Positions 1 to 64,000 of a stretch of 64,000 nt of DNA are shown here, piece after piece. This DNA is from Deltaproteobacteria bacterium (GTDB taxonomy: Bacteria; Myxococcota_A; UBA9160; UBA4427): positions 1-64,000 of the forward strand of contig JAJDAN010000031.1 of NCBI GenBank assembly GCA_029261855.1. Reading direction: 5' to 3'. Numbering within the stretch: position 1 is the stretch's first letter; the number at the start of each line of letters is the position of its first letter. The notes beneath the pieces are model-generated. The model saw only the letters and a program-made list of their open reading frames with translations, ran no database searches and had not been told where the DNA came from. The position numbers and the translations under genes were made by a program.

Positions 1-352
1 CGCGGACCCGATGTCGCCGAACGCGCCGGAGCTTCCGAGCCGGGTGGGGTCGCCGGGCTCGCGCATCAACTCGTACAGGCCCCCCATGGCTTCGGCGACG
101 ATCGCGTAGGCGGGACGGTCGCGGTACGGAGAGCTTCCCAGTCTCGGACAGAGCCGCGTAGCCCAGACCCAGACGATCCATGTTGCCCGGCTTGAAGTTT
201 TCGCCGAAGACGTCGAAGCGCGGGACGAGGCGGCGGACCAGGTCGACACCCTCGGGACGCTTCAGGTCGACGGCGATACTGCGCTTGTTGAGGTTCGTTC
301 GGAGATAGGTGGCGCCGACGTCGCGCCCGTCCACGTCGCGCAGGGAAGGCTT
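1..352 (-). pseudogene. CaiB/BaiF-type CoA-transferase remnant, frameshifted and partial
   Basis: Read leftward, one frame from about 352 to 142 gives a typical type III CoA-transferase stretch with NLNKRSIAVDLK, a GENFKPGNMDRLGLGY motif and spacing as in CaiB proteins. The match then breaks, and another frame from about 136 to the edge continues with YRDRPAYAIVAEAMGGLYEL and LGSSGAFGDIG. The segment that normally links them (about 15 residues around the NPRLVY/SGFG region) is missing, so there is a deletion with a frame change. The normal N-terminus is also absent: the sequence joins directly to an unrelated amidohydrolase start. It continues off the left edge. An assembly error could mimic this, but two independent lesions favour a true remnant. 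Confidence 0.6.
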
Positions 353-366
353 CGATCCGCGTCCGC

Positions 367-435
367 GGGGGAACGGGACTGCCACAGGTGCGGCGGTTCG
401 ACGACGTGATCGTTGACGCTGATGATCCCGGGCAT
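367..435 (-). pseudogene. Amidohydrolase N-terminal fragment
   Basis: An ATG at 435 opens a short frame with IISVNDHVVEPPHLW, which matches the N-terminus of TIM-barrel amidohydrolase-2 enzymes (Asp-His metal ligand pair followed by EPP.LW). After about 22 residues the similarity ends and the DNA becomes CaiB-like in another frame. Nothing else of the family is present, so this is a truncated piece at a recombination junction. From 436 to 648 I recognise no gene. Confidence 0.5.
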
Positions 436-648
436 CACATCGAGGCCGCGGGCGACGCCCACGTCCCGTGTGTATTGGTGCCGGACGACGCCCATCTCCG
501 GCCTGCCGCTCACCCTCGCCCCGCACACGCTTCCTGTTCCTGGTGGCCCTGAGTGAACGCAGCGGGCGCGCGCTGCATCCCGGCCACGAGCGGCGTCAGG
601 TCGACGCCGCGCATCGCTTCGGCGGCCCCAGGGCGGCGTTCGCAGCAG

Positions 649-3600
649 TTAGAACGTGTATCTCAGGCGGGCCCACAGCTCATCGCGATCTCTCACGATC
701 GCCAACCCACCCTCACGGCCGCTCTTGTACAGCTCGTTGGGTCCGGCCGTACTCCGGTTGCCGGCCGGTGCGAGGCCCGCGATCGGCTCGTCGACGAAGT
801 CCGGCTTGCCGAAGAAGTACGCCATGCCGACCGCCGCCGAGAAGTTCTCCGTGAAGCGGTAGCTGATGCCCGTGAGCAGCGCGCCCGACTGGGTCTGCAC
901 GTCGTACACCGTCGTGATGCTGGGCGCGAGGCGGTCCTGGAAGTAGGCCGTCGCCACCGTGAAGGTACCCAGCAGGCTCCAGGGTCCCTCGGTGACCTGT
1001 CCCTTTTCCCAGCCCTCGCGGTAGCCCACGAACATCTGCAGGTTGAAGAAGAAGGTGCGATTGGCGTTCAGGAAGTTGATGAAGGTCGGGCGATCGACGG
1101 ACATGGTCAGGTTGAAGTCGTTGGCCGTCGAGAGGTCGTCGTACTGGTTTCGATTGACGACGTCGACGCCCTCGATCCAGGTGAACTCGAAGCTGAAGTT
1201 CGCCTTCGAGACGTCCTCGGCGAAGTCCATCGAGAATCCGAGGACATTGCGCTTGTTGTAGGTGAGGATCGCCTCGCCGCCGGATTGCCACGCGAAGGTG
1301 CGGCGACCGTGAGTGCCGTTGCCGCCGGCCTTGCGGACGTTGCGCTGGAGGCCAATGGTGCCCTGTAGCGTTCGGAACGTGTCGCACAGGGCCGGCTGAA
1401 CGAAGGAGCAGGCGTTCGGGTCGAGGAAGACCTCGCGGGCCTGCTCGTAGGGGGTGAGCGAGCAGAAGGGGTCGGCCGGGTTGGTGACGCAGTCGGCGAC
1501 CTTCTCGTCGTAGATGGCCTGTCCGTCCTGTTGCACCAGGAAGGCCACGAAGTTCCACGACAGGGCGGCCATCTCGCTCGAGAAGGGCTGACCGGTCATC
1601 GGATGCCCACCCCGACCGCACGGCACGAACTGCGCACCGCCGTACTCGGCGATCAGGGCGGCGGGGTAGCCGGCGGCGTCGCAGTTGTCGAAGGCGGTTC
1701 CGGCCGCCACATTCGGTTGACCCGAAGCCGGATTGCCGAAGACACCCGCCGGGCTCGCTGCGTTGAAGCCGTCGTAGAAGAAGTCCGGTGCGGAGGTCGG
1801 CGTGCCACCGATGTCCCGCGCCGGGGGAATCAGGTACTGCGGCACGGCGAGGCTCGTGAAGTAGTTGACGTTCTGCATGCTCAGGCCGTTGGGGCCGCCC
1901 GAACCGTTCGCGTCCGGGTCGCCGTCCTTGGCGAGGTCCCAGCTGCGCGGGTCGACGCGCGGGCTGTCGAAGTCGCCCAGGCCCGAGCAGCCCGGGGACA
2001 CGGTGCTGCCGCCGTTGGCCGCCCGCTCCCGCGCGCAGCTCAGATCCTGACCGTAGAGATTCAGCACGAGCAGCTGGCGCAGGGGGTCGTTGCCGACGCT
2101 GGGATCGTCCGGGTTGCGCTTCCACTTGCGCCGGCAGCCGGGCACGATGGCCTGGTTACCGTTGGCGTCGTCGTTCTCGAGGGCGTCGTCGGAGTACTCG
2201 AAGAGCGCGCCGCCGAAGTTGCCTGTGGTGCAGACCGCGCCGAGTTGGTGGCTGCGCGTCTCGTCGAAGTACCAGTCCCGGGTGCCCGGCTGGGCCGCGA
2301 AGATGGGCAGGCCGGTATTCGGGCTGTTCACCTTCTGGTTCGTGAACCAGGGGGTGAAGATGTTGCCGTTCTGGACGGTGCCTTCGACGCCCGGCCAGGA
2401 CTGGAAGATGGCGCTGCCCTCGGCCGTCAGGAGGTCGATGCCGTCGTCGTCGCACTGGGTCCCCCAGAACGGACCGCACCCAAGCAGCGCTTCCTGCTCG
2501 GGTGAGAGCGTGCCGCCGAGGGTCTGGGCGACGACGACCTCCCCGCCGACCGACACAGTGCCGAAGAGACCGAGCAGCCCTGCACCCTGGCCACCGCAGA
2601 AGCCGACGCCGGCCTGGGGCGAGACGCACGGGCTGGTCGAGCCGTTGGTGTTGGGGTTGCCCGGGCCAACGCCCGTTGTCTGGTCGAAATCGAGATCTCC
2701 CGGATCGACGTTGAGCCGCACCAGGGGGAATACGAAGCCGCCCGCCGCACCGGCAAGGCTCTGATTCACCAACGGAGAGCCCGCGAGCGACGCTCCGATG
2801 CCCTGGGAGATCCGGATCATCAGGGGATCCATCGGATCGAGTACCTCGGTGCTGCCGAAGATGTTCAGCGCGCACGCTGCGGTGTCCAGCGCCGAGAAGC
2901 CCACGGACGTCGCACAGGTATAGGCGAAGAGCTGCTGGGCAACGGCGGAGTTCGTCAGGCCTTCCAGCTCGCTGCCGAGATCCAGGAAACCGTCGCCGTC
3001 GCGGTCTTCGCCAGGATCGAGCACGCCGTTGCCGTTGTCGTCCTCGTAGACGTTGGCCGTGCTGATGCCGTTGTTGCCATCGATGTCGCGCTTGGGCAGC
3101 AGGCAGGCTTCTTCGAGACCCGTCACGCAGATGCCCTGGGTGCCGATCTGCTCGACGTTGTTCTCGGGGGCGCCCGTGTAGGGGTTCCCCGCGGGGCGCA
3201 GGGTCTCGAGGGTGCCGAAGATCTCGCGCGGCCGACCGGTCATCGGATCCACGTTCCGGGTGAAGGTCGAGATCTGCTTGATGGTCGGGATGTCCTCGTA
3301 GCCGTAGAAGTCCATCAAAGCGAAGCTGAAGCGGTCGTAACGCCACTCGATGCGGGCGCCGACCTCCCAGCCTTCCGTGCTCTGCCACGGGTCCTTGGGC
3401 GTCTCCTGCCCGGCGAGGCCGACGCCGAAGATGCTGTGGGCGAAGCCGCCGAAGGTCAGCTGACAGGTGATGTTGGGCGCGTAGGCTTCGCCGCAGGCGC
3501 CGATGTCGGTGCCCTGGTAGTCGTCGAAGTTGAAGGCCAGCTCGAGGCGCACGTCGTCGAAGGGTCCGACCTCGTAGAACGAGTAGACGCCGCGCACGGA

Positions 3601-4968
3601 CCACAGGGCGATGCGCGATTCTTCGAGGCTCGGCAGCGAAGCCAGACCGGCGTCGGTGGGATTGAACTGGTCGGTGGTCCGGAACAGCTCGGTCTTGCCC
3701 CACACGATCTGCTGGCGCCCGATCCGCAGCCACAGCCGGTTGTCGAGGGTCTCGATGTCGAGGTACGCCTCCTTCAGCTCCTTCTCGTCCTTCTGAGACG
3801 CGCCGCGGTTCCACTGGCGTTCGGCCTGACTGAAGTTGAAGTCGGCCTCTACGGGGTCGAGCCGGCCGTTGTCGAGCAGCTTCGAGAGCGGCGCCGTGGG
3901 CAGGAACATGCCGCGGGGGTCACCCGGGCTGTCGGCCTGGTCGACACCGGCGCCGTCTTCGCGGAACAGCGGAACCGGCCGGTAGGGAAGCTCTCCGGCG
4001 CCGACTGCGGCCTGGCCGGTGGCGGTCGCCGAAGCCAGCAACGCGTCGAAGGCGACGGGGTCGACGGGGGTGCCGTCGGGGTTGAAGGCCGGGTCCGCGG
4101 CAATCAGCGCGGAATTGTAGGCCGACGCCTGGACCGCGTACCCGCCGACGCGGTCGTCCCACGGATTCGGCGACGTCACCTGGGCGCCGTTGCCGACGAA
4201 CTTGTTCTTGGGAAGCCACGGCCCGAACCCCGCGCCGTTCGGAACGATGAACTCGAAGTCGAGGTAGCTGCCGTCCCGGGCGAGTGCCGCGTACGGGTCG
4301 TCGGTGTTCGGCCAGATGGATTGGACGTCGAAGGTGGTCGTGGTGCCGTCGCCGCCTGCCAGGTACGGGCACAGCCCGCCGAGATCGCAGGTTTCGCGCT
4401 GGTCGATGCCGTCGCCGCCGACGCCGTCCGCGAAGATCGCGAGAATCGGATCGTTGAGGGCGATCAGCGGGTCCCGGTTGGTGGGACTGCCGGGCACGAA
4501 GTTGCGGTACTGGTCGGGAAGTTCCGGGTCGTTGGCGATCCGGATACGACCCGATTGGCGCACGCGGTCGAGATTCAGCAGGCGCTTGGGCAGGCTCTTC
4601 GAGCGATCGCCGTAGGCGTTCATCGAGCGGAACATCCCGCAGCCGCGGGAATAGATGCAGTCGTACCGGACCTCGGCCCGGACGTATGCGGACATCAGGT
4701 CGATGGGGCCGACGGTGTCCTGCACGAGGTCCATCTCGACCTCGAGGTTGAAGATCATGTACCACTGCGACACGTCCCACTGTTCCGAGTAGTCCGCGTT
4801 GAGCGCGCGCACCTGACTCTCGAAGAAGCCGTGAGCCTGCAGGCGCCCATCGAACGCCTCGAAGGCCCTCGCGGCGGGGGCCGCCGCCAACGTGTGCAGC
4901 GTCAAGAGAACGAGCGCAAAGCCAAAGGCCCGCCCGACGTCCCAGCAAGAAGAACGTCCCCCAGTCAT
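649..4968 (-). CDS. Giant DUF1302-type outer-membrane beta-barrel protein
   Basis: This 1439-residue exported protein has a signal peptide of about 36 residues ending PAARA, amphipathic barrel strands, and a C-terminal LRYTF ending in Phe as expected for BAM-dependent insertion. Around residues 395-440 it carries the DUF1302 hallmark LWLRIGRQQIVWGKTELF followed by DQFNPTD. DUF1302 proteins are usually about 550-700 residues. Here roughly 600 residues, about 560-1190, are inserted between barrel strands, rich in Gly, Asn, Asp and Cys, with EF-hand-like acidic loops near 640-665 (DDNGNGVLDPGEDRDGDG). The start has a good ribosome site (GAGGGAGA), and a sigma-70-like promoter lies about 250 bases upstream. 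In related bacteria such proteins often sit near lipid or steroid catabolism genes; the transported substrate here is unknown. Confidence 0.8.
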   Translation of the reverse strand: MTGGRSSCWDVGRAFGFALVLLTLHTLAAAPAARAFEAFDGRLQAHGFFESQVRALNADYSEQWDVSQWYMIFNLEVEMDLVQDTVGPIDLMSAYVRAEVRYDCIYSRGCGMFRSMNAYGDRSKSLPKRLLNLDRVRQSGRIRIANDPELPDQYRNFVPGSPTNRDPLIALNDPILAIFADGVGGDGIDQRETCDLGGLCPYLAGGDGTTTTFDVQSIWPNTDDPYAALARDGSYLDFEFIVPNGAGFGPWLPKNKFVGNGAQVTSPNPWDDRVGGYAVQASAYNSALIAADPAFNPDGTPVDPVAFDALLASATATGQAAVGAGELPYRPVPLFREDGAGVDQADSPGDPRGMFLPTAPLSKLLDNGRLDPVEADFNFSQAERQWNRGASQKDEKELKEAYLDIETLDNRLWLRIGRQQIVWGKTELFRTTDQFNPTDAGLASLPSLEESRIALWSVRGVYSFYEVGPFDDVRLELAFNFDDYQGTDIGACGEAYAPNITCQLTFGGFAHSIFGVGLAGQETPKDPWQSTEGWEVGARIEWRYDRFSFALMDFYGYEDIPTIKQISTFTRNVDPMTGRPREIFGTLETLRPAGNPYTGAPENNVEQIGTQGICVTGLEEACLLPKRDIDGNNGISTANVYEDDNGNGVLDPGEDRDGDGFLDLGSELEGLTNSAVAQQLFAYTCATSVGFSALDTAACALNIFGSTEVLDPMDPLMIRISQGIGASLAGSPLVNQSLAGAAGGFVFPLVRLNVDPGDLDFDQTTGVGPGNPNTNGSTSPCVSPQAGVGFCGGQGAGLLGLFGTVSVGGEVVVAQTLGGTLSPEQEALLGCGPFWGTQCDDDGIDLLTAEGSAIFQSWPGVEGTVQNGNIFTPWFTNQKVNSPNTGLPIFAAQPGTRDWYFDETRSHQLGAVCTTGNFGGALFEYSDDALENDDANGNQAIVPGCRRKWKRNPDDPSVGNDPLRQLLVLNLYGQDLSCARERAANGGSTVSPGCSGLGDFDSPRVDPRSWDLAKDGDPDANGSGGPNGLSMQNVNYFTSLAVPQYLIPPARDIGGTPTSAPDFFYDGFNAASPAGVFGNPASGQPNVAAGTAFDNCDAAGYPAALIAEYGGAQFVPCGRGGHPMTGQPFSSEMAALSWNFVAFLVQQDGQAIYDEKVADCVTNPADPFCSLTPYEQAREVFLDPNACSFVQPALCDTFRTLQGTIGLQRNVRKAGGNGTHGRRTFAWQSGGEAILTYNKRNVLGFSMDFAEDVSKANFSFEFTWIEGVDVVNRNQYDDLSTANDFNLTMSVDRPTFINFLNANRTFFFNLQMFVGYREGWEKGQVTEGPWSLLGTFTVATAYFQDRLAPSITTVYDVQTQSGALLTGISYRFTENFSAAVGMAYFFGKPDFVDEPIAGLAPAGNRSTAGPNELYKSGREGGLAIVRDRDELWARLRYTF

Positions 4969-5100
4969 CGGCTCTCCCTCTATCTGTCTCTGCCCGGACT
5001 ACGGGATCCCGCCGTTGCCCCCGAACCCATGCAGCCCGGGCGCTGCGCCGGAGGGGCGCAGGCTGCACGAATCCCGACGAGCGACCTGCTGTTCGCGGGC

Positions 5101-5130
5101 CGAACTACCGTCGACCGAACTACCGTCGAT
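5101..5130. repeat. 15-base perfect tandem repeat
   Basis: CGAACTACCGTCGA plus one base occurs twice back to back, at 5101-5115 and 5116-5130. It lies between the proposed promoter and the start of the DUF1302 gene, inside the leader transcript. Function unknown. Confidence 0.8.
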
Positions 5131-5219
5131 AGAGTGGGGGACGAGACCGATCGAGAGGGCTCACACGCGTCAAGCGGACGGGTGGCGAGCAGGCGCAGAT
5201 CGGCGGAAAGCATGCGCGC

Positions 5220-5249
5220 ATCTTATGAATACTTTCCAAAGCAAGTCAA
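5220..5249 (-). promoter_or_regulatory. Sigma-70-like promoter for the DUF1302 gene
   Basis: On the minus strand TTGACT (5249-5244) and TAAGAT (5225-5220) are separated by 18 bases, inside one of the few AT-rich patches of the region. It points toward the DUF1302 start and implies a leader of about 245 bases. Prediction from sequence only. Confidence 0.4.
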
Positions 5250-5454
5250 AACATTTCCAAGCCAAGTTGCGCCTTTAGGGCGTTTCCCCAGCCGCTTTCG
5301 ACCGGCAACGAGGACCGCCTAACCCACCGGGATCGGGAGATTTCTGACTGGCAGTCGCGCGGCGAATCCCGCCGATTCCCCTGGGGTGGAACGGGCTGGG
5401 GAGCGTGCTGAGAGGCTGGCCGGGGCGCTGGCTGAAGTCGGTCGCGACGGGGCG

Positions 5455-7629
5455 TCAGCCCCGCGCCCGGCAGTGCTCGGACCAACGCACCAGGGCGGCG
5501 AGCGCGCCCACCGCGCGGTGCGCGCTCGGGTAGCAGACGCGTCCGGCTTCGCGGACACCGCGAACGCCCGCGTTGTCCCGGTCCGCGAAGACGAGCTCGG
5601 TGGCCGACATCGCCGGCTTGCCGTGACGCTCGGATGCTTCCTTGGCAGCCAGCGCGTAGCGCGCGTCCTGCCGCGCGTGGAACTCTGCGATGCGCCCAAT
5701 GCCGTAGTCCGGGTGGAACGGGCCGGTCTCGAAGGCGCGCGCCTGGGCGGCCTGGATCCCGAGGCCCAGGTGCACCATGGCGTCGACGTCCGGGTGCCCG
5801 AGCACCAGCTCCATCACCTCGGGGATCGTGTCCCGGGTCTCGCCACCGGCCAGGTCGATGGGGTTGTTGCGACTCCAGCGCGCCGGGACCATCTCGTCGA
5901 TTCGCGCCTTGATGTCTTCCGGCAGCGGTATCAGTTCGAGGCCGTTCGCCGAGCAGGCGTCCGCCGCGAGCACACCCCATCCGCCTACGCTGGTGAAGAT
6001 GACCGTGCGGTTGCCTGCGGGAAGCGGCTGGGTGGCCAGGGTCGCCGCCCACTCGAACGCTTCCTCGACCGTCGGCGCGCGCAGGATGCCGAGCTGACGG
6101 CAGATCCCGTCGAACACGCGGTCGTCGCTCGCGAGCGCGCCCGTGTGACTCGCGGCTGCGCGCTTGCCTGCCTCGCCGACGCCGCCCTTCACCAGTACGA
6201 GAGGCTTGGACGCGGTCAGGCGCTCGGCGGCGCGACGGAAGGCGCGACCGTCGCCGATGCCCTCGACGTACACGAGCGCCACGTCCGTTTCCGGGTCGAC
6301 GGCAAAGTACTCGAGCATCTCTGCCAGACCCGTCTGGGCCGAGTTGCCGAGGGAAACGGCCTTGCTGACCCCGACCCCGGTGGCGACGGCGTAGTTGAGA
6401 TAGGAAGAGACCAGATTCCCGCTCTGGCTGGCCACGCCGATGCGGCCGGCCGGCGGGAACGGCGCCACGATCTGTGCGCACATGGAATCCGGGGTGGAGA
6501 TGACCCCCTGCCCGTTCGGCCCGATCAGCAGGATGCCGAGCTCGTTCGCGACTTCGACGATCTCGCGCTGGAGCGCCGGTCCGTTGCCGCCCGACTCGGC
6601 GTAGCCGGCGCTGGCCACGAACGCCGCGCGAACGCCCTTCTTTGCGCAATCGCGCAGGAGCTGGATGTTGACCTTGTTGGGCGTGCAGACGAAGACCAGG
6701 TCGGCCTGGTGGTCCGGGATGTCCTCGACTGACGGGAAGGTCTCCCGCCCGAGCACCTCGGCCCCGTCGGGCTTCACCGCAAAGAGCTTCCCCGCGTATC
6801 CGAAGCGCAGCAGGTTGTGCAGGGTCACGAAGCCGAACTTCCCCGGGTGGCCCGAAACTCCGGCGACGACGATGCCTTTGGGATGGAACAAGGGCCGGAA
6901 GCGCTCGAGCACCTCTTCGTCGCTTCGGGGCGCGGGTGTGGGCATGGCGGAAGTCGCCGAAGCCTCCTCGCCGCCCGCCAGCTCGACGAGCGCATCCACC
7001 GCGATCGGCTGGTCGCCCCGCAGGATCACCGGGTTCAGGTCGACGCTGGCGATGTCGGGACGCTCTTCCGCCAGGCGCGAGAGGCCGAGCAGTACGCGGA
7101 TGAGCGCGTCCTCGTCGACGGGTGGATCGCCGCGGAATGCGCGGGTCAAGAGATGGCTGGCGCGCAGACCGCGGATCATGCGACGGGCGTCTGCCTCGCG
7201 GAGCGGCGTGACACCGAACACCACGTCGCCCAGCGCCTCGGTCAGGATGCCTCCCAGGCCGAGCATCACGCAGGCGCCGAATTGCGGATCGCGCACCAGC
7301 CCCGCGATCAGCTCCCGGCGGCCCGACACCATCTCGGAAACCAGCACGCCCACATCGCCGTCTTCCGGGCGAACACCCGCCAGCAGCTCTGCCGCCGCGG
7401 CGCGCGCGGAGGCCTCGTCACCGATCCCGAGACGCACGCCGTCGCGCTCGGTCTTGTGCGCGATCGCCGCGCCGCACAGCTTGAGGGCGACGGGAAAACC
7501 GATCCGAGCCGCCGCCGCAGCGGCGGCGTCGGCATCGCGTGCCAGCTCTTCGCGCGTCACCGGGACGCCGAAATCGGCGAGCAGGGCCTTGGACTCGAAC
7601 TCGGACAGCGTCGGGGCGGATTCCTTCAT
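5455..7629 (-). CDS. NDP-forming acyl-CoA synthetase (acetate-CoA ligase family)
   Basis: This 724-residue cytosolic enzyme of the ADP-forming acyl-CoA synthetase family would interconvert an acyl-CoA and free acid with ATP/ADP and CoA. The N-terminal ATP-grasp domain (about 8-220) contains VALKLCG and an AHKTERDGV stretch. A CoA-binding Rossmann domain begins near 244 (GIVVAGVSGHPGKFG). The succinyl-CoA-ligase-like domain carries SQSGN and the phosphohistidine motif ASHTGALASDD with His near 493. The beta-then-alpha order of a fused single-chain enzyme is clear. It is divergent from the symporter gene with 143 bases between. The acyl substrate cannot be told from sequence. The start ATG begins the ATP-grasp domain directly. 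Confidence 0.85.
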   Translation of the reverse strand: MKESAPTLSEFESKALLADFGVPVTREELARDADAAAAAAARIGFPVALKLCGAAIAHKTERDGVRLGIGDEASARAAAAELLAGVRPEDGDVGVLVSEMVSGRRELIAGLVRDPQFGACVMLGLGGILTEALGDVVFGVTPLREADARRMIRGLRASHLLTRAFRGDPPVDEDALIRVLLGLSRLAEERPDIASVDLNPVILRGDQPIAVDALVELAGGEEASATSAMPTPAPRSDEEVLERFRPLFHPKGIVVAGVSGHPGKFGFVTLHNLLRFGYAGKLFAVKPDGAEVLGRETFPSVEDIPDHQADLVFVCTPNKVNIQLLRDCAKKGVRAAFVASAGYAESGGNGPALQREIVEVANELGILLIGPNGQGVISTPDSMCAQIVAPFPPAGRIGVASQSGNLVSSYLNYAVATGVGVSKAVSLGNSAQTGLAEMLEYFAVDPETDVALVYVEGIGDGRAFRRAAERLTASKPLVLVKGGVGEAGKRAAASHTGALASDDRVFDGICRQLGILRAPTVEEAFEWAATLATQPLPAGNRTVIFTSVGGWGVLAADACSANGLELIPLPEDIKARIDEMVPARWSRNNPIDLAGGETRDTIPEVMELVLGHPDVDAMVHLGLGIQAAQARAFETGPFHPDYGIGRIAEFHARQDARYALAAKEASERHGKPAMSATELVFADRDNAGVRGVREAGRVCYPSAHRAVGALAALVRWSEHCRARG

Positions 7630-7772
7630 GGGCGCGCGAGCTTAGCAGGGCACAGCTGCGCGGCCGATCTGCCGAAACGAAGACACACGGCCGAAGGACC
7701 GGAACGGGGGGCTATGCTCGCGCCTCCCGGATTCCCCCCTCCGGCAGCACTGGCGCCAGGAGGGAGTGCAGC

Positions 7773-9245
7773 ATGGAGCAGTCGGGATTCCTCGTCGCGC
7801 TCGAGTCCGTCTTCAAGGACTGGGTCGTCGCACCCGTGAACGCCGTCCTCTTCTTCGACGTCGTGTTCTGGGACAACGGCAGCGCGGGGGAGATCGAGCT
7901 CCCCATCGTCGTACTGTGGCTCGTGCTCGGCGCCCTCTTCTTCACGTTGCGCATGCAGTTCATCAACTTCCGCGGCTTCCGCCACGCCATCGACTGCGTC
8001 CGCGGCCGCTACACCGACCCCTCCGAAGTCGGAGAGATCACTCACTTCCAGGCGCTGTCCGCCGCCCTGTCGGCCACGGTAGGCCTCGGCAACATCGCCG
8101 GCGTCGCGTTCGCGGTGGGTGTCGGAGGGCCGGGAGCGGTCTTCTGGATGGTGGTCGCGGGCTTCCTCGGCATGAGCTCGAAGTTCGTCGAGTGCACCCT
8201 CGGGCAGAAGTACCGGGTCGTGCGCTCGGACGGTCATGTTTCCGGCGGACCGATGCACTACCTGCGAGACGGCCTGGCCGAGATCGGCTGGACGCGCACC
8301 GGCCGCGTGCTCGCCGTCGTCTTCGCGGGGATGTGCATTGGCGGCAGCTTCGGCGGCGGCAACATGTACCAGTCGAACCAGGCCTTCGCCCAGGTGGCGG
8401 CAACCTTCGGAGACAGCGCGCCCTGGCTTGCCAGCCAGGCGGGTGCGCTCGGCTTCGGACTGCTGATGGCCATCGCCGTCGGCGCCGTCATCATCGGCGG
8501 CATCAAGCGGATCGGCGAGGTCGCGTCGGTCCTGGTGCCCGTCATGTGCGTGACCTATGTCGGGTCAGGCCTGCTCATCCTCGTGCTGCACGCCTCGGCG
8601 GTTCCGGAGGCGGTGGGTGTGGTGGTGCGCGAGGCCTTCAGCTTCCAGGCCGGACTCGGCGGCTTCGTCGGCGTGCTGATCCAGGGCTTCCGACGCGCCG
8701 CTTTCAGCAACGAGGCCGGCGTCGGTTCGGCGGCCATCGCGCACTCGGCGGCGCGCACCGACGAACCCGTGCGGGAAGGGATGGTCGCCCTGCTCGAGCC
8801 CTTCATCGACACGATCATCGTCTGCGCCATGACCGGAGCCGTGATCGTGGTGACCGGCGCCTGGAACGACCCGAACGCCGGAACGGGCATCGAGATGACC
8901 AGTACTGCCTTCGCGACGGTGCTGCCGTGGTTCCCGGTCGTCCTCTCGGTGACCGCCGTCGCGTTCGCGTTCAGCACCATGATCTCCTGGAGCTACTACG
9001 GCGAGCAGTGCTGGGCGAGCCTCTTCGGGCTGCGATCGGTGCTGCTCTACAAGCTGATCTTCCTGCTCTTCACCTGGGCGGGCGCGGTCTTCGCCGCCGA
9101 CGCGGTCGTGGAGTTCGGCGACCTGATGATCCTGGGGATGGCCTTCCCGAACATCGCGGGCGTGCTGCTGTTGACCGGAAAGGTCAAGGCCGACCTGGAC
9201 GACTACCTCGCCCGCCTGCATCGGGGCGAGTTCCAGAAGCACTGA
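7773..9245 (+). CDS. Sodium:alanine/glycine symporter (AGCS family)
   Basis: This 490-residue inner-membrane carrier of the alanine-or-glycine:cation symporter family imports small neutral amino acids with sodium. Family marks include ALSATVGLGNIAGVAFAV, GPGAVFWM, KFVECTLGQKYR, GGPMHYL, and FRRAAFSNEAGVGSA near the middle, with about ten hydrophobic segments. ATG at 7773 is chosen because AGGAGGGAG lies just upstream; the frame is open further upstream but that part is not membrane-protein-like. It stands alone, divergent from the acyl-CoA ligase and convergent with the quinoprotein operon. Substrate preference within the family is not resolved. Confidence 0.92.
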   Translation: MEQSGFLVALESVFKDWVVAPVNAVLFFDVVFWDNGSAGEIELPIVVLWLVLGALFFTLRMQFINFRGFRHAIDCVRGRYTDPSEVGEITHFQALSAALSATVGLGNIAGVAFAVGVGGPGAVFWMVVAGFLGMSSKFVECTLGQKYRVVRSDGHVSGGPMHYLRDGLAEIGWTRTGRVLAVVFAGMCIGGSFGGGNMYQSNQAFAQVAATFGDSAPWLASQAGALGFGLLMAIAVGAVIIGGIKRIGEVASVLVPVMCVTYVGSGLLILVLHASAVPEAVGVVVREAFSFQAGLGGFVGVLIQGFRRAAFSNEAGVGSAAIAHSAARTDEPVREGMVALLEPFIDTIIVCAMTGAVIVVTGAWNDPNAGTGIEMTSTAFATVLPWFPVVLSVTAVAFAFSTMISWSYYGEQCWASLFGLRSVLLYKLIFLLFTWAGAVFAADAVVEFGDLMILGMAFPNIAGVLLLTGKVKADLDDYLARLHRGEFQKH

Positions 9246-9264
9246 CGCCTCTGCCAGGCTGCGC

Positions 9265-11415
9265 TCAGTTGGCAGGCAGCCCGGCCAGGTACTGCTGGAT
9301 GTCGCGGGCCTCGTCTTCGGACAGCCACTGGCCGAAGCCCGGCATCGACGTACCCGCGAGACCGTTGATCACGACGGGCACGAAGGCGTCCCCCAACACG
9401 CGGGCACTCGCTCGCAGGTCCGGATTGACGCCAGCCGCGACCCCGTTCGCTCCGTGACAACGCCAGCACCAGTTGTGATAGAGGTCAGCCGAACGCGCGA
9501 GGGCCGGATCGCGATCGCCGAGCAGGGATTCCACCTGCCTCGGTGTGACGCTTTCGCTGACCAGCTTCCACGCGAGCACGCGGCCGTTCGATTCGACGCC
9601 GGCGGCAGCCGCAGCGTCGCCCCCGACCTGGGCAAAGGCACCGCCCCAGCCCGCCACGACGGAGACGTACTGCACCCCGTCGACGCGGTAGCTGATGGGC
9701 GCCGCGATGATGCCGGTACCCGCCGAGTGGCTCTGCCACAACAGCTGGCCGTCGTCCGCACGCAGGGCCAGGAAGCGGCCGTCCGCCGTCCCCTGAAAGA
9801 CGAGATTGCCCGCGGTGGTGAGCGTGCCGCCGTTCCACGGAAGGCCGTGGGGATGTCGCCAGGCCTCCTTCTGGGCAATCGGGTCCCAGGCCAGCAGGTG
9901 ACCCGCCACCGCCTCGCGCTGGAACAAGGTGCCGACCGTCGAATCCGTGCCCAGGTTGAACTCGCCTGGACGTGGCTCGTAGAGCGGGTCGCGCCGGTAG
10001 GGACCCGCCATCGCCTGGGCGGGGATGTAGACGAGGCCGGTCACCGGATTGAACGACATGGGGTGCCAGTTGTGGCCACCGAGGTACATCGGCGCGACGA
10101 GCGCGAGGCCGTTCTCGTAGTCCGCACTGCGCGATCGGATGGGGCGACCGGTCTTCGGGTCCACGCCCTTGGCCCAGGTCACGGGCACGTAGGGTTCGGC
10201 GGAGATGAACGCGCCCGTCTCCCGGTCCAGCATGTAGAAGAAGCCGTTCTTCGGAGCCTGCATGATCACCTTGCGCAACACCCCATCGATGGGCAGGTCG
10301 GCGAGGATCATGTGCTGGGTGGCGGTGAAGTCCCAGTTGTCGGCGGGGGTCGTCTGGTAGTGCCACTCGATCTCGCCGGTGTCCGGGTCGAGGGCGAGGA
10401 TCGAGGACAGGAAGAGGTTGTCACCGCCGCCGGGGCTGCGCAGCTCGGCGCGCCACGGCGACCCGTTGCCCGTACCGACGTACAGCATGCGGAGCTTCGG
10501 GTCGTAGGCCATGGAATCCCACGCCGTACCGCCACCCCCCAGCTTCCAGTACTCGCCGTTCCAGGTCTTCGCCGCGTCTGCCATCGCCTGGGACTCGAAG
10601 GGCTGGCTGGGGTCGCCGGGCACCGTGTAGGTGCGCCAGAGCATGTCGCCCGTCTCGGCGTCGTATGCCGAGACATAGCCGCGCACTCCGAACTCGGCGC
10701 CGCCGTTTCCAATGATCACCCTGCCCTCGTACACCCGCGGCGCACCCGTGATCGTGTACGGCTGGCTGGGGTCGACGGTCAGCGTTTCCCACTTCTTCTC
10801 GCCGGTCGCGGCGTCGATGGCGATCAGGCGGCCGTCGAGAGCACCGAGGAACAGGCTGTCCCCGTGGATCGCGACGCCGCGATTCACGACGTCGCAGCAG
10901 GTCTTGCGCCCGACCTCCTGTGAGACCTGCGGATCGTACTTCCAGATCAGCTCGCCGGTCGCAGCGTCGAGAGCGAAGACCACGCTCCACGATCCGGTGG
11001 TGAAGAGCACGCCGTCCACCACCAGCGATGTCGCCTCGTGTCCCCGGCGCAGCCCCGTGTCGAAGGCCCAGGCCAGTCGCAGCCGATCGACGTTCTTGGC
11101 GTGGACCTGTGTGAGCGGCGAGAAGCGCTGCTCGGACCAGGTCCGACCGTGAGTCAGCCAGTTGTCCGGATCCGCCGCGGCGGTGCTCAGCCGGGTATCG
11201 TCGACCGACACGCGAACGCGTCGCTTGCGGACCCGGGGCGTGGCGGGCTCGGCCGACGGCGGCGCCACGGGCCCCGGCTGCACCGCGGGTGCCGAGGACT
11301 CGACGGCCAGCGTCGCGTCCTCGTCCCCACCGCAAGCGACCCAACCCAGCGGCGCCAGCAGCGTCAGCAGGATTCCCCGGACCAGCGTGTCCCGGAGAAG
11401 CCCGGTACGGATCAC
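9265..11415 (-). CDS. PQQ-dependent alcohol dehydrogenase with C-terminal cytochrome c (quinohemoprotein)
   Basis: A 716-residue periplasmic quinohemoprotein that oxidises an alcohol or related compound and passes electrons from PQQ to its own heme. It starts at GTG 11415, overlapping the upstream stop as GTGA, with a lipoprotein-like leader ending GWVAC (the Trp at -3 is atypical). An eight-bladed propeller follows, with tryptophan-docking blade repeats such as LDPDTGEIEWHY. It has a vicinal Cys-Cys near residue 174 (KTCCDV), TPADNWDF, and GGHNWHPMSFNP, all characteristic of the family. The last 80 residues hold one heme site CWRCH near 650 and an axial Met in TSMPGFG. It is the last gene of a three-gene operon with two other c-type cytochromes. 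No PQQ biosynthesis gene is visible. Confidence 0.88.
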   Translation of the reverse strand: MIRTGLLRDTLVRGILLTLLAPLGWVACGGDEDATLAVESSAPAVQPGPVAPPSAEPATPRVRKRRVRVSVDDTRLSTAAADPDNWLTHGRTWSEQRFSPLTQVHAKNVDRLRLAWAFDTGLRRGHEATSLVVDGVLFTTGSWSVVFALDAATGELIWKYDPQVSQEVGRKTCCDVVNRGVAIHGDSLFLGALDGRLIAIDAATGEKKWETLTVDPSQPYTITGAPRVYEGRVIIGNGGAEFGVRGYVSAYDAETGDMLWRTYTVPGDPSQPFESQAMADAAKTWNGEYWKLGGGGTAWDSMAYDPKLRMLYVGTGNGSPWRAELRSPGGGDNLFLSSILALDPDTGEIEWHYQTTPADNWDFTATQHMILADLPIDGVLRKVIMQAPKNGFFYMLDRETGAFISAEPYVPVTWAKGVDPKTGRPIRSRSADYENGLALVAPMYLGGHNWHPMSFNPVTGLVYIPAQAMAGPYRRDPLYEPRPGEFNLGTDSTVGTLFQREAVAGHLLAWDPIAQKEAWRHPHGLPWNGGTLTTAGNLVFQGTADGRFLALRADDGQLLWQSHSAGTGIIAAPISYRVDGVQYVSVVAGWGGAFAQVGGDAAAAAGVESNGRVLAWKLVSESVTPRQVESLLGDRDPALARSADLYHNWCWRCHGANGVAAGVNPDLRASARVLGDAFVPVVINGLAGTSMPGFGQWLSEDEARDIQQYLAGLPAN

Positions 11416-12218
11416 TTGACGCTGATCACGATCGGGGCAGTGAACCTCACGCGGCCCGACTTGCCGCCGTAGCCACCCAGGGGCTGCTTTCCGTAGACCG
11501 GGTGCTCGGTCGAGCCGAGCTTCGTCGCCTTCTCGGTACCGTAGAGATAGGCGCCAACCAGCGGATAGTCGCCGACGCGGTCCGGCGCCTGCAGGGTGTA
11601 GATGACCTTCGACTTGGACCACCTGCCGGCGACTGCGTCCGACGCAACGCCGGTGATGTTCACGTAGGTGATCTTGCGGCCCATGCGCGCGGGACGCCGG
11701 TCGAGCCATTCCGTCTGGGGCTTGCCGTCGGGACCGATCACCGTCGGCGGGCCCACCACGCTCCAGCCCGTGGACGACGCGGGGCGTGCGTACCAGCGAT
11801 GGGCGCGGTCGACGAGACCGACTGCCACCACGGGCCCGGCTCCGCCCGTCACGATGACCGTCACATTGAAAGTTTCACCGGGCTTGACCTGGGGCGGGAA
11901 ATCGACGAGCTCGATCTTGGAGTTGAGGTCGACGGCCTGGAGCTGCTGCGCGAGCGCCGCCCGGTCGGCTTCCGAGAGCTTGTCATAGGGCTGCTGTCCC
12001 TGGACGATCGAGGCGAGATGCTTGTTCGCCGCGAGCTCCTTCTCCGCACGCGGCCCCGCGCCTTCGAGCGCCTCGACGGTCACCGACGAGTGACAGGCAG
12101 CGCAGAAAGGCGCGACGTCCGTCTGGAAGTCCGGCGTGCCGCCGGGGTATGCGTTCACTGCGGCGGGTGCCGCCACCATCGTTGCGACGGCGATCCATGC
12201 CAAGCCGCGTCGTGTCAT
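11412..12218 (-). CDS. Exported monoheme protein with Ig-like domain
   Basis: A 268-residue protein with a signal peptide ending VNAYPGG and a single heme motif CAACH near residue 40, in an N-terminal segment that looks like a small cytochrome (DVAPFCAACHSS). The rest is beta-rich: VKPGETFNVTVIVTGG, then a WYARPASSTGWSV region and a C-terminal strand series ending IVISVK. It does not match a named enzyme I know. Placed between the pentaheme membrane cytochrome and the quinoprotein, with the downstream start overlapping its stop, it probably relays electrons or docks one of the partners. The role is inferred from position only. Confidence 0.7.
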   Translation of the reverse strand: MTRRGLAWIAVATMVAAPAAVNAYPGGTPDFQTDVAPFCAACHSSVTVEALEGAGPRAEKELAANKHLASIVQGQQPYDKLSEADRAALAQQLQAVDLNSKIELVDFPPQVKPGETFNVTVIVTGGAGPVVAVGLVDRAHRWYARPASSTGWSVVGPPTVIGPDGKPQTEWLDRRPARMGRKITYVNITGVASDAVAGRWSKSKVIYTLQAPDRVGDYPLVGAYLYGTEKATKLGSTEHPVYGKQPLGGYGGKSGRVRFTAPIVISVK

Positions 12219-12278
12219 GCTTCCCTCCTGGTTCCAGCTCTACCGGTGCGAGTTGCCGGTAGGAGTCCATCGGTACGG

Positions 12279-12905
12279 TCACTCGAATTCCGTGTGGCAC
12301 TGCGCACAACGTCCCCTCACGTGCGCCGGCTGCAGATAGTACAGCTCTTCGAGGCCACCGGGCGCGTGGGACAGGTGGCATTCCACGCACGACATCCCGA
12401 GCGCCACGTTGTGGACCGGCAGCGCGTGGAAGGGAGGCGACGGCTCCGCCGCACCCGCCTCCGCCTCGCTGAAGCCCGCGTGGCACTGGCGACAGTCCTC
12501 GTCGAGCAGCGGCCACGCCATCTCCGTGGGCTCTTTGAAGTGTCCGACCAGCCACCAGAATCCGTCCTTGGCGGCTAGCACCTTGGTGCGCGCCTTGCCC
12601 ACGAAGCCCACGCCTCCGTGGCAGTCGATGCAGCGAAAGGCAGACGCCGGGCCCGGCCGGCTCGGATGTGTCGAAGCGGCATGCAGCGCCGCCAGGCTGG
12701 CGGTCGGGCGTGCGTCGAAATCCCGCCGGATGTCCTCGTGCAGCGGGACACCCGGCTCCAGGTGGCAGGCATTGCAGAAGTCGTTGTCCTGCTCGAGGTG
12801 GTCGCTACCGAACCAGCCCACGGGCGCGGCGACGCATCCAGCCATCGCTGCAAGGACGATCCACCGCGTTCGCCGTGCCACTCTCACGCGGCGCGAGTCT
12901 CGCAT
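12279..12905 (-). CDS. Membrane-anchored pentaheme cytochrome c (NapC/NirT-like)
   Basis: A 208-residue protein with one N-terminal membrane anchor (TRWIVLAAMAGCVAAPVGWF) and five CXXCH heme sites: CNACH, CIDCH, CRQCH, CVECH and CAQCH. This resembles NapC/NirT/NrfH quinol-linked cytochromes, which have four or five hemes and move electrons between the quinone pool and periplasmic proteins. I use ATG 12905, which has GAGGG just upstream and leads straight into the basic, then hydrophobic, anchor. First gene of the cytochrome-quinoprotein operon; 60 bases separate it from the next gene. Divergent from the flavin oxidoreductase at 12967, so the 61-base gap must hold both promoters. Confidence 0.8.
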   Translation of the reverse strand: MRDSRRVRVARRTRWIVLAAMAGCVAAPVGWFGSDHLEQDNDFCNACHLEPGVPLHEDIRRDFDARPTASLAALHAASTHPSRPGPASAFRCIDCHGGVGFVGKARTKVLAAKDGFWWLVGHFKEPTEMAWPLLDEDCRQCHAGFSEAEAGAAEPSPPFHALPVHNVALGMSCVECHLSHAPGGLEELYYLQPAHVRGRCAQCHTEFE

Positions 12906-12966
12906 ATCCCTCGGCGGCCGCCGAGACACGGTGATAAGCTGCCGCGAACGCAACCGAGGAGAGAGC

Positions 12967-13848
12967 ATGAGCACCGAAATCGGTCGACTCGGAGTCTGGT
13001 GCTGGCTCGACGCCTACACGGCGCCGGAGGCAGCGGCCTTCGCCCGCCAGATCGAAGCCTGGGGCTACTCCGCGCTCTGGATTCCCGAAGCGGTCGGCCG
13101 CGATCCCTTCTCCTTCATCTCGTACCTGAGCGCCGAGACCGAGAAGCTGGTACTCGCCACCGGCATCGCGAACATCTACGCCCGAGACGCGATGACCTTG
13201 AAGGCCATCCACAAGACGATCTCGGAGCTGGCCCCCGGCCGCTTCGTGATGGGGCTCGGCGTCTCCCACGAGCACCTCGTCTCGAAGGTCCGCGGCCACG
13301 ACTACAAGAAGCCGCTGACGACCATGCGCAACCACCTCGACGCACTCGACAGCGCCCTCTACATGGGCGCCAACCCCAAGGAAGACGCACCGATCGTGCT
13401 CGCCGCCCTGCGCGACCGGATGCTCGGGCTGGCGGCCGAGCGGACCCACGGCGCTCACCCCTACTTCGTGCCGCCCGAGCACACCGCGCACGCCCGGGAA
13501 GTCATGGGTCCCGACGCCTGGCTGTGCCCGGAGCAGATGGTGCTGCGCGAGACCGACCCCACCAAGGCGCGCCAGGTCGCGCGAGCGAACATGCAGGTCT
13601 ACGTCGGCCTCCCCAACTACCAGAACAACCTGCGCCAGTTCGGGTACGGCGACGCCGACTTCGCCGACGGCGGCAGCGACAGGCTGGTCGACGCGATCGT
13701 CGCCTGGGGCGACGAGCAGGCCATCGCCAGCCGCATCCAGGCACACCGCGACGCCGGAGCCAACCACGTCTGCATCCAACCGTTCAAAGCCGACGGAACC
13801 CCAGGCCCCGACCTCAACCTCCTCGAAGCCCTCGCCCCTACCCCCTAG
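12967..13848 (+). CDS. LLM-class F420-dependent oxidoreductase
   Basis: A 293-residue luciferase-like monooxygenase-fold protein. The start GRLGVWCW, the EAWGYSALWIPEA strand, the VLATGIANIY segment and RFVMGLGVSH match the TIGR03620-type probable F420-dependent oxidoreductases known from mycobacteria and uncultured lineages. The cofactor is presumed F420 or FMN; no F420 synthesis gene is in the window. ATG 12967 follows GAGGAGAG. It is followed by a 270-base gap with a large inverted repeat rather than by a partner gene, so its substrate stays open. Confidence 0.82.
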   Translation: MSTEIGRLGVWCWLDAYTAPEAAAFARQIEAWGYSALWIPEAVGRDPFSFISYLSAETEKLVLATGIANIYARDAMTLKAIHKTISELAPGRFVMGLGVSHEHLVSKVRGHDYKKPLTTMRNHLDALDSALYMGANPKEDAPIVLAALRDRMLGLAAERTHGAHPYFVPPEHTAHAREVMGPDAWLCPEQMVLRETDPTKARQVARANMQVYVGLPNYQNNLRQFGYGDADFADGGSDRLVDAIVAWGDEQAIASRIQAHRDAGANHVCIQPFKADGTPGPDLNLLEALAPTP

Positions 13849-13920
13849 CCCACCGGGTTCCCGCCCAACGCCCCGACGACAGGGCCCGCGCTCGACGATC
13901 TTCCGGCACCGCAGTCACGC

Positions 13921-14028
13921 GGGTCGTGGAGTGGGCAGGGCCTGCGACGACGTATGGCATGACGAAGACCCGGCAAAGGGAAAACAGCGCCGCCCAGGGA
14001 GGAGCAGGCCCTGCCGGCTCCACGACCC
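13921..14028. repeat. Long inverted repeat, 25-base arms
   Basis: The arms at 13921-13945 and 14004-14028 match at 23 of 25 positions when one is reverse-complemented (GGGTCGTGGAG, two mismatches, GGCAGGGCCTGC). They enclose 58 bases. The element lies between two rightward genes. It could be a strong hairpin terminator for the flavin oxidoreductase or a small mobile inverted-repeat element; there is no T-tract. Confidence 0.75.
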
Positions 14029-14119
14029 CTGACGACACCGGCTGTCCCGGCAGTTCTCTCTGAAGGAACGCAGTCCCAGCGAGAGCAAGACGAGGGACCA
14101 CCGGGTAATCTCTTTCTCC

Positions 14120-15346
14120 ATGGCCCTCATCAACGAAAACTACCGGAAGCTCCAAGCTGGCTATCTGTTCCCCGAGATCGGGCGGCGCGTGCGCGCCTTC
14201 ACGGCAGAGAACGCCGGCGCCAATGTGATCCGCCTGGGAATCGGCGACGTCACCCTGCCCCTCGTGCCTGCAGTGGTCCAGGCCATGCACGACGCGGTCG
14301 ACGATCAGGCGAAGAAGGCCTTCGGGTACGGGCCGGAGCGTGGCTACGACTTCCTCGTCGAGGCGATCCGACAGGGAGATTTCGCCCCGCGAGGGGTCGA
14401 CATCGCAGCCGACGAGATCTTCGTTTCCGATGGCAGCAAGCAGGACAGCGGAAACATCCAGGAAGTGTTCGGCACCGATTGCAGCGTGTTGGTGACCGAC
14501 CCGAGCTATCCCGTCTACGTCGACACGAATGTGATGGCCGGGCGCACGGGCAACTGCGACGAGCGGGGCATGTACGCCGGGATCCACTACCTCGCGGCCA
14601 CCGAAGCCAACGGCTTCATGCCCGAGCCGCCGGCCGAGCGGGTCGACCTCGCCTATCTCTGTTCACCCAACAACCCGACCGGTGCGGTGGCGACCCGGGC
14701 AAACCTCAGCGCGTGGGTCGCCTGGGCACGCGCCAACGACGCGATCCTGCTCTTCGACGCGGCCTACGACGCCTTCATCCAGGACCCCGCCCTGCCCCGG
14801 TCGATCTACGAGATCGAGGGTGCCAAGGAGTGCGCCATCGAGATGCGCAGCTTCTCGAAGCGTGCGGGCTTCACGGGGGTCCGCTGCGCCTACACCGTCA
14901 TCCCGAAGGCGCTGCACGGCCGAACGAAGCAGGGGGAGAAGGTCTCCATCAACGACCTGTGGGCACGGCGACAAGGCACCAAGTTCAACGAGGTCCCCTA
15001 CGTCGTGCAGCGCGCCGCGGCCGCGGTCTTCTCCGCCGAGGGCGCGACCCAGACCGGCGAGCAGGTCGCCTACTACATGGAGAACGCCCGGCGGGTCCGG
15101 GACGGACTGGGCTCGGCCCACTTCACCGTCTTCGGAGGAGAGCACGCTCCCTACATCTGGCTGCGAACACCCGAGGGAGTCAGCTCCTGGGACTTCTTCG
15201 ACCAGCTCCTGCAGCGAACCCACGTCGTCGGCACCCCGGGCTCCGGCTTCGGACCGGCGGGGGAAGGCTACTTCCGGATCTCCGCCTTCAACTCCCACGA
15301 GAACGTCGACGAAGCGATCGAGAGAATCCGCAAGGCGTTCGCCTAG
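14120..15346 (+). CDS. dapL: LL-diaminopimelate aminotransferase
   Basis: A 408-residue PLP enzyme of the DapL type, converting tetrahydrodipicolinate to LL-diaminopimelate in one step for lysine and peptidoglycan synthesis. Family marks are [16 protein letters not shown] at the start, [46 protein letters not shown], and the PLP lysine in [12 protein letters not shown] near 248. Length matches DapL (about 410). It is first in a run with the exported FkbM-like gene (two bases later) and the hybrid kinase. DapL occurs in plants, Chlamydia, cyanobacteria and some deltaproteobacterial groups and replaces the DapD/C/E route. Confidence 0.95.
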
Positions 15347-15348
15347 CA

Positions 15349-16206
15349 ATGAGACGTCATCGATCCGGTTCGCTGATCGGGGTGCTCGCGTCCCTGTTGC
15401 TGTCCCTGCAGGCGGGGGCCGTCCGGGCGGCCGATCCCGCTCCGGGCCCCGTCGATCTCCGCGCGGCCGAACGGAAGGTCTTCTCCCAGTTCGGTGAGGA
15501 CGGTGTGCTCGAGAAGATCTTCGAAATCATCGAGCCGACAGAGCGGTACTGCGTCGAGTTCGGCGCTCACAACGGCGTCACGAACAGCAACGTCCGGAAT
15601 CTGATCGTGAACCACGGCTGGAGCAGCTTCCAGATCGAGGGCGACGAGAAGAAGGCGGCGAAGCTCGCGAAGAACTACGCCGACTATCCCAAGGTCAAGA
15701 CCATGCAGGCCTGGGTCTGGCCCGGCAACGTCGAGATCCTGTTCGAGGAGGCCGGCGTTCCGCACGACCTCGACCTGCTCGTCATCGACATCGACAGCAA
15801 CGACTACTACGTCTGGCGAGCGATCCACGACTTCCGACCGAAGGTCGTGATCATCGAGGCCAACTGGTTCTACCCGCCGCCCGAGCTCATGGTCATCGAC
15901 TACCACCCGATGAACTACTGGGACGGCAGTCAGTACATGGGCGCCAGCCCACAGTCGCTGTACAAGCTCGCCAAGAAGAAGGGCTATGAGCTCGTCTACC
16001 ACATGTCCTGGGGACCCAACCTCTTCTTCGTGGACGCGAAGTACTACGACCGCTTCGGCATCGAAGACAACTCGCCCGCCACCTTGATGAGCCCGACCGT
16101 TCGCAAGATCGTCGAAGACCAGGGCGGCGCCAAGCCGAAGCTCGGCAAGCCCTACCTCGTCTGGGACGAGATCCGCATCGAGAAGAAGATCATCCGCGAT
16201 CGATAG
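15349..16206 (+). CDS. Exported FkbM-like methyltransferase-fold protein
   Basis: A 285-residue protein with a clear cleavable signal peptide (LIGVLASLLLSLQAG, then VRAADPA) ahead of an FkbM/Methyltransf_21-like domain: KVFSQFGEDGVLEKIF, CVEFGAHNGVTNSNVRNLI, WSSFQIEGDE and LLVIDIDSNDYYVW. FkbM proteins are normally cytosolic SAM-dependent O-methyltransferases; SAM is not expected in the periplasm. Either the fold has been reused outside the cell or the substrate and donor are unusual. It starts two bases after dapL and is probably co-transcribed, although no functional link is obvious. The nucleotide-binding glycine motif is only partly kept (EFGAHNG). Confidence 0.7.
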   Translation: MRRHRSGSLIGVLASLLLSLQAGAVRAADPAPGPVDLRAAERKVFSQFGEDGVLEKIFEIIEPTERYCVEFGAHNGVTNSNVRNLIVNHGWSSFQIEGDEKKAAKLAKNYADYPKVKTMQAWVWPGNVEILFEEAGVPHDLDLLVIDIDSNDYYVWRAIHDFRPKVVIIEANWFYPPPELMVIDYHPMNYWDGSQYMGASPQSLYKLAKKKGYELVYHMSWGPNLFFVDAKYYDRFGIEDNSPATLMSPTVRKIVEDQGGAKPKLGKPYLVWDEIRIEKKIIRDR

Positions 16207-16246
16207 CCCGTGGTGTATGCTCGCGCGAGCCGGTCCGGGGGTCTCG

Positions 16247-18265
<2,019 letters not shown>

Positions 18266-18283
18266 GCGTCTAGCTCGTCTGGA

Positions 18284-18895
18284 CTACGCGCGTCGGCGGC
18301 CCGCCGCCACGACCAGACCCAGACCGATCAGCAAGGCCGTCGAAGGCTCGGGCAGGCTGGCGGCCCGCACCAGGAAGTTGCCGGAGGTGGCGTCCAGGAG
18401 ATCGAAGTCCGCGGATGCCAGGCTGAGAACGGCGGCACCGGCCCCGAGCCCACTCGTGTGGTAGTTGGGGCGCGTCGTGAAACCCGGGCTTACGTTGTCC
18501 GCGAAGCCGCGGCCGGTGGCATTGATCGTGCCACAGAACTGCGTGCAGCCCACCAGGTCGAGTAGGAGAGTCGCCGCGGGGTTGTTCGCGGGGTTGTTCA
18601 TGTTGTCCACCGTCAGGAATCCCGCGGTGAGGAACAGAACCTGGACCTCTGCCTGTGTGGCGTGACGGAAACCGTCGCTGGTCACGAAGCTGGAGGCCTC
18701 GGCCCCGTTGTACGACATGCCGAGCGTGGCCGTCAGATCGAGCCACTCGAGCCCCGTTCCGGTGTCGAGCGTGATCAATCCATCGGCCGGGACCGCCAGG
18801 TCCCCCTCGACTAGCGCGGCTCCTGCCGTGCCACCGGCCAGCAGCAGGAACGCACCCACGAGACTCGCGATCAGCGCCTTGTCCATCTTCCGCAT
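18284..18895 (-). CDS. PEP-CTERM protein with WLDLT domain
   Basis: A 203-residue exported protein with a signal peptide (KALIASLVGAFLLLAGGTAGA). It has a domain opening with TGTGLEWLDLTATLG and HATQAEVQVLFLTAGF, a Cys pair region CTQFCGT, and a classic PEP-CTERM tail: LPEP, hydrophobic helix, then RRRA at the end. PEP-CTERM tails are recognised by exosortase (EpsH/XrtA), usually in organisms making exopolysaccharide. ATG 18895 follows GGAAGGGGAAG. It sits 40 bases downstream of the repeat protein on the same strand, likely as an operon. Its domain is shared with the protein at 23904 and with the middle of the large protein at 20516. Confidence 0.88.
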   Translation of the reverse strand: MRKMDKALIASLVGAFLLLAGGTAGAALVEGDLAVPADGLITLDTGTGLEWLDLTATLGMSYNGAEASSFVTSDGFRHATQAEVQVLFLTAGFLTVDNMNNPANNPAATLLLDLVGCTQFCGTINATGRGFADNVSPGFTTRPNYHTSGLGAGAAVLSLASADFDLLDATSGNFLVRAASLPEPSTALLIGLGLVVAAGRRRA

Positions 18896-18935
18896 CACAA
18901 CTTCCCCTTCCCAAGGGTTTCCAACGAAGCTCGCG

Positions 18936-19835
18936 TCAGGCGACCTGGATCTCACCGCCTACTCGCGTCAACGCACCTGCGCCGCTTCCGAACAGCGCGA
19001 GCCCCAAAATCAACACACCTGCCAATGAGAACGCGGGCAGTTGCACTGGGTCGAGACTCAGCGCATTGATGTCCGCAGTCGTTCCATCGAAGAGGCCGTC
19101 GCCGGCGAGGGCGACCGACGCGACTCCGGTCAACGGGTCGTAAAGGATCAGGTCGTGTTCCTCGAGGGTGAGCCCGCCCAGGCTGCCGCCCGAAAGCGCG
19201 ATCGACAGCAACAGGTCACCCGAGCGCAGGACGTGAACCGCGTCCACATCCTGCTGCGCCTGCGTCCCCGAAATCAGGTCCTGGTCGAAGACCAACGCCG
19301 CGGACTTCGACCCGGCGTCGTAGGCGACGAGGTCGCCCGGTCGCACCACCAGGCCGCCCAGGCTGGCAACGGTTGCCGTCGACAGCAGCAGCCGCCCGGC
19401 ATGCGGCCCCCTCGTGAGCCGGTGGATTGCGTCCACGCTGGTCGTCGGCTCGCTGAAGTCAGCCACGCTGAACGCGAGCACGTGGGCACCGTCGCTCGGG
19501 TCGTAGCGCACCACGTCCCCGCTGGAATAGGAGACGCCATCGATGAAGGCGGCGGTGGTCGTCGAGAAGAGCAGCTCGCCGTTCCCCATCACGTGAACCG
19601 CATCGATGTCCTCGACGCCGGGCCCGAAGACGAGCCCCTCATCGAGGATGACGGCACCGGTCTGGAGATCGAGCAGCGAGCCCGCACCGATGGGATTGCC
19701 GCCGAAGGAGAGCACATGGGGGACGACAGCGTCATCTCGAAACGAGACGACGGGCTCCGCGCCTGCGGACAGAGAGACCTGCAGCAGCGCGAGCGCCACC
19801 GCGGTCGAAAGCAGAAACCCGCCTGAAGTCATCAT
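18936..19835 (-). CDS. Exported DxDAxHVL-repeat protein with sorting-like C-terminus
   Basis: A 299-residue protein with a signal peptide (STAVALALLQVSLSAGAEP) and three clear copies, plus a partial first one and a terminal stub, of a repeat of about 55-60 residues: D-[IV]-D-A-[VI]-H, then LLLS, GGL, GDLV.YDP, and an LF-type end. Copies centre on EDIDAVHVM, SVDAIHRL and DVDAVHVL. The tail LPAFSLAGVLILGLALFG followed by an Arg resembles a degenerate sorting signal but lacks PEP. The same repeat flanks the phosphoesterase in the large protein at 20516. The periodic strands suggest a beta-propeller or solenoid, but I cannot assign a function. First gene of a leftward pair; M1 or M4-codon start cannot be separated. 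Confidence 0.72.
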   Translation of the reverse strand: MMTSGGFLLSTAVALALLQVSLSAGAEPVVSFRDDAVVPHVLSFGGNPIGAGSLLDLQTGAVILDEGLVFGPGVEDIDAVHVMGNGELLFSTTTAAFIDGVSYSSGDVVRYDPSDGAHVLAFSVADFSEPTTSVDAIHRLTRGPHAGRLLLSTATVASLGGLVVRPGDLVAYDAGSKSAALVFDQDLISGTQAQQDVDAVHVLRSGDLLLSIALSGGSLGGLTLEEHDLILYDPLTGVASVALAGDGLFDGTTADINALSLDPVQLPAFSLAGVLILGLALFGSGAGALTRVGGEIQVA

Positions 19836-20388
19836 TCCTTCCCAGGAGACCCTCGTAGTTCATATCACCCAGGGCTCCTGCATAACAATAGGAATCGCAT
19901 AACAAGAGAACCGACGGCTGGACCAACTAACACCCGAACCAGTCCCGGGAGCCACCCATCCAGGGGGTCCGCACGACCAAAACAGACGCATCTCAGTGTC
20001 ATAGTCCGACAAGGTCGGTCGCAACCGGAAGCCGCAAAGAGGCCAGAAAGAGCTCCGCCGCCGGCGGGACAACCCGAAAACTTCTTCGCAAAACCCCGGA
20101 GTTGACGCGTCAGGTCCGGCCGCAAGACGGCAGTCGGATCCGCCATTGCCGCAGCTGCGGCCCGAGTCCGCCGGACCCGGCATCCGGCCACACGATTCTC
20201 CAACCCGCCACTCGACGCCTCGCGACGCAACCCCATCACGACAAGGCGGGTCGCACCACGTCGACCAACCCCGTCGCCTAACGACACGATCGGCCGCATG
20301 CGGAACTGTACGCGCGAAACAACGACAAGACGGGCCGCACACGCAGTCCGCCACTCGGGGACGCATGCGCGTCAACTAACAACGACGA

Positions 20389-20410
20389 TGATTTTGAACT
20401 AACAAAATCA
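20389..20410. promoter_or_regulatory. Palindrome TGATTTTG-6-CAAAATCA
   Basis: Perfect 8-base arms with a 6-base centre in an AT-rich patch about 105 bases before the start of the large PEP-CTERM protein. Suited to a dimeric regulator; no identity can be given. Confidence 0.4.
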
Positions 20411-20425
20411 GACGGTCTCTGTTAA

Positions 20426-20444
20426 GCGAGTTACACGAACTCGC
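20426..20444. promoter_or_regulatory. Hairpin GCGAGTT-5-AACTCGC
   Basis: Perfect 7-base arms with a 5-base loop, 16 bases after the previous palindrome and about 70 before the gene start. It may act as an operator or as a leader hairpin. Confidence 0.35.
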
Positions 20445-20515
20445 GACGCATGCCTCTAGGCTGCTGGCGAGACCGGGCCGAGAGTCCGACCCGGGAGCCC
20501 CTGGGAGGCCCCTGC

Positions 20516-23500
20516 ATGCCGACCCTTCCGCGACTGGTGCTGCTCGGAATGTGCGTGACGATCGGCGCTATGCCCGCGGCCGCGAACACCGGCATCTCGT
20601 TCGCCGTTGAAGCGGGTCTGCCTGCGAGCGCGAGCTATTCCGGCATCGTCGCCTACCCCACCAACCTGCTCGACCTGGACGCGGCGCGCATCGTGTTCGC
20701 GGCGATCCCCTCGACCTCCAGCGAAGACGTCGACGCCGCCCACGTCCTACCGACCGGGAACATCGTGCTGTCCGTCACCACGGTGACAAACGATCTTGGC
20801 GGACTCGCAACCATCGAGGCAGGTGACCTCATCGAGTTCGACCCGACCACGGGTGTCGCGACCCTCGTCTTCTCCGCCTCCCTCTTCGTCGATGCCGAGA
20901 ACATCGATGCGTTCTCGATTCTCCCGAGCGGCAACTGGCTTCTGTCCACAGCCACTGCCGCGGCGCTCCCGGCCGCGGGCGGAGGCGACCTCGCATTCGG
21001 CGATTCCGACCTCGTCGAATGGGATCCCGTCGCAGGCACGGCGTCGCTGTTCCTCGACGAAGCGACGTTGTTCACCGGCGTCGTCCAGAGCAACCCGAAC
21101 ATCGATGCGCTGCATGTCCTTGGGAACGGCAACATCCTGCTGTCGCTGGCGACCGACGGGATCGGACGGATCGGGAGCAACCTCGAGTACCAGATCGCCG
21201 ACGAGCCCTCGACGGACGTCTTCGAGTACAACCCGACGAGCGGGACCGCGAGCCTTCGAATCAACGGCGACGGGCTGTTCGAAGCCCCGAGCGGGGCCCG
21301 CAACATCAACGCGGTGTTCGAGGTGGTCGAGCCGCCGCCCCCGAGCGACTTCACGATCGCCGTCTTCGGCGACACCCAGACCTACGCCAACGACCCGGCG
21401 ATGACCCCGATCCTGGCGAACATGGTGGACTGGGTTCTTGCGAATGCGGACGCGTTGGACATCGAGCTCGTTCTGCAGGTGGGCGACCTGATCCACGCCG
21501 GTACCGGCGACGCGGTGACGCCGGCCACGACCGACGACTGGAGTCGCTTCAACGGAGAGTGGAAGCGACTCGACGGCCAGATCCCCTATGCGGTCGTGCG
21601 CGGAAACCACGACAACAGCCAGGAGTTCCGGGACCACTACGGCCCGGTGCCCCTCTCCGCGTTTCCCCACTATCTCGAAACCCACCCGGGTGAGGACGAC
21701 GACGCCCACGCCTGGCGCCTGGCACTCGGCGGGCAGCAGGCTCTGGTGGTCGGGGTTTCGTGCAACCCGTCGCAGTCCGAACTCGATTGGGCGAGCGGCG
21801 TGCTCGACGCCCATCCCGCCCTGCCCGCCATCGTGCTGAGTCACATCATCACAGGACCGGCGGGCGCCCACCCGATCTCCGCGTCGTACGATGCCGCGTG
21901 CTCCGGCAACCCGGTGAAATCGGTCTGGCTCGATCTCGTGAAGCCCCACGCCGAGCAGGTCTTCATGACGGCGTCCGGCCATGTCCTCGGGGGCAACGGC
22001 TTCAAGGGCGTCCGAAGCGTCGGCGACGACCAGGTGTTCGAAACCTTCCAGAACTGGCAGGGGGGCGCCTCGTCGATGGGCTGCATGACCCTCGTGCATG
22101 TCCGCCCCTCCCTCGACGAGGTCGAGGCCCAGGCCTGGTGCACCGAGCTGAATGGCGGCGCGGGCGGCTTCCGCGTCGAAGAGGCCGTGACGAGCTTGTC
22201 GCCCCAGATCCACCCCTTCCGCATCGGCGATCAAGACGCGGACGGCTGGCTCGACACCTTCGACAACTGCCGGTCCCGCTTCAATCCGAACCAGGAAGAC
22301 GACGACGTGGACGGCATCGGGAGCGCCTGCGAGTTGTTCTCAGTCGACTTCGCCGCCCCCGCCGATGGCTTGCTGACCGAGGACAGCGAGACCGGTATCC
22401 AGTGGCTCGACCCGACGGACAGCGCGGGACTCAGCTACGAGCAGGTCGAAGCCGAGCTGGGCCCGACCGGGAACTTCGCGGGCTTCACCTTTGCAACCGA
22501 GCCCCAGCTGACGACCCTCTTCACCCACGCGGGAACGCCGTGGGTGAACACACCGGCGCACGCCGACAACCTGCAGCCCGTGATGACCCTGCAAGCCATG
22601 GTGGGCACCACCGCGCCGGACAGCTCCACCGCCTACTACGACGACGGCGACCCGGCCGGCGGAGTCGGATCGGGCGAGCTGCTGATCAGCGGCGGAGGCT
22701 TGGAAGCTAGCGCCAGCACGATCCCCGACGCGCACTCCTCGACGAACGTGGATCCCGGAATCGGCAGCTGGCTGATCCTCGACCCGGTCTTCACCTCCCT
22801 CGACGCCGGAAGCCTCGTGTTGTCTTCGACCGGCGCGCCCACCCTGGGCGGGCTCGCGTTCTCGAACAAGGACCTGGTGCAGTACGACGGCGTCGCGGAC
22901 GTGGCCGTCCCGTACTTCGACGGGTCCGTGCTGCAGGGCAACGTCATCCTCGACGCGGCCCACGTCATGCCCGACGGCAGCGTCATCCTGTCGACCCGCT
23001 TCGATTCGACCGTCGCGGGCCTCCCCTTCCGGGACGGGGATCTCGTCCGCTACGACCCGGTCGCCGACACGGCCGAGATCTTCCTGAGCGAGGACCTGTT
23101 CGCCGGGGACACGGACATCGACGCGGTCAGCGTTCTCGACGACGGCCACATCGTTCTCTCGATGCTCTTCCCGGGCAGCCTGGGGGGCGTTTCCTTCCAG
23201 GGAGGCGATCTCGTCGAGTACGACCCCCTGGCGGGCACGGCGAGCCTGTTCCTGTCCCAGTCCGTGTTCACGAGCGGGCCGGCCAACATCAACGCTCTTC
23301 GCGTCATCGACGGCATCACGGTCCTCGTCTCCGTCGAAGGCGTCGGGGAGACCCTCGGCGGCGTGTCCTTCTCGGCCGGCGAGGTCGTCGAGTATTCGAT
23401 CGTCGCCGATCAGGCCGTCAAGGTCCTCGAGGACACTCGCTTCCTGGTTCCGACCTCTGCCAACGTCGACGCCGTGTGGCTTCCGTCCCAACAAGTTCCG

Positions 23501-23740
23501 GAACCCGGTGCCGTCGCGCAGCTCGTCAGCGGGATCCTCGGGCTGTGCGGCCTGGCACGCTGGAGATCGAGGGGAAGGGAACGCACCCCCGAACGGGTCG
23601 AGTTGCGTCCAAAGCTGACGTCTCGAGCCGCGCCTAACAAGATGGATCGGATGCGTCCTCTTCTGGCGGATCACGAAATCTCCAGAACTAACATTTCTCG
23701 ATCGAGGAACTCGCGTTCACAGCGTCCGCAACTGACATAA
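20516..23740 (+). CDS. Mosaic PEP-CTERM protein: repeats, calcineurin-like phosphoesterase, TSP3, WLDLT domain
   Basis: A secreted protein of about 1074 residues. Start ATG 20516 has GGGAGG 7 bases upstream and opens a signal peptide (LVLLGMCVTIGAMPAAA); an earlier ATG at 20450 lacks this. Order: three DxDAxHVL repeats (about 65-270); a calcineurin-like phosphoesterase (about 275-540) with FGDTQ, VGDLIHAG, RGNHDN near 362, SHIITG near 442 and SGHVLGG near 487; a thrombospondin type-3 Ca repeat near 572 (DQDADGWLDTFDNC); a WLDxT domain (about 615-760, TGIQWLDPTDSAG); four more repeats; and VPEPG plus a hydrophobic helix and Arg-rich end near 994. Unusually, about 55 basic residues follow the sorting tail, with the stop inside an inverted repeat. 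Presumed to be a surface or matrix phosphoesterase; substrate unknown. Confidence 0.85.
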   Translation: MPTLPRLVLLGMCVTIGAMPAAANTGISFAVEAGLPASASYSGIVAYPTNLLDLDAARIVFAAIPSTSSEDVDAAHVLPTGNIVLSVTTVTNDLGGLATIEAGDLIEFDPTTGVATLVFSASLFVDAENIDAFSILPSGNWLLSTATAAALPAAGGGDLAFGDSDLVEWDPVAGTASLFLDEATLFTGVVQSNPNIDALHVLGNGNILLSLATDGIGRIGSNLEYQIADEPSTDVFEYNPTSGTASLRINGDGLFEAPSGARNINAVFEVVEPPPPSDFTIAVFGDTQTYANDPAMTPILANMVDWVLANADALDIELVLQVGDLIHAGTGDAVTPATTDDWSRFNGEWKRLDGQIPYAVVRGNHDNSQEFRDHYGPVPLSAFPHYLETHPGEDDDAHAWRLALGGQQALVVGVSCNPSQSELDWASGVLDAHPALPAIVLSHIITGPAGAHPISASYDAACSGNPVKSVWLDLVKPHAEQVFMTASGHVLGGNGFKGVRSVGDDQVFETFQNWQGGASSMGCMTLVHVRPSLDEVEAQAWCTELNGGAGGFRVEEAVTSLSPQIHPFRIGDQDADGWLDTFDNCRSRFNPNQEDDDVDGIGSACELFSVDFAAPADGLLTEDSETGIQWLDPTDSAGLSYEQVEAELGPTGNFAGFTFATEPQLTTLFTHAGTPWVNTPAHADNLQPVMTLQAMVGTTAPDSSTAYYDDGDPAGGVGSGELLISGGGLEASASTIPDAHSSTNVDPGIGSWLILDPVFTSLDAGSLVLSSTGAPTLGGLAFSNKDLVQYDGVADVAVPYFDGSVLQGNVILDAAHVMPDGSVILSTRFDSTVAGLPFRDGDLVRYDPVADTAEIFLSEDLFAGDTDIDAVSVLDDGHIVLSMLFPGSLGGVSFQGGDLVEYDPLAGTASLFLSQSVFTSGPANINALRVIDGITVLVSVEGVGETLGGVSFSAGEVVEYSIVADQAVKVLEDTRFLVPTSANVDAVWLPSQQVPEPGAVAQLVSGILGLCGLARWRSRGRERTPERVELRPKLTSRAAPNKMDRMRPLLADHEISRTNISRSRNSRSQRPQLT

Positions 23741-23776
23741 CGTCCGATCCGCCTGACCTCGCCGTCTTTGTTAGGC
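23632..23776. repeat. attC-like imperfect inverted repeat
   Basis: The ends are GCCTAACAAGA (23632) and TCTTTGTTAGGC (ending 23776), matching RYYYAAC and GTTRRRY core sites of integron attC elements. A second inner pair GGATCGGATG / CGTCCGATCC also matches, and the centre has a CTCGATCGAG palindrome. Length (145 bases) is close to the attC range. The right arm has about 14 extra bases between the two boxes, which canonical attC lacks, and no integrase is in the window. The stop of the large PEP-CTERM gene (23740) lies inside it, as is common for cassette genes. An alternative is a MITE-like element or a terminator. Confidence 0.35.
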
Positions 23777-23805
23777 ATTCCAGCGAATCGGCTCACGGGA
23801 GCGAA

Positions 23806-23821
23806 CGGCACGAAGATTGCT
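23806..23821 (+). promoter_or_regulatory. Sigma-54 (RpoN) promoter
   Basis: CGGCACGAAGATTGCT fits the -24/-12 consensus TGGCACG-N4-TTGCW at all but the first base. The invariant GG (23807-23808) and GC (23819-23820) are separated by exactly 10 bases. It lies about 85 bases upstream of the PEP-CTERM gene at 23904 on the same strand. RpoN control through PrsK/PrsR is known for PEP-CTERM genes in some floc-forming bacteria. Confidence 0.7.
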
Positions 23822-23903
23822 TCGGTTACGCGATGGGAAGGGGCGGTGCTTCGCTCCTGATGTTGGCCGAGAAGATTCCGTACGGCAGTTGGAAGGAGCG
23901 AAG

Positions 23904-24512
23904 ATGTTGCGAACGATTCGAACGACGATGGTTCTGGGGCTGCTTGCAGGGGTCCTCAGCGCCCCGCCGGCCCTGGCGGCGCTGATCGAGGTCGACTTGC
24001 TAGTCGCAAGCGACGCACTCGTCACCCGGGACACGGCGTCTGGGCTCGACTGGCTCGACCTGACTGCGACCTTGGGCCTGTCGACGACCGACGCCCTGGC
24101 CGCCGCGGTGGTCTCTGGCAACGGCTTCTCACTCGCGACGGAGGCCCAGGTCATCGCCTTGTTCGCGAATGCCGGCTTCGGAATCTCGGCGCCGTTGAAC
24201 GTCCCCGACTACGGCCCCGCGAGCGAGCTGCTCGCCAAGATGGGGTGCACGTCGTGCGCGGGCAACTTCCCGGAGGGCAAGGGCCACCTGCTGGACAACG
24301 GCGGCCCGGGCATCCAGAACTACCTCTACTCGGCGCAGATCAACATTGCGGAGCCGAGGGGCCGCTGGGCTCCCTCGAACTTCGACAATGGCGCAGCGGT
24401 CGCGACCGTCGGCAGTTTCATGGTCCGCGCCAGCCCGGTCCCCGAGCCGACCACGGCCGTGCTTCTGTTGGGCGGCCTGGCTCTCGTGGCGGCGGGTGCG
24501 CGTCGGAGCTGA
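23904..24512 (+). CDS. PEP-CTERM protein with WLDLT domain
   Basis: A 202-residue exported protein, paralogous to the one at 18284. Signal peptide MVLGLLAGVLSAPPALAA, then TASGLDWLDLTATLG, LATEAQVIALFANAGF, a Cys pair CTSCAGN, and GSFMVRAS leading into VPEP, a hydrophobic helix and a final RRS. ATG 23904 follows GGAAGGAG. It has its own sigma-54-like promoter, unlike the other island genes as far as I can see. It is convergent with ettA. The role is unknown; exosortase-anchored surface or matrix protein is the family expectation. Confidence 0.88.
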   Translation: MLRTIRTTMVLGLLAGVLSAPPALAALIEVDLLVASDALVTRDTASGLDWLDLTATLGLSTTDALAAAVVSGNGFSLATEAQVIALFANAGFGISAPLNVPDYGPASELLAKMGCTSCAGNFPEGKGHLLDNGGPGIQNYLYSAQINIAEPRGRWAPSNFDNGAAVATVGSFMVRASPVPEPTTAVLLLGGLALVAAGARRS

Positions 24513-24615
24513 CCGCCTCGGCTCGAGGTCTCCTGCCCCTCTGCCGCCCCCATGCCGCCCCTCGGCCGCCCTCTCCCGCCCCTCGGCCGCCTGAGGCCGC
24601 TCCGGTCCACCGGGC
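24513..24615. terminator. Convergent gap with direct repeat and small hairpin
   Basis: This C-rich gap lies between the convergent PEP-CTERM gene and ettA. It repeats CGCCCCTCGGCCGCC twice, and CGGCC-6-GGCCG at 24584-24599 can fold. No T-tract, so termination is a weak inference. Confidence 0.25.
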
Positions 24616-26292
<1,677 letters not shown>

Positions 26293-26322
26293 GGAGATCC
26301 TCTGGGTTGGGGAGCGCGCAGT

Positions 26323-27192
26323 CTACCGAAGCAGCTCGATCAGGCTCGACGTATCGAGCCGACCGCCGCCGCGCGCCTGCAGACGCGCGTAGAAGCCGTC
26401 GACGATCTGCGTCAGCGGCAGCTCGAGGCCCAGGGAGGCCGCCTCCTGCATCGCGATGGCGAGGTCCTTGCGCATCCAGTCCACGGCGAAGCCGAAGTCG
26501 AAGCGGCCCTCGAGCATGGTCTCGGCGCGGTTGTCCATCTGCCAGGACTGGGCGGCGCCCTGGGAGATCACCTCGACCACCTTCTCGCCGTCGAGACCCG
26601 CCTTCTCTGCGAAGCGGAGGCCTTCGGACAGCCCCTGCAGCACGCCGGCGATGCAGATCTGGTTGACGGCCTTGGTGAGCTGACCGGCCCCGGCGGGCCC
26701 CATGAGCGCGTGCTTGCGGCCGTAGCAGTCGAGGAGCGGTGTCACCCCTTCGTACGCCTCGACGTCACCGCCCAGCATGATGGTGAGCGCGCCGTTCTCG
26801 GCTCCTGCTTGTCCGCCCGAAACCGGACCGTCGAGGAAGGCGACACCCCGGGCCGCCGCGGCCTCGTAGAGGACCCGAGCGATCTTCGGGGACGCCGTCG
26901 TGTGGTCGACCAGGGTCGTACCGTCGCGCATGCCGGCGAGCGCGCCGTTTGCGTCGTCGAGGGCGACGTCGCGCAGATCGGCGTCGTTTCCGGTGCACAC
27001 GAAGACGACATCGGCCTCCGAGACCGCTTCACGTGGCGATGACGCGTGCGTCCCTCCGTGCTCGCGCGACCACGCCTCGGCCCGCGCCGGCGTGCGGTTG
27101 TAGACCGTCACGCGGTGGCCGGCCCGGGCCAGATGGCCCGCCATCGGGTAGCCCATGACCCCGAGACACAAGAATGCGACGCGACGCTCCAA
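26323..27192 (-). CDS. NAD(P)-binding beta-hydroxyacid dehydrogenase (HIBADH family)
   Basis: A 289-residue enzyme of the 3-hydroxyisobutyrate / tartronate-semialdehyde reductase family. The Rossmann start FLCLGVMGYPMAGHL is near residue 7, substrate motif DGPVSGGQAGA in the middle, and catalytic Lys in GAGQLTKAVNQI. I choose a TTG start at 27192 because GGAG lies 8 bases upstream and the Rossmann strand follows at once; no ATG fits. The family oxidises small beta-hydroxyacids; the exact acid is not predictable. Just upstream, 27193-27277 is a short spacer full of TCCGGCCG repeats. Confidence 0.85.
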   Translation of the reverse strand: MERRVAFLCLGVMGYPMAGHLARAGHRVTVYNRTPARAEAWSREHGGTHASSPREAVSEADVVFVCTGNDADLRDVALDDANGALAGMRDGTTLVDHTTASPKIARVLYEAAAARGVAFLDGPVSGGQAGAENGALTIMLGGDVEAYEGVTPLLDCYGRKHALMGPAGAGQLTKAVNQICIAGVLQGLSEGLRFAEKAGLDGEKVVEVISQGAAQSWQMDNRAETMLEGRFDFGFAVDWMRKDLAIAMQEAASLGLELPLTQIVDGFYARLQARGGGRLDTSSLIELLR

Positions 27193-27277
27193 CTCGACGA
27201 CTCCAGACGCGGCCTGATACCCGAAAAATGTCCGGCCGGAATTCCGGCTGAAAGTCCGGCCGAAAGCCCGGTAAGAG

Positions 27278-30200
27278 TCAGCTCGACTCGGCGACCGCCT
27301 CGTCTTCGGACACCGGCACGCCGTCACGGTAGGTCACGCGCCGGGTTCGCACCGCCGGAACGCGCGGGCCGTCGGTCAGGATGCCGACCAGGTTCAGGGG
27401 GTCGAGGGCCGACAGCCGCACGACCTCGCCCGTTCGCTCGCGCCGTCGCACGCTGCGCAGCGCCGACACTGCTTCGGGCAGGGCGTACTGCTCGCCGACG
27501 AAGCCGGAAACGAAACGACCGCCGCGGATCACCCCGCGCGCCTCGAGCCGCCGCAGGGCCCAGAGGATCTCGCGCCACGGCAGGGCCAGGTTCTCCCGGG
27601 CGAGCACGTCGTAGAAGACCACGCCCCAGCGCGCGAGCAGCTGCTCGGCGAGCGCCTCGGCCAGCTCGTCGGAATCGCCGGCCCCGGGCAGTCGGTCCTG
27701 GGGGAAGAGCGACCAACGGCCCTCGGCCCCGGCGCCCGGCGCGCCGCCGATGCCCCGTCGCAGGCCGCGGCGCGCGCGCCGCCGCACTCGCGTACGGGCC
27801 CAGCGCTCGCGCGCGCCCAGCAGGGAGCGAACCGCCTGGAAGCCATCCGCCGTCACCAGCCCCCGGGCCACCAGGTCCCACAGGCCTTCCTCGACCTCCA
27901 CAGGCAGACGCTCGAGCCCGGCGACGAGGTCCGAATGGAAGAGCGCGCCGCGTTCGCGCAGCTGGTGGAGCACCTCGGAAGCCGCCCCCGGCCCGGGCTC
28001 GCCACCGGCGCCTTCGCCGCGGTGCACCTCGAGCAGCCAGGGAAGGTCGCTTCGCAAGCAGAAGGCGATGGGCGTGGCGCGGGACGGCGCCGCCCCGCTG
28101 CGCTTGGGCAAGGGCTCGTCCGCTTCCTGTGCTTCGTTTCGGGCTTCGTTTCGCGCTTGCTCCTTCTGGTCCTGGCTCCGCGCCGAGAGGCGCCCCCACA
28201 CTACGTCGCCGGACAGACAGAGTGCGTCGAGTGAGCGCGGCCGATAGCCCTCGACGCGAGCGGGCAGCACGCTCTCCTCCCAGGCGCCGGCGCCCAGCTC
28301 GAAGCCTTGCAGCTGCTCCACCGCAGCGAGGACGCCCTTCCGACCCTCGAGTCGCGTGTCCGGCACCACGTGCTGCCAGCGCAGCAGGAAGCGCATGTAG
28401 TCCTGGGCGGTGACCGGCTCGATTTCCCGCCGCAGCCGGTCCTGGGTGTAGCCATGCACGCGCGCCAGCAGGCGACGCGCGCAGAACTCGTCCTCCTCTG
28501 TCCCGGGTGCGGTACCGGGTGCGGTACCGGGTGCGGCATCGGGGTTCGAGAAGCGACCGCGCAACGCGAAGCCTTCCGCTTCGAGCCCGGCCAGGGCGAT
28601 CTCGAGCACGTCCGGCGCGAGGCCCGTACGATCGGCGAGGAACGTCACACCCACAGGCCCCGTAGAGTCCAGGTGACCCCGCAGCAGCTCGAGGGCCGCC
28701 CGATCCGGACTCACCTCGTCGAGCGCCAGACCGGCGTCGCTCGGGCGCAGCGCAGCGCCCGGAAACAGCGCTTCTACGGCGCGGCGACGCTCACTCGCGA
28801 ACCACAGTCGACCCGCGCCGGCGGGCCGGTCCAGCCAGCCCACGCGCCTGCCCTCCACGAGCGCTTCCAGCCAGGCGTCGACCGAACCCCGCAATTCCGC
28901 GACGAATGCGTCCAGTCCCAGCACGACGTGCTGCTGCAAGACGTCGTGCAGCTCGTCGGCGTCCCGCGGCGCCGGCCTCGTCTCTTCGCGTACCCGCTCG
29001 ATCGCCTCGGGGTCGAGACGTCCCAGCTCGCGCGCCTGGACGGGAAGCCCGCGCCGGAGCTGGACCGCCCGGGTACGCCGCTCCTCGAGCGGCGCGTCGT
29101 CGAGGAAGGTGTACGGCCTGCCGCTCAGGATCTCGTGCGCCATGGGCGACGGCTCGGTGGTGTCGACGAAGTGGACATCGATCGTCTTCGACTCGATACC
29201 CGCCACCAGCTCCTGCAGCCGGTCGGCATCCATGGCTTCCGTCAGGCAGTCGTGCAGCGTCTGCCGCACCAGCGGGTGATCGGGGATCTCGATGGGACCC
29301 GCTGCGTTCTCCTGGCACTGCACCAGCCCCGGGAAGACCGCGGCCATCAGGTCGTCGGCCTCCATCCGCTGAATCGGCGGCGGGTTCTTTCGGCCCCCTC
29401 GGAAGCGCAGCACCGCCAGCGAACGATTGAGGTTCCAGCGCCAGCGCGCGGCGAACATGGGCGACTGGATGGCCGCCTTGCGCAGTGTGTCGTGTACCTG
29501 CGCGGACTTCAGGAAGTGCGCTGCGCTCTCGAGCGGGAAGCTGTGCTGCGGGCCGAGCGAGAGCACCACGGCGTCGTCGTTGGCCGCAGCCTGCAGCTCG
29601 AAGTCGAAGCTCGCGCAGAACTTCTTGCGCAACCCCAACCCGAGACCGCGATTGATGCGCCCGCCGTAGGGCGAGTGGACGACGAGCTGCATGCCGCCCG
29701 ACTCGTCGAAGAAGCGCTCGAACACCAGCCGCCCCTGGGTCGGCAACGCCCCCAGCGCCACCCGCGACGCGTCGAGGTACGCGACGATCTGGAGCGCAGC
29801 CTCGGCCGGCACCTGGCATTCGTCCTGCAGCCAGCTCCGCGCCGAGTCGCCGTGCACCGCCTCGGGATCGGCTTTCTCGAGTCGCTTCGAGACCTCCTCG
29901 CGCAGGGACGACACCTCGGCGGACAGCTCTTCCGTGCGCGCCGGCGCCTCACCCAGCCAGAAGGGAATCGTCGACGGCGCGCCCCCGGCGTCGACCACGC
30001 GGACCACGCCGGGCTCGACCCGCCGGATCTTCCACGACGTGCTGCCGAGCAGGAAGATGTCCCCCACCATCGACTCGATGGCGAAGTCCTCGCCGATCGT
30101 GCCCACGTAGGTATCGTCGTTGCCGGCGACCACGCGATAGTCGGCGGTCTCGGGGATGGCGCCGCCAGACGTGATGGCCGCGAGCCGTGCGCCGCGACGC

Positions 30201-31852
30201 CCGCGCACCACGCCGCCCACGCGATCGCGATGGAGATAGGCGGCGCGACGACCGCGTCCGGTCGTGATGCCCTCCGCCAGCAGCTCGATGACCGCATCGA
30301 AGTCCTCACGCGTGAGCGCTGCGAAGGGGGATGCGCGGCGAACCAGGGCGTAGAGATCGTCTTCCTTCCATTCTTCCGACGCGCAGGCCGCGACGATCTG
30401 CTGGGCCAGGATGTCCAGCGGGCACACCGGGGGATGCAGCGCGTCGAGACGACCGCGGCGTACCCCGCGCAGCAACGCCGCGCACTCGACCAGCTCGTCC
30501 CGGGTCATCGGATAGAGGCGACCCTTGGGTGTCCCGCCCAGGAAGTGACCCGACCGGCCGACGCGCTGGATGAAGGTCGCGAGGCTGCGCGGCGAACCGA
30601 TCTGACACACCAGATCGATGGGGCCGATGTCGATGCCGAGCTCGAGGGACGCCGTCGCGACCAGAGCCGACAGCTCCCCCGCACGCAGCTCCGCTTCCAC
30701 CCGCAGCCGGCGCTCCCGGGACAAACTGCCATGGTGAGCCGCCACCCGAGTCTCCCCGGCACCGGACCCGCTCGTCCCAGAACCGAGGCCACTCTCGCCA
30801 GAACCGAAGCCGGTCTCCCCGGCACCGGACCCGCTCGTCCCAGAAACAGTCATTCGGTCGGCCAGCTCCCGCGCCAGGCGCTCGGCCATGCGCCGGGTGT
30901 TCACGAACACCAGGGTGGTGTGATGCTCTCGCACGTGGGCCGCGATGGAATCGAGGATCTCACCCATCTGCTCGCTGGACGCCACCGCCTCCAGCTCGCC
31001 ACCCGGCAGCTCGAGGGCAAGGTCGAGGGGGCGCTGGTGGCCCTCGTCTACCACCACGCAGCGCGGCGAACCGTCGGGGTGCGAACGATCCTCGCCAGAG
31101 CCGACGAGCAGCCGTGACACGGTTTCGATGGGTCGCTGGGTGGCGGACAACCCGATTCGTGCCGGTCGTACGTCGCACAGCGCCTCGAGCCTTTCGAGGG
31201 TGAGCGACAGATGCGACCCGCGTTTGTCCCGGGCGACCGCGTGGATCTCGTCGACGATCACGGTCCGGACGCTGCGCAGCATCTCGCGACTGCGTTCTGC
31301 GGTGACCAGCAGGTACAGGGACTCGGGTGTGGTCACCAGCAGGTGCGGCGGACGCTTGAGCATCGCCGCACGCTCTTTGTTGGGTGTGTCGCCGCTGCGC
31401 AGCGCGACACGCAGGTCCGGCGCCGGCAGGCCCAGCTCGAGGGCAACCCCCCGGATCTCCTCGAGCGGCGTCTGCAGGTTCTGCTCGACATCGGCGGCCA
31501 GCGCCTTCAGGGGCGAGACGTAGATGACCTGAACACCGTCCACGCCCGCCGCCTCTTTTTGAGGATCAGCGACCAAAGCACTTGGCGGACCACCAACCAG
31601 AGAAGCGAACATCTCGGACTGCAGTCCGCCCTGCTCGCGTACCAGGCGCTCGGTCCCCTCCCGGAAGATGCGATCGATCCCGACCAGGAAGGCGGAAAGC
31701 GTCTTGCCCGACCCGGTGGGCGCCGCGATCAGCGTGTCCTCGCCCCGGGCGATGGCCGGCCAGCCGGCGCGCTGGGGCGGAGTCGGTCCGGCTGGAAAGC
31801 GTCGCTCGAACCAGGTGCGGATCGCGGGATGGAAGGAAGAAAGCGCATCCAT
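27278..31852 (-). CDS. lhr: Large ATP-dependent helicase Lhr
   Basis: A 1524-residue superfamily-2 helicase; full-length Lhr is about 1500 residues. Motif I APTGSGKT is near residue 45, motif II VDEIHAVARDKRG, motif VI QRVGRSGH, then the winged-helix Lhr core and the long C-terminal region. Lhr unwinds DNA:DNA and RNA:DNA hybrids in repair. ATG 31852 starts the conserved MDALSSFHPAIRTWF segment; the frame is open for 1.4 kb further upstream but that part is antisense to two other genes. Two in-frame repeat expansions are odd: a 21-residue Gly/Ser/Thr repeat near 336-367 and tandem APGT units near 1104-1117. Divergent from the phosphatase gene. Confidence 0.93.
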   Translation of the reverse strand: MDALSSFHPAIRTWFERRFPAGPTPPQRAGWPAIARGEDTLIAAPTGSGKTLSAFLVGIDRIFREGTERLVREQGGLQSEMFASLVGGPPSALVADPQKEAAGVDGVQVIYVSPLKALAADVEQNLQTPLEEIRGVALELGLPAPDLRVALRSGDTPNKERAAMLKRPPHLLVTTPESLYLLVTAERSREMLRSVRTVIVDEIHAVARDKRGSHLSLTLERLEALCDVRPARIGLSATQRPIETVSRLLVGSGEDRSHPDGSPRCVVVDEGHQRPLDLALELPGGELEAVASSEQMGEILDSIAAHVREHHTTLVFVNTRRMAERLARELADRMTVSGTSGSGAGETGFGSGESGLGSGTSGSGAGETRVAAHHGSLSRERRLRVEAELRAGELSALVATASLELGIDIGPIDLVCQIGSPRSLATFIQRVGRSGHFLGGTPKGRLYPMTRDELVECAALLRGVRRGRLDALHPPVCPLDILAQQIVAACASEEWKEDDLYALVRRASPFAALTREDFDAVIELLAEGITTGRGRRAAYLHRDRVGGVVRGRRGARLAAITSGGAIPETADYRVVAGNDDTYVGTIGEDFAIESMVGDIFLLGSTSWKIRRVEPGVVRVVDAGGAPSTIPFWLGEAPARTEELSAEVSSLREEVSKRLEKADPEAVHGDSARSWLQDECQVPAEAALQIVAYLDASRVALGALPTQGRLVFERFFDESGGMQLVVHSPYGGRINRGLGLGLRKKFCASFDFELQAAANDDAVVLSLGPQHSFPLESAAHFLKSAQVHDTLRKAAIQSPMFAARWRWNLNRSLAVLRFRGGRKNPPPIQRMEADDLMAAVFPGLVQCQENAAGPIEIPDHPLVRQTLHDCLTEAMDADRLQELVAGIESKTIDVHFVDTTEPSPMAHEILSGRPYTFLDDAPLEERRTRAVQLRRGLPVQARELGRLDPEAIERVREETRPAPRDADELHDVLQQHVVLGLDAFVAELRGSVDAWLEALVEGRRVGWLDRPAGAGRLWFASERRRAVEALFPGAALRPSDAGLALDEVSPDRAALELLRGHLDSTGPVGVTFLADRTGLAPDVLEIALAGLEAEGFALRGRFSNPDAAPGTAPGTAPGTEEDEFCARRLLARVHGYTQDRLRREIEPVTAQDYMRFLLRWQHVVPDTRLEGRKGVLAAVEQLQGFELGAGAWEESVLPARVEGYRPRSLDALCLSGDVVWGRLSARSQDQKEQARNEARNEAQEADEPLPKRSGAAPSRATPIAFCLRSDLPWLLEVHRGEGAGGEPGPGAASEVLHQLRERGALFHSDLVAGLERLPVEVEEGLWDLVARGLVTADGFQAVRSLLGARERWARTRVRRRARRGLRRGIGGAPGAGAEGRWSLFPQDRLPGAGDSDELAEALAEQLLARWGVVFYDVLARENLALPWREILWALRRLEARGVIRGGRFVSGFVGEQYALPEAVSALRSVRRRERTGEVVRLSALDPLNLVGILTDGPRVPAVRTRRVTYRDGVPVSEDEAVAESS
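28500..28536. repeat. 12-base tandem repeat inside lhr
   Basis: GGTGCGGTACCG repeats in tandem about three times, the last copy degenerate, encoding APGT units. It is in frame within the lhr C-terminal region. Confidence 0.7.
30750..30845. repeat. In-frame 33-base direct repeat, 63-base period, inside lhr
   Basis: The 33 bases at 30750-30782 recur exactly at 30813-30845. The 63-base period adds 21 residues per copy (GTSGSGAGET-type), giving a flexible Gly/Ser-rich insert in the second RecA-like domain. Confidence 0.8.
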
Positions 31853-31963
31853 CGTGACGGCCGAAGCTAGCAGAGCGGGGGATCTTCCCCGATCCTCGGG
31901 CTCCCCCTGCTGACACGATCTGGCACCAGACGGCTGCGCCACCCCAGACAGGAGACAAGGCTC

Positions 31964-32674
31964 TTGGAGATCGTCCTGATACGCCACGCCCAGCCGGACT
32001 GGGAGCCCGGCGGCCGCGCCGTCGACGATCCCAGTCTGACGCCCCTGGGCCGCGAACAGGCCAAGCGGGCCGCCGAATACCTCTCGGGAACGCGCTTCGA
32101 CGCGTTCTACACGAGCCCTCTGCTGCGGGTTCGCGAGACCGCCGCACCCATCGCCGAGGCGCTCGGCATGCAGCCCGAAGTGCATTCGTGGCTGCACGAG
32201 CTGAAGCTGCCGTCGATGGAAGGCTTTACGTCGCAGCAGGTGCAGGCCTTCTTCCGCGAGGCCAACGCCCGTCACATCGACAAGTGGTGGGACGGCATGC
32301 CCGGCGGAGAGAGCTTCCGGCACTTCTACGAACGCGTGAGCGCCGGCATCGAAGGCCTGCTGCAGGGCGACCACGCTCTCGGCATGCACGAGGTCTCGGG
32401 ACACCGGCTGTGGCAGGTGCCGGAATCCAAGCGGATCCTGATCGTCGCCCACGAGGGCACCAACGCCGTGCTCGTCTCGCACCTGCTGGGCATCGACCCG
32501 GTGCCCTTCGCCTGGGTTCGTTTCTCGACCGCGTGGGCGGGCATCTCCGTGCTGCACACCCTCGATGTCGCCGGGGGGCGCGTCTTCAGCGTCGAGTCTT
32601 TCAACCGCACGGGTCACCTGGAGCCGCTGCAGAACCGCTCGGACTGGAAGCGCGACGGGCGCGTCCAGTCTTGA
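31964..32674 (+). CDS. Histidine phosphatase family protein
   Basis: A 236-residue protein of the phosphoglycerate-mutase-like (histidine phosphatase) superfamily. The phospho-His motif is LIRHAQPDW at the very start, followed by LTPLGREQAKRAAEYL, FYTSPLLRVRETA, and the second catalytic His in ILIVAHEGTNAVL. The start codon is TTG 31964, with AGGAGA about 10 bases upstream; any later start would remove the catalytic motif. It overlaps the next gene by TTGA, suggesting coupling with the BtuF-like protein; in cobalamin pathways the CobC phosphatase has this fold, so a corrinoid link is possible but unproven. Confidence 0.85.
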   Translation: MEIVLIRHAQPDWEPGGRAVDDPSLTPLGREQAKRAAEYLSGTRFDAFYTSPLLRVRETAAPIAEALGMQPEVHSWLHELKLPSMEGFTSQQVQAFFREANARHIDKWWDGMPGGESFRHFYERVSAGIEGLLQGDHALGMHEVSGHRLWQVPESKRILIVAHEGTNAVLVSHLLGIDPVPFAWVRFSTAWAGISVLHTLDVAGGRVFSVESFNRTGHLEPLQNRSDWKRDGRVQS

Positions 32675-33579
32675 CCCGGGTCGTCTCGCTGCTGCCGTCC
32701 GCGACTGAGATCGTGTTCGCGCTCGGCTGCGGGGACCAGCTGGTCGGACGCTCCCACGAATGCGACTACCCCGAAGCCGCGCGCGCCCTGCCCGTCTGCA
32801 CGCGCGCCAGCTTCCCGGACGGCACCAGCCGCGAGATCGACGACCAGGTGACCTCGCGGGTCCAGCAGGGCCTGTCCCTCTACGACGTCGACCTCGAGCA
32901 GCTGCGTACGCTGGCGCCGGACCTCGTGTTGACCCAGGACCAGTGCCGCGTCTGCGCCGTGCACCTGTCCGACCTCGAGGCCGCGCTCCGGGAATGGACC
33001 GGCGCGAGCGTCGAGATCGTCTCGCTGTCGCCGGCAGTCCTGGGCGACGTGCTGCGGGACATCGGGCGCGTGGGCGCCGCGCTCGGCGCGTCGACCGCCG
33101 CGCAGGCACTCGTGACCCGCCTGACCGAGCGCGTGTCGGAGATCGGCGAGAAGACCGGAGACGCGAAGCGCCCGAGCGTGGTCTGCCTCGAGTGGGTCGA
33201 CCCCTTGATGGCGGCGGGCAACTGGATCCCGGAGCTGGTGGCCGTTGCGGGGGGGCGCGCGCTGCTGGCATCCACCGGAAATCACTCCCCCGCCATCGAC
33301 TGGCCCGCCCTCCGCGCCGCCGACCCGGACTTCCTGATCGTCACGGCATGCGGCTTCGATCTTTCGCGCAGCCAGAGCGAGATGGGTCCGCTACTCGCCC
33401 ATCCGGACTGGCCAGCCCTGCGAGCCGTGCGAGCGGGCCGCGTGTTCGTCACGGACGGAAACGCCTATTTCAACCGCTCGGGACCACGCCTGGTCGAATC
33501 CATCGAGATCCTCGCCGAGATCCTGCACCCGGACCGTTGCGATTTCGGGCACGAGGGCAGCGGCTTCACGCGTGTCTAG
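32671..33579 (+). CDS. BtuF-like substrate-binding fold protein without signal peptide
   Basis: A 302-residue member of the periplasmic-binding-protein type 3 family (BtuF/FhuD fold). It opens TRVVSLLPSATEIVFALG and has GRSHECDYP, LVLTQDQCRVCAVHL, LEWVDPLMAAGNWIPEL and a C-terminal FVTDGNAYFNRSGP. There is no signal peptide or lipobox, and no ABC transporter permease or ATPase adjoins it. Soluble versions annotated as cobalamin-binding proteins exist in several phyla. The TTG start at 32671 overlaps the stop of the phosphatase gene. A cytosolic corrinoid or metal-chelate binding role is inferred. Confidence 0.75.
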   Translation: MTRVVSLLPSATEIVFALGCGDQLVGRSHECDYPEAARALPVCTRASFPDGTSREIDDQVTSRVQQGLSLYDVDLEQLRTLAPDLVLTQDQCRVCAVHLSDLEAALREWTGASVEIVSLSPAVLGDVLRDIGRVGAALGASTAAQALVTRLTERVSEIGEKTGDAKRPSVVCLEWVDPLMAAGNWIPELVAVAGGRALLASTGNHSPAIDWPALRAADPDFLIVTACGFDLSRSQSEMGPLLAHPDWPALRAVRAGRVFVTDGNAYFNRSGPRLVESIEILAEILHPDRCDFGHEGSGFTRV

Positions 33580-33774
33580 CCGGCTCGTTGCCGGACGCTG
33601 ACAGGCTGCGAACGACGAGGATCGAACCGCTGCCTGCCGGACGGCATCCAATCGGGACTCGTCAGCGCCCGCGGGGGAGCTAAGCTCCTCGCTTGGCGGG
33701 GCGTCGCGAAGGCACCGGCGCATTCACAGACCGCGCATTCCTGCACCACGACCGTAGAGAGAGGGAGAAGACCG
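33580..33774. other. Intergenic gap upstream of the DsbA-like gene
   Basis: About 195 bases with no gene. It ends with GAGGGAGAAG, the ribosome site for the TTG start at 33775. A tRNA T-arm-like string at 33619-33628 does not belong to a foldable tRNA. Confidence 0.4.
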
Positions 33775-34515
33775 TTGTCCGATTCGTCATCCGGAGGCTC
33801 GCTGATCATCGCGGCGGTCGTCCTCGCACTTTCCATCGTCACTGCCAGCTTCATCCTCAAGGGATCCATCGACAACGGCGCGACCCAACTCGCTGCCGTG
33901 GCCGGTGAGATGCAGGCCGTCACCGCCAAGCTCGCTGCGGCTCCGTCGGCTCCCGGCCAGGCCGCACGGCCCTCGCGTCCGGGACGCCCCGACCCGAGCA
34001 AGAAGTACGAGGTCGAAATCGGCGCGGCCCCCACCAAGGGACCCGACGGGGCGGCCATCCAGATCGTCGAGTTCTCGGACTTCCAGTGCCCCTTCTGCCG
34101 CCGGGTCGGCCCGACCCTGGCGCAGATCGAAGAGGAGTACGGCGACAAGGTGCAGCTGGCGTTCAAGCACATGCCCCTTTCGATGCACACCAAGGCGCGC
34201 CCGGCCCACAAGGCCGCGCAGGCCGCCGCCATGCAGGGCAAGTTCTGGGAGATGCACGATCTCATCTTCGCCGACCAGCGCAGCATGAGCGAGGAGAAGT
34301 ACCTCGAGTACGCCGGCCAGCTGAACCTCGACATGGACCAGTTCAAGAAGGACATGGCTTCGCCCGGCATCGAGGCGCTGATCTCGTCGGACATGGCTCA
34401 GGCGTCGAAGCTCGGCGTGACGGGAACGCCCGCGTTCTTCGTGAACGGTCGCTTCCTGTCGGGCGCCCAGCCCTTCCCCGCGTTCAAGGCCTTGATCGAT
34501 GAGGAGCTGAACTAG
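33775..34515 (+). CDS. Membrane-anchored DsbA-family thioredoxin-fold protein
   Basis: A 246-residue protein with an N-terminal membrane anchor (SLIIAAVVLALSIVTASFIL, about 9-28), a Pro/Ala linker, and a periplasmic thioredoxin-like domain with active site CPFC near 104-107 in FSDFQCPFCRRVGP and cis-Pro in GVTGTPAFFVNG. The helical insertion AHKAAQAAAMQGKFWEMHD is typical of DsbA/DsbG-like proteins (Thioredoxin_4). It forms or reshuffles disulfides in exported proteins. Start TTG 33775 with a GAGGGAGAAG site. Convergent with lpxD. Confidence 0.88.
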   Translation: MSDSSSGGSLIIAAVVLALSIVTASFILKGSIDNGATQLAAVAGEMQAVTAKLAAAPSAPGQAARPSRPGRPDPSKKYEVEIGAAPTKGPDGAAIQIVEFSDFQCPFCRRVGPTLAQIEEEYGDKVQLAFKHMPLSMHTKARPAHKAAQAAAMQGKFWEMHDLIFADQRSMSEEKYLEYAGQLNLDMDQFKKDMASPGIEALISSDMAQASKLGVTGTPAFFVNGRFLSGAQPFPAFKALIDEELN

Positions 34516-34562
34516 AGCCGACCTCGAGCGGGCCCTCGAGCGGACCGCGGCCCGCCCCTGGC

Positions 34563-35615
34563 TCAGTCTCTCGGCGGGCGCAGTCCGAGCTTCTTCTCGA
34601 TGGCGCGCACGCGCTTGACGAGCTGAGGCAGCTTCGCGAAGACGGCGATCGACCGGAACCAGCGCCCCTCCTCGAGGTGCGGCGTTCCCCAGACGCGGGT
34701 TCCGGGCGCGACGTCGCCGCGCACCGCGGCACGCGCACCGACGAAGACCCCGTCGCCGATCTCCTGGTGACCGGCCAGCGCCGACTGCCCCATCATCACG
34801 ACCCGCCGGCCGAGCCGCGCACTGCCGGCCATGCCGGCCTGGGCGGCGATGACGGCGTGCTCCCCGATCTCGCAGTTGTGCCCGACCATCACCAGATTGT
34901 CGAGCTTGCTTCCGCGGCCGATGCGCGTGTCCCCGAACATCGAGCGGTCGACCGTGCTGTTGGCGCCGATCTCCACATCGTCTTCGATGACGACGCGACC
35001 GCTGTGCGGGATGTGTTCCCATCCCCCGTCTTCGTCGAACACGTACCCGAAGCCGTCGCCTCCCAGTACGACGCCCGGCTGGAGCACCACCCGATCGCCG
35101 ATGCACGTGCCTTCGCGCACCACCACCCGCGCGTGAAGCGTGCAGTCGGCGCCGATCTCGGCGTCTGGATAGACGGTCACCTGGGGATGGAGCACGCTGC
35201 CGGAACCGACCCGAACCCGGGCGCCGACACTGCAGAGCGGGCCCACGGAAGCGGTCGCGTCCACCTCGGCCGACGGGTCCACCTGCGCGCTCGCATGCAC
35301 GCCGGGGCCGGGGCGCACGGGAGGCGACACGAGCGCCACGGCGCGCGCGAAGTGCAGGCCCGGGTTGTGCGACCGGATCACGGGTCGCCCGCCGGCATCG
35401 AGGCCCGGCGGAGCGATCACGGCGCCCGCGCGAGACGCGGCGAGCTCTTCCGCGAGCTTCTCCGACCGCACGAAGCCGAGATCGTTCTCGCGCGCGTCCG
35501 CCAGGGACGCGACCCCGTCCACCCTCAGCTCGCCGTCTCCCTCGAAGGCGCACCCGAGGCGCTCGGCCAGCTCGGCAACCCGAAGAGAAGGCCGGCGGGA
35601 AGGGGGCGAAGGCAT
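34563..35615 (-). CDS. lpxD: UDP-3-O-acylglucosamine N-acyltransferase LpxD
   Basis: A 350-residue left-handed beta-helix acyltransferase that adds the N-linked 3-hydroxyacyl chain in lipid A synthesis. The N-terminal LpxD domain opens [16 protein letters not shown]. Hexapeptide repeats run about 105-300, with the catalytic His in [12 protein letters not shown] and the C-terminal helix [16 protein letters not shown]. It is the last gene of a tight five-gene leftward operon (10 bases after the copper lipoprotein) and is away from lpxA/fabZ/lpxB, its usual neighbours, so a second copy could exist elsewhere. Confidence 0.93.
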
Positions 35616-35625
35616 CAGGCCAGCT

Positions 35626-36480
35626 TCAGGACCGCGGGGACGCCACGGCTTCGAGGTCCGCCGCGAGGGTCTCCGGGGCGTGATCGAGACCGAGGTAGCG
35701 CTTCACCACCTGGCCGCGCGGATCGATCAGGAAGGTCGCGAGCACGTGCTCGATGTCACCCTCGGCGCCGGGCTTCGTCCCGACCCCGTAGGCGCGCATC
35801 ACGGCGAGCACCTCGTCCGGCGGCCCCGACAGGAATGCCCAGTCCGTGAGATCGGCGCCGCGCGCGAGCGCGTAGGCCCGCAGGTCCTCGGGGGTGTCGC
35901 GCTCGGGGTCGATGGTGATCGATACGAAGCGGATCTTCTCGCGCAGCGCTGGCGAAAGCGCCCGTTGTACGGACACGTGGCTCGAGGTGAGGCTCGGGCA
36001 CGGCCCCGGGCAGCGCGTGAAGATGAAGTCGACGAGCAGGGTCTTGTCCGCGAGGCCCGCAAGGGACACGGTGTCTCCGTCCACATCGACGAGGGAGAAC
36101 GCCGGTGCCGGATCGCTCTTCACCAGGCCATCGCCCATCAGCGACCAACCGTCCTCGGGGCTCACGCGGCCCACGACCGTCGCGGACGAAATCCAGAAGC
36201 TGCCGCGTTCCGCAGTCAGCTCGAAGTCGACGACATCCCCCGGACGCAGGCTCTCGAGCAGCGTCGGATCGTAGAGCGCGAAGTTCATGGTCATGGCGGG
36301 CATCAAGCCCGGCATCGCTTCGTGGGCGATCAGGACCTGCTTGTCCTCGGCGGACACTTCGTGGATCACCCCGTGCCCGGGATGCACCTGTTGATCGCTG
36401 CAGGCGAACGCGAGCAGCGCGGCAACGATCGCCGCCGGTATCCCGCATGCGCTTCGACTTCTCAGAACGCCCATTCCCAT
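35626..36480 (-). CDS. Copper lipoprotein: CusF-like domain fused to SCO1/SenC
   Basis: A 284-residue lipoprotein (leader ending LLAFAC). Residues about 35-120 form a CusF-like copper-binding domain ([19 protein letters not shown], then [11 protein letters not shown] with the Met ligands). The rest is a SCO1/SenC thioredoxin fold with CPGPC near 158-162 and copper His in DIEHVLATF near 245. SCO proteins deliver copper to cytochrome c oxidase subunit II; the CusF part may capture Cu(I). Its first 19 bases overlap the end of the upstream barrel gene. No oxidase genes are in the window. Confidence 0.88.
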
Positions 36481-37508
36481 CCCGCCGTCAGTTGCCAGTC
36501 GCGCTCCAACTGGGGCCCGTCCAGGGTCTGGAAGAAGGGCCAGGTCATCTCCACACCAAAGCGCGGATCACCGAGCCAGGGTAGACGAAAGTTCACACCG
36601 GGACCGAGATCGATGAACTCGCCTCCCTGTCGCTTCGGATCGAGCTCCGGATTCACGGCCGTCCGGTCCGCGGGGTGCGCGTTCAGCCTTTGCTGCCACG
36701 ACATCCGCAGAGACGTGCTCATCCAGTCGGTCCAGGACTGGGCGACCCAGGTGGACAAGATGTGCTGGTGGCCGAGCCGATAGTCCTTCTTGTTCTCGTA
36801 GAAGCGGAAGGTCGAACGCGCCGCGAACCCCCAGGTCAGCGTCTCCCAACGCCCGCGATAGACGATGCCCGTGAGCATGTCGACGGTGCCGGACCCGAGC
36901 TGTTGCGGATAGGACAGCCGGTCGCCGCGGTCGCGCTCGCTGATCGACCCGGTCGGTGCAGTGAGCCCGAATTCGACCTGCAGGCTCTCGCTGCGCTTGC
37001 GCATGAAGGGAATGAGCACGCGCAGCTCGAGATCTCCGACGCCCTTCGATTCGGTTTCGAAGCCGTTGCGCGGCGGCCCGCCCGCGATCAGATGGGTCTT
37101 CTGGGTGATGACCGGCAGCCGCGCCGACAGGGTCACCCGGCGGTGCGGTGCGTAGGCCACGCCGAAGGTGTGAATCTGGAGGTCCCGCTTCCGGGGTGTC
37201 TCGTCGAACACCTGCAACAGAGTGTCCGTGGAATTGCGGGAGGTGCCGTTCCGCATGTCGTCGAAGTGGATGAAGTCGTAGCGATACGAGAGCGACCACT
37301 CCCCCTTGTCGAGGGTGGTGGCATCCGGAAGTCCGATCGGCGCCAGCATCGCGGCATCGACGCCCGTCGACCACCTCGCACGCGGCAGCGGATTCTCCGC
37401 CGGTGCTGCGGCCTCGCCGGCCTCGTCGGCTGCAGCCGCGGCGGTCGCGCACAAGCTCAGAGCGAACGCGAGTCCGAGCCCGAAAATGGGGATCCTGAGA
37501 CGCGCCAA
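36462..37508 (-). CDS. Outer-membrane beta-barrel protein (phenol-degradation MetA/transporter-like)
   Basis: A 348-residue exported protein with a signal peptide (LGLAFALSLCATAAAAADE), alternating strands and a terminal WEWAF, consistent with a barrel. Motifs such as TLDKGEWSLSYRYDFIHFD, MRNGT, VTLSARLPVITQKTHL and GVGDLELRVLIPF resemble the Phenol_MetA_deg / transporter barrel group, often found beside copper proteins. It ends inside the SCO1 gene and starts two bases after the protease gene, so all are likely one transcript. The ligand is unknown. Confidence 0.72.
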   Translation of the reverse strand: MARLRIPIFGLGLAFALSLCATAAAAADEAGEAAAPAENPLPRARWSTGVDAAMLAPIGLPDATTLDKGEWSLSYRYDFIHFDDMRNGTSRNSTDTLLQVFDETPRKRDLQIHTFGVAYAPHRRVTLSARLPVITQKTHLIAGGPPRNGFETESKGVGDLELRVLIPFMRKRSESLQVEFGLTAPTGSISERDRGDRLSYPQQLGSGTVDMLTGIVYRGRWETLTWGFAARSTFRFYENKKDYRLGHQHILSTWVAQSWTDWMSTSLRMSWQQRLNAHPADRTAVNPELDPKRQGGEFIDLGPGVNFRLPWLGDPRFGVEMTWPFFQTLDGPQLERDWQLTAGWEWAF

Positions 37509-37510
37509 CC

Positions 37511-38371
37511 CTATCCCCCGACGCGGCCGCCGTACTTCGAGACGAAGCGCTCCTCGAGATCGGCGAGGTCATCGCGGAAGGTCACCTTGAACGCCCGCTC
37601 GAGATTGCGCTTCCGCACCAGGGTGGTGCACAACCTGCGCAGGGAATCGTCGCCACTGCGGTGCGCGAGATACTCGATGAACGCGTAGGCCTGCAGGTAG
37701 GCCAGTCGCGCGGTTCCCGGGCCCATCCCGACGAAGCTGGGGTCGGAGAGTTGCCACAATCGGAAGAGCTGGCCCTCGCTAGCGACCTGCGCGAGGGCAG
37801 CGTCTTCGCGACCGCTGAGCCCGCGCTTGCCGACCGCGCGCGCCTCGAACCATTCCGCAAGTCCCTCGTTGAGCCAGGCCGGAAGCACCAGGGACGGCGC
37901 TTCCGCGTCGAAGGCCGCGTGCACCAGCTCGTGATGGAGCGTGCGGACCAGGGCGGCGTCCACCTTCGTTCCACCGCGGATGTAGATCGTTCCGTTGTAG
38001 AAGCCCGCGGCGGCGAAGCGGAAGCTCCCGGCGAACTGCGCATCGAAGAGGGCCGGGTCGTAGACCATCACCTCGATGCGGCGGGGTGGTCGCAGACCGA
38101 GCGATGCGTCGAGGGCGTCGTAGGCGTCCTCGAGCACCGCGAGCACGCTGTTCTCGAAGCGGCGCGACCCGTGGAAGCCCGAGCTGCGGTCGATGTCCAC
38201 GTCCTGGTAGAGGACGAAGTGTGATGACTCGCGCTTCTGGAAGTTTCCGTCCGCCCCGCGGTTTTTCGCGTCCGAAGACGAGGGCGCCAGCAGCAGGACC
38301 GCCAGCAGTAGGACCGAAGAGCCGAAGGCCCGCTGCCCGATCCCCATTCGCGACGGTGCGTTCGCGGTCAT
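37511..38371 (-). CDS. Exported gluzincin-type metallopeptidase (peptidase MA-like)
   Basis: A 286-residue exported protein. After a signal peptide (SSVLLLAVLLLAPSSSDA) it has SSHFVLYQDVD, RRIEVMVYD, GFYNGTIYIRGG, the zinc motif HHELVHAAF near 143-147, and the downstream glutamate ligand motif PAWLNEGLAEWFEA. This matches the DUF1570/peptidase-MA gluzincins. The ATG overlaps the stop of the aldo/keto reductase as ATGA. All visible catalytic residues are present, so it is probably active in the periplasm; the substrate is unknown. Confidence 0.8.
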   Translation of the reverse strand: MTANAPSRMGIGQRAFGSSVLLLAVLLLAPSSSDAKNRGADGNFQKRESSHFVLYQDVDIDRSSGFHGSRRFENSVLAVLEDAYDALDASLGLRPPRRIEVMVYDPALFDAQFAGSFRFAAAGFYNGTIYIRGGTKVDAALVRTLHHELVHAAFDAEAPSLVLPAWLNEGLAEWFEARAVGKRGLSGREDAALAQVASEGQLFRLWQLSDPSFVGMGPGTARLAYLQAYAFIEYLAHRSGDDSLRRLCTTLVRKRNLERAFKVTFRDDLADLEERFVSKYGGRVGG

Positions 38372-39384
38372 CCGAGCGGGTACGGGATCTCTTTGGAGAC
38401 CGCGTCACAAGCGGCGAGCACGTCGGCAGGCAGGGCCACGTCCGCCGCGGCCAGGCTCTCGTCCAGCTGGGTCGTGTCGGTCGCGCCGATCAGGGTCGAG
38501 CCGACGAAGTCGTGCTGCGCGCTCCAGGCCGTTGCGAGGGTTACCAGCGCGAGACCGGCCTCCTTTGCGATCGCGGTGAAACGCTCCACGGCGGCAAGGC
38601 TGCGCTCGTTGATGAAGCGCGCGGCCATGGCGGCGCCTCGCATCTTGTCCTTGCGGTATCCGGTGAAGCGGGCGCCTTCGGGCCAGTTGCCGTCTGCGTA
38701 CTTGCCGGAAAGCACGCCGCCGGCGAGCGGGCTGTACGGCAGCAGGCTCACTTGCTCGCGGCGACAGACCTCCGCCAGCTCGTCTTCGAAGCGCCGGTTC
38801 AGCAGGCTGAAGTTGTTCTGGATGGTCTCGTAGCGCGCTGTGCCATTGCGGTCCGACGCCCACAGGCTCTTCATGAGCCCATAGGCGTTCTGGTTCGAGC
38901 AGCCCACGTACCGGACCTTTCCTTCTTCGACGAGCCGATCGAGGGCTTCGAGCGTGTCTTCGAGGGGATAGTCGGGGTCGGGCCAGTGGGTCTGGTAGAG
39001 GTCGAGATAGTCGGTGCCCAGGCGACGCAGGCTTTCTTCGACGGCTCGCTCGATGTTGTGGCGGTCGAGCCCGGTGTGCCCCGAGCGCAACGGCCCCAGG
39101 AACCAGCCGCCCCCCGGCCCGGCTACCTTGCTGGCCACGATGACCGAATCACGCGGACGTCCCTGCAGCCACTTGCCGCAGATCTCCTCGGTGCGTCCGG
39201 CGTACCTGGCGTTCGGCGGCACCGGGTACATCTCGGCGGTATCGAGGAGCGTCACGCCCGCGTCGAACGCCTTGTCGAGGATCGCGAGACTGGCGGCTTC
39301 GTCGGCCATGGTGCCGAAGGTCATCGTCCCCATGCCGATCTCGGAGACGACGAGGCCCGTCTTGCCCAGGCGGTTCTGCTTCAA
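38368..39384 (-). CDS. Aldo/keto reductase
   Basis: A 338-residue TIM-barrel NADPH oxidoreductase of the Tas/YajO-like group. It opens MKQNRLGKTGLVVSEIGMG and has catalytic Asp and Tyr in LLDTAEMYP, Lys in VIVASKV, His in LYQTHWPD, and YVGCSNQNAYGL and LLPYSPLAGGVLSGKY. First gene of the five-gene operon that ends with lpxD. It probably reduces carbonyls in the cytosol; the specific role is unclear and may be unrelated to the envelope genes behind it. Confidence 0.9.
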   Translation of the reverse strand: MKQNRLGKTGLVVSEIGMGTMTFGTMADEAASLAILDKAFDAGVTLLDTAEMYPVPPNARYAGRTEEICGKWLQGRPRDSVIVASKVAGPGGGWFLGPLRSGHTGLDRHNIERAVEESLRRLGTDYLDLYQTHWPDPDYPLEDTLEALDRLVEEGKVRYVGCSNQNAYGLMKSLWASDRNGTARYETIQNNFSLLNRRFEDELAEVCRREQVSLLPYSPLAGGVLSGKYADGNWPEGARFTGYRKDKMRGAAMAARFINERSLAAVERFTAIAKEAGLALVTLATAWSAQHDFVGSTLIGATDTTQLDESLAAADVALPADVLAACDAVSKEIPYPLG

Positions 39385-39456
39385 GGGGGGAGACCTCCTG
39401 CAACGCTCAGGAGATCACGCTAGCACTCTCGCGCGAACGGCTGGTGGGCGGTGGGC

Positions 39457-39819
39457 TCACGGCAGGAAGGGGTAGGCGCCGAAGGTCATGTACGTGAGCG
39501 CCGCCTTGCCGGCCTTCTTCGCGAGGTCCGCGATCGCCTTGGCGTAGATCGCAGCCCAGTTCGGCTCTTCGTACTCGGGGCACAGTCGCACCCGCCGTTC
39601 CTTGAGCCGGTCCATGTGGCCGAGCGTGCTCGCGAGCCAGAGATGATCGCCTCGGGAGTCCGCCATCTCGGCGACATTCACGAAGTGGTCGAGCTGTCGG
39701 GTGATCCTTCGGCACTCGGCCTTGTTGCTCGGTACTGCCGTCGCCGGCAGTGCCGAGCAGACCGCGATCAAGACACTCCCGACGAGCAGGACCGAAGAGG
39801 ACGAAGTAATCCGGCGCAT
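39457..39819 (-). CDS. Small exported protein of unknown function
   Basis: A 120-residue protein with a signal peptide (VLLVGSVLIAVCSALPATA), two cysteines (AECRRIT and RLCPEYEEP) that could pair, and a C-terminal hydrophobic stretch after KKAGKAALTYMTFGAYPF. ATG 39819 follows GAGG. I do not recognise the family. It lies 72 bases upstream of the aldo/keto reductase in the same direction. The longer open frame extending upstream to 41748 runs antisense through other genes and is not credible. Confidence 0.6.
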   Translation of the reverse strand: MRRITSSSSVLLVGSVLIAVCSALPATAVPSNKAECRRITRQLDHFVNVAEMADSRGDHLWLASTLGHMDRLKERRVRLCPEYEEPNWAAIYAKAIADLAKKAGKAALTYMTFGAYPFLP

Positions 39820-39974
39820 GTCAGCCTCGCAGTGGGGGGCGTCACGTGTGCTGGGGTCCCGGCGCGCGGAACCCATGACACTCTCATCGGACGAAGCTGC
39901 CGGCTCCTGAAGGCCTGACCTGAAATCCCCCAGGGGCGCGTGCCTCGGGGGCAGGCGGCGGCAGAGATCGCGGC

Positions 39975-41519
39975 TCAGGTGCGATCGAGGATCGCCTCGG
40001 CCTGGCGGTGGGCCAGCGCCATGCCCGTGAACATCGGGTTCACGGACGGACACTGGGGGAAGATGCCCGTGTCCGCGATGTAGAGGTTGTCGAAGTCGTG
40101 GCAGCGGCCGTACTCGTCGACCACACCTCGCGCCGGATCGCCGTGCATGCGTGTCGTGCAGAAGGCGTGGTTGCCACCGCAGACGAGATCGCTGGCCTGG
40201 ATCGGATGGTTCAGCAGCACGTCCGCCTCGTCGCGCGAGTACAGGATCTCGGGCACGCCGTTGACACCCGGGGTGACCTTGGTTGCGCCCGCCGCGAAGT
40301 AGATCTCCGTCAGCACGAACAGTGCGCGCTTCAGGATCGGCACGTCGTCGGGGTGCATGTGCCAGGTGAGCGCGGGGTCGAGGGTGCCGCGCCGCGCGCG
40401 CACCCTGCCCAGGGACTTGTGGGTGCTCGCGATCGCGTCCCACACCGCCATGTTCGGGAAGTCGGCGAAGATCTCCTGCAGCGGGTGCCCGAACCCGGGC
40501 ATGCGCACGGCCATCACGGCGGGCGGCGCCCACAGGGTCTCGAGCTTGAAGCCCTCGTCGAGGAAGTGAAGGCTCTGGTAGCCCTGGGTGGCGCCGAACT
40601 GCGGGGTCGTGGGCTCGGGGAAGAAGCCGGCGATGGCGACGCCGGGGTGGAACTGGAGATTCTCGCCGACCTGACCCGAGCGGTTCGCGAGGTTGCCGCT
40701 GCGCTGCAGCAGGACGGGTGTCGCCATGCACCCGGCCGCGAGCACCACCGTCTTCGCACGCACTGTGAAGCGGTGGCCGAGGCGCCCACTGAAGGGCTCC
40801 GCGACGCGCCCCGTTACGCCGGTGACGCGCGACCCTTCGCGCAGCACCTCCTGCACCTGTACCGACGTGAGCACGCGCGCGCCGTGCCGGATCGCGGCGG
40901 GGATGTAGCTGATGTCCATACTCTGCTTGGCACGATTGCGGCAACCGGTGAAGCACTCCCCGCTGCCGCGGCAGTTGCGAACGTTGCGCGCGATCGGCTC
41001 GCTGCCGTAGCCCAGCGCGTCGCAGCCGTCGCGGAACAGGGTGTTGCGGCGTCCTTGTACTTCTTCCGGCGTGGGCGCGATGCCCAGGAAGTCCGCGACC
41101 TCGTCGTAGTGCCGGTCGAGGGTCTCGCGATTGGTGATCTCGAGGTCGAAACCCGTCGCCCAGCGCTGGAAGACCGCCTCGGGCGGGCGCACGCAGATCG
41201 CCGAGTTGACCAGCGACCCGCCCCCGAGCGCGATGGCCTGCATGGTCGGCAGGATGCTGCCCCGGGTACTGCGGAGCCCGCCTTCGCGCATGGTGCGGGA
41301 CATGGACTTGCTGCCTTCGAGCTCGAACTCCGAGGGAATGAAGGGAGGGCCCTCTTCCAGCAGCACCACACGACGACCGGCCTGCGCGAGCTGATGGGCA
41401 ACGACGGCACCGCAGGGGCCGGATCCCACCACGACCACGTCCGTCTCTTCCTCGAAGTCCCGGTCGTACTCGGCAAAGACCCGAACCTCGCCGCGCGTCG
41501 CCTCCGCTGCCCCCGCCAT
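39975..41519 (-). CDS. GMC-type FAD oxidoreductase
   Basis: A 514-residue glucose-methanol-choline family enzyme. The FAD motif VVVGSGPCGAVVAHQL is near 29-44. GGGSLVNSAI follows, then a Cys-rich loop CRGSGECFTGCRNRAKQS typical of long-chain alcohol/sterol oxidase-type GMC proteins. The catalytic region is GGNHAFCTTRMHGD near the C-terminus, with IADTGIFPQCPSVNPM. It shares a TGATG junction with the membrane-anchored partner upstream, suggesting a two-subunit enzyme. It oxidises an alcohol, possibly a sterol or long-chain substrate; no cytochrome subunit is adjacent. Confidence 0.88.
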   Translation of the reverse strand: MAGAAEATRGEVRVFAEYDRDFEEETDVVVVGSGPCGAVVAHQLAQAGRRVVLLEEGPPFIPSEFELEGSKSMSRTMREGGLRSTRGSILPTMQAIALGGGSLVNSAICVRPPEAVFQRWATGFDLEITNRETLDRHYDEVADFLGIAPTPEEVQGRRNTLFRDGCDALGYGSEPIARNVRNCRGSGECFTGCRNRAKQSMDISYIPAAIRHGARVLTSVQVQEVLREGSRVTGVTGRVAEPFSGRLGHRFTVRAKTVVLAAGCMATPVLLQRSGNLANRSGQVGENLQFHPGVAIAGFFPEPTTPQFGATQGYQSLHFLDEGFKLETLWAPPAVMAVRMPGFGHPLQEIFADFPNMAVWDAIASTHKSLGRVRARRGTLDPALTWHMHPDDVPILKRALFVLTEIYFAAGATKVTPGVNGVPEILYSRDEADVLLNHPIQASDLVCGGNHAFCTTRMHGDPARGVVDEYGRCHDFDNLYIADTGIFPQCPSVNPMFTGMALAHRQAEAILDRT

Positions 41520-42160
41520 CAGCGCTCGTCTCCTCGAAATGACGGATGAATCGGTCCGTTGGGGTCGAGCGGGGTTCCGTCGCTCTCACACAAGTCCGCT
41601 TCGGTCCAATTGATGCTGTCCTTGCGAGCCCCGATTGCGGGATAGAGCAGGTCCGCCTCGACGATCGGCGAGGGGAAGTCGAGGGGCGCCAGCCGCAGAT
41701 GACGCATCGCGATGGGGTGCCCGAGATAGCCCATGGTGAGCACCGCACGCAGCGCGGTAAAGGCCAGACGGCGCAGGAAGAGGCGACTGCGGGACCAACC
41801 GTCGAGCACCGCGACCCGTTGCTCTTCGCTGAGCGACGAGAAGCGCCGACGCCCGCCGCGCCCGGGCGCCGGGAAGAAGATCGTCGCCTGCTCGAAGAGC
41901 ATCAGCATGGCCCGCACCTGCAATCGCAGGTGACGAGGCAGCGACTCGAGAAAGCCGTCCGCATACCCGGGCAGGTCCGCATCGCGCCCCGAAAGCGGGA
42001 TGGCGCCTCCAGCGGGGAACGTCGCCTCGCCGGCGGCCTCGAGGAACGCGACCTCGCGAGGCGCCACGATGCGGTAGGCCCGCCGCGGTTGCGGATAGCC
42101 GAGAAAGATCCGCCAGATCGTGTAGGCGAGAAAGGTCGCGAGAAGGATCCAGAACACCAC
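41519..42160 (-). CDS. Membrane-anchored partner of the GMC oxidoreductase
   Basis: A 213-residue protein with an N-terminal membrane helix (FWILLATFLAYTIWRIFLG) and a helical domain (VAFLEAAGEATFPAGGAIP, LRLQVRAMLMLFEQATIFF). The plan resembles gluconate 2-dehydrogenase subunit 3-like or GMC small subunits. I choose GTG 42160; a second GTG follows at 42157. Its stop shares one base with the GMC start, which supports a complex that anchors the flavoprotein to the membrane. The name is inference from size and position. Confidence 0.65.
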   Translation of the reverse strand: MVFWILLATFLAYTIWRIFLGYPQPRRAYRIVAPREVAFLEAAGEATFPAGGAIPLSGRDADLPGYADGFLESLPRHLRLQVRAMLMLFEQATIFFPAPGRGGRRRFSSLSEEQRVAVLDGWSRSRLFLRRLAFTALRAVLTMGYLGHPIAMRHLRLAPLDFPSPIVEADLLYPAIGARKDSINWTEADLCESDGTPLDPNGPIHPSFRGDER

Positions 42161-42210
42161 GCGCCCGTAGCATAACCGCTCCGGGCGCGACTCGAAGCGG
42201 TGATCCTGTC

Positions 42211-43089
42211 TCAGTCCTGCCCGCCGCCCGAAAACGGCCGGTCCCGCCACCACGGGAAGTATCCGGGCATGTCCTTCGATACCCGCATCTCGAAGCGGGG
42301 AGCGCGTTTCTCGAGGAAGCTCTGCACGCCTTCGCGCGCGTCCGGCGAGCTGCCCATGAAGTGGATCCCCTGGGAGTCGACCCGGTGGGCCTCCATCGGG
42401 TGGTCGGCGCCGAGCATCTTCCAGAGCATGTGACGCGAGAGCGCGACCGACATGGCGCTGGTGTTCTCGGCGATCTCCGCCGCCAGCTCGCGCGCCCGCG
42501 GAAGTAACTGGTCGTGCGACACCACCTCGGATACCAGCCCGGCCTCACGCGCCTCTTCGGCCGGGAACACGCGACCCGTGGCCACCCATTCCATCGCCTT
42601 GCTGATGCCGACGATGCGCGGCAGGAACCAGCTGCTGCATGCCTCGGGGACGATGCCGCGGCGGGCGAACACGAAGCCCATCTTGGCCCGGTCGCTCGCG
42701 AGTCGGATGTCCATGGGCAGGGTCTGGGTGATGCCGACCCCGACGGCGGGTCCGTTGATCGCGGCGATCAGCGGCTTGCTGCAATCGAAGATGCGCAGGG
42801 TCACGCGTCCACCGCCGTCCCGCGGCACCCGGGCGATCTCGTCCGCGCCCTTTCCACCACCGGAGTCGAAGGTCGCGCCGCCACCGCCCAGGTCGGCGCC
42901 CGCGCAGAAGCCACGACCTGCGCCGGTCACGATCACGACGCGCACGTCGTCGTTCTCGTCGATCGCGTCGAGTACGTGCAGGTACTCGTCCATCATCTTG
43001 CCGGTGAATGCGTTGAGGCGATCGGGCCGATTGAGGGTGAGTGTGAAGATCCCGTCGCGGAGGTCGGTGAGGAGGGTCTCGTAGGCCAT
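42211..43089 (-). CDS. Enoyl-CoA hydratase/isomerase family protein
   Basis: A 292-residue crotonase-fold enzyme. ATG 43089 opens MAYETLLTDLRDGIFTLTLNRP, then NAFTGKMMDEYL, the oxyanion-hole segment GRGFCAGADLGGG, and GPAVGVGITQTLPMD. One candidate catalytic acid is in RRGIVPEACSSWFLPRIVG. Family members hydrate or isomerise acyl-CoAs in beta-oxidation or related paths. It is divergent from the phosphodiesterase gene with only 43 bases between, so promoters overlap. It leads a group with the GMC pair 50 bases downstream. Confidence 0.9.
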   Translation of the reverse strand: MAYETLLTDLRDGIFTLTLNRPDRLNAFTGKMMDEYLHVLDAIDENDDVRVVIVTGAGRGFCAGADLGGGGATFDSGGGKGADEIARVPRDGGGRVTLRIFDCSKPLIAAINGPAVGVGITQTLPMDIRLASDRAKMGFVFARRGIVPEACSSWFLPRIVGISKAMEWVATGRVFPAEEAREAGLVSEVVSHDQLLPRARELAAEIAENTSAMSVALSRHMLWKMLGADHPMEAHRVDSQGIHFMGSSPDAREGVQSFLEKRAPRFEMRVSKDMPGYFPWWRDRPFSGGGQD

Positions 43090-43132
43090 GGCCGCGAGCA
43101 TAGCCCCCAGAGCCGGGGTACCGTGGCCGACC

Positions 43133-43624
43133 ATGCGGATCGGCGTCGTCAGTGACACCCACAATCACCTCGGCAACGTGGCCCGCATCGTCGAGCTGCT
43201 GAACGCCGCGGAGATCGACCGGGTCGTGCACACCGGCGACATCACCCAGGCCAAGACTCTCGAGGTGCTCGCGCGCCTCGACGCTCCGCTCCACGCGGTC
43301 TATGGCAACAACGACGTCGGCGAGCGCGAGAACCTCGAGCGCGCGGCATCCCGGTACGGCATCTCGCTCGTCGACCCGCCCCTGCATCTGCATTGGGCCG
43401 AGCAACAGCTCTGTGTGGTCCACGATCCGCGCGACTTCGAGCCCGTGCTCGAGACGGGAGCGCCGTCGCTGATCCTGCACGGTCACGACCATCGCTTTCA
43501 CCTCGAGCAGCGCGAGCGGACCACGATCTTCAACCCGGGTGAATGCGCCGGTCACATGAAGGGGCGCAACGCCATCGGCGTCGTCGATCTCGACGATCTC
43601 AGCTGCGAGCGGCTCTTCTTCTGA
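43133..43624 (+). CDS. YfcE/MJ0936-type metallophosphodiesterase
   Basis: A 163-residue calcineurin-like phosphoesterase. Metal-binding motifs are complete: VSDTHNH at the start, HTGDIT, YGNNDVGE, VVHDPRDFE and LHGHDHRFH. The length fits the small YfcE/MJ0936 cytosolic family. ATG 43133 is chosen because the first metal motif follows after six residues. It precedes the carboxyltransferase gene by 53 bases; in between is a GGAGCCA tandem repeat. The physiological substrate is unknown. Confidence 0.88.
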   Translation: MRIGVVSDTHNHLGNVARIVELLNAAEIDRVVHTGDITQAKTLEVLARLDAPLHAVYGNNDVGERENLERAASRYGISLVDPPLHLHWAEQQLCVVHDPRDFEPVLETGAPSLILHGHDHRFHLEQRERTTIFNPGECAGHMKGRNAIGVVDLDDLSCERLFF

Positions 43625-43677
43625 GCCACCGGAATCCAACGACCCCGAATCAGGAGCCAGGAGCCAGGAGAGCTGTC

Positions 43678-45261
43678 GTGAGCTGGAAGCCGGAAGTCGA
43701 AGAGCTCGCACGCCGTCGCGCCATGGCGCTCGAGATGGGCGGCGAGGAAGCGGTCCAGAAGCAACACGATCGCGGACGACTCACGGTGCGCGAGCGCATC
43801 GGCGCGATCGCCGACCCCGGCAGCTTCCACGAGCACGGGCCGCTCGCCGGCCATGCGGAACGAGACGAGAACGGCCAGCTCGTGGACTTCTCGCCCGCCA
43901 ACTACGTGCTGGGCTTCGCGCGCATCGACGGCCGCCCGGTCGTACTCGGTGGCGAGGACTTCACCCAGCGCGGCGGCTCGCCCTCCCCCGCCGGCCTGCG
44001 CAAGAGCGTCTACTCCGAAGACCTCGCCCTGCGGCACCGCTTGCCGCTCGTCCGCTTCCTCGAAGGCGGGGGCGGCAGCGTCGCGGGAGCGGCCGGCAAC
44101 GCCAGCAAGTCCGGCGCCCGGAAGACGGCAACCCCGCCACCTCGTACCGCCCCGGACGCCGCCTTTGGCGCACCGCGCTTCCTGTCCATCGCGCGGGTGC
44201 TGCGGACCGCGCCCGTATGCTCGGCGGCCCTTGGCGCCGTGGCCGGCTTTCCCGCCGCGCGACTGGCCGCTTCGCACTTCTCGGTGATGACCCGGGACAC
44301 CTCCCAGGTCCTGATCGGAGGACCGGCGCTGGTCGCGCGCGCGCTGGGTGAAGAACTCACCAAGGAAGAACTGGGTGGTGCGCGGGTCCACTCGCGCAGC
44401 GGCGTGGTCGACAACGTCGCCAGCGACGAGCAGGACGCCCTGGACCAGATCCGGCGCTTCCTCAGCTATCTGCCGACCAACGTCGACCAGCTACCCCCGC
44501 GAGTCACACCCGACGACGACCCGGAACGCTGCGAGGAGGCTCTGCTCGAGATCATTCCCCGGGACCGGCGGAAGATCTACAAGATGCGGAAGCTGCTGGC
44601 GGGGGTGGTCGATCGCGACTCACTCTTCGAACTGCGCGCCGGCTACGGACGGTCGCAGATCACGGCCCTTGCGCGCTTGAACGGCCAGTCCGTTGGCATC
44701 CTCGCCAACGACCCGGCCATCTACGGTGGCTCGATGGGCGCCGAAGGTGCCCAGAAGGTCCGCCGCTTCGTCGAGCTGTGCGAGACCTTCCACCTTCCCA
44801 TCTTGAGCTTCGTCGATGAGCCGGGCTTCATGATCGGCGCGGCGTCCGAGGCTTCGGCGACGATCCGCTACGGCGTGGACGCGATCGTCGCGGTGGTGGA
44901 ATCCACGGTGCCGTGGATCAGCATCCATGTCCGCAAGGCCTATGGCGTGGCTGCGGCGGCGCACTTCGGACCCTATGGGACGGTACTGGCCTGGCCCTCG
45001 GCGGAGAGCGGCGCGCTGCCTCTCGAGGGCGGCGTCGCGGTGGCCTTCCGCCGGGAAATCGCGGCGGCCGAGGACCCGGACGCCAAGCGCAAGGAGCTCG
45101 AAGAGAAGCTGTCGCGCGGGCGATCGCCGTTCCCCCGCGCCGAGCTCTTCGGGGTCCACGACCTGATCGATCCGAGGCGCACACGACCGGCGCTATGCGA
45201 GTGGCTGGCGTGGTCCGAGCCACTGCTGGCCCAGCGACTGGCGGGACGCCCGACGCGCTGA
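43678..45261 (+). CDS. Acyl-CoA carboxylase, carboxyltransferase (beta) subunit
   Basis: A 527-residue crotonase-fold carboxyltransferase of the propionyl-/methylcrotonyl-CoA carboxylase beta family: QHDRGRLTVRERIGAIAD, LGGEDFTQRGGS, SVMTRDTSQVLIGGP and the acyl-CoA half IYGGSMGAEGAQKVRRFVEL with LSFVDEPGFMIG. GTG 43678 has a GGAGAG site. No biotin carboxylase or biotin carrier gene adjoins, so the partner is elsewhere. A divergent segment of about 30 residues after GGGGSVAGAAG (GARKTATPPPRTAP) replaces a usually conserved loop. Substrate length cannot be set. Confidence 0.87.
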   Translation: MSWKPEVEELARRRAMALEMGGEEAVQKQHDRGRLTVRERIGAIADPGSFHEHGPLAGHAERDENGQLVDFSPANYVLGFARIDGRPVVLGGEDFTQRGGSPSPAGLRKSVYSEDLALRHRLPLVRFLEGGGGSVAGAAGNASKSGARKTATPPPRTAPDAAFGAPRFLSIARVLRTAPVCSAALGAVAGFPAARLAASHFSVMTRDTSQVLIGGPALVARALGEELTKEELGGARVHSRSGVVDNVASDEQDALDQIRRFLSYLPTNVDQLPPRVTPDDDPERCEEALLEIIPRDRRKIYKMRKLLAGVVDRDSLFELRAGYGRSQITALARLNGQSVGILANDPAIYGGSMGAEGAQKVRRFVELCETFHLPILSFVDEPGFMIGAASEASATIRYGVDAIVAVVESTVPWISIHVRKAYGVAAAAHFGPYGTVLAWPSAESGALPLEGGVAVAFRREIAAAEDPDAKRKELEEKLSRGRSPFPRAELFGVHDLIDPRRTRPALCEWLAWSEPLLAQRLAGRPTR

Positions 45262-45285
45262 GACAGCTCGGCTGGAAGCCGTCCC

Positions 45286-45313
45286 GACTGGACGTTCAGG
45301 ACTGGACGTTCAG
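45286..45313. repeat. 14-base tandem duplication at gene end
   Basis: GACTGGACGTTCAG occurs at 45286-45299 and again at 45300-45313. The second copy contains the stop codon of the rhomboid gene on the minus strand, in the convergent gap. Confidence 0.8.
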
Positions 45314-47604
45314 GAGGACTGGGCCATCAGGACATCGGCGTCGTAGCTGGCCAGGTCCGGATAGCTCGCGAAGGGATTGCCGAGGGCCGCGTCGCGGCTG
45401 GGGAGCGGCGTCGCGCCACTGGCCGCGACGATGTGATCGAGCATCGCGCGCAGCGCGTCGAGTGGAGTTTCCCGATCGGACACGATGCTGCGGGGATCGA
45501 AGCCGTCGCTGCGGAGGCGAACCACCTTGAGCGGCTCGTCGGGCACCGCCAGCCAGTTGAGCACGAGGTCGACGATCAGCACGGGCTTGTCGGCCAGGCC
45601 GCGGACGGCGCCTGCCGCCACGGCTTCGATGCGAGCAAACGGGAGGCGCGTCTTCGAGCCGCCCTCGACCTCCACGAAAATCCCCTCCTCGTCGATCGCA
45701 ACGGGAGCGGCTGCCCGGACCACGAGAGCGCGGCGGGGCGCCTCGAAGGCGCCCTCTCCGAGGTCGATGCCGCCGGTGTCGTCCAGCGGTTCCGTCGTCT
45801 CGGTGGTATCCGTGACGTCCGTGGTCTCCGTGGTCTCGGTGGTGTCCGTGGTCTCGGAAATGTCGGACGACTCGTCGACCACCGCCTCGGCTTCCACCAC
45901 CGGAGCCTCCCCCGCTCCTGCGAGGTCGACGTTGGTGTCGGCGAAGGGCGGCGCGGGCGCTTCGTCGTCATCCGCGAGCCCGCTCCAGTCGAAGCCGCTG
46001 TGCTCGTCCTCGAGCTCGGCGGAAAGATCTTCGACGACACCCGGCTGATTCCAACCCTCCGGGTCCTCGCCAGACAGGCTCTCCCCCTCGCCCAGCTGCT
46101 GGAAGGCGTCCGCTGCAATCGCATGCGGGTCCTGGAGGGGATCGGGCTCGGTCGCGACCGGCGCCGGTCGCGGAGCAGCAGCCCGGGTCGTAGGCGCTTC
46201 TGCCACCGCTGCGGGCGTCGCCGCGGGTGCCGCGTCGGCACGCAGCTCGGCCGCCTCCACCACTTTCTGCATCGCGGCGCGTTCGGATGCTCCGAGCTGG
46301 TCGTCGACGAGCGCCACGGCGGCCGCGCGACCTGCCAGGTCTGAATCGAGGTCGCGCGCTCCCCGCACCACGCGCATGGCCAGCACCGAGGAGAGGGTCT
46401 TGGGACCGTCCACCGCCCACGCGAACGCCTGCAGGGCCGCTTCGTGCTCCTCTTCTCCGAGCAGCGCTTCCCCGACGCGCACCAGCAGGGTTCCCTCCGC
46501 CCGAGGCTCCGTCTCGACCGCAATCATCAGCCACAACGCGCAGGCCTCTTCGCGCCGTCCCGAGCGCAGGGCGTCGCGAATGGCGGCCAACATGGGGGCC
46601 GTCGCTCGTGCCGAAAGACCGGTGCCAGAAGCCACCTGCCACAGCGCGACCGCCGCGTCGTGATTGGCCGCGTTTCGCTTGAGCTCCTGCTCGAGGAGAT
46701 CGAAAGCCGCCTCGACGTTGCCGTGGTCGCGTTCGATGAGCGCCTGCTCGAGCACCGGGTTCGCGACGAGATCCTCCGTGTCGAGCTGACGCTCGAGGAG
46801 CTTGTGCTCGAGGCCGAGCACCCCGATGCCCAGCGCCGCCAGACCCCCGAAGCTGAGGGCGACGGCGTGAACCACGACCGGGGTCGCGTCGAAGTGATCG
46901 ATGGGCAGATCCCGCGCGAGCAGGTATTCGCCGATGATCCAGACGGGCACCACGAGCCAACCCGGAATGGTGAAGCCCTGGAACGAGCGCACCAGGTAGG
47001 CACCGAGAAGCCCCGCCACCAGGCCGCTCGCGCCGATCCACGGAACGCCCGAGTCGCCGTAGAAGACCGTGTAGGTCAGGCGCGTGACCACGGGCAGCAG
47101 CAAGCACAAGGCTCCCAGCAGGATCGAGCCCCAGGCCCCTTCGAGACACAGCGCGGCCAGCACGAAGAAGACCATCGATACGCCGATGGCGAACACACTC
47201 TCGTTCGCGACGAGGTGGCTGAACGTGTTCTCGAGCGGGCTCGAGCCGTCGATGATGCCGAAGCGAAAGCTGGGCAGATCGTGGAGGCTCGCGAAGGCCT
47301 TGCCCTGCGCCTCGTCGAAGCGCTTCTGGGTCTTCTCCTGCATCCGCTCCGACAGGACCGCCACGCCGCCCTGGTCCCGACGCCGGGCGTGGTCCGCGCG
47401 CACCTTTGCCATCTGCTCGCGCCCGATGAAGGGCACGAAGCGCTCACTGACATCGACCTCGGGATTGCGCTCGAACGAGCGGATCGCCGTCTGGATCTCC
47501 GGACTCTCGCTCGCGCGCTGGCCGGGGTCCGGCGCGGTGAAGAGCAACGCGAGGGATCCGCCGAGCAGCAACGCCCCGAGCACGTAGGTCACCCAGGGGT
47601 GCAT
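45310..47604 (-). CDS. Rhomboid-family membrane protein with long C-terminal cytosolic region
   Basis: A 764-residue protein. The N-terminal half has several membrane helices with rhomboid marks: FSHLVANESVF, catalytic Ser in WIGASGLVAGL near 190 and catalytic His in VVVHAVALSFGGL near 243, so it may be an active intramembrane protease. A helical, TPR-like part follows (about 285-480), then an Ala/Pro/Asp-rich linker with a Thr-rich repeat (TTETTDVTDTTETTEP, about 578-605). A compact C-terminal domain (EEGIFVEVEGGSKTRLPF, about 640-750) may be a small beta-domain. ATG 47604 is favoured as it leads directly to the first helix, though its ribosome site is weak. Confidence 0.78.
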   Translation of the reverse strand: MHPWVTYVLGALLLGGSLALLFTAPDPGQRASESPEIQTAIRSFERNPEVDVSERFVPFIGREQMAKVRADHARRRDQGGVAVLSERMQEKTQKRFDEAQGKAFASLHDLPSFRFGIIDGSSPLENTFSHLVANESVFAIGVSMVFFVLAALCLEGAWGSILLGALCLLLPVVTRLTYTVFYGDSGVPWIGASGLVAGLLGAYLVRSFQGFTIPGWLVVPVWIIGEYLLARDLPIDHFDATPVVVHAVALSFGGLAALGIGVLGLEHKLLERQLDTEDLVANPVLEQALIERDHGNVEAAFDLLEQELKRNAANHDAAVALWQVASGTGLSARATAPMLAAIRDALRSGRREEACALWLMIAVETEPRAEGTLLVRVGEALLGEEEHEAALQAFAWAVDGPKTLSSVLAMRVVRGARDLDSDLAGRAAAVALVDDQLGASERAAMQKVVEAAELRADAAPAATPAAVAEAPTTRAAAPRPAPVATEPDPLQDPHAIAADAFQQLGEGESLSGEDPEGWNQPGVVEDLSAELEDEHSGFDWSGLADDDEAPAPPFADTNVDLAGAGEAPVVEAEAVVDESSDISETTDTTETTETTDVTDTTETTEPLDDTGGIDLGEGAFEAPRRALVVRAAAPVAIDEEGIFVEVEGGSKTRLPFARIEAVAAGAVRGLADKPVLIVDLVLNWLAVPDEPLKVVRLRSDGFDPRSIVSDRETPLDALRAMLDHIVAASGATPLPSRDAALGNPFASYPDLASYDADVLMAQSS

Positions 47605-47773
47605 GCGTACACTGCTGGCTTCGTTCGCGTTGGCCACTCGCCGCAATCTCCCACGCAAGTTGACTGCCGACCCGCAGACCCGACGTCGAAACGCCGCCCC
47701 ACGGTCCGGCCTCGTACGCTATGAACGGATGGAATGGCGCGTAGCTAAAGAGGAAAAGCACTTCTTGAGAGTC

Positions 47774-49885
47774 ATGGCCGCACGAGGCGGGCGAGATTCC
47801 CGCAAGCCCCTGACCCCTCGGGGGACAAGGGGCGCCAGGGGCGTCAGGGGGCGAGCCTGCCTGGGGCTGCTGGCCGCCGCAGTCCTGGCAGCGGCCTGTG
47901 ACCCCACACCTTCCGGCGATCCGGACAGCGCCCGGGCCGAGCGCGAGGCCGCCCTCCTCCCCCATTGGGGCCCGTTCTCGGCCGACGCCCAGCCCGAGAT
48001 CAGCGAGTCCCTGCAGCTCGACCTCGAGGCGCCGCGCCATCGGTCCGATGGGGGCGGCACCGCCAGGATCGAGGCGGCGCTCGAGATCCTGCCCGACGGC
48101 GTGCGGCGTCCCGCTCATCGGAACGCCGAGGGCCGGCCGGTGTTCCGGGCCGGCGAGCTCGCCCGCTTCGAGCTGGTCTTCGAAGCCGGGCGACGCGGGG
48201 TCGCCAAGGGTGGCTTCGTGTTCCTCCAGGTCTCGCCATTCTGGGAATGGGACGATCCACAGACCCTGTACGAGGACGGACCGGGCTTCACCCGCGTCTC
48301 CACCCAGGCCGAGGGCGTCACCGTCGACGCGACCCTCGTGTCGTCCCAGCTGCTGGCCATCGAAATCGGAGGCCGGGCGCTCGCCGCCGGTGAGCAGATC
48401 CGCATCGTCTATGGCGCGGGCCCCCGCGGCGCCCGGGTCGACCGCTATGCCGAACGCGGCGCGACTCTGTGGTTCGCCGTCGATGGCGACGGCGACGGCA
48501 TTCGCGCGTTGATCGCCGATCCGCCGAAAGTCGAGATCGGGCCGCGAGAGCCCGCTCATCTCGTCGCAACGCTGACGACGGCCGCGGCTCCGGGGGACGA
48601 GCTGCGACTCAACCTCGCCCTCGTCGATGCGCGCGGCAATGCCGGAACTTCGTCGGGCGGAGAGGTCACGATCGAGGTTCCGGACGGGCTCGAGCTGCCG
48701 GCATCTGCCCAGATCGAGCCCGGAGGTCGGGGACGCGTCAGCGTCGTCGGTCGCGCGCTCCGGGAGGGGACCTTCCGCGTCCGTGCGGAGGTCACCATCG
48801 GCGACGTCACGATCGAGTCCGAATCAAACCCCCTGGTCGCTCGGGCGGGGATTCCGCCGGTGCTCTGGGGCGATCTCCACGGGCACTCCCAGCTTTCCGA
48901 CGGCACGGGCACTCCCGACGACTTCTACGACTACGCGCGCAACGTCGCGGCCCTCGACGTCGCTGCACTGACGGACCACGACCACTGGGGAATGCGCTTC
49001 CTCGACGCCAACCCCAAGATGTGGGACCGGATCCGCAAGGCCGTTGCGCGCTATCACGAGCCGGGTCGCTTCGTGACCCTTCTCGGCTACGAGTGGACCA
49101 GCTGGCTCCAGGGTCACCGCCACGTGCTGTACTTCTCCGACCGTGGCGACGTCCTCAGCTCGCTCGACCCGCGCTACGAACGCCCCGACCAGCTGTGGGA
49201 AGCCCTGCGCGAACGCAACGCGCTGACCTTCGCGCATCACTCCGCGGGTGGCCCGATCTCGACGAACTGGACCTTCGCGCCGCCGCCGGACCTCGAGCCC
49301 GTCACCGAAGTCGCGTCGGTTCACGGCCAGAGCGAAGCCCCCGACGGGCCCGCCGCCATCTACAACCCGGTTCCCGGCAACTTCGTGCGGGACGCCTTGC
49401 AGATCGGGTACCGCTTCGGCTTCATCGGCAGCGGCGACAGCCACGACGGACATCCCGGGCTCGCGGGGATCGCGACCGGCGGCGTCTCCGGGCTGGCCGC
49501 GATCCGGGCATCCGCGCACACCCGCGAGGCCGTCCTCGAGGCCCTCCGTGCCCACCGGACCTACGCGACGAGCGGTCCGCGCATCTACCTCGAGGCGGCC
49601 CTCGAACCCGGCGAGGTGCCTTCGACACGGAGCTTGCGGGTCGAGGTCGCCGCCGTCGCACCCATCGAGCGCGTCGACTTCATCCGCAGCGGTCTGGTCG
49701 CATCCGTGCCCGGCGAGGACCAGCGCGATCTCTCGATCGAGCGCGAGATCCCCGCCCTCGCCCCCGGCGAATTCCTGTACGTCCGCGTCGTCCAGCTGGA
49801 CGGTGGCACCGCATGGTCGAGTCCGATCTACGGACCGCTGGAGACCGGCGACGAGTCACCGCGCAGTGCCGCCGGCGCCCACTAG
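47774..49885 (+). CDS. PHP-domain (DUF3604) lipoprotein
   Basis: A 703-residue protein. ATG 47774 is preceded by TTGAGAG and opens an Arg-rich n-region and a lipobox ending LAAAC. A beta-sandwich region (about 60-350) precedes a PHP/DUF3604 metal-dependent phosphoesterase domain with LWGDLHGHSQLSDGTGTP near 364, LTDHDHWG, FAHHSAGGP and SGDSHDGHPG. DUF3604 proteins are predicted hydrolases of unknown substrate, often lipoproteins. It starts 170 bases from the divergent rhomboid gene. A start at 47729 is also possible. Confidence 0.82.
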   Translation: MAARGGRDSRKPLTPRGTRGARGVRGRACLGLLAAAVLAAACDPTPSGDPDSARAEREAALLPHWGPFSADAQPEISESLQLDLEAPRHRSDGGGTARIEAALEILPDGVRRPAHRNAEGRPVFRAGELARFELVFEAGRRGVAKGGFVFLQVSPFWEWDDPQTLYEDGPGFTRVSTQAEGVTVDATLVSSQLLAIEIGGRALAAGEQIRIVYGAGPRGARVDRYAERGATLWFAVDGDGDGIRALIADPPKVEIGPREPAHLVATLTTAAAPGDELRLNLALVDARGNAGTSSGGEVTIEVPDGLELPASAQIEPGGRGRVSVVGRALREGTFRVRAEVTIGDVTIESESNPLVARAGIPPVLWGDLHGHSQLSDGTGTPDDFYDYARNVAALDVAALTDHDHWGMRFLDANPKMWDRIRKAVARYHEPGRFVTLLGYEWTSWLQGHRHVLYFSDRGDVLSSLDPRYERPDQLWEALRERNALTFAHHSAGGPISTNWTFAPPPDLEPVTEVASVHGQSEAPDGPAAIYNPVPGNFVRDALQIGYRFGFIGSGDSHDGHPGLAGIATGGVSGLAAIRASAHTREAVLEALRAHRTYATSGPRIYLEAALEPGEVPSTRSLRVEVAAVAPIERVDFIRSGLVASVPGEDQRDLSIEREIPALAPGEFLYVRVVQLDGGTAWSSPIYGPLETGDESPRSAAGAH

Positions 49886-50067
49886 CCCCAATGCGTCAAA
49901 GGTCGAGCTTCCCGCGTGCCGGAGAGCCCGGTGGAACCCTCACGAACGAGGTCCGCGTGTGCTCTCGCCTGTGCGTGACAACCTCACTGAAGTGGCGCCA
50001 ATCGGCCGGTCTCGGAACGCGGCACGAGCCCTCGAAACACCGGCGTCTCGCCCGCATTGGGAGTTGC

Positions 50068-50094
50068 GCCCCGATCCGCATGACGGATCGGGGC
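50068..50094. terminator. Hairpin, 11-base perfect stem
   Basis: GCCCCGATCCG pairs with CGGATCGGGGC across a 5-base loop. It lacks a T-tract but its place between convergent genes suits bidirectional termination. Confidence 0.5.
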
Positions 50095-50105
50095 TAGCTG
50101 GCCGG

Positions 50106-50124
50106 CCCGCGGCCTGGCCGCGGG
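50106..50124. terminator. Hairpin, 7-base stem
   Basis: CCCGCGG pairs with CCGCGGG across a 5-base loop; it is followed by a GGGATCCC palindrome. Confidence 0.4.
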
Positions 50125-50151
50125 ATCCCGGCTTGCGGCGGAAGCCGAAAT

Positions 50152-50170
50152 CCCAAGACTGCGTCTTGGG
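50152..50170. terminator. Hairpin, 8-base stem
   Basis: CCCAAGAC pairs with GTCTTGGG across a 3-base loop, 8 bases past the stop of the leftward NIPSNAP gene. Confidence 0.5.
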
Positions 50171-50178
50171 TCGACCTC

Positions 50179-50511
50179 CTAGGCAAGGCCACCGGCGTCG
50201 AGCGGGCTCGCGAGACCCCTCAGGAAGGTCCGCTCCTCTCTCAGGATCAGGCGCTTCTCCTCGGCGAACTCGAAGTTGGCACGGCCCTCCGGATCCTCGC
50301 GGAGCCGCGCCCGGTATGCCTCGTAGTCGGCCAGGCTCGCGAACGAGATCACCCCGTAGGCGACGTCGTTCGTGCCTTCGTGCGGCAGGTAGTAGCCGAC
50401 CAGGTCACCCCCGCAGCGCGGGATGATGCGCAACCAGTTCAGGGCGTACGCCTCGAAGGCCTCCCGCTGGAAGGGGTCGACCTGGTAGCGGATGAAACAG
50501 GTGATGCTCAC
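50179..50511 (-). CDS. NIPSNAP family protein
   Basis: A 110-residue dimeric alpha-beta barrel (ferredoxin-like) protein: [46 protein letters not shown] and [14 protein letters not shown] match NIPSNAP. The function of the bacterial family is poorly known. The GTG start overlaps the stop of the upstream gene as GTGA, so it is translationally coupled to the PEP-mutase-like enzyme and probably acts with it. Confidence 0.9.
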
Positions 50512-51341
50512 GAATTCCTCCCGGCTGCCTCGGCGGGAAAGGCCTGCTGCAGGTCTGCGAGGGGTGGGACGTCGCGCACGAAGCCGAAGCGCCCGGCGCG
50601 CATGGCTGTCGCCGCTTCCACGAAGGTGCCCAGAGCGAGGCGCGACAGCGCTCCGCCGATGCTGACACGACGAACACCGATCTCGGCCAACTGCTCGAGC
50701 GTGATCGAAGGGTCGGCGAAGCCCATGACGACATTCACCGGTCGGCCGACGGACGACACGACCGCACGCATCTGGTCGAGGGTGCGCAGGCCCGGGGCAT
50801 ACAGGACGTCCGCCCCGGCTTCTTCGAAGGCCTGCAAGCGGCGGATCGTGTCGTGGAGATCGTCGATCCCGTGCAGGTGGTTCTCAGCGCGCGCGGTGAG
50901 CACGAAGGGTCCTGGAAGCGAGCGAGCCGTCGCGACAGCCACGCGCACCCGCTCGACTGCGAGGTCCATGGCGTAGACCGGGGCCCCGGCCCGACCGGTC
51001 GCGTCCTCGATGGACGCGCCCACGGCGCCGCAGCTCCACGCCTCCTCGATCGATCGCGCGGCCTGCAGCGGCTCGGCCGCGTAGCCGTTCTCGAGATCTG
51101 CGGTGACCGGAAGGCGCGTCGCATCTGCGACCTCCTGACAGTTGAGCAGGACCTCGCGGCGACTGGCACGTCGGCTTCCCCGGGCGTTGGCGACGCCGAG
51201 ACTCGTCGTACCCAGCGCTTCGAACCCCATGTGAGCCAGCAAACGCGCCGTACCGGCGTCCCAGGGATTCGGAAGCAGGAAGGGCTCGTCCCGCAGATGC
51301 AGCTCCCAGAAACGTGCGGCGCGGTCGTGCTGGTCGGACAT
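50508..51341 (-). CDS. Isocitrate lyase/PEP mutase superfamily enzyme
   Basis: A 277-residue TIM-barrel lyase/mutase. It shows [54 protein letters not shown], and LTARAENHL, which match the ICL/phosphonomutase-like group that cleaves or rearranges small oxo- or carboxy-acids with Mg. The catalytic Cys loop of isocitrate lyase is not obvious, so a 2-methylisocitrate or phosphonopyruvate type activity is not assured. Divergent from a LysR gene, with a palindrome between, so likely its target. Confidence 0.85.
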
Positions 51342-51377
51342 CGGGTCCCCCTGAAGCGGTGCGCGTCCAGAGTGGGG

Positions 51378-51398
51378 TTGGACCGTCTATCTGTCCAA
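51378..51398. promoter_or_regulatory. Palindrome in LysR-target intergenic region
   Basis: TTGGAC-9-GTCCAA lies midway between the divergent LysR and PEP-mutase-like genes. Perfect 6-base arms and this placing fit a LysR-type operator, and it overlaps possible promoter elements of the LysR gene. Confidence 0.45.
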
Positions 51399-51432
51399 TA
51401 CATACTTCTCGATCTACCCATCAGGAATATGC

Positions 51433-52344
51433 ATGACGCTGGACGAGATCGAGACCTTCCTCTGCATCGCCCGCACCGGCAGCTTCACCGACGCTTCCCG
51501 CCGGCTGGGACGTTCCCAGCCGGCGATCAGTCGACGCATCCGTCAGCTCGAGGACGACATCGGAACCGCTGTCTTCGAGCGACGCGGACGCGCCGTCGCG
51601 CTGACGGATGCCGGGAATGCGCTGCTTCCCCACGCCGAATCCGCGGTCGCCTGCCTGCGCGATGCCGAGCGCGCCGTGCACGACGTCACGTCATCCGGCG
51701 GTACGAGCGTCCTGCGCCTCGCCATCGTCGGGACCCTCGCGGACTCGCACCTGGTCGGTGCCCTTCGGGCCTTCGAAGCCCGCCACCCCCGGGCCTCGGT
51801 CGAGCTCTCGACCGCGACCAGTCGCGAAGTGAGCGCACTCGTGCGCAGCGGCGAGGCGCAGCTCGGTCTCCGCTACTTCGCCGACGGCGACCCCCAGCTC
51901 CGGTCCACGCCACTCGGCGCCGAGAAGCTGGTACTCGTGGTGCCCGCCAACCACGCGATCCAGCAGCGGCGCCTTCGCAACCTCGCGCGGCTCGCGGGCG
52001 AGCACTGGCTCGGCTTCCCGCCGGAACGCGGCCAGTCCGAGTCCCTCGGTCACGTCCTCGAACACCTGCTCTCGGCCGCGGGCTTCGCCAACCCCCGCGT
52101 CACGCGTGTGGACAGTCTCACCGGGCAGAAGCGACTCGTGGAAGCGGGCCTCGGCATCGCGCTGATGCCGCGCAGCGGCGTGCGCGAGGAGCTTGCCCTC
52201 GGCAGCCTGCGCGCGATCGAGATCCAGGGGCTGCGCCTCGAGCAGCCCGTCGTCGTGGTTCGCCGACGAGACGGCTACGAAAGCCCGCTGGCGGCGGCCT
52301 TCGTCGAGCTCTTGCGGGACTTCACGCCCGAGCTCCACGCCTGA
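51433..52344 (+). CDS. LysR-type transcriptional regulator
   Basis: A 303-residue LysR-type regulator. The winged helix-turn-helix is at the start (DEIETFLCIARTGSFTDA, then RLGRSQPAISRRIRQLE), and the effector domain begins near 88 (VLRLAIVGTLADSHLVGAL). LysR proteins bind as tetramers and usually control a divergent neighbour and themselves. Here the partner is the PEP-mutase-like/NIPSNAP pair, with the palindrome at 51378 as the likely site. The co-inducer is unknown. Convergent with the Eis-like gene; a short CCCTC/GAGGG hairpin lies in the 33-base gap. Confidence 0.92.
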   Translation: MTLDEIETFLCIARTGSFTDASRRLGRSQPAISRRIRQLEDDIGTAVFERRGRAVALTDAGNALLPHAESAVACLRDAERAVHDVTSSGGTSVLRLAIVGTLADSHLVGALRAFEARHPRASVELSTATSREVSALVRSGEAQLGLRYFADGDPQLRSTPLGAEKLVLVVPANHAIQQRRLRNLARLAGEHWLGFPPERGQSESLGHVLEHLLSAAGFANPRVTRVDSLTGQKRLVEAGLGIALMPRSGVREELALGSLRAIEIQGLRLEQPVVVVRRRDGYESPLAAAFVELLRDFTPELHA

Positions 52345-52377
52345 CGCAGTCGTTCCCCCTCCTTCGAGAGGGCTCGC

Positions 52378-53595
52378 TCAGAACTCCTCGGGCAACCACG
52401 GGGTCGGTCCGGCAAAGGCCGCGTCGAGATCGGCACGCTCGGCAGCGCTACCGCCCTCGAGCAGGCCGGCGCGCTCGAGCAGCGCAGTCTGTGCCCAGCC
52501 GGTATAGAGCGACGCGAAGCCCGCCACGGAGAGACGCGGAACGCCCGGGGCGTCATCGCCCGTCCGCTCGAGTCGGCCCACGCCCTTCGACAGCTGCAGG
52601 CGCCAGGCGCCCGCGTTGGCGGCCAGGGAAGACGCCTCGTCGGTCGCACCCCTTTCGACCAGGACGAACGGCACGTCCAGCGTCAGCGCCGGGGCGAAGC
52701 CGCGTTGCGCGACCGCCTCCGCCGGATCGACGATGCGCGTCATCACGCGGATGTCGCCGTGCACGCGCTCCACCTGATCGTCCAGCAGTAACAGCAGCGG
52801 GTCCTCTGGAGAGCTCGGATAGGAGACGACGGCCGCCTGGGTCGAGCCCGACCCCAGGGTCCAGAACAGCGAAGCGAGCGCATTCCGGCTGCCCGCCATC
52901 CAGTCGCGCACGCGGATCGTGTAGCCGTGCTGACCAGAGGCGGGCGCCTCCTGCCGGTAGGCGACGTACCCGTCGACCTCGCCGGCGGAATCGACCGACA
53001 GGTAGACATGGAACTCGTCCCACATCTTGTCGAGGAAGTACCAGCGCGAATCGACCCGTTCGAGGAAGCCGTTGATCGTGGGCGCGATGCGTTCGTAGCA
53101 AGCGCGCACGCGTGCCCGGTCCGAGGGCTCGGCGCGCAAGACCCTGCGATCGGCCGGCGGGCGCAGCTGACGAAGCGCCGAGCAATCGATGTGTCGGATC
53201 GTGTGCGCGCCGGACAGCTCCCATCCCAGCTTTCGGTAGAGGCCGGCGCTGCCCGGGTAGAGACTCGAGATCGCCTCTCCCCGTTCGCGCATGTCCGCCA
53301 GCGCAGCGCGCGAGACGGCGGCGGCGAGGCCGCGCCCGCGGGCTTCCGGCGCGACGCCGACGGAGGACAGGCCTCCCATCGAGACGCGCCGCCCGCCGAA
53401 GTACTGACCGAAGGGGATGACCCGAGCCATCGCCACCAGCCGACCCTTCGCATCGAAGGCGCCGTGGAAGCGGTCCGGGGCCGACAGCCCGTAGAAGGCG
53501 GCACGGTGAAGGCCATCGGTGTGGAAGACCTGGACGTCGAGGTCCCAGGCGGCGTCGAGGTCGTCTGTCGTAAGCGTGCGATGCTTGTAGGCCAT
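52378..53595 (-). CDS. Eis-like GNAT acetyltransferase
   Basis: A 405-residue protein with the Eis plan: N-terminal GNAT domain (SSVGVAPEARGRGLAAAV, acetyl-CoA loop), Tyr in SSLYPGSAGLYRKLGWE, a second GNAT-like domain, and an SCP2-like C-terminal domain ending in EEF, where the C-terminal carboxylate serves as the base in Eis. Mycobacterial Eis acetylates amines on aminoglycosides and proteins. ATG 53595 is chosen because the conserved start follows at once. Divergent from the glycosyltransferase with 63 bases between. Confidence 0.85.
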   Translation of the reverse strand: MAYKHRTLTTDDLDAAWDLDVQVFHTDGLHRAAFYGLSAPDRFHGAFDAKGRLVAMARVIPFGQYFGGRRVSMGGLSSVGVAPEARGRGLAAAVSRAALADMRERGEAISSLYPGSAGLYRKLGWELSGAHTIRHIDCSALRQLRPPADRRVLRAEPSDRARVRACYERIAPTINGFLERVDSRWYFLDKMWDEFHVYLSVDSAGEVDGYVAYRQEAPASGQHGYTIRVRDWMAGSRNALASLFWTLGSGSTQAAVVSYPSSPEDPLLLLLDDQVERVHGDIRVMTRIVDPAEAVAQRGFAPALTLDVPFVLVERGATDEASSLAANAGAWRLQLSKGVGRLERTGDDAPGVPRLSVAGFASLYTGWAQTALLERAGLLEGGSAAERADLDAAFAGPTPWLPEEF

Positions 53596-53658
53596 GCGTT
53601 CCAGTGTCGACGACTCGGTGGCCGCCAGCCAGCCGCGAGTCCGGGAGTAGAGCACAGC

Positions 53659-54666
53659 TTGGGCGAACCCCGCGTCTCGATCCTGCTGCCTGCGTTCGAC
53701 GCCCGGGCGACCCTGCCGGTCTGCCTCGACAGCATCCGCCGCCAGCGCGAGTCGCGCTTCGAGTGCGTGATCGTCGACGACGGTTCCAGGGACGGCACAA
53801 GCGCGCTCCTGGAACGAGCCGCAGCGGCGGACCCGCGCTTCCGGGTGCTCTCGCAGCCCCACCGCGGCATCGTCGAAAGCCTCAACGACGGGCTCGCGGC
53901 CTGTCGCGCGCCAGTCGTGGCGCGCATGGACGCCGACGACTGGATGCATCGCGACCGCCTGGCACTGCAGCTCGACGCCCTCGATCGCGAGCCCCGGCTG
54001 GCGGGCGTGGGTTGCCAGGTGCGGATCTTCCCGCGGGCCGGCCTGGCCGACGGGCGACGACGCTACGAGTCCTGGCTGAACGCCATCGCCTCGCCGGACC
54101 AGGTCCGCGCCGAGGCGTTCGTCGAGTGCCCCGTCGCGCACCCGACCCTCGCGCTGCGACGAGAAGTCCTGGCGGGCCTGGGCTTTCGCGATGAAGGCTG
54201 GCCCGAGGACTACGACCTCGTCCTCCGGCTGTTGGCTGCGGGCGAGTCCCTGGCGGTCGTGCCGAAACGCCTGCTCGCCTGGCGGGACGGCCCGGACCGG
54301 CTCTCGCGCACGCACCCCGCGTATGCACTCGAACGCTTCGCCGCCTGCAAGGCCGCATTCCTCGCCAGCGGCCTTCTGAAAGGATCGGCGGAATACGTTC
54401 TCTGGGGCTACGGGGGCACGGGCCGCAGCCTGCGACGCGCGCTGCTGGCGCACGACAAACGCCCGAGCCACATCGTCGAGCTGCATCCCGGACGCATCGG
54501 TCAGCGCATCCACGGTGCGCCGGTCATCGAGCCGTCCGCCCTGGCGGCCCTGCACGGGCGCCCCCTCGTCGCGTCGGTAGCGGGTGAGACCGCGCGCAGC
54601 CTCATCCGCGGTGCGCTGGCAGCACTCGGTCGCAAGGAGGGCGTGGACTACGTGTGCGCGGCCTGA
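53659..54666 (+). CDS. Family 2 glycosyltransferase
   Basis: A 335-residue GT2 enzyme. Its nucleotide-sugar fold shows VSILLPAFDARATLPVCLD, ECVIVDDGSRDGT and the DxD motif VARMDADDWMHRDR, then GWPEDYDLVLRLLAAGE with the catalytic acid. The C-terminal 90 residues form a small Rossmann-like domain (VLWGYGGTGRSLRRALLAH). The start is TTG 53659, since the first beta strand follows within five residues and no ATG is available. It leads a run with ExbB/ExbD/TonB, which is unusual; the acceptor is unknown. Confidence 0.85.
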   Translation: MGEPRVSILLPAFDARATLPVCLDSIRRQRESRFECVIVDDGSRDGTSALLERAAAADPRFRVLSQPHRGIVESLNDGLAACRAPVVARMDADDWMHRDRLALQLDALDREPRLAGVGCQVRIFPRAGLADGRRRYESWLNAIASPDQVRAEAFVECPVAHPTLALRREVLAGLGFRDEGWPEDYDLVLRLLAAGESLAVVPKRLLAWRDGPDRLSRTHPAYALERFAACKAAFLASGLLKGSAEYVLWGYGGTGRSLRRALLAHDKRPSHIVELHPGRIGQRIHGAPVIEPSALAALHGRPLVASVAGETARSLIRGALAALGRKEGVDYVCAA

Positions 54667-54694
54667 GCCACCCGGGTACCGTCCGGGGCTTCTC

Positions 54695-55399
54695 ATGGAA
54701 ACCCTTCTCGACAATCCGCTCGTGACCCTGCTCGGCCGTGGAGGCTGGGTGATGGGCGTGCTCGTCGCGTTGTCGCTGGCCGGGGTCACGATTTTCCTCG
54801 CGAAGCTCCAGCAGTTCGCGCGACTGCGGATCTGGAGTCGCGCCTGGATCGACGACACCCTGGAAGCCGTGCGCGTCGGCGACGCCCAGGCCGCGCTCGC
54901 ACGCACTCGCGCGACCCCCGGACCCATCGCGAAGGTGCTCACCATCGCCCTCGAAGAACGCAGCCGCGAAGGCGATGCGGCACTCTCGCCGGACGCCCTC
55001 CGCGAAGAGGTCCAGCGCGCGGGCGAAGCCGAGATCAGCGCCCTCGAATCCCATCTCCGCGGGCTCGAGGTCATCGGAAGCCTGGCTCCGCTGCTCGGTC
55101 TACTCGGCACCGTTCTCGGCATGATCCGCGCCTTCATGCGCCTCGAAGAGGCGGGCGCGCGCGTCGACCCGAGCCTGCTGTCCGGAGGGATCTGGGAAGC
55201 ACTGCTCACCACGGCGGTCGGCATCGCGGTGGCCATCCCGGCGATGGCGGCCCTCGCCTGGCTCGAGTCCCAGGTCGACCGCGTCCGACGCACCCTGAGC
55301 GACGTCGTGACGCGCGTGCTCAACGCGCGGACCCCGCCGACGGATGGCACACGCAGTCACCTGCGGCCGGCGGAACCCTCGCGTGCTGTTCGCAGCTGA
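54695..55399 (+). CDS. ExbB/TolQ-type proton channel protein
   Basis: A 234-residue inner-membrane protein with three helices: GWVMGVLVALSLAGVTIFLA near the start, then LEVIGSLAPLLGLLGTVLGM and AVGIAVAIPAMAALAWLE. These are the MotA/TolQ/ExbB signature segments. With ExbD it uses the proton gradient to energise TonB for outer-membrane uptake. ATG 54695 starts the first helix. Four genes in tight order (exbB, two exbD, tonB) form one system. The TonB-dependent receptor is not in the window. Confidence 0.93.
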   Translation: METLLDNPLVTLLGRGGWVMGVLVALSLAGVTIFLAKLQQFARLRIWSRAWIDDTLEAVRVGDAQAALARTRATPGPIAKVLTIALEERSREGDAALSPDALREEVQRAGEAEISALESHLRGLEVIGSLAPLLGLLGTVLGMIRAFMRLEEAGARVDPSLLSGGIWEALLTTAVGIAVAIPAMAALAWLESQVDRVRRTLSDVVTRVLNARTPPTDGTRSHLRPAEPSRAVRS

Positions 55400-55811
55400 G
55401 CCGCGCAAGCGCCGGGGGCCCGGGCTCACGCCGCTGATCGACGTCGTCTTCCTTCTGCTGTTGTTCTTCATGCTGGCGAGCCGCTTCGACCGCGAGGCCC
55501 TGCTGCCACTCGCGGTGCACGTCGCCTCCCCGGACGCTGCCGCGGCGCCCGACGCGACCCGCGACGACGCGCTCCGGGTGCAGCTCGACGCGGCCGGACG
55601 GGCGTTCCTCTCGGGGCGCGCCGTGGACGACGGCTCCCTGGTCGAAGCCATGCGAGCTGCCGCGCAGGCGCAGCGAGGCGTGCGGGTGCGCCCGCACCCC
55701 GAAGCGCCGCTACAGCCGATCGTCGACGTGCTCGGCCTCGCCCAGGCCGCTGGGGCGCACGACGTCGTGCTCGAACCGGTAGCGGCGGCGACGAAGACAG
55801 GAGCGCACTGA
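55383..55811 (+). CDS. ExbD/TolR-type protein, copy 1
   Basis: A 142-residue protein with one membrane helix bearing the conserved Asp in LTPLIDVVFLLLLFFML, followed by a periplasmic domain. The GTG start at 55383 overlaps the exbB end by 17 bases; an ATG at 55344 would overlap more. ExbD stabilises and gates the ExbB channel. Two ExbD genes follow each other here; the conserved Asp is present in this one. Confidence 0.9.
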   Translation: MLFAAEPRKRRGPGLTPLIDVVFLLLLFFMLASRFDREALLPLAVHVASPDAAAAPDATRDDALRVQLDAAGRAFLSGRAVDDGSLVEAMRAAAQAQRGVRVRPHPEAPLQPIVDVLGLAQAAGAHDVVLEPVAAATKTGAH

Positions 55812-55814
55812 TCC

Positions 55815-56219
55815 GTGCAGCTCCGACCCCGCCGCACGCGACGCACGACCGAGAACGTCGTGCCCCTGATCAACGTCGTCTTCCTGCTGCTCGTCTTCTT
55901 CATGCTGACGGGAACCCTCGCGCCGCCGTCGCCCCTGGAAGTGGAGCTGCCCCGGGCGGAGGGCCCGTTCCTGGACACCGAACCAGACCCCGACACCCCC
56001 GTGTTGACCCTGTCGGCCTCGGGTGTCCTGGCCCTGGCGGGTGACCCTCTCACCGGCCCGGCTCTGTCCCGACGAGACCTGGTCGAAGCCCTTGGCGCGG
56101 GCGCCGTCGCCCTGCGCGCCGACGCGCGCACGCCGGCGCGCATCCTGCTCCCCCTGCTCGACGACCTCGAACAAGCGGGCGTCGCGCAGATCGACCTGGT
56201 GATCGAACGTGGACACTGA
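55815..56219 (+). CDS. ExbD/TolR-type protein, copy 2 (conserved Asp replaced by Asn)
   Basis: A 134-residue paralogue of the previous gene. The helix reads VVPLINVVFLLLVFFML, so Asn occupies the position of the proton-carrying Asp of ExbD/TolR. The periplasmic domain ends IDLVIERGH. The GTG start lies three bases after the first copy. The two may form a hetero-dimer in which only one protomer carries protons; this is inference. The Asn replacement recurs in some ExbD pairs of other phyla. Confidence 0.85.
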   Translation: MQLRPRRTRRTTENVVPLINVVFLLLVFFMLTGTLAPPSPLEVELPRAEGPFLDTEPDPDTPVLTLSASGVLALAGDPLTGPALSRRDLVEALGAGAVALRADARTPARILLPLLDDLEQAGVAQIDLVIERGH

Positions 56220-56967
56220 CTCGCGCAGCCACGGGATCGAGTGGGGAGGCGCCCTGCTGCTGGCGGCCCTGCTGCATGCCGCGGTCGTCGGCGGCTACGC
56301 GGCAGGCTGCGACCCGAGCCTCGGCACGGCGTCCCCGGGCGGGAGCGCACGGCCCGAGCCGGGCACGCGGATCCGACTCGCGCTGGGCCGGGCGGGCATT
56401 CCGGTTCCGGCATCTGTTCCCGCGTCTGTCGCCGCGCCTGTTCTCGCCCCTGTTCCCGCCAAGAGGCCGGCGCCGGCGCCGCAGCCCGCGGCCGAAACGC
56501 CTGCCCGAACACGCGGGTCTATCGCGCCACCCGTCGCGAGCCAGACCTCGAACGAACCCCAGTCAGCGGTCACCACTGCTGCGGGCTCCATCGCCAGCCC
56601 ACTCGTTCCGACGACGACCGCCGGAGCCGACGCCGGGGCATCTGCGCAGGCGGGTGACTCCGGCGGCGACGGACGCGCGCGCGACGCCTACTTCGACGCC
56701 GTCTTCGTCCAGCTGCAGGAAAACCTCGACTACCCGCGCCGGGCGCGACTCGAAGAAATCGAGGGCAGCGTGGTCCTCCAGCTGCGCATCGACCGCAACG
56801 GCAGACTCGAGGAATGCGCCGTGTCCGAGAGCTCCGGATCGTCCCTGCTCGACCGCCACGCAGTGCGCATCGCAAGGCGCGCGGCGCCTTTCGGCCCCGT
56901 GCCGGCCGGCTTCGAGCAAGCCGACCTCGTCTTCGAGCTGCCGCTGGACTTCCGCCTTCGGGACTGA
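56209..56967 (+). CDS. TonB family protein
   Basis: A 252-residue TonB: short cytosolic start, one membrane helix (GGALLLAALLHAAVVGGYAAG), a long Pro/Ala-rich periplasmic spacer (about 60-160) and the C-terminal domain YPRRARLEEIEGSVVLQLRI with RNGRLEECAVSESSGSSLLD. It couples ExbBD energy to an outer-membrane receptor. The GTG start overlaps the second exbD by 11 bases. Two cysteines (near 36 and 205) are unusual but not diagnostic. Confidence 0.9.
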   Translation: MDTDSRSHGIEWGGALLLAALLHAAVVGGYAAGCDPSLGTASPGGSARPEPGTRIRLALGRAGIPVPASVPASVAAPVLAPVPAKRPAPAPQPAAETPARTRGSIAPPVASQTSNEPQSAVTTAAGSIASPLVPTTTAGADAGASAQAGDSGGDGRARDAYFDAVFVQLQENLDYPRRARLEEIEGSVVLQLRIDRNGRLEECAVSESSGSSLLDRHAVRIARRAAPFGPVPAGFEQADLVFELPLDFRLRD

Positions 56968-57076
56968 ACCGCGGCGGCGTAGCCCGTCGCACCCGGATTC
57001 CAGGCACTTTTGTCCGGAACCCGCCCTGCCGATACGGACACTTTCCAGAGCCGGAACCAGGCCGGAGGTGCACCTC

Positions 57077-58150
57077 GTGAACAAGATGAAGCTCGAGCCC
57101 GGGGTCGTCACCGGAGCCGCCCTCGAAGCACTCTTCACGTACTGCCACGAAGCCGCTTGCGCGCTACCCGCCGTGAATGTCGTCGGGTCGCACAGCGTCA
57201 ACGCCGTGCTCGCCGCGGCGCGCGAAGCCAGCGCGCCGGCGATCATCCAGCTGTCGAACGGCGGCGCACACTTCTTCGGCGGCAAGTTCCTCGCCAACGA
57301 CGAGCACCAGGCCGAGATCGCGGGAGGCATTGCGGGCGCGCACTACGTGCACGCCATCGCGAAGTCCTACGGCGTACCGGTGGTCCTCCACACGGACCAT
57401 GCCGCGCGCAAGCTCCTGCCCTGGGTGGAAGGTCTGCTCGACGAGAGCGAGCGCCATCACGAACGAACCGGCAAGCCCCTCTACAGCTCGCACATGCTCG
57501 ACCTCTCCGAGGAGACCCTCGAAGAGAACGTCGAGATCTCGAAGAAGATCCTCGGTCGCATGTGCGCGGTGGACATGACCCTCGAGATCGAGCTCGGCGT
57601 CACCGGCGGCGAAGAGGACGGCGTCGACAACAGCGCCATCGACAACGCCCTGCTCTACACCCAGCCCCAAGACGTCCTCTACGCGTACGACCAGCTCTCA
57701 CCGGTGGGCTCGTTCACCGTGGCCGCCGCCTTCGGCAACACCCACGGCGTCTACAAGCCCGGCAACGTCGTACTGACACCCGCCATCCTGAAAAATTCCC
57801 AGGACGCGATCGCCGCGAAGCACGGCACGGGCGAGAAGCCCGTCCGCTTCGTGTTCCACGGCGGCTCCGGGTCCTCCACCGACGAGATTCGCGAGGCGGT
57901 CTCCTACGGGGTCGTCAAGATGAACGTCGACACCGACACCCAGTGGGCCTTCACCCAGCCCATCAAGCAGTACATGGACGCGCAGGACCCCTACCTGCAC
58001 GCCCAGATCGGGAACCCCGAAGGCGACGACAACCCCAACAAGAAGCACATCGACCCGCGCAAGTGGCTGCACCTGGGCGAGCAGGGCATGGCCGCGCGCG
58101 TCGTCCAGGCCTTCCGCGATCTCGGCAGCTTCGGGAAATTCGCACTCTAG
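57077..58150 (+). CDS. fbaA: Class II fructose-1,6-bisphosphate aldolase
   Basis: A 357-residue zinc aldolase of the FbaA type (E. coli 359). Metal and substrate residues are visible: LHTDHAARK (Zn His), LEIELGVTGGEEDGVDN (Glu pair), FGNTHGVYKPG and FVFHGGSGSS (Zn His), and MNVDTDTQWAF. GTG 57077 follows GGAGGTG with 7 bases of spacing; ATG 57086 is an alternative. It cleaves or makes fructose bisphosphate in glycolysis and gluconeogenesis. Its promoter must lie in the 109 bases after tonB. Confidence 0.95.
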   Translation: MNKMKLEPGVVTGAALEALFTYCHEAACALPAVNVVGSHSVNAVLAAAREASAPAIIQLSNGGAHFFGGKFLANDEHQAEIAGGIAGAHYVHAIAKSYGVPVVLHTDHAARKLLPWVEGLLDESERHHERTGKPLYSSHMLDLSEETLEENVEISKKILGRMCAVDMTLEIELGVTGGEEDGVDNSAIDNALLYTQPQDVLYAYDQLSPVGSFTVAAAFGNTHGVYKPGNVVLTPAILKNSQDAIAAKHGTGEKPVRFVFHGGSGSSTDEIREAVSYGVVKMNVDTDTQWAFTQPIKQYMDAQDPYLHAQIGNPEGDDNPNKKHIDPRKWLHLGEQGMAARVVQAFRDLGSFGKFAL

Positions 58151-58174
58151 CCGGGGCCGAGATATACCCGGGCG

Positions 58175-58594
58175 ATGCCCGATATCCGCACCTTCCGCCC
58201 CGACGACGAACCGCAGGTCATCGCCCTGTGGACCGCCTGCGGTCTGGTGGTGCCGTGGAACGTCCCCAGCGACGACATCGCGAAGAAGCTGGCGTTCCAG
58301 CCGGGGCTCTTCTTCGTCGCGGAAGCCGCGGGTCGCATCCAGGGATCGGTCATGGCCGGCTACGACGGACACCGCGGTTGGATCAACTACCTGGCCGTGC
58401 TGCCCGATCTCCAGAAGGGCGGCCTCGGACGCGCACTGATGCAGCACGCAGAGGCGGCGCTCCGCGCGATTGGTTGCCCGAAGATCAACCTGCAGGTTCG
58501 CGGAGGCAATGCAGCGGTGCTCGCCTTCTACGAACGCCTCGGATTCAAGGTCGACGACACCGTCAGCCTCGGGAAGCGACTCGACGGGCGCTAG
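58175..58594 (+). CDS. GNAT acetyltransferase (YpeA-like)
   Basis: A 139-residue single-domain GNAT protein. It opens PDIRTFRPDDEPQVIALW, with acetyl-CoA loop LPDLQKGGLGRALMQHAE and the C-terminal INLQVRGGNAAVLAFYERLG, all typical of the YpeA group. The substrate is unknown, possibly an amino group of a small metabolite. It follows the aldolase gene by 24 bases and is convergent with the small lipoprotein gene. Confidence 0.88.
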   Translation: MPDIRTFRPDDEPQVIALWTACGLVVPWNVPSDDIAKKLAFQPGLFFVAEAAGRIQGSVMAGYDGHRGWINYLAVLPDLQKGGLGRALMQHAEAALRAIGCPKINLQVRGGNAAVLAFYERLGFKVDDTVSLGKRLDGR

Positions 58595-58604
58595 CGAAAG
58601 CGCA

Positions 58605-58881
58605 CTAGCGCTGCTGCGGCGTACGTTCTCGGGGGTCGCAGTCCGGATTGCTGGTTCCGCCGCAGCCCCAGGCGCGCGCGGCGTCGTCCCGGTATCGCTC
58701 CTGTCGCGTGATCGTCTCGGCCTCGAGCTCTGCACAGGTATCGCGATGGGTCGTGGGGTGGTCCCGGACGCACGCCTGGTAGGCGTCCCGCGATTCGACC
58801 ATTTCGCGCCGCTGCCGGGAGACGCAAGCCGAGAGAAGCAGCGCCAGCAGACAGACGACGGCGGCCACGCGACGCCGCCCG

Positions 58882-58895
<14 letters not shown>
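58605..58895 (-). CDS. Small Cys-rich lipoprotein
   Basis: A 96-residue lipoprotein with lipobox LLSAC near residue 24. Four later cysteines (in ACVRDH, DTCAEL, WGCGGT and DCDPRE) could form two disulfides. No domain recognised. Its start overlaps the end of asnS by 14 bases, so it is co-transcribed with it by position only. Confidence 0.6.
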
Positions 58896-60273
<1,378 letters not shown>

Positions 60274-60330
60274 CCCCTGGCGCGCAGAGTATCAAGCACG
60301 GGGTCACCGGGCTATCCTGCGGCCCTTCCG

Positions 60331-61218
60331 ATGACGATCAACTGGTTTCCCGGACACATGAACAAGGCGCGGCGGGAGATCACCGCCGCGATGCGCCAGA
60401 CCGATGTCGTCATCGAGGTGCTGGACGCGCGGCTGCCCGAGGCCAGCGCCAACCCGATGCTGGCGGAGCTGCGAGAGGATCGACCCTGCCTGCGGGTCCT
60501 CGCCAAGGCCGACCTGGCCGACCCGGCGGTCACCGAGCGTTGGCTCGCGCACATGAACGCGCGGCCGGGTGTTCGCGCGGTCGCGATCCGCGCCACCGAG
60601 AAGCGCGACGTGCAGCGCATCCCGGGCCTGTGTCGCGATCTCGTACCCGGCCGCCGGGGAGCCGGCAAGCCGGTGCGCGCGCTCGTCGTGGGCATCCCGA
60701 ACGTGGGCAAGTCGACGCTCATCAACACGCTGAAGGGAAGGAAGGTCGCCGAGGTCGCGGACCGGCCCGCCGTCACGCGCCGTCGCCAGCGCGTGGACCT
60801 CGACCTCAGCTTCAGCCTGTCGGACACACCCGGTGTCCTGTGGCCCAAGCTGGAAGATCAGACCGCCGCCCACTGTCTTGCCGCGAGCGGCGGCGTCGGC
60901 GCGGCCGCCTTCGACGCCTTCGACGTCGCGTACTTCGCCCTCGAGTTCCTGCGCGAGCGCTACCCCGAGATCCTGACGAGCCGATACAAGCTCGACGCGC
61001 TCGACGGCGAGCCCCACCAGCTGCTCGAGGGCATCGCCAGGGCACGCGGCCTGATGCAGCGCGGCGGCCGACTCGATCTCGACCGCGCCGCCGATCTCTT
61101 CCTGCGCGAGCTACGCGGGGGCAAGCTGGGGAAGATCAGCTTCGAGCGGCCCGAAGACGCTTCGCCCGACGCCGACCCCGCCGCCGGCGCCGGCGCCGGC
61201 GCCCCCACGGCAGACTAG
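60331..61218 (+). CDS. rbgA: Ribosome biogenesis GTPase YlqF/RbgA
   Basis: A 295-residue circularly permuted GTPase for large-subunit assembly. It starts [15 protein letters not shown], has the G4 motif LAKADL before G1 ([12 protein letters not shown]) as expected of the permuted order, G3 DTPG, and [13 protein letters not shown] as switch. ATG 60331 is obvious. The C-terminal end has an Ala/Gly-rich tail ([11 protein letters not shown]). It is convergent with the small membrane-protein gene at 61225. Confidence 0.93.
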
Positions 61219-61224
61219 AAGGGC

Positions 61225-61650
61225 TCACGGAGAGCGCTCGTAGACGAACTGGTCGCGGCGCGAGGTCATTCGCGCGCTCTCGCGGTCGAGCCGCATCCGC
61301 TGCACGGCGACCACCACCCACTCGAGATCCCGCCGCGCTTCGAGCAGCGCGGCGCCGAGGGCATCCGGCGACCGCAACGCGCCGAGTGCGTGGCGCTCGA
61401 CCCGGAAGCGTGCGAGCTGGCGTCTCAACGTCGGCGGCAGGGTCTGCTCGTCGATGGGCGCGAGCCCCTCGGCGTTCTCCCCCGCGGCGCGTTCGAACAG
61501 CACGACCTGCACCGGCGGCGTCGGGGTCGTGTACATCGCGAAGCCGGCGAGCTTCCAGGGATTCACGTCGTAGACGGCGACGAGGCCCCGGTGCGCCAGA
61601 GGCCAGAGGGCGACGAAGGCCAACACCGCGACGGCGACTACTCGCTTCAC
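61225..61650 (-). CDS. Small membrane-anchored protein coupled to the HTTM gene
   Basis: A 141-residue protein with one N-terminal hydrophobic segment (VVAVAVLAFVALWPLAH) and a soluble C-terminal part rich in Arg and Glu (LARFRVERHALGALR). The GTG start overlaps the stop of the HTTM gene as GTGA. Family unknown; pairing with the membrane protein suggests a joint role. Confidence 0.6.
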   Translation of the reverse strand: MKRVVAVAVLAFVALWPLAHRGLVAVYDVNPWKLAGFAMYTTPTPPVQVVLFERAAGENAEGLAPIDEQTLPPTLRRQLARFRVERHALGALRSPDALGAALLEARRDLEWVVVAVQRMRLDRESARMTSRRDQFVYERSP

Positions 61651-62579
61651 AGCCAACCCGCCTGCAGCCAGTCGCCGCCCGGAAGCCAACCGAACACCGC
61701 AGCGAGCGAATACAGATAGATCGCGACGACGAAGGGAAGTACCCGGCGATTGCCGTCGGTCGTGAACAGGAGCAGCAGATTCACGAACAGCAAGGCGAAG
61801 CCCAGCTCGCGGGCGCCCAGCTGGATGACCAGCACCAGCAACATCGCGCAGGCCGCCGCCAGCAGCCGGGTTCGCCGCACGACGAGGAGGACCGCGAGGG
61901 CCATCTCGGAAATCCAGACGAAGTTGGACATCAGCAGCAGCGGCAGCGAATCGACCCGGTACGGCCCCGCACCCGTTCGCAGTGCGTCGTAGCCCTGGAG
62001 CCGCGCGACCTCGCCCGCGGGCAGCAGCAGACCGAACAGGTCCGCGAAGCGGCCGCCCTGTCCGACCATGAAGGCCAGGAAGTCGCCCTGGAAGTAGTGG
62101 CCGTACAGCAGCTTCGAGAGCCCCGTGTGGAAGAGGACGATCACCGTGAGCCAGCGCAGGGAGGACAACACGAGCGTCTCGTCCCGGCGCGAGCGTTTCC
62201 CCACGAGACACAGGAGCGCCACCGCCAACAGCTCGAGCACGAAGTGGTTGTCGGTGACGGGATACGTGGCGAGCGCCTGCCAGACCAGCGCGGGCAACGC
62301 GACCCGGGGCGCCAGCAGCTCGCTGCGGTGCCAGAACGCCAGCACCCCTGAAAGCGCGACGACCCCGGCCGCGACGAGGTTCGCGCCACCCTCGATGCCG
62401 AAGCTGCCGGGAGCCGAGCCGAACCAAAGCCACAAGACGCTCCGCACGCTGGCGTGGATCAGGACGAAGCGGCGGAATGCACGCAGCTGCGACCGACGAC
62501 GGACCCCATCGGCGCCCTCCGCCAGGACGGCCAGCCCCTGGTCGATCCACACGGAGATCTTCTGGCCGGGTGAGATCAT
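61647..62579 (-). CDS. HTTM-domain (vitamin-K carboxylase-like) membrane protein
   Basis: A 310-residue polytopic membrane protein, about eight hydrophobic segments. It shows WLTVIVLFHTGLSKLLYGHY and GDFLAFMVGQGGRFADLFG, the HTTM (horizontally transferred transmembrane) pattern shared with vitamin-K-dependent gamma-carboxylase. It lacks the large lumenal enzyme domain of the eukaryotic enzyme. ATG 62579 is used; the ribosome site is weak. Second in a leftward group after rsgA with an 82-base gap. Function unproven. Confidence 0.72.
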   Translation of the reverse strand: MISPGQKISVWIDQGLAVLAEGADGVRRRSQLRAFRRFVLIHASVRSVLWLWFGSAPGSFGIEGGANLVAAGVVALSGVLAFWHRSELLAPRVALPALVWQALATYPVTDNHFVLELLAVALLCLVGKRSRRDETLVLSSLRWLTVIVLFHTGLSKLLYGHYFQGDFLAFMVGQGGRFADLFGLLLPAGEVARLQGYDALRTGAGPYRVDSLPLLLMSNFVWISEMALAVLLVVRRTRLLAAACAMLLVLVIQLGARELGFALLFVNLLLLFTTDGNRRVLPFVVAIYLYSLAAVFGWLPGGDWLQAGWL

Positions 62580-62661
62580 CTGGCCGAGAAGAGTACCCGG
62601 CCCACCAGACCGGGCGACGCCGCAAAGGCCGACAGACGGCCAGGAACGTGCGGGCCGGCCG

Positions 62662-63591
62662 CTAGCGCGACCGGCCCCCCGTGCGCTCCGTTTCCTGGAT
62701 CCGCTCGAGGTCGACCAGCAGGTCGAGGTAGGCGGCGTGGCGCGCCTCATCGATGCGGCCGGCCGCCAGCGCCGCCGTCACCGCGCAGTCGGGCTCGTCC
62801 CGGTGCAGACAGTTGCGGAAGCGGCACCCCTGCTCGAGCGCGGCTTCGAAGCCCGCGAAGAAGCGCGCCAGGTCTTCCGGGGACAGATCCACGGGCACGA
62901 AGTTGCGGAAGCCCGGGGTATCGATCAGCTCGCCACCTCCCGGTAATGCATGCAGGGTGGAGCGCGTGGTGACGTGGCGGCCGAGACGCGTGAAGCGATT
63001 GATGTCGCCCGTCTCGAGCGCGAGCCCGGGAACCAGGGCGTTCAGCAGCGAGCTCTTGCCCACGCCCGAAGTCCCGATGAACGCGCCGCGTCTTGCGACC
63101 AGATGTGCGCGGATCGCGTCCAGCCCGTCGCTGGCGCCGTCTGCGACGTCGGACAAGGCGCTCACGCCGAACACCGGGATGCCCGCGGCGGTCAGGGCGC
63201 GGTCGGCCGCGAGGGCATCGAACAGCTCGCGGGAAGCGGCGAGGTCGCACTTGTTGACCACCACGAACGGCGAAAGCCCCCCGGCACGCGCCGCGACGAT
63301 TGCGCGGTCCAGGTAGCCGCGCGGTGTGGGGGGGCGACTCGCAACGGTGATCCCCAGTACCTCGAGGTTCGCCGCGATGGCGCGCACGCGACCCCGGGCG
63401 TCGCGACGTGCGAGCACCGTGTCCCGTGGACCGGGCTCGGCGCCCTTGTCCGTCAGCCGCACGCGGTCACCGACGACGACGGGCGTGTCGCGCTGGACGC
63501 GAATCCGCGTCCGCTCGCCGCCTGGCAGCTCGACCTCGACGTCGAGCCCGAAGTGTCCCACCACGATTCCGTCGTGTGCGTTCTCGGTCAT
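62662..63591 (-). CDS. rsgA: Small ribosomal subunit biogenesis GTPase RsgA
   Basis: A 309-residue permuted GTPase maturing the 30S subunit. N-terminal OB-fold (GIVVGHFGLDVEVEL), G4 NKCDL, G1 GTSGVGKSSLLN, G3 DTPGF, and a C-terminal zinc site with Cys, Cys, His, Cys in CRFRNCLHRDEPDC. ATG 63591 overlaps the recD stop as ATGA, so translation is coupled. Length fits the family. Confidence 0.95.
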   Translation of the reverse strand: MTENAHDGIVVGHFGLDVEVELPGGERTRIRVQRDTPVVVGDRVRLTDKGAEPGPRDTVLARRDARGRVRAIAANLEVLGITVASRPPTPRGYLDRAIVAARAGGLSPFVVVNKCDLAASRELFDALAADRALTAAGIPVFGVSALSDVADGASDGLDAIRAHLVARRGAFIGTSGVGKSSLLNALVPGLALETGDINRFTRLGRHVTTRSTLHALPGGGELIDTPGFRNFVPVDLSPEDLARFFAGFEAALEQGCRFRNCLHRDEPDCAVTAALAAGRIDEARHAAYLDLLVDLERIQETERTGGRSR

Positions 63592-64000
63592 TCCAGCGAG
63601 ACACTGCCCGAGTCTCCGGCCCCGGGCCACAAGGCGTCGCGCAGACCCGACGCCCGGGAGACCCGGCGACCGATGGCCGCTTCGAGCACGTCCCGGCTGG
63701 CGTGGACCACCACCCGGGATCGCGCCCGGGTGACCGCGGTGTAGATGAGCTCGCGGGTGAGTAGCGGCAGGGGCTCGTCGGGCAGGACCAGCACCACCGC
63801 GTCGAACTCCGACCCCTGACTCTTGTGGACGGTCATCGCGAAGACCGGCTCGTACGGGGGGAGCCGCGACAGCCCGAAGCTGCGCGGCTCGTCTCCGGCG
63901 GCGAACCACGCGCGCACGCCGAGACCGGGGTCTTCCACGAGCAGGCCAACGTCTCCGTTGAAGAGCCCGAGATGCGGCGCGTTCCGCGTCACGAGGATCG
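63588..64000 (-). CDS. recD: RecD-like helicase C-terminal part (runs off the right edge)
   Basis: Only the final 137 codons are in view. They match the C-terminal RecD/UvrD-type domain: LGLFNGDVGLLVEDPGLGV, a MTVHKSQGSEFDAVVLVLPD motif and a terminal ELIYTAVTRARSRVVVHAS. This is the second RecA-like domain of the RecBCD alpha subunit or a RecD2-type helicase. The rest lies beyond 64000. No start is visible. Confidence 0.8.
   Translation of the reverse strand, partial: ILVTRNAPHLGLFNGDVGLLVEDPGLGVRAWFAAGDEPRSFGLSRLPPYEPVFAMTVHKSQGSEFDAVVLVLPDEPLPLLTRELIYTAVTRARSRVVVHASRDVLEAAIGRRVSRASGLRDALWPGAGDSGSVSLE

Follow-up and report, generated by a model that had tools for sequence, protein, structure and literature searches.

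The 64,000-nucleotide window that we analysed (positions 1 to 64,000 of contig JAJDAN010000031.1) carries a run of three genes on the reverse (-) strand, here named P1, P2 and P3. P1 (12279..12905, with an ATG start at 12905 and a stop at 12279) encodes a membrane-anchored pentaheme cytochrome c of 208 aa, in which four of the five CXXCH motifs correspond to NrfH/NapC-like hemes 1-4 and the remaining one to a fifth heme. P2 (11412..12218) encodes an exported monoheme protein of 268 aa from an unnamed family, with one CXXCH, a predicted N-terminal signal or helix and a C-terminal Ig-like beta-sandwich. P3 (9265..11415) encodes a type II-like PQQ-dependent quinohemoprotein alcohol dehydrogenase, whose single CXXCH (CWRCH) lies within a C-terminal cytochrome c domain. 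The mechanically called open reading frame of P3 spans 9265-11709; the family-consistent start is the GTG at 11415, which yields a protein of 716 aa. At this start, a 4-nt GTGA (11412..11415, same strand) can be read in the sequence, where the end of P2 overlaps the beginning of P3, whereas P1 and P2 are separated by 60 nt. An earlier note on this DNA had described seven hemes in three overlapping genes: the count is right (5 + 1 + 1 = 7 CXXCH), and the overlap is real for P2/P3 and absent for P1/P2. Since all five motifs are kept in 35/35 P1 homologues and the P2 motif in 58/58 (counted after removal of row L108 for P1 and rows L094, L116, and L137 for P2), these heme motifs are not chance occurrences.

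The sequence of P1 matches PF03264, the NapC/NirT superfamily, above its gathering score (27.2 versus 24.1 bits), in a partial alignment covering only profile positions 67-165 of 174, and 21 of 22 homologues match the same profile at an E value of 0.01. The NapC-like anchor proposed earlier is thus supported, as an NrfH/NapC relative with a fifth heme. The curated models gave scores far below their cut-offs, i.e., 32.7 bits against 134.2 for NrfH (TIGR03153) and 12.8 bits against 310.6 for NapC/NirT (TIGR02161). NrfH is nevertheless the closest fold match, a weak one: it was the sole Foldseek hit (2vr0_F, E = 0.38), and it shares with P1 an N-terminal helix (residues 2-39 in the P1 model) and alignable hemes 1-4. 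The P1 model is itself weak (pLDDT 76), with a structure match of Z 4.9 at 7.2 Å rmsd. Heme 1 of NrfH is described in one report as a CXXCHxM motif (PMC8840924), and CXXCHIM or CXXCHVM was present in 12 of 12 aligned NrfH sequences, in contrast to 0/35 P1 proteins. Together with the curated cut-offs, this heme-1 difference rules out P1 as NrfH or NapC proper and, because the motif is missing in 35/35, an NrfH-like quinol site in P1 is only putative. Five histidines outside the CXXCH motifs are invariant in 35/35 P1 sequences. P1 further differs from NrfH in its number of hemes and in its neighbor, which is P2 instead of NrfA; a five-CXXCH ORF adjoined NrfH in 12/12 NrfH loci that we read. Five bis-His c hemes serving periplasmic partners are also found in NrfB, described as feeding such a partner (PMC12285233), and in the TorC/NapC family, TorC being described as a pentahemic membrane link (PMC11727998). 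The structural match of P1 with NrfB reached Z 3.7. Unlike TorC/NapC, P1 has P2 as its neighbor and no molybdenum reductase, in addition to the low TIGR02161 score. Several genomes also hold stand-alone P1 paralogues, and no common neighbor was seen at the eight such loci inspected.

The P2 protein had been noted as a novel-looking exported protein with an Ig-like domain, and both descriptions agree with our results: P2 has no match in Pfam, its model is confident (pLDDT 92), and Foldseek returned generic Ig-like folds only (pilins, adhesins, and macroglobulins). A search of PDB sequences with a P2 profile gave nothing convincing. On sequence comparison, the P2 family appears distantly like the choice-of-anchor V proteins (NF041895), with which it shares a heme-type motif past the signal peptide at the N terminus followed by a beta-sandwich. 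P2 scored 19.5 bits against the NF041895 cut-off of 42, all 29 homologues examined (29/29) matched choice_anch_V at an E value of 0.1 or better, and hhalign gave a probability of 90. P2 departs from these proteins in its score below the cut-off and in an extra helical stretch between the heme and the Ig domain, which carries a histidine (H67) kept in 57/58 homologues. The genome separately encodes a true choice-of-anchor V member, as well as a true NrfH.

For P3, the family assignment is straightforward. The protein scored 660 bits against TIGR03075 (PQQ-dependent alcohol dehydrogenase; cut-off of 480.05), its best PDB match was 1kv9 (730 bits, full-length alignment), and, following the propeller in the same chain, a cytochrome c domain matched PF13442 at residues 637-709 (36 bits versus 27). 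The same architecture, a PQQ propeller with a C-terminal cytochrome c domain, is present throughout the type II enzymes 1kv9, 1yiq, and 1kb0, with which the vicinal cysteine pair of P3 (TCCDVVNRG) and its active-site stretch (NWDFTATQ) align. At the latter position, the lanthanide-type 6zcw reads WDFDG, while P3, like the type II enzymes, lacks a second Asp at the +2 position from the catalytic Asp. A vicinal cysteine pair and a Ca-type site, recognized by the absence of this second Asp, mark the type II enzymes. The suggested check of calcium versus lanthanide ligands gave the Ca type; the missing second Asp rules out a lanthanide-type dehydrogenase, and by its sequence P3 reads as a conventional Ca-type type II quinohemoprotein alcohol dehydrogenase. 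It differs from the known enzymes in the adjacency of its gene to P2-P1 and in an N-terminal stretch that is long and rich in proline; several homologues carry a lipobox-like motif there.

Synteny was then mapped by tblastn. P2 was present in 24 of 25 P1-bearing genomes (Fisher P = 7e-10, a value that ignores kinship between genomes), and the two genes were adjacent at 22 of the 31 P2 sites in the order. Among the remaining sites, seven (7/31) had P2 without P1, one had a decayed P1, and one was cut by a contig end. Adjacency was also found at 34/60 named loci, frequently with a 4-nt overlap, and extended to two Eisenbacteria records and one Nitrospirae record (L115, L124, and L129). P1 and P2 thus belong together as a co-conserved pair. 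Records of the P2 family outside the host group came from Binatota, Nitrospirota, Nitrospinota, Eisenbacteria, and Planctomycetes. P1 is absent from those 7/31 sites and from most of the more distant loci, so P2 also has a role independent of P1. That P2 is widespread, and mostly alone outside the order, would suit a function other than carriage, in which it acts beyond the inner membrane as a small sensor or redox enzyme and receives electrons from P1 where P1 is present; the many invariant residues away from the heme site, e.g., R141, G227, and E229, also exceed the apparent needs of a carrier. We nonetheless consider this role unlikely, in that the nearly invariant H67, were it the heme ligand, would leave the heme closed, and neither the PDB profile search nor Foldseek found an enzyme relative of P2.

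The association of P3 with P1-P2 is optional and patchy. P3 adjoined P2 at only 7/31 P2 sites, with mostly close gaps between them (-4, -1, 11, and 37 nt), and the presence of a P3-like gene showed no association with P2 (P = 0.51). Such a gene was absent from 4/30 P2 genomes at an E value of 1e-60, and P1-P2 occurred without any P3-like gene in three genomes (G005, G036, and G053). The three-gene chain of the earlier note is thus only partly supported: a lack of co-conservation, which that note had named as refuting it, applies to P3 and not to P1-P2. P3 could be a mere neighbor whose electrons go to a common cytochrome c or cupredoxin, with P1-P2 as a separate module and dehydrogenase genes coming and going in the slot next to P2. 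In line with this, the same slot holds P3 without P1-P2 in G006, G050, and probably G031, and the slot P3s do not form one clade (AU P = 0.00017). The tight overlaps where P2 and P3 are both present speak against it, as do the P3s adjoining P2, which come from more than one sublineage with the slot label clustered on the P3 tree (6 changes versus a shuffled mean of 12.6). We regard a mere neighbor as a real possibility, albeit a doubtful one. In seven gaps where this slot lacks P3, a search for alternative redox partners of P2 found no ORF with a CXXCH.

As noted previously, genes for PQQ synthesis or oxidases are not close to the locus; both kinds are present elsewhere in the genome, where a search for pqq genes found pqqB, pqqC(D), and pqqE, along with four COX1-family genes. 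The genome encodes MenD, and the futalosine route gave no match in it, so menaquinone is the likely quinone. Two cytochrome b genes are also present, so P1 is not the sole possible route out of the quinol pool. We tentatively favor, at somewhat less than an even chance, a reading in which P1-P2 form an electron-transfer module and P3 also reduces P2. With its N-terminal helix as inner-membrane anchor, P1 would relay menaquinol electrons along five bis-histidine hemes to P2, which would act as an exported carrier with one heme and may bind partners through its Ig-like domain. The Ca-type alcohol dehydrogenase P3, encoded in the same run here, would likewise reduce P2, on which quinol and alcohol electrons would meet before moving to an onward acceptor, probably an oxidase. 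Gene order, the overlap, family membership, and conservation are observed here, whereas we infer co-transcription, each of these transfer steps, and its direction.

The route first proposed ran the other way, from alcohol through P3, P2, and P1 into the quinone pool, and the gene order with seven hemes in a row would suit it. Menaquinone, however, is poorly suited to accept electrons from a PQQ/heme dehydrogenase, so with it as the likely quinone the final step would be uphill in potential, and the P1-P2 pairs lacking any P3-like gene argue against this route as well. Reverse flow is therefore disfavored and quite improbable; the path from menaquinol through P1 to P2, with P3 feeding P2, is likelier given MenD and PQQ synthesis elsewhere in the genome.

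P1-P2 was named in no title or abstract opening that we searched in the literature on quinohemoproteins, pentaheme/NapC/NrfH proteins, Myxococcota, and choice-of-anchor V; we found no literature joining a quinohemoprotein with NapC and none on choice-of-anchor V. The pair may, although we lean against it on balance, be an undescribed quinol-to-periplasm module, made of a pentaheme NrfH/NapC branch with all-His ligation and an Ig-domain monoheme partner family spanning six phyla, into which PQQ dehydrogenases were plugged more than once. If so, the NrfH/NapC quinol dehydrogenases would gain a five-heme branch, a widespread Pfam-less heme protein family would obtain its first partner and a testable role, and a shared cytochrome would join an alcohol dehydrogenase to a quinol-driven pathway. 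Should P3 be a mere neighbor, the P1-P2 pair would still pose a small question.

By synteny, the locus lies in a conserved neighborhood. Divergent from P1 is a luciferase-like monooxygenase (LLM) gene (12967..13848, (+) strand, PF00296), with a class I/II aminotransferase gene (14120..15346, (+) strand, PF00155) beyond it. On the opposite flank, a sodium:alanine symporter (AGCS) gene (7539..9245, (+) strand, PF01235) is convergent with P3 and is followed outward by an acyl-CoA synthetase gene of the NDP-forming type (5455..7629, (-) strand, PF13549 and PF13607). The AGCS ORF, as delimited here, extends upstream of its likely true start.

Three heme-protein genes follow one another on the minus strand of the window, in a genome of 6.96 Mb (91 contigs, 98.6% complete) where the window lies on contig JAJDAN010000031.1; among named genomes, metagenome bins of Myxococcota are its closest relatives. 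P1 (12279-12905) encodes a cytochrome with an N-terminal helix and five CXXCH motifs, P2 (11412-12218) an Ig-like protein with one CXXCH, and P3 (9265-11415) a PQQ propeller with a C-terminal cytochrome c domain carrying one CXXCH, so that the heme motifs reported in the earlier note were correctly observed. P1 and P2 are spaced by 60 nt, with a GGAGG stretch preceding P2; P2 and P3 overlap at GTGA, and a luciferase-like gene diverges from P1 across 61 nt. Adjoining the conserved block is an ORF of 1439 aa that matches DUF1302 (649-4968), relatives of which also occur in loci L035 and L173. The window also holds a very long Lhr-type helicase ORF (27278-33271; 1997 aa).

P1 passed the PF03264 (NapC/NirT) threshold over part of the profile only (27.2 versus 24.1 bits) and fell far below the cut-offs of the curated NrfH and NapC/NirT models; a true NrfH is encoded separately in the genome (159 bits). 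When 13 of our 35 aligned P1 sequences were compared with 12 of the phylum's NrfH proteins, sampled from 35 genomes whose matches exceed the cut-off, hemes 1 to 4 of P1 aligned with those of NrfH. The CXXCHxM motif was absent from all 35 P1 sequences. A passage of PMC8840924 describes CXXCHxM in NrfH as binding the menaquinol-side heme. Extra histidines 56, 75, 160, 165, and 180 are invariant (35/35), as is D114, a pattern that fits five bis-His hemes in an inferred pairing. With a moderate predicted model (pLDDT 76), Foldseek returned NrfH as the sole match (E 0.38), and VIA-align likewise placed NrfH at the top (Z 4.9 and rmsd 7.2 with 131 aligned), ahead of NrfB (Z 3.7 and rmsd 4.6 with 109 aligned). 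Loci L183 to L190 hold second copies of P1-like pentaheme genes, 39-52% identical, that stand alone, with neither P2 beside them nor any common neighbor.

No Pfam family matched the window's P2. The choice-of-anchor V model weakly matched all 29 P2 homologues examined, and comparing its profile against nine true members gave a probability of 90, but the window's P2 lies under the cut-off of that model. In a confident predicted model (pLDDT 92), residues 95-268 match Ig-like domains, the best being a pilin (Z 9.8, 2.9 Å, 127 aligned), which shows fold and not function. C39, C42, H43, R141, G227, and E229 are invariant in 58/58 P2 sequences, and H67 is present in 57. The genome also encodes a true choice-of-anchor V protein on contig C11 (177785-178318; L210, L219), and a cytochrome b gene on the opposite strand (176551-177078) is within 1 kb of it.

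P3 passed the TIGR03075 cut-off (660 versus 480 bits) and aligns over its full length with quinohemoprotein alcohol dehydrogenases of type II (730 bits for 1kv9). Its catalytic-Asp stretch reads WDFTATQ, as in 1kv9, and not the WDFDG of 6zcw, which we take to mark the lanthanide type; the check for Ca versus lanthanide ligands suggested earlier thus gave the Ca type. Five TIGR03075 proteins exceed the cut-off in this genome, making P3 one of several; the other four genes lie on contigs C28, C33, C4, and C48. A lipobox-like motif occurs near the N terminus in 7 of 13 P2-adjacent P3 rows; the window's P3 did not match the searched pattern, though a Cys stands at the right place. Genes for PQQ synthesis, of which the earlier note had seen none nearby, were found on contig C88: PqqB (316 versus 245 bits), PqqC (285 versus 240; its tail weakly resembles PqqD, 28.9 versus 46), and PqqE (474 versus 381), and judging by these matches PQQ can be made.

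MenD is present (479 versus 244 bits), the futalosine-route family was sought in this genome and not found, and the genome carries four genes of the COX1 family and two for cytochrome b. Judged by redox potentials, moving electrons from PQQ and heme c into menaquinone would be uphill, and the path from menaquinol through P1 to P2 would be downhill. The proposed reverse flow into the quinone pool is therefore disfavored, and we tentatively favor P2 as a shared acceptor: menaquinol electrons would pass to P1 and then to P2, which P3, where encoded, would also reduce.

That P3 is a mere neighbor of P1-P2 is nearly as likely, and gene distribution bears on this alternative. Among 60 relatives, including the window's own genome, P2 is present in 30, and P1 (at least 200 bits) in 25, of which 24 have P2. 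P3-like genes (E 1e-60) are found in 49 and show no association with P2 (which is present in 26/49 genomes with and 4/11 without a P3-like gene; p 0.51, relatedness ignored); co-conservation thus holds for P1-P2 and not for P3. We compared 31 P2 sites, the window and 30 others that were fetched. Genes there typically run acyl-CoA synthetase, AGCS symporter, P3 (optional), P2, P1, luciferase-like monooxygenase, and aminotransferase. P1 is adjacent at 22 sites, decayed at 1, lost to a contig end at 1, and absent from 7, and P3 adjoins P2 at 7. In the sister species G001, one contig ends in P3 and another starts with P2, so it probably carries all three genes. The P3 position holds P3 without P1-P2 in two genomes (G006 and G050), and probably in G031. 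On a P3 tree with a long row left out (16 P3s from this position, 23 others), the position label required 6 changes, at least 5 forced by well-supported branches, and a single clade was rejected (AU p 0.00017); on this phylogeny, dehydrogenase genes were gained, lost, or swapped here several times. The three-part chain was an over-reading; interest centers on the P1-P2 pair. In L108 (same contig as L059, genome G042), a decayed P1 remnant (1850-2223), its heme motif gone and full reading frame absent, precedes an intact P2.

One scan of genome contigs yielded 60 P2 loci, some on contigs of the relative set. Record titles name Myxococcota, Deltaproteobacteria, Proteobacteria, and bacterial bins without a phylum name, as well as Eisenbacteria (2), Nitrospirae or Nitrospirales (4), Nitrospinota (1), Binataceae (1), and Anammoxibacter (1). 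P3 adjoins P2 at 9/60 loci, and P2 is solitary in most distant ones. A five-heme P1 adjoins P2 in 34/60, among them the two Eisenbacteria records and one from Nitrospirae, and counting L103 despite an intervening frame. L103 comes from the bin named UBA9160, and its contig is identical to that of G048, a member of the window's order; the intervening frame (2058-3218, opposite strand) resembles, by eye, a moaA-like radical SAM gene.
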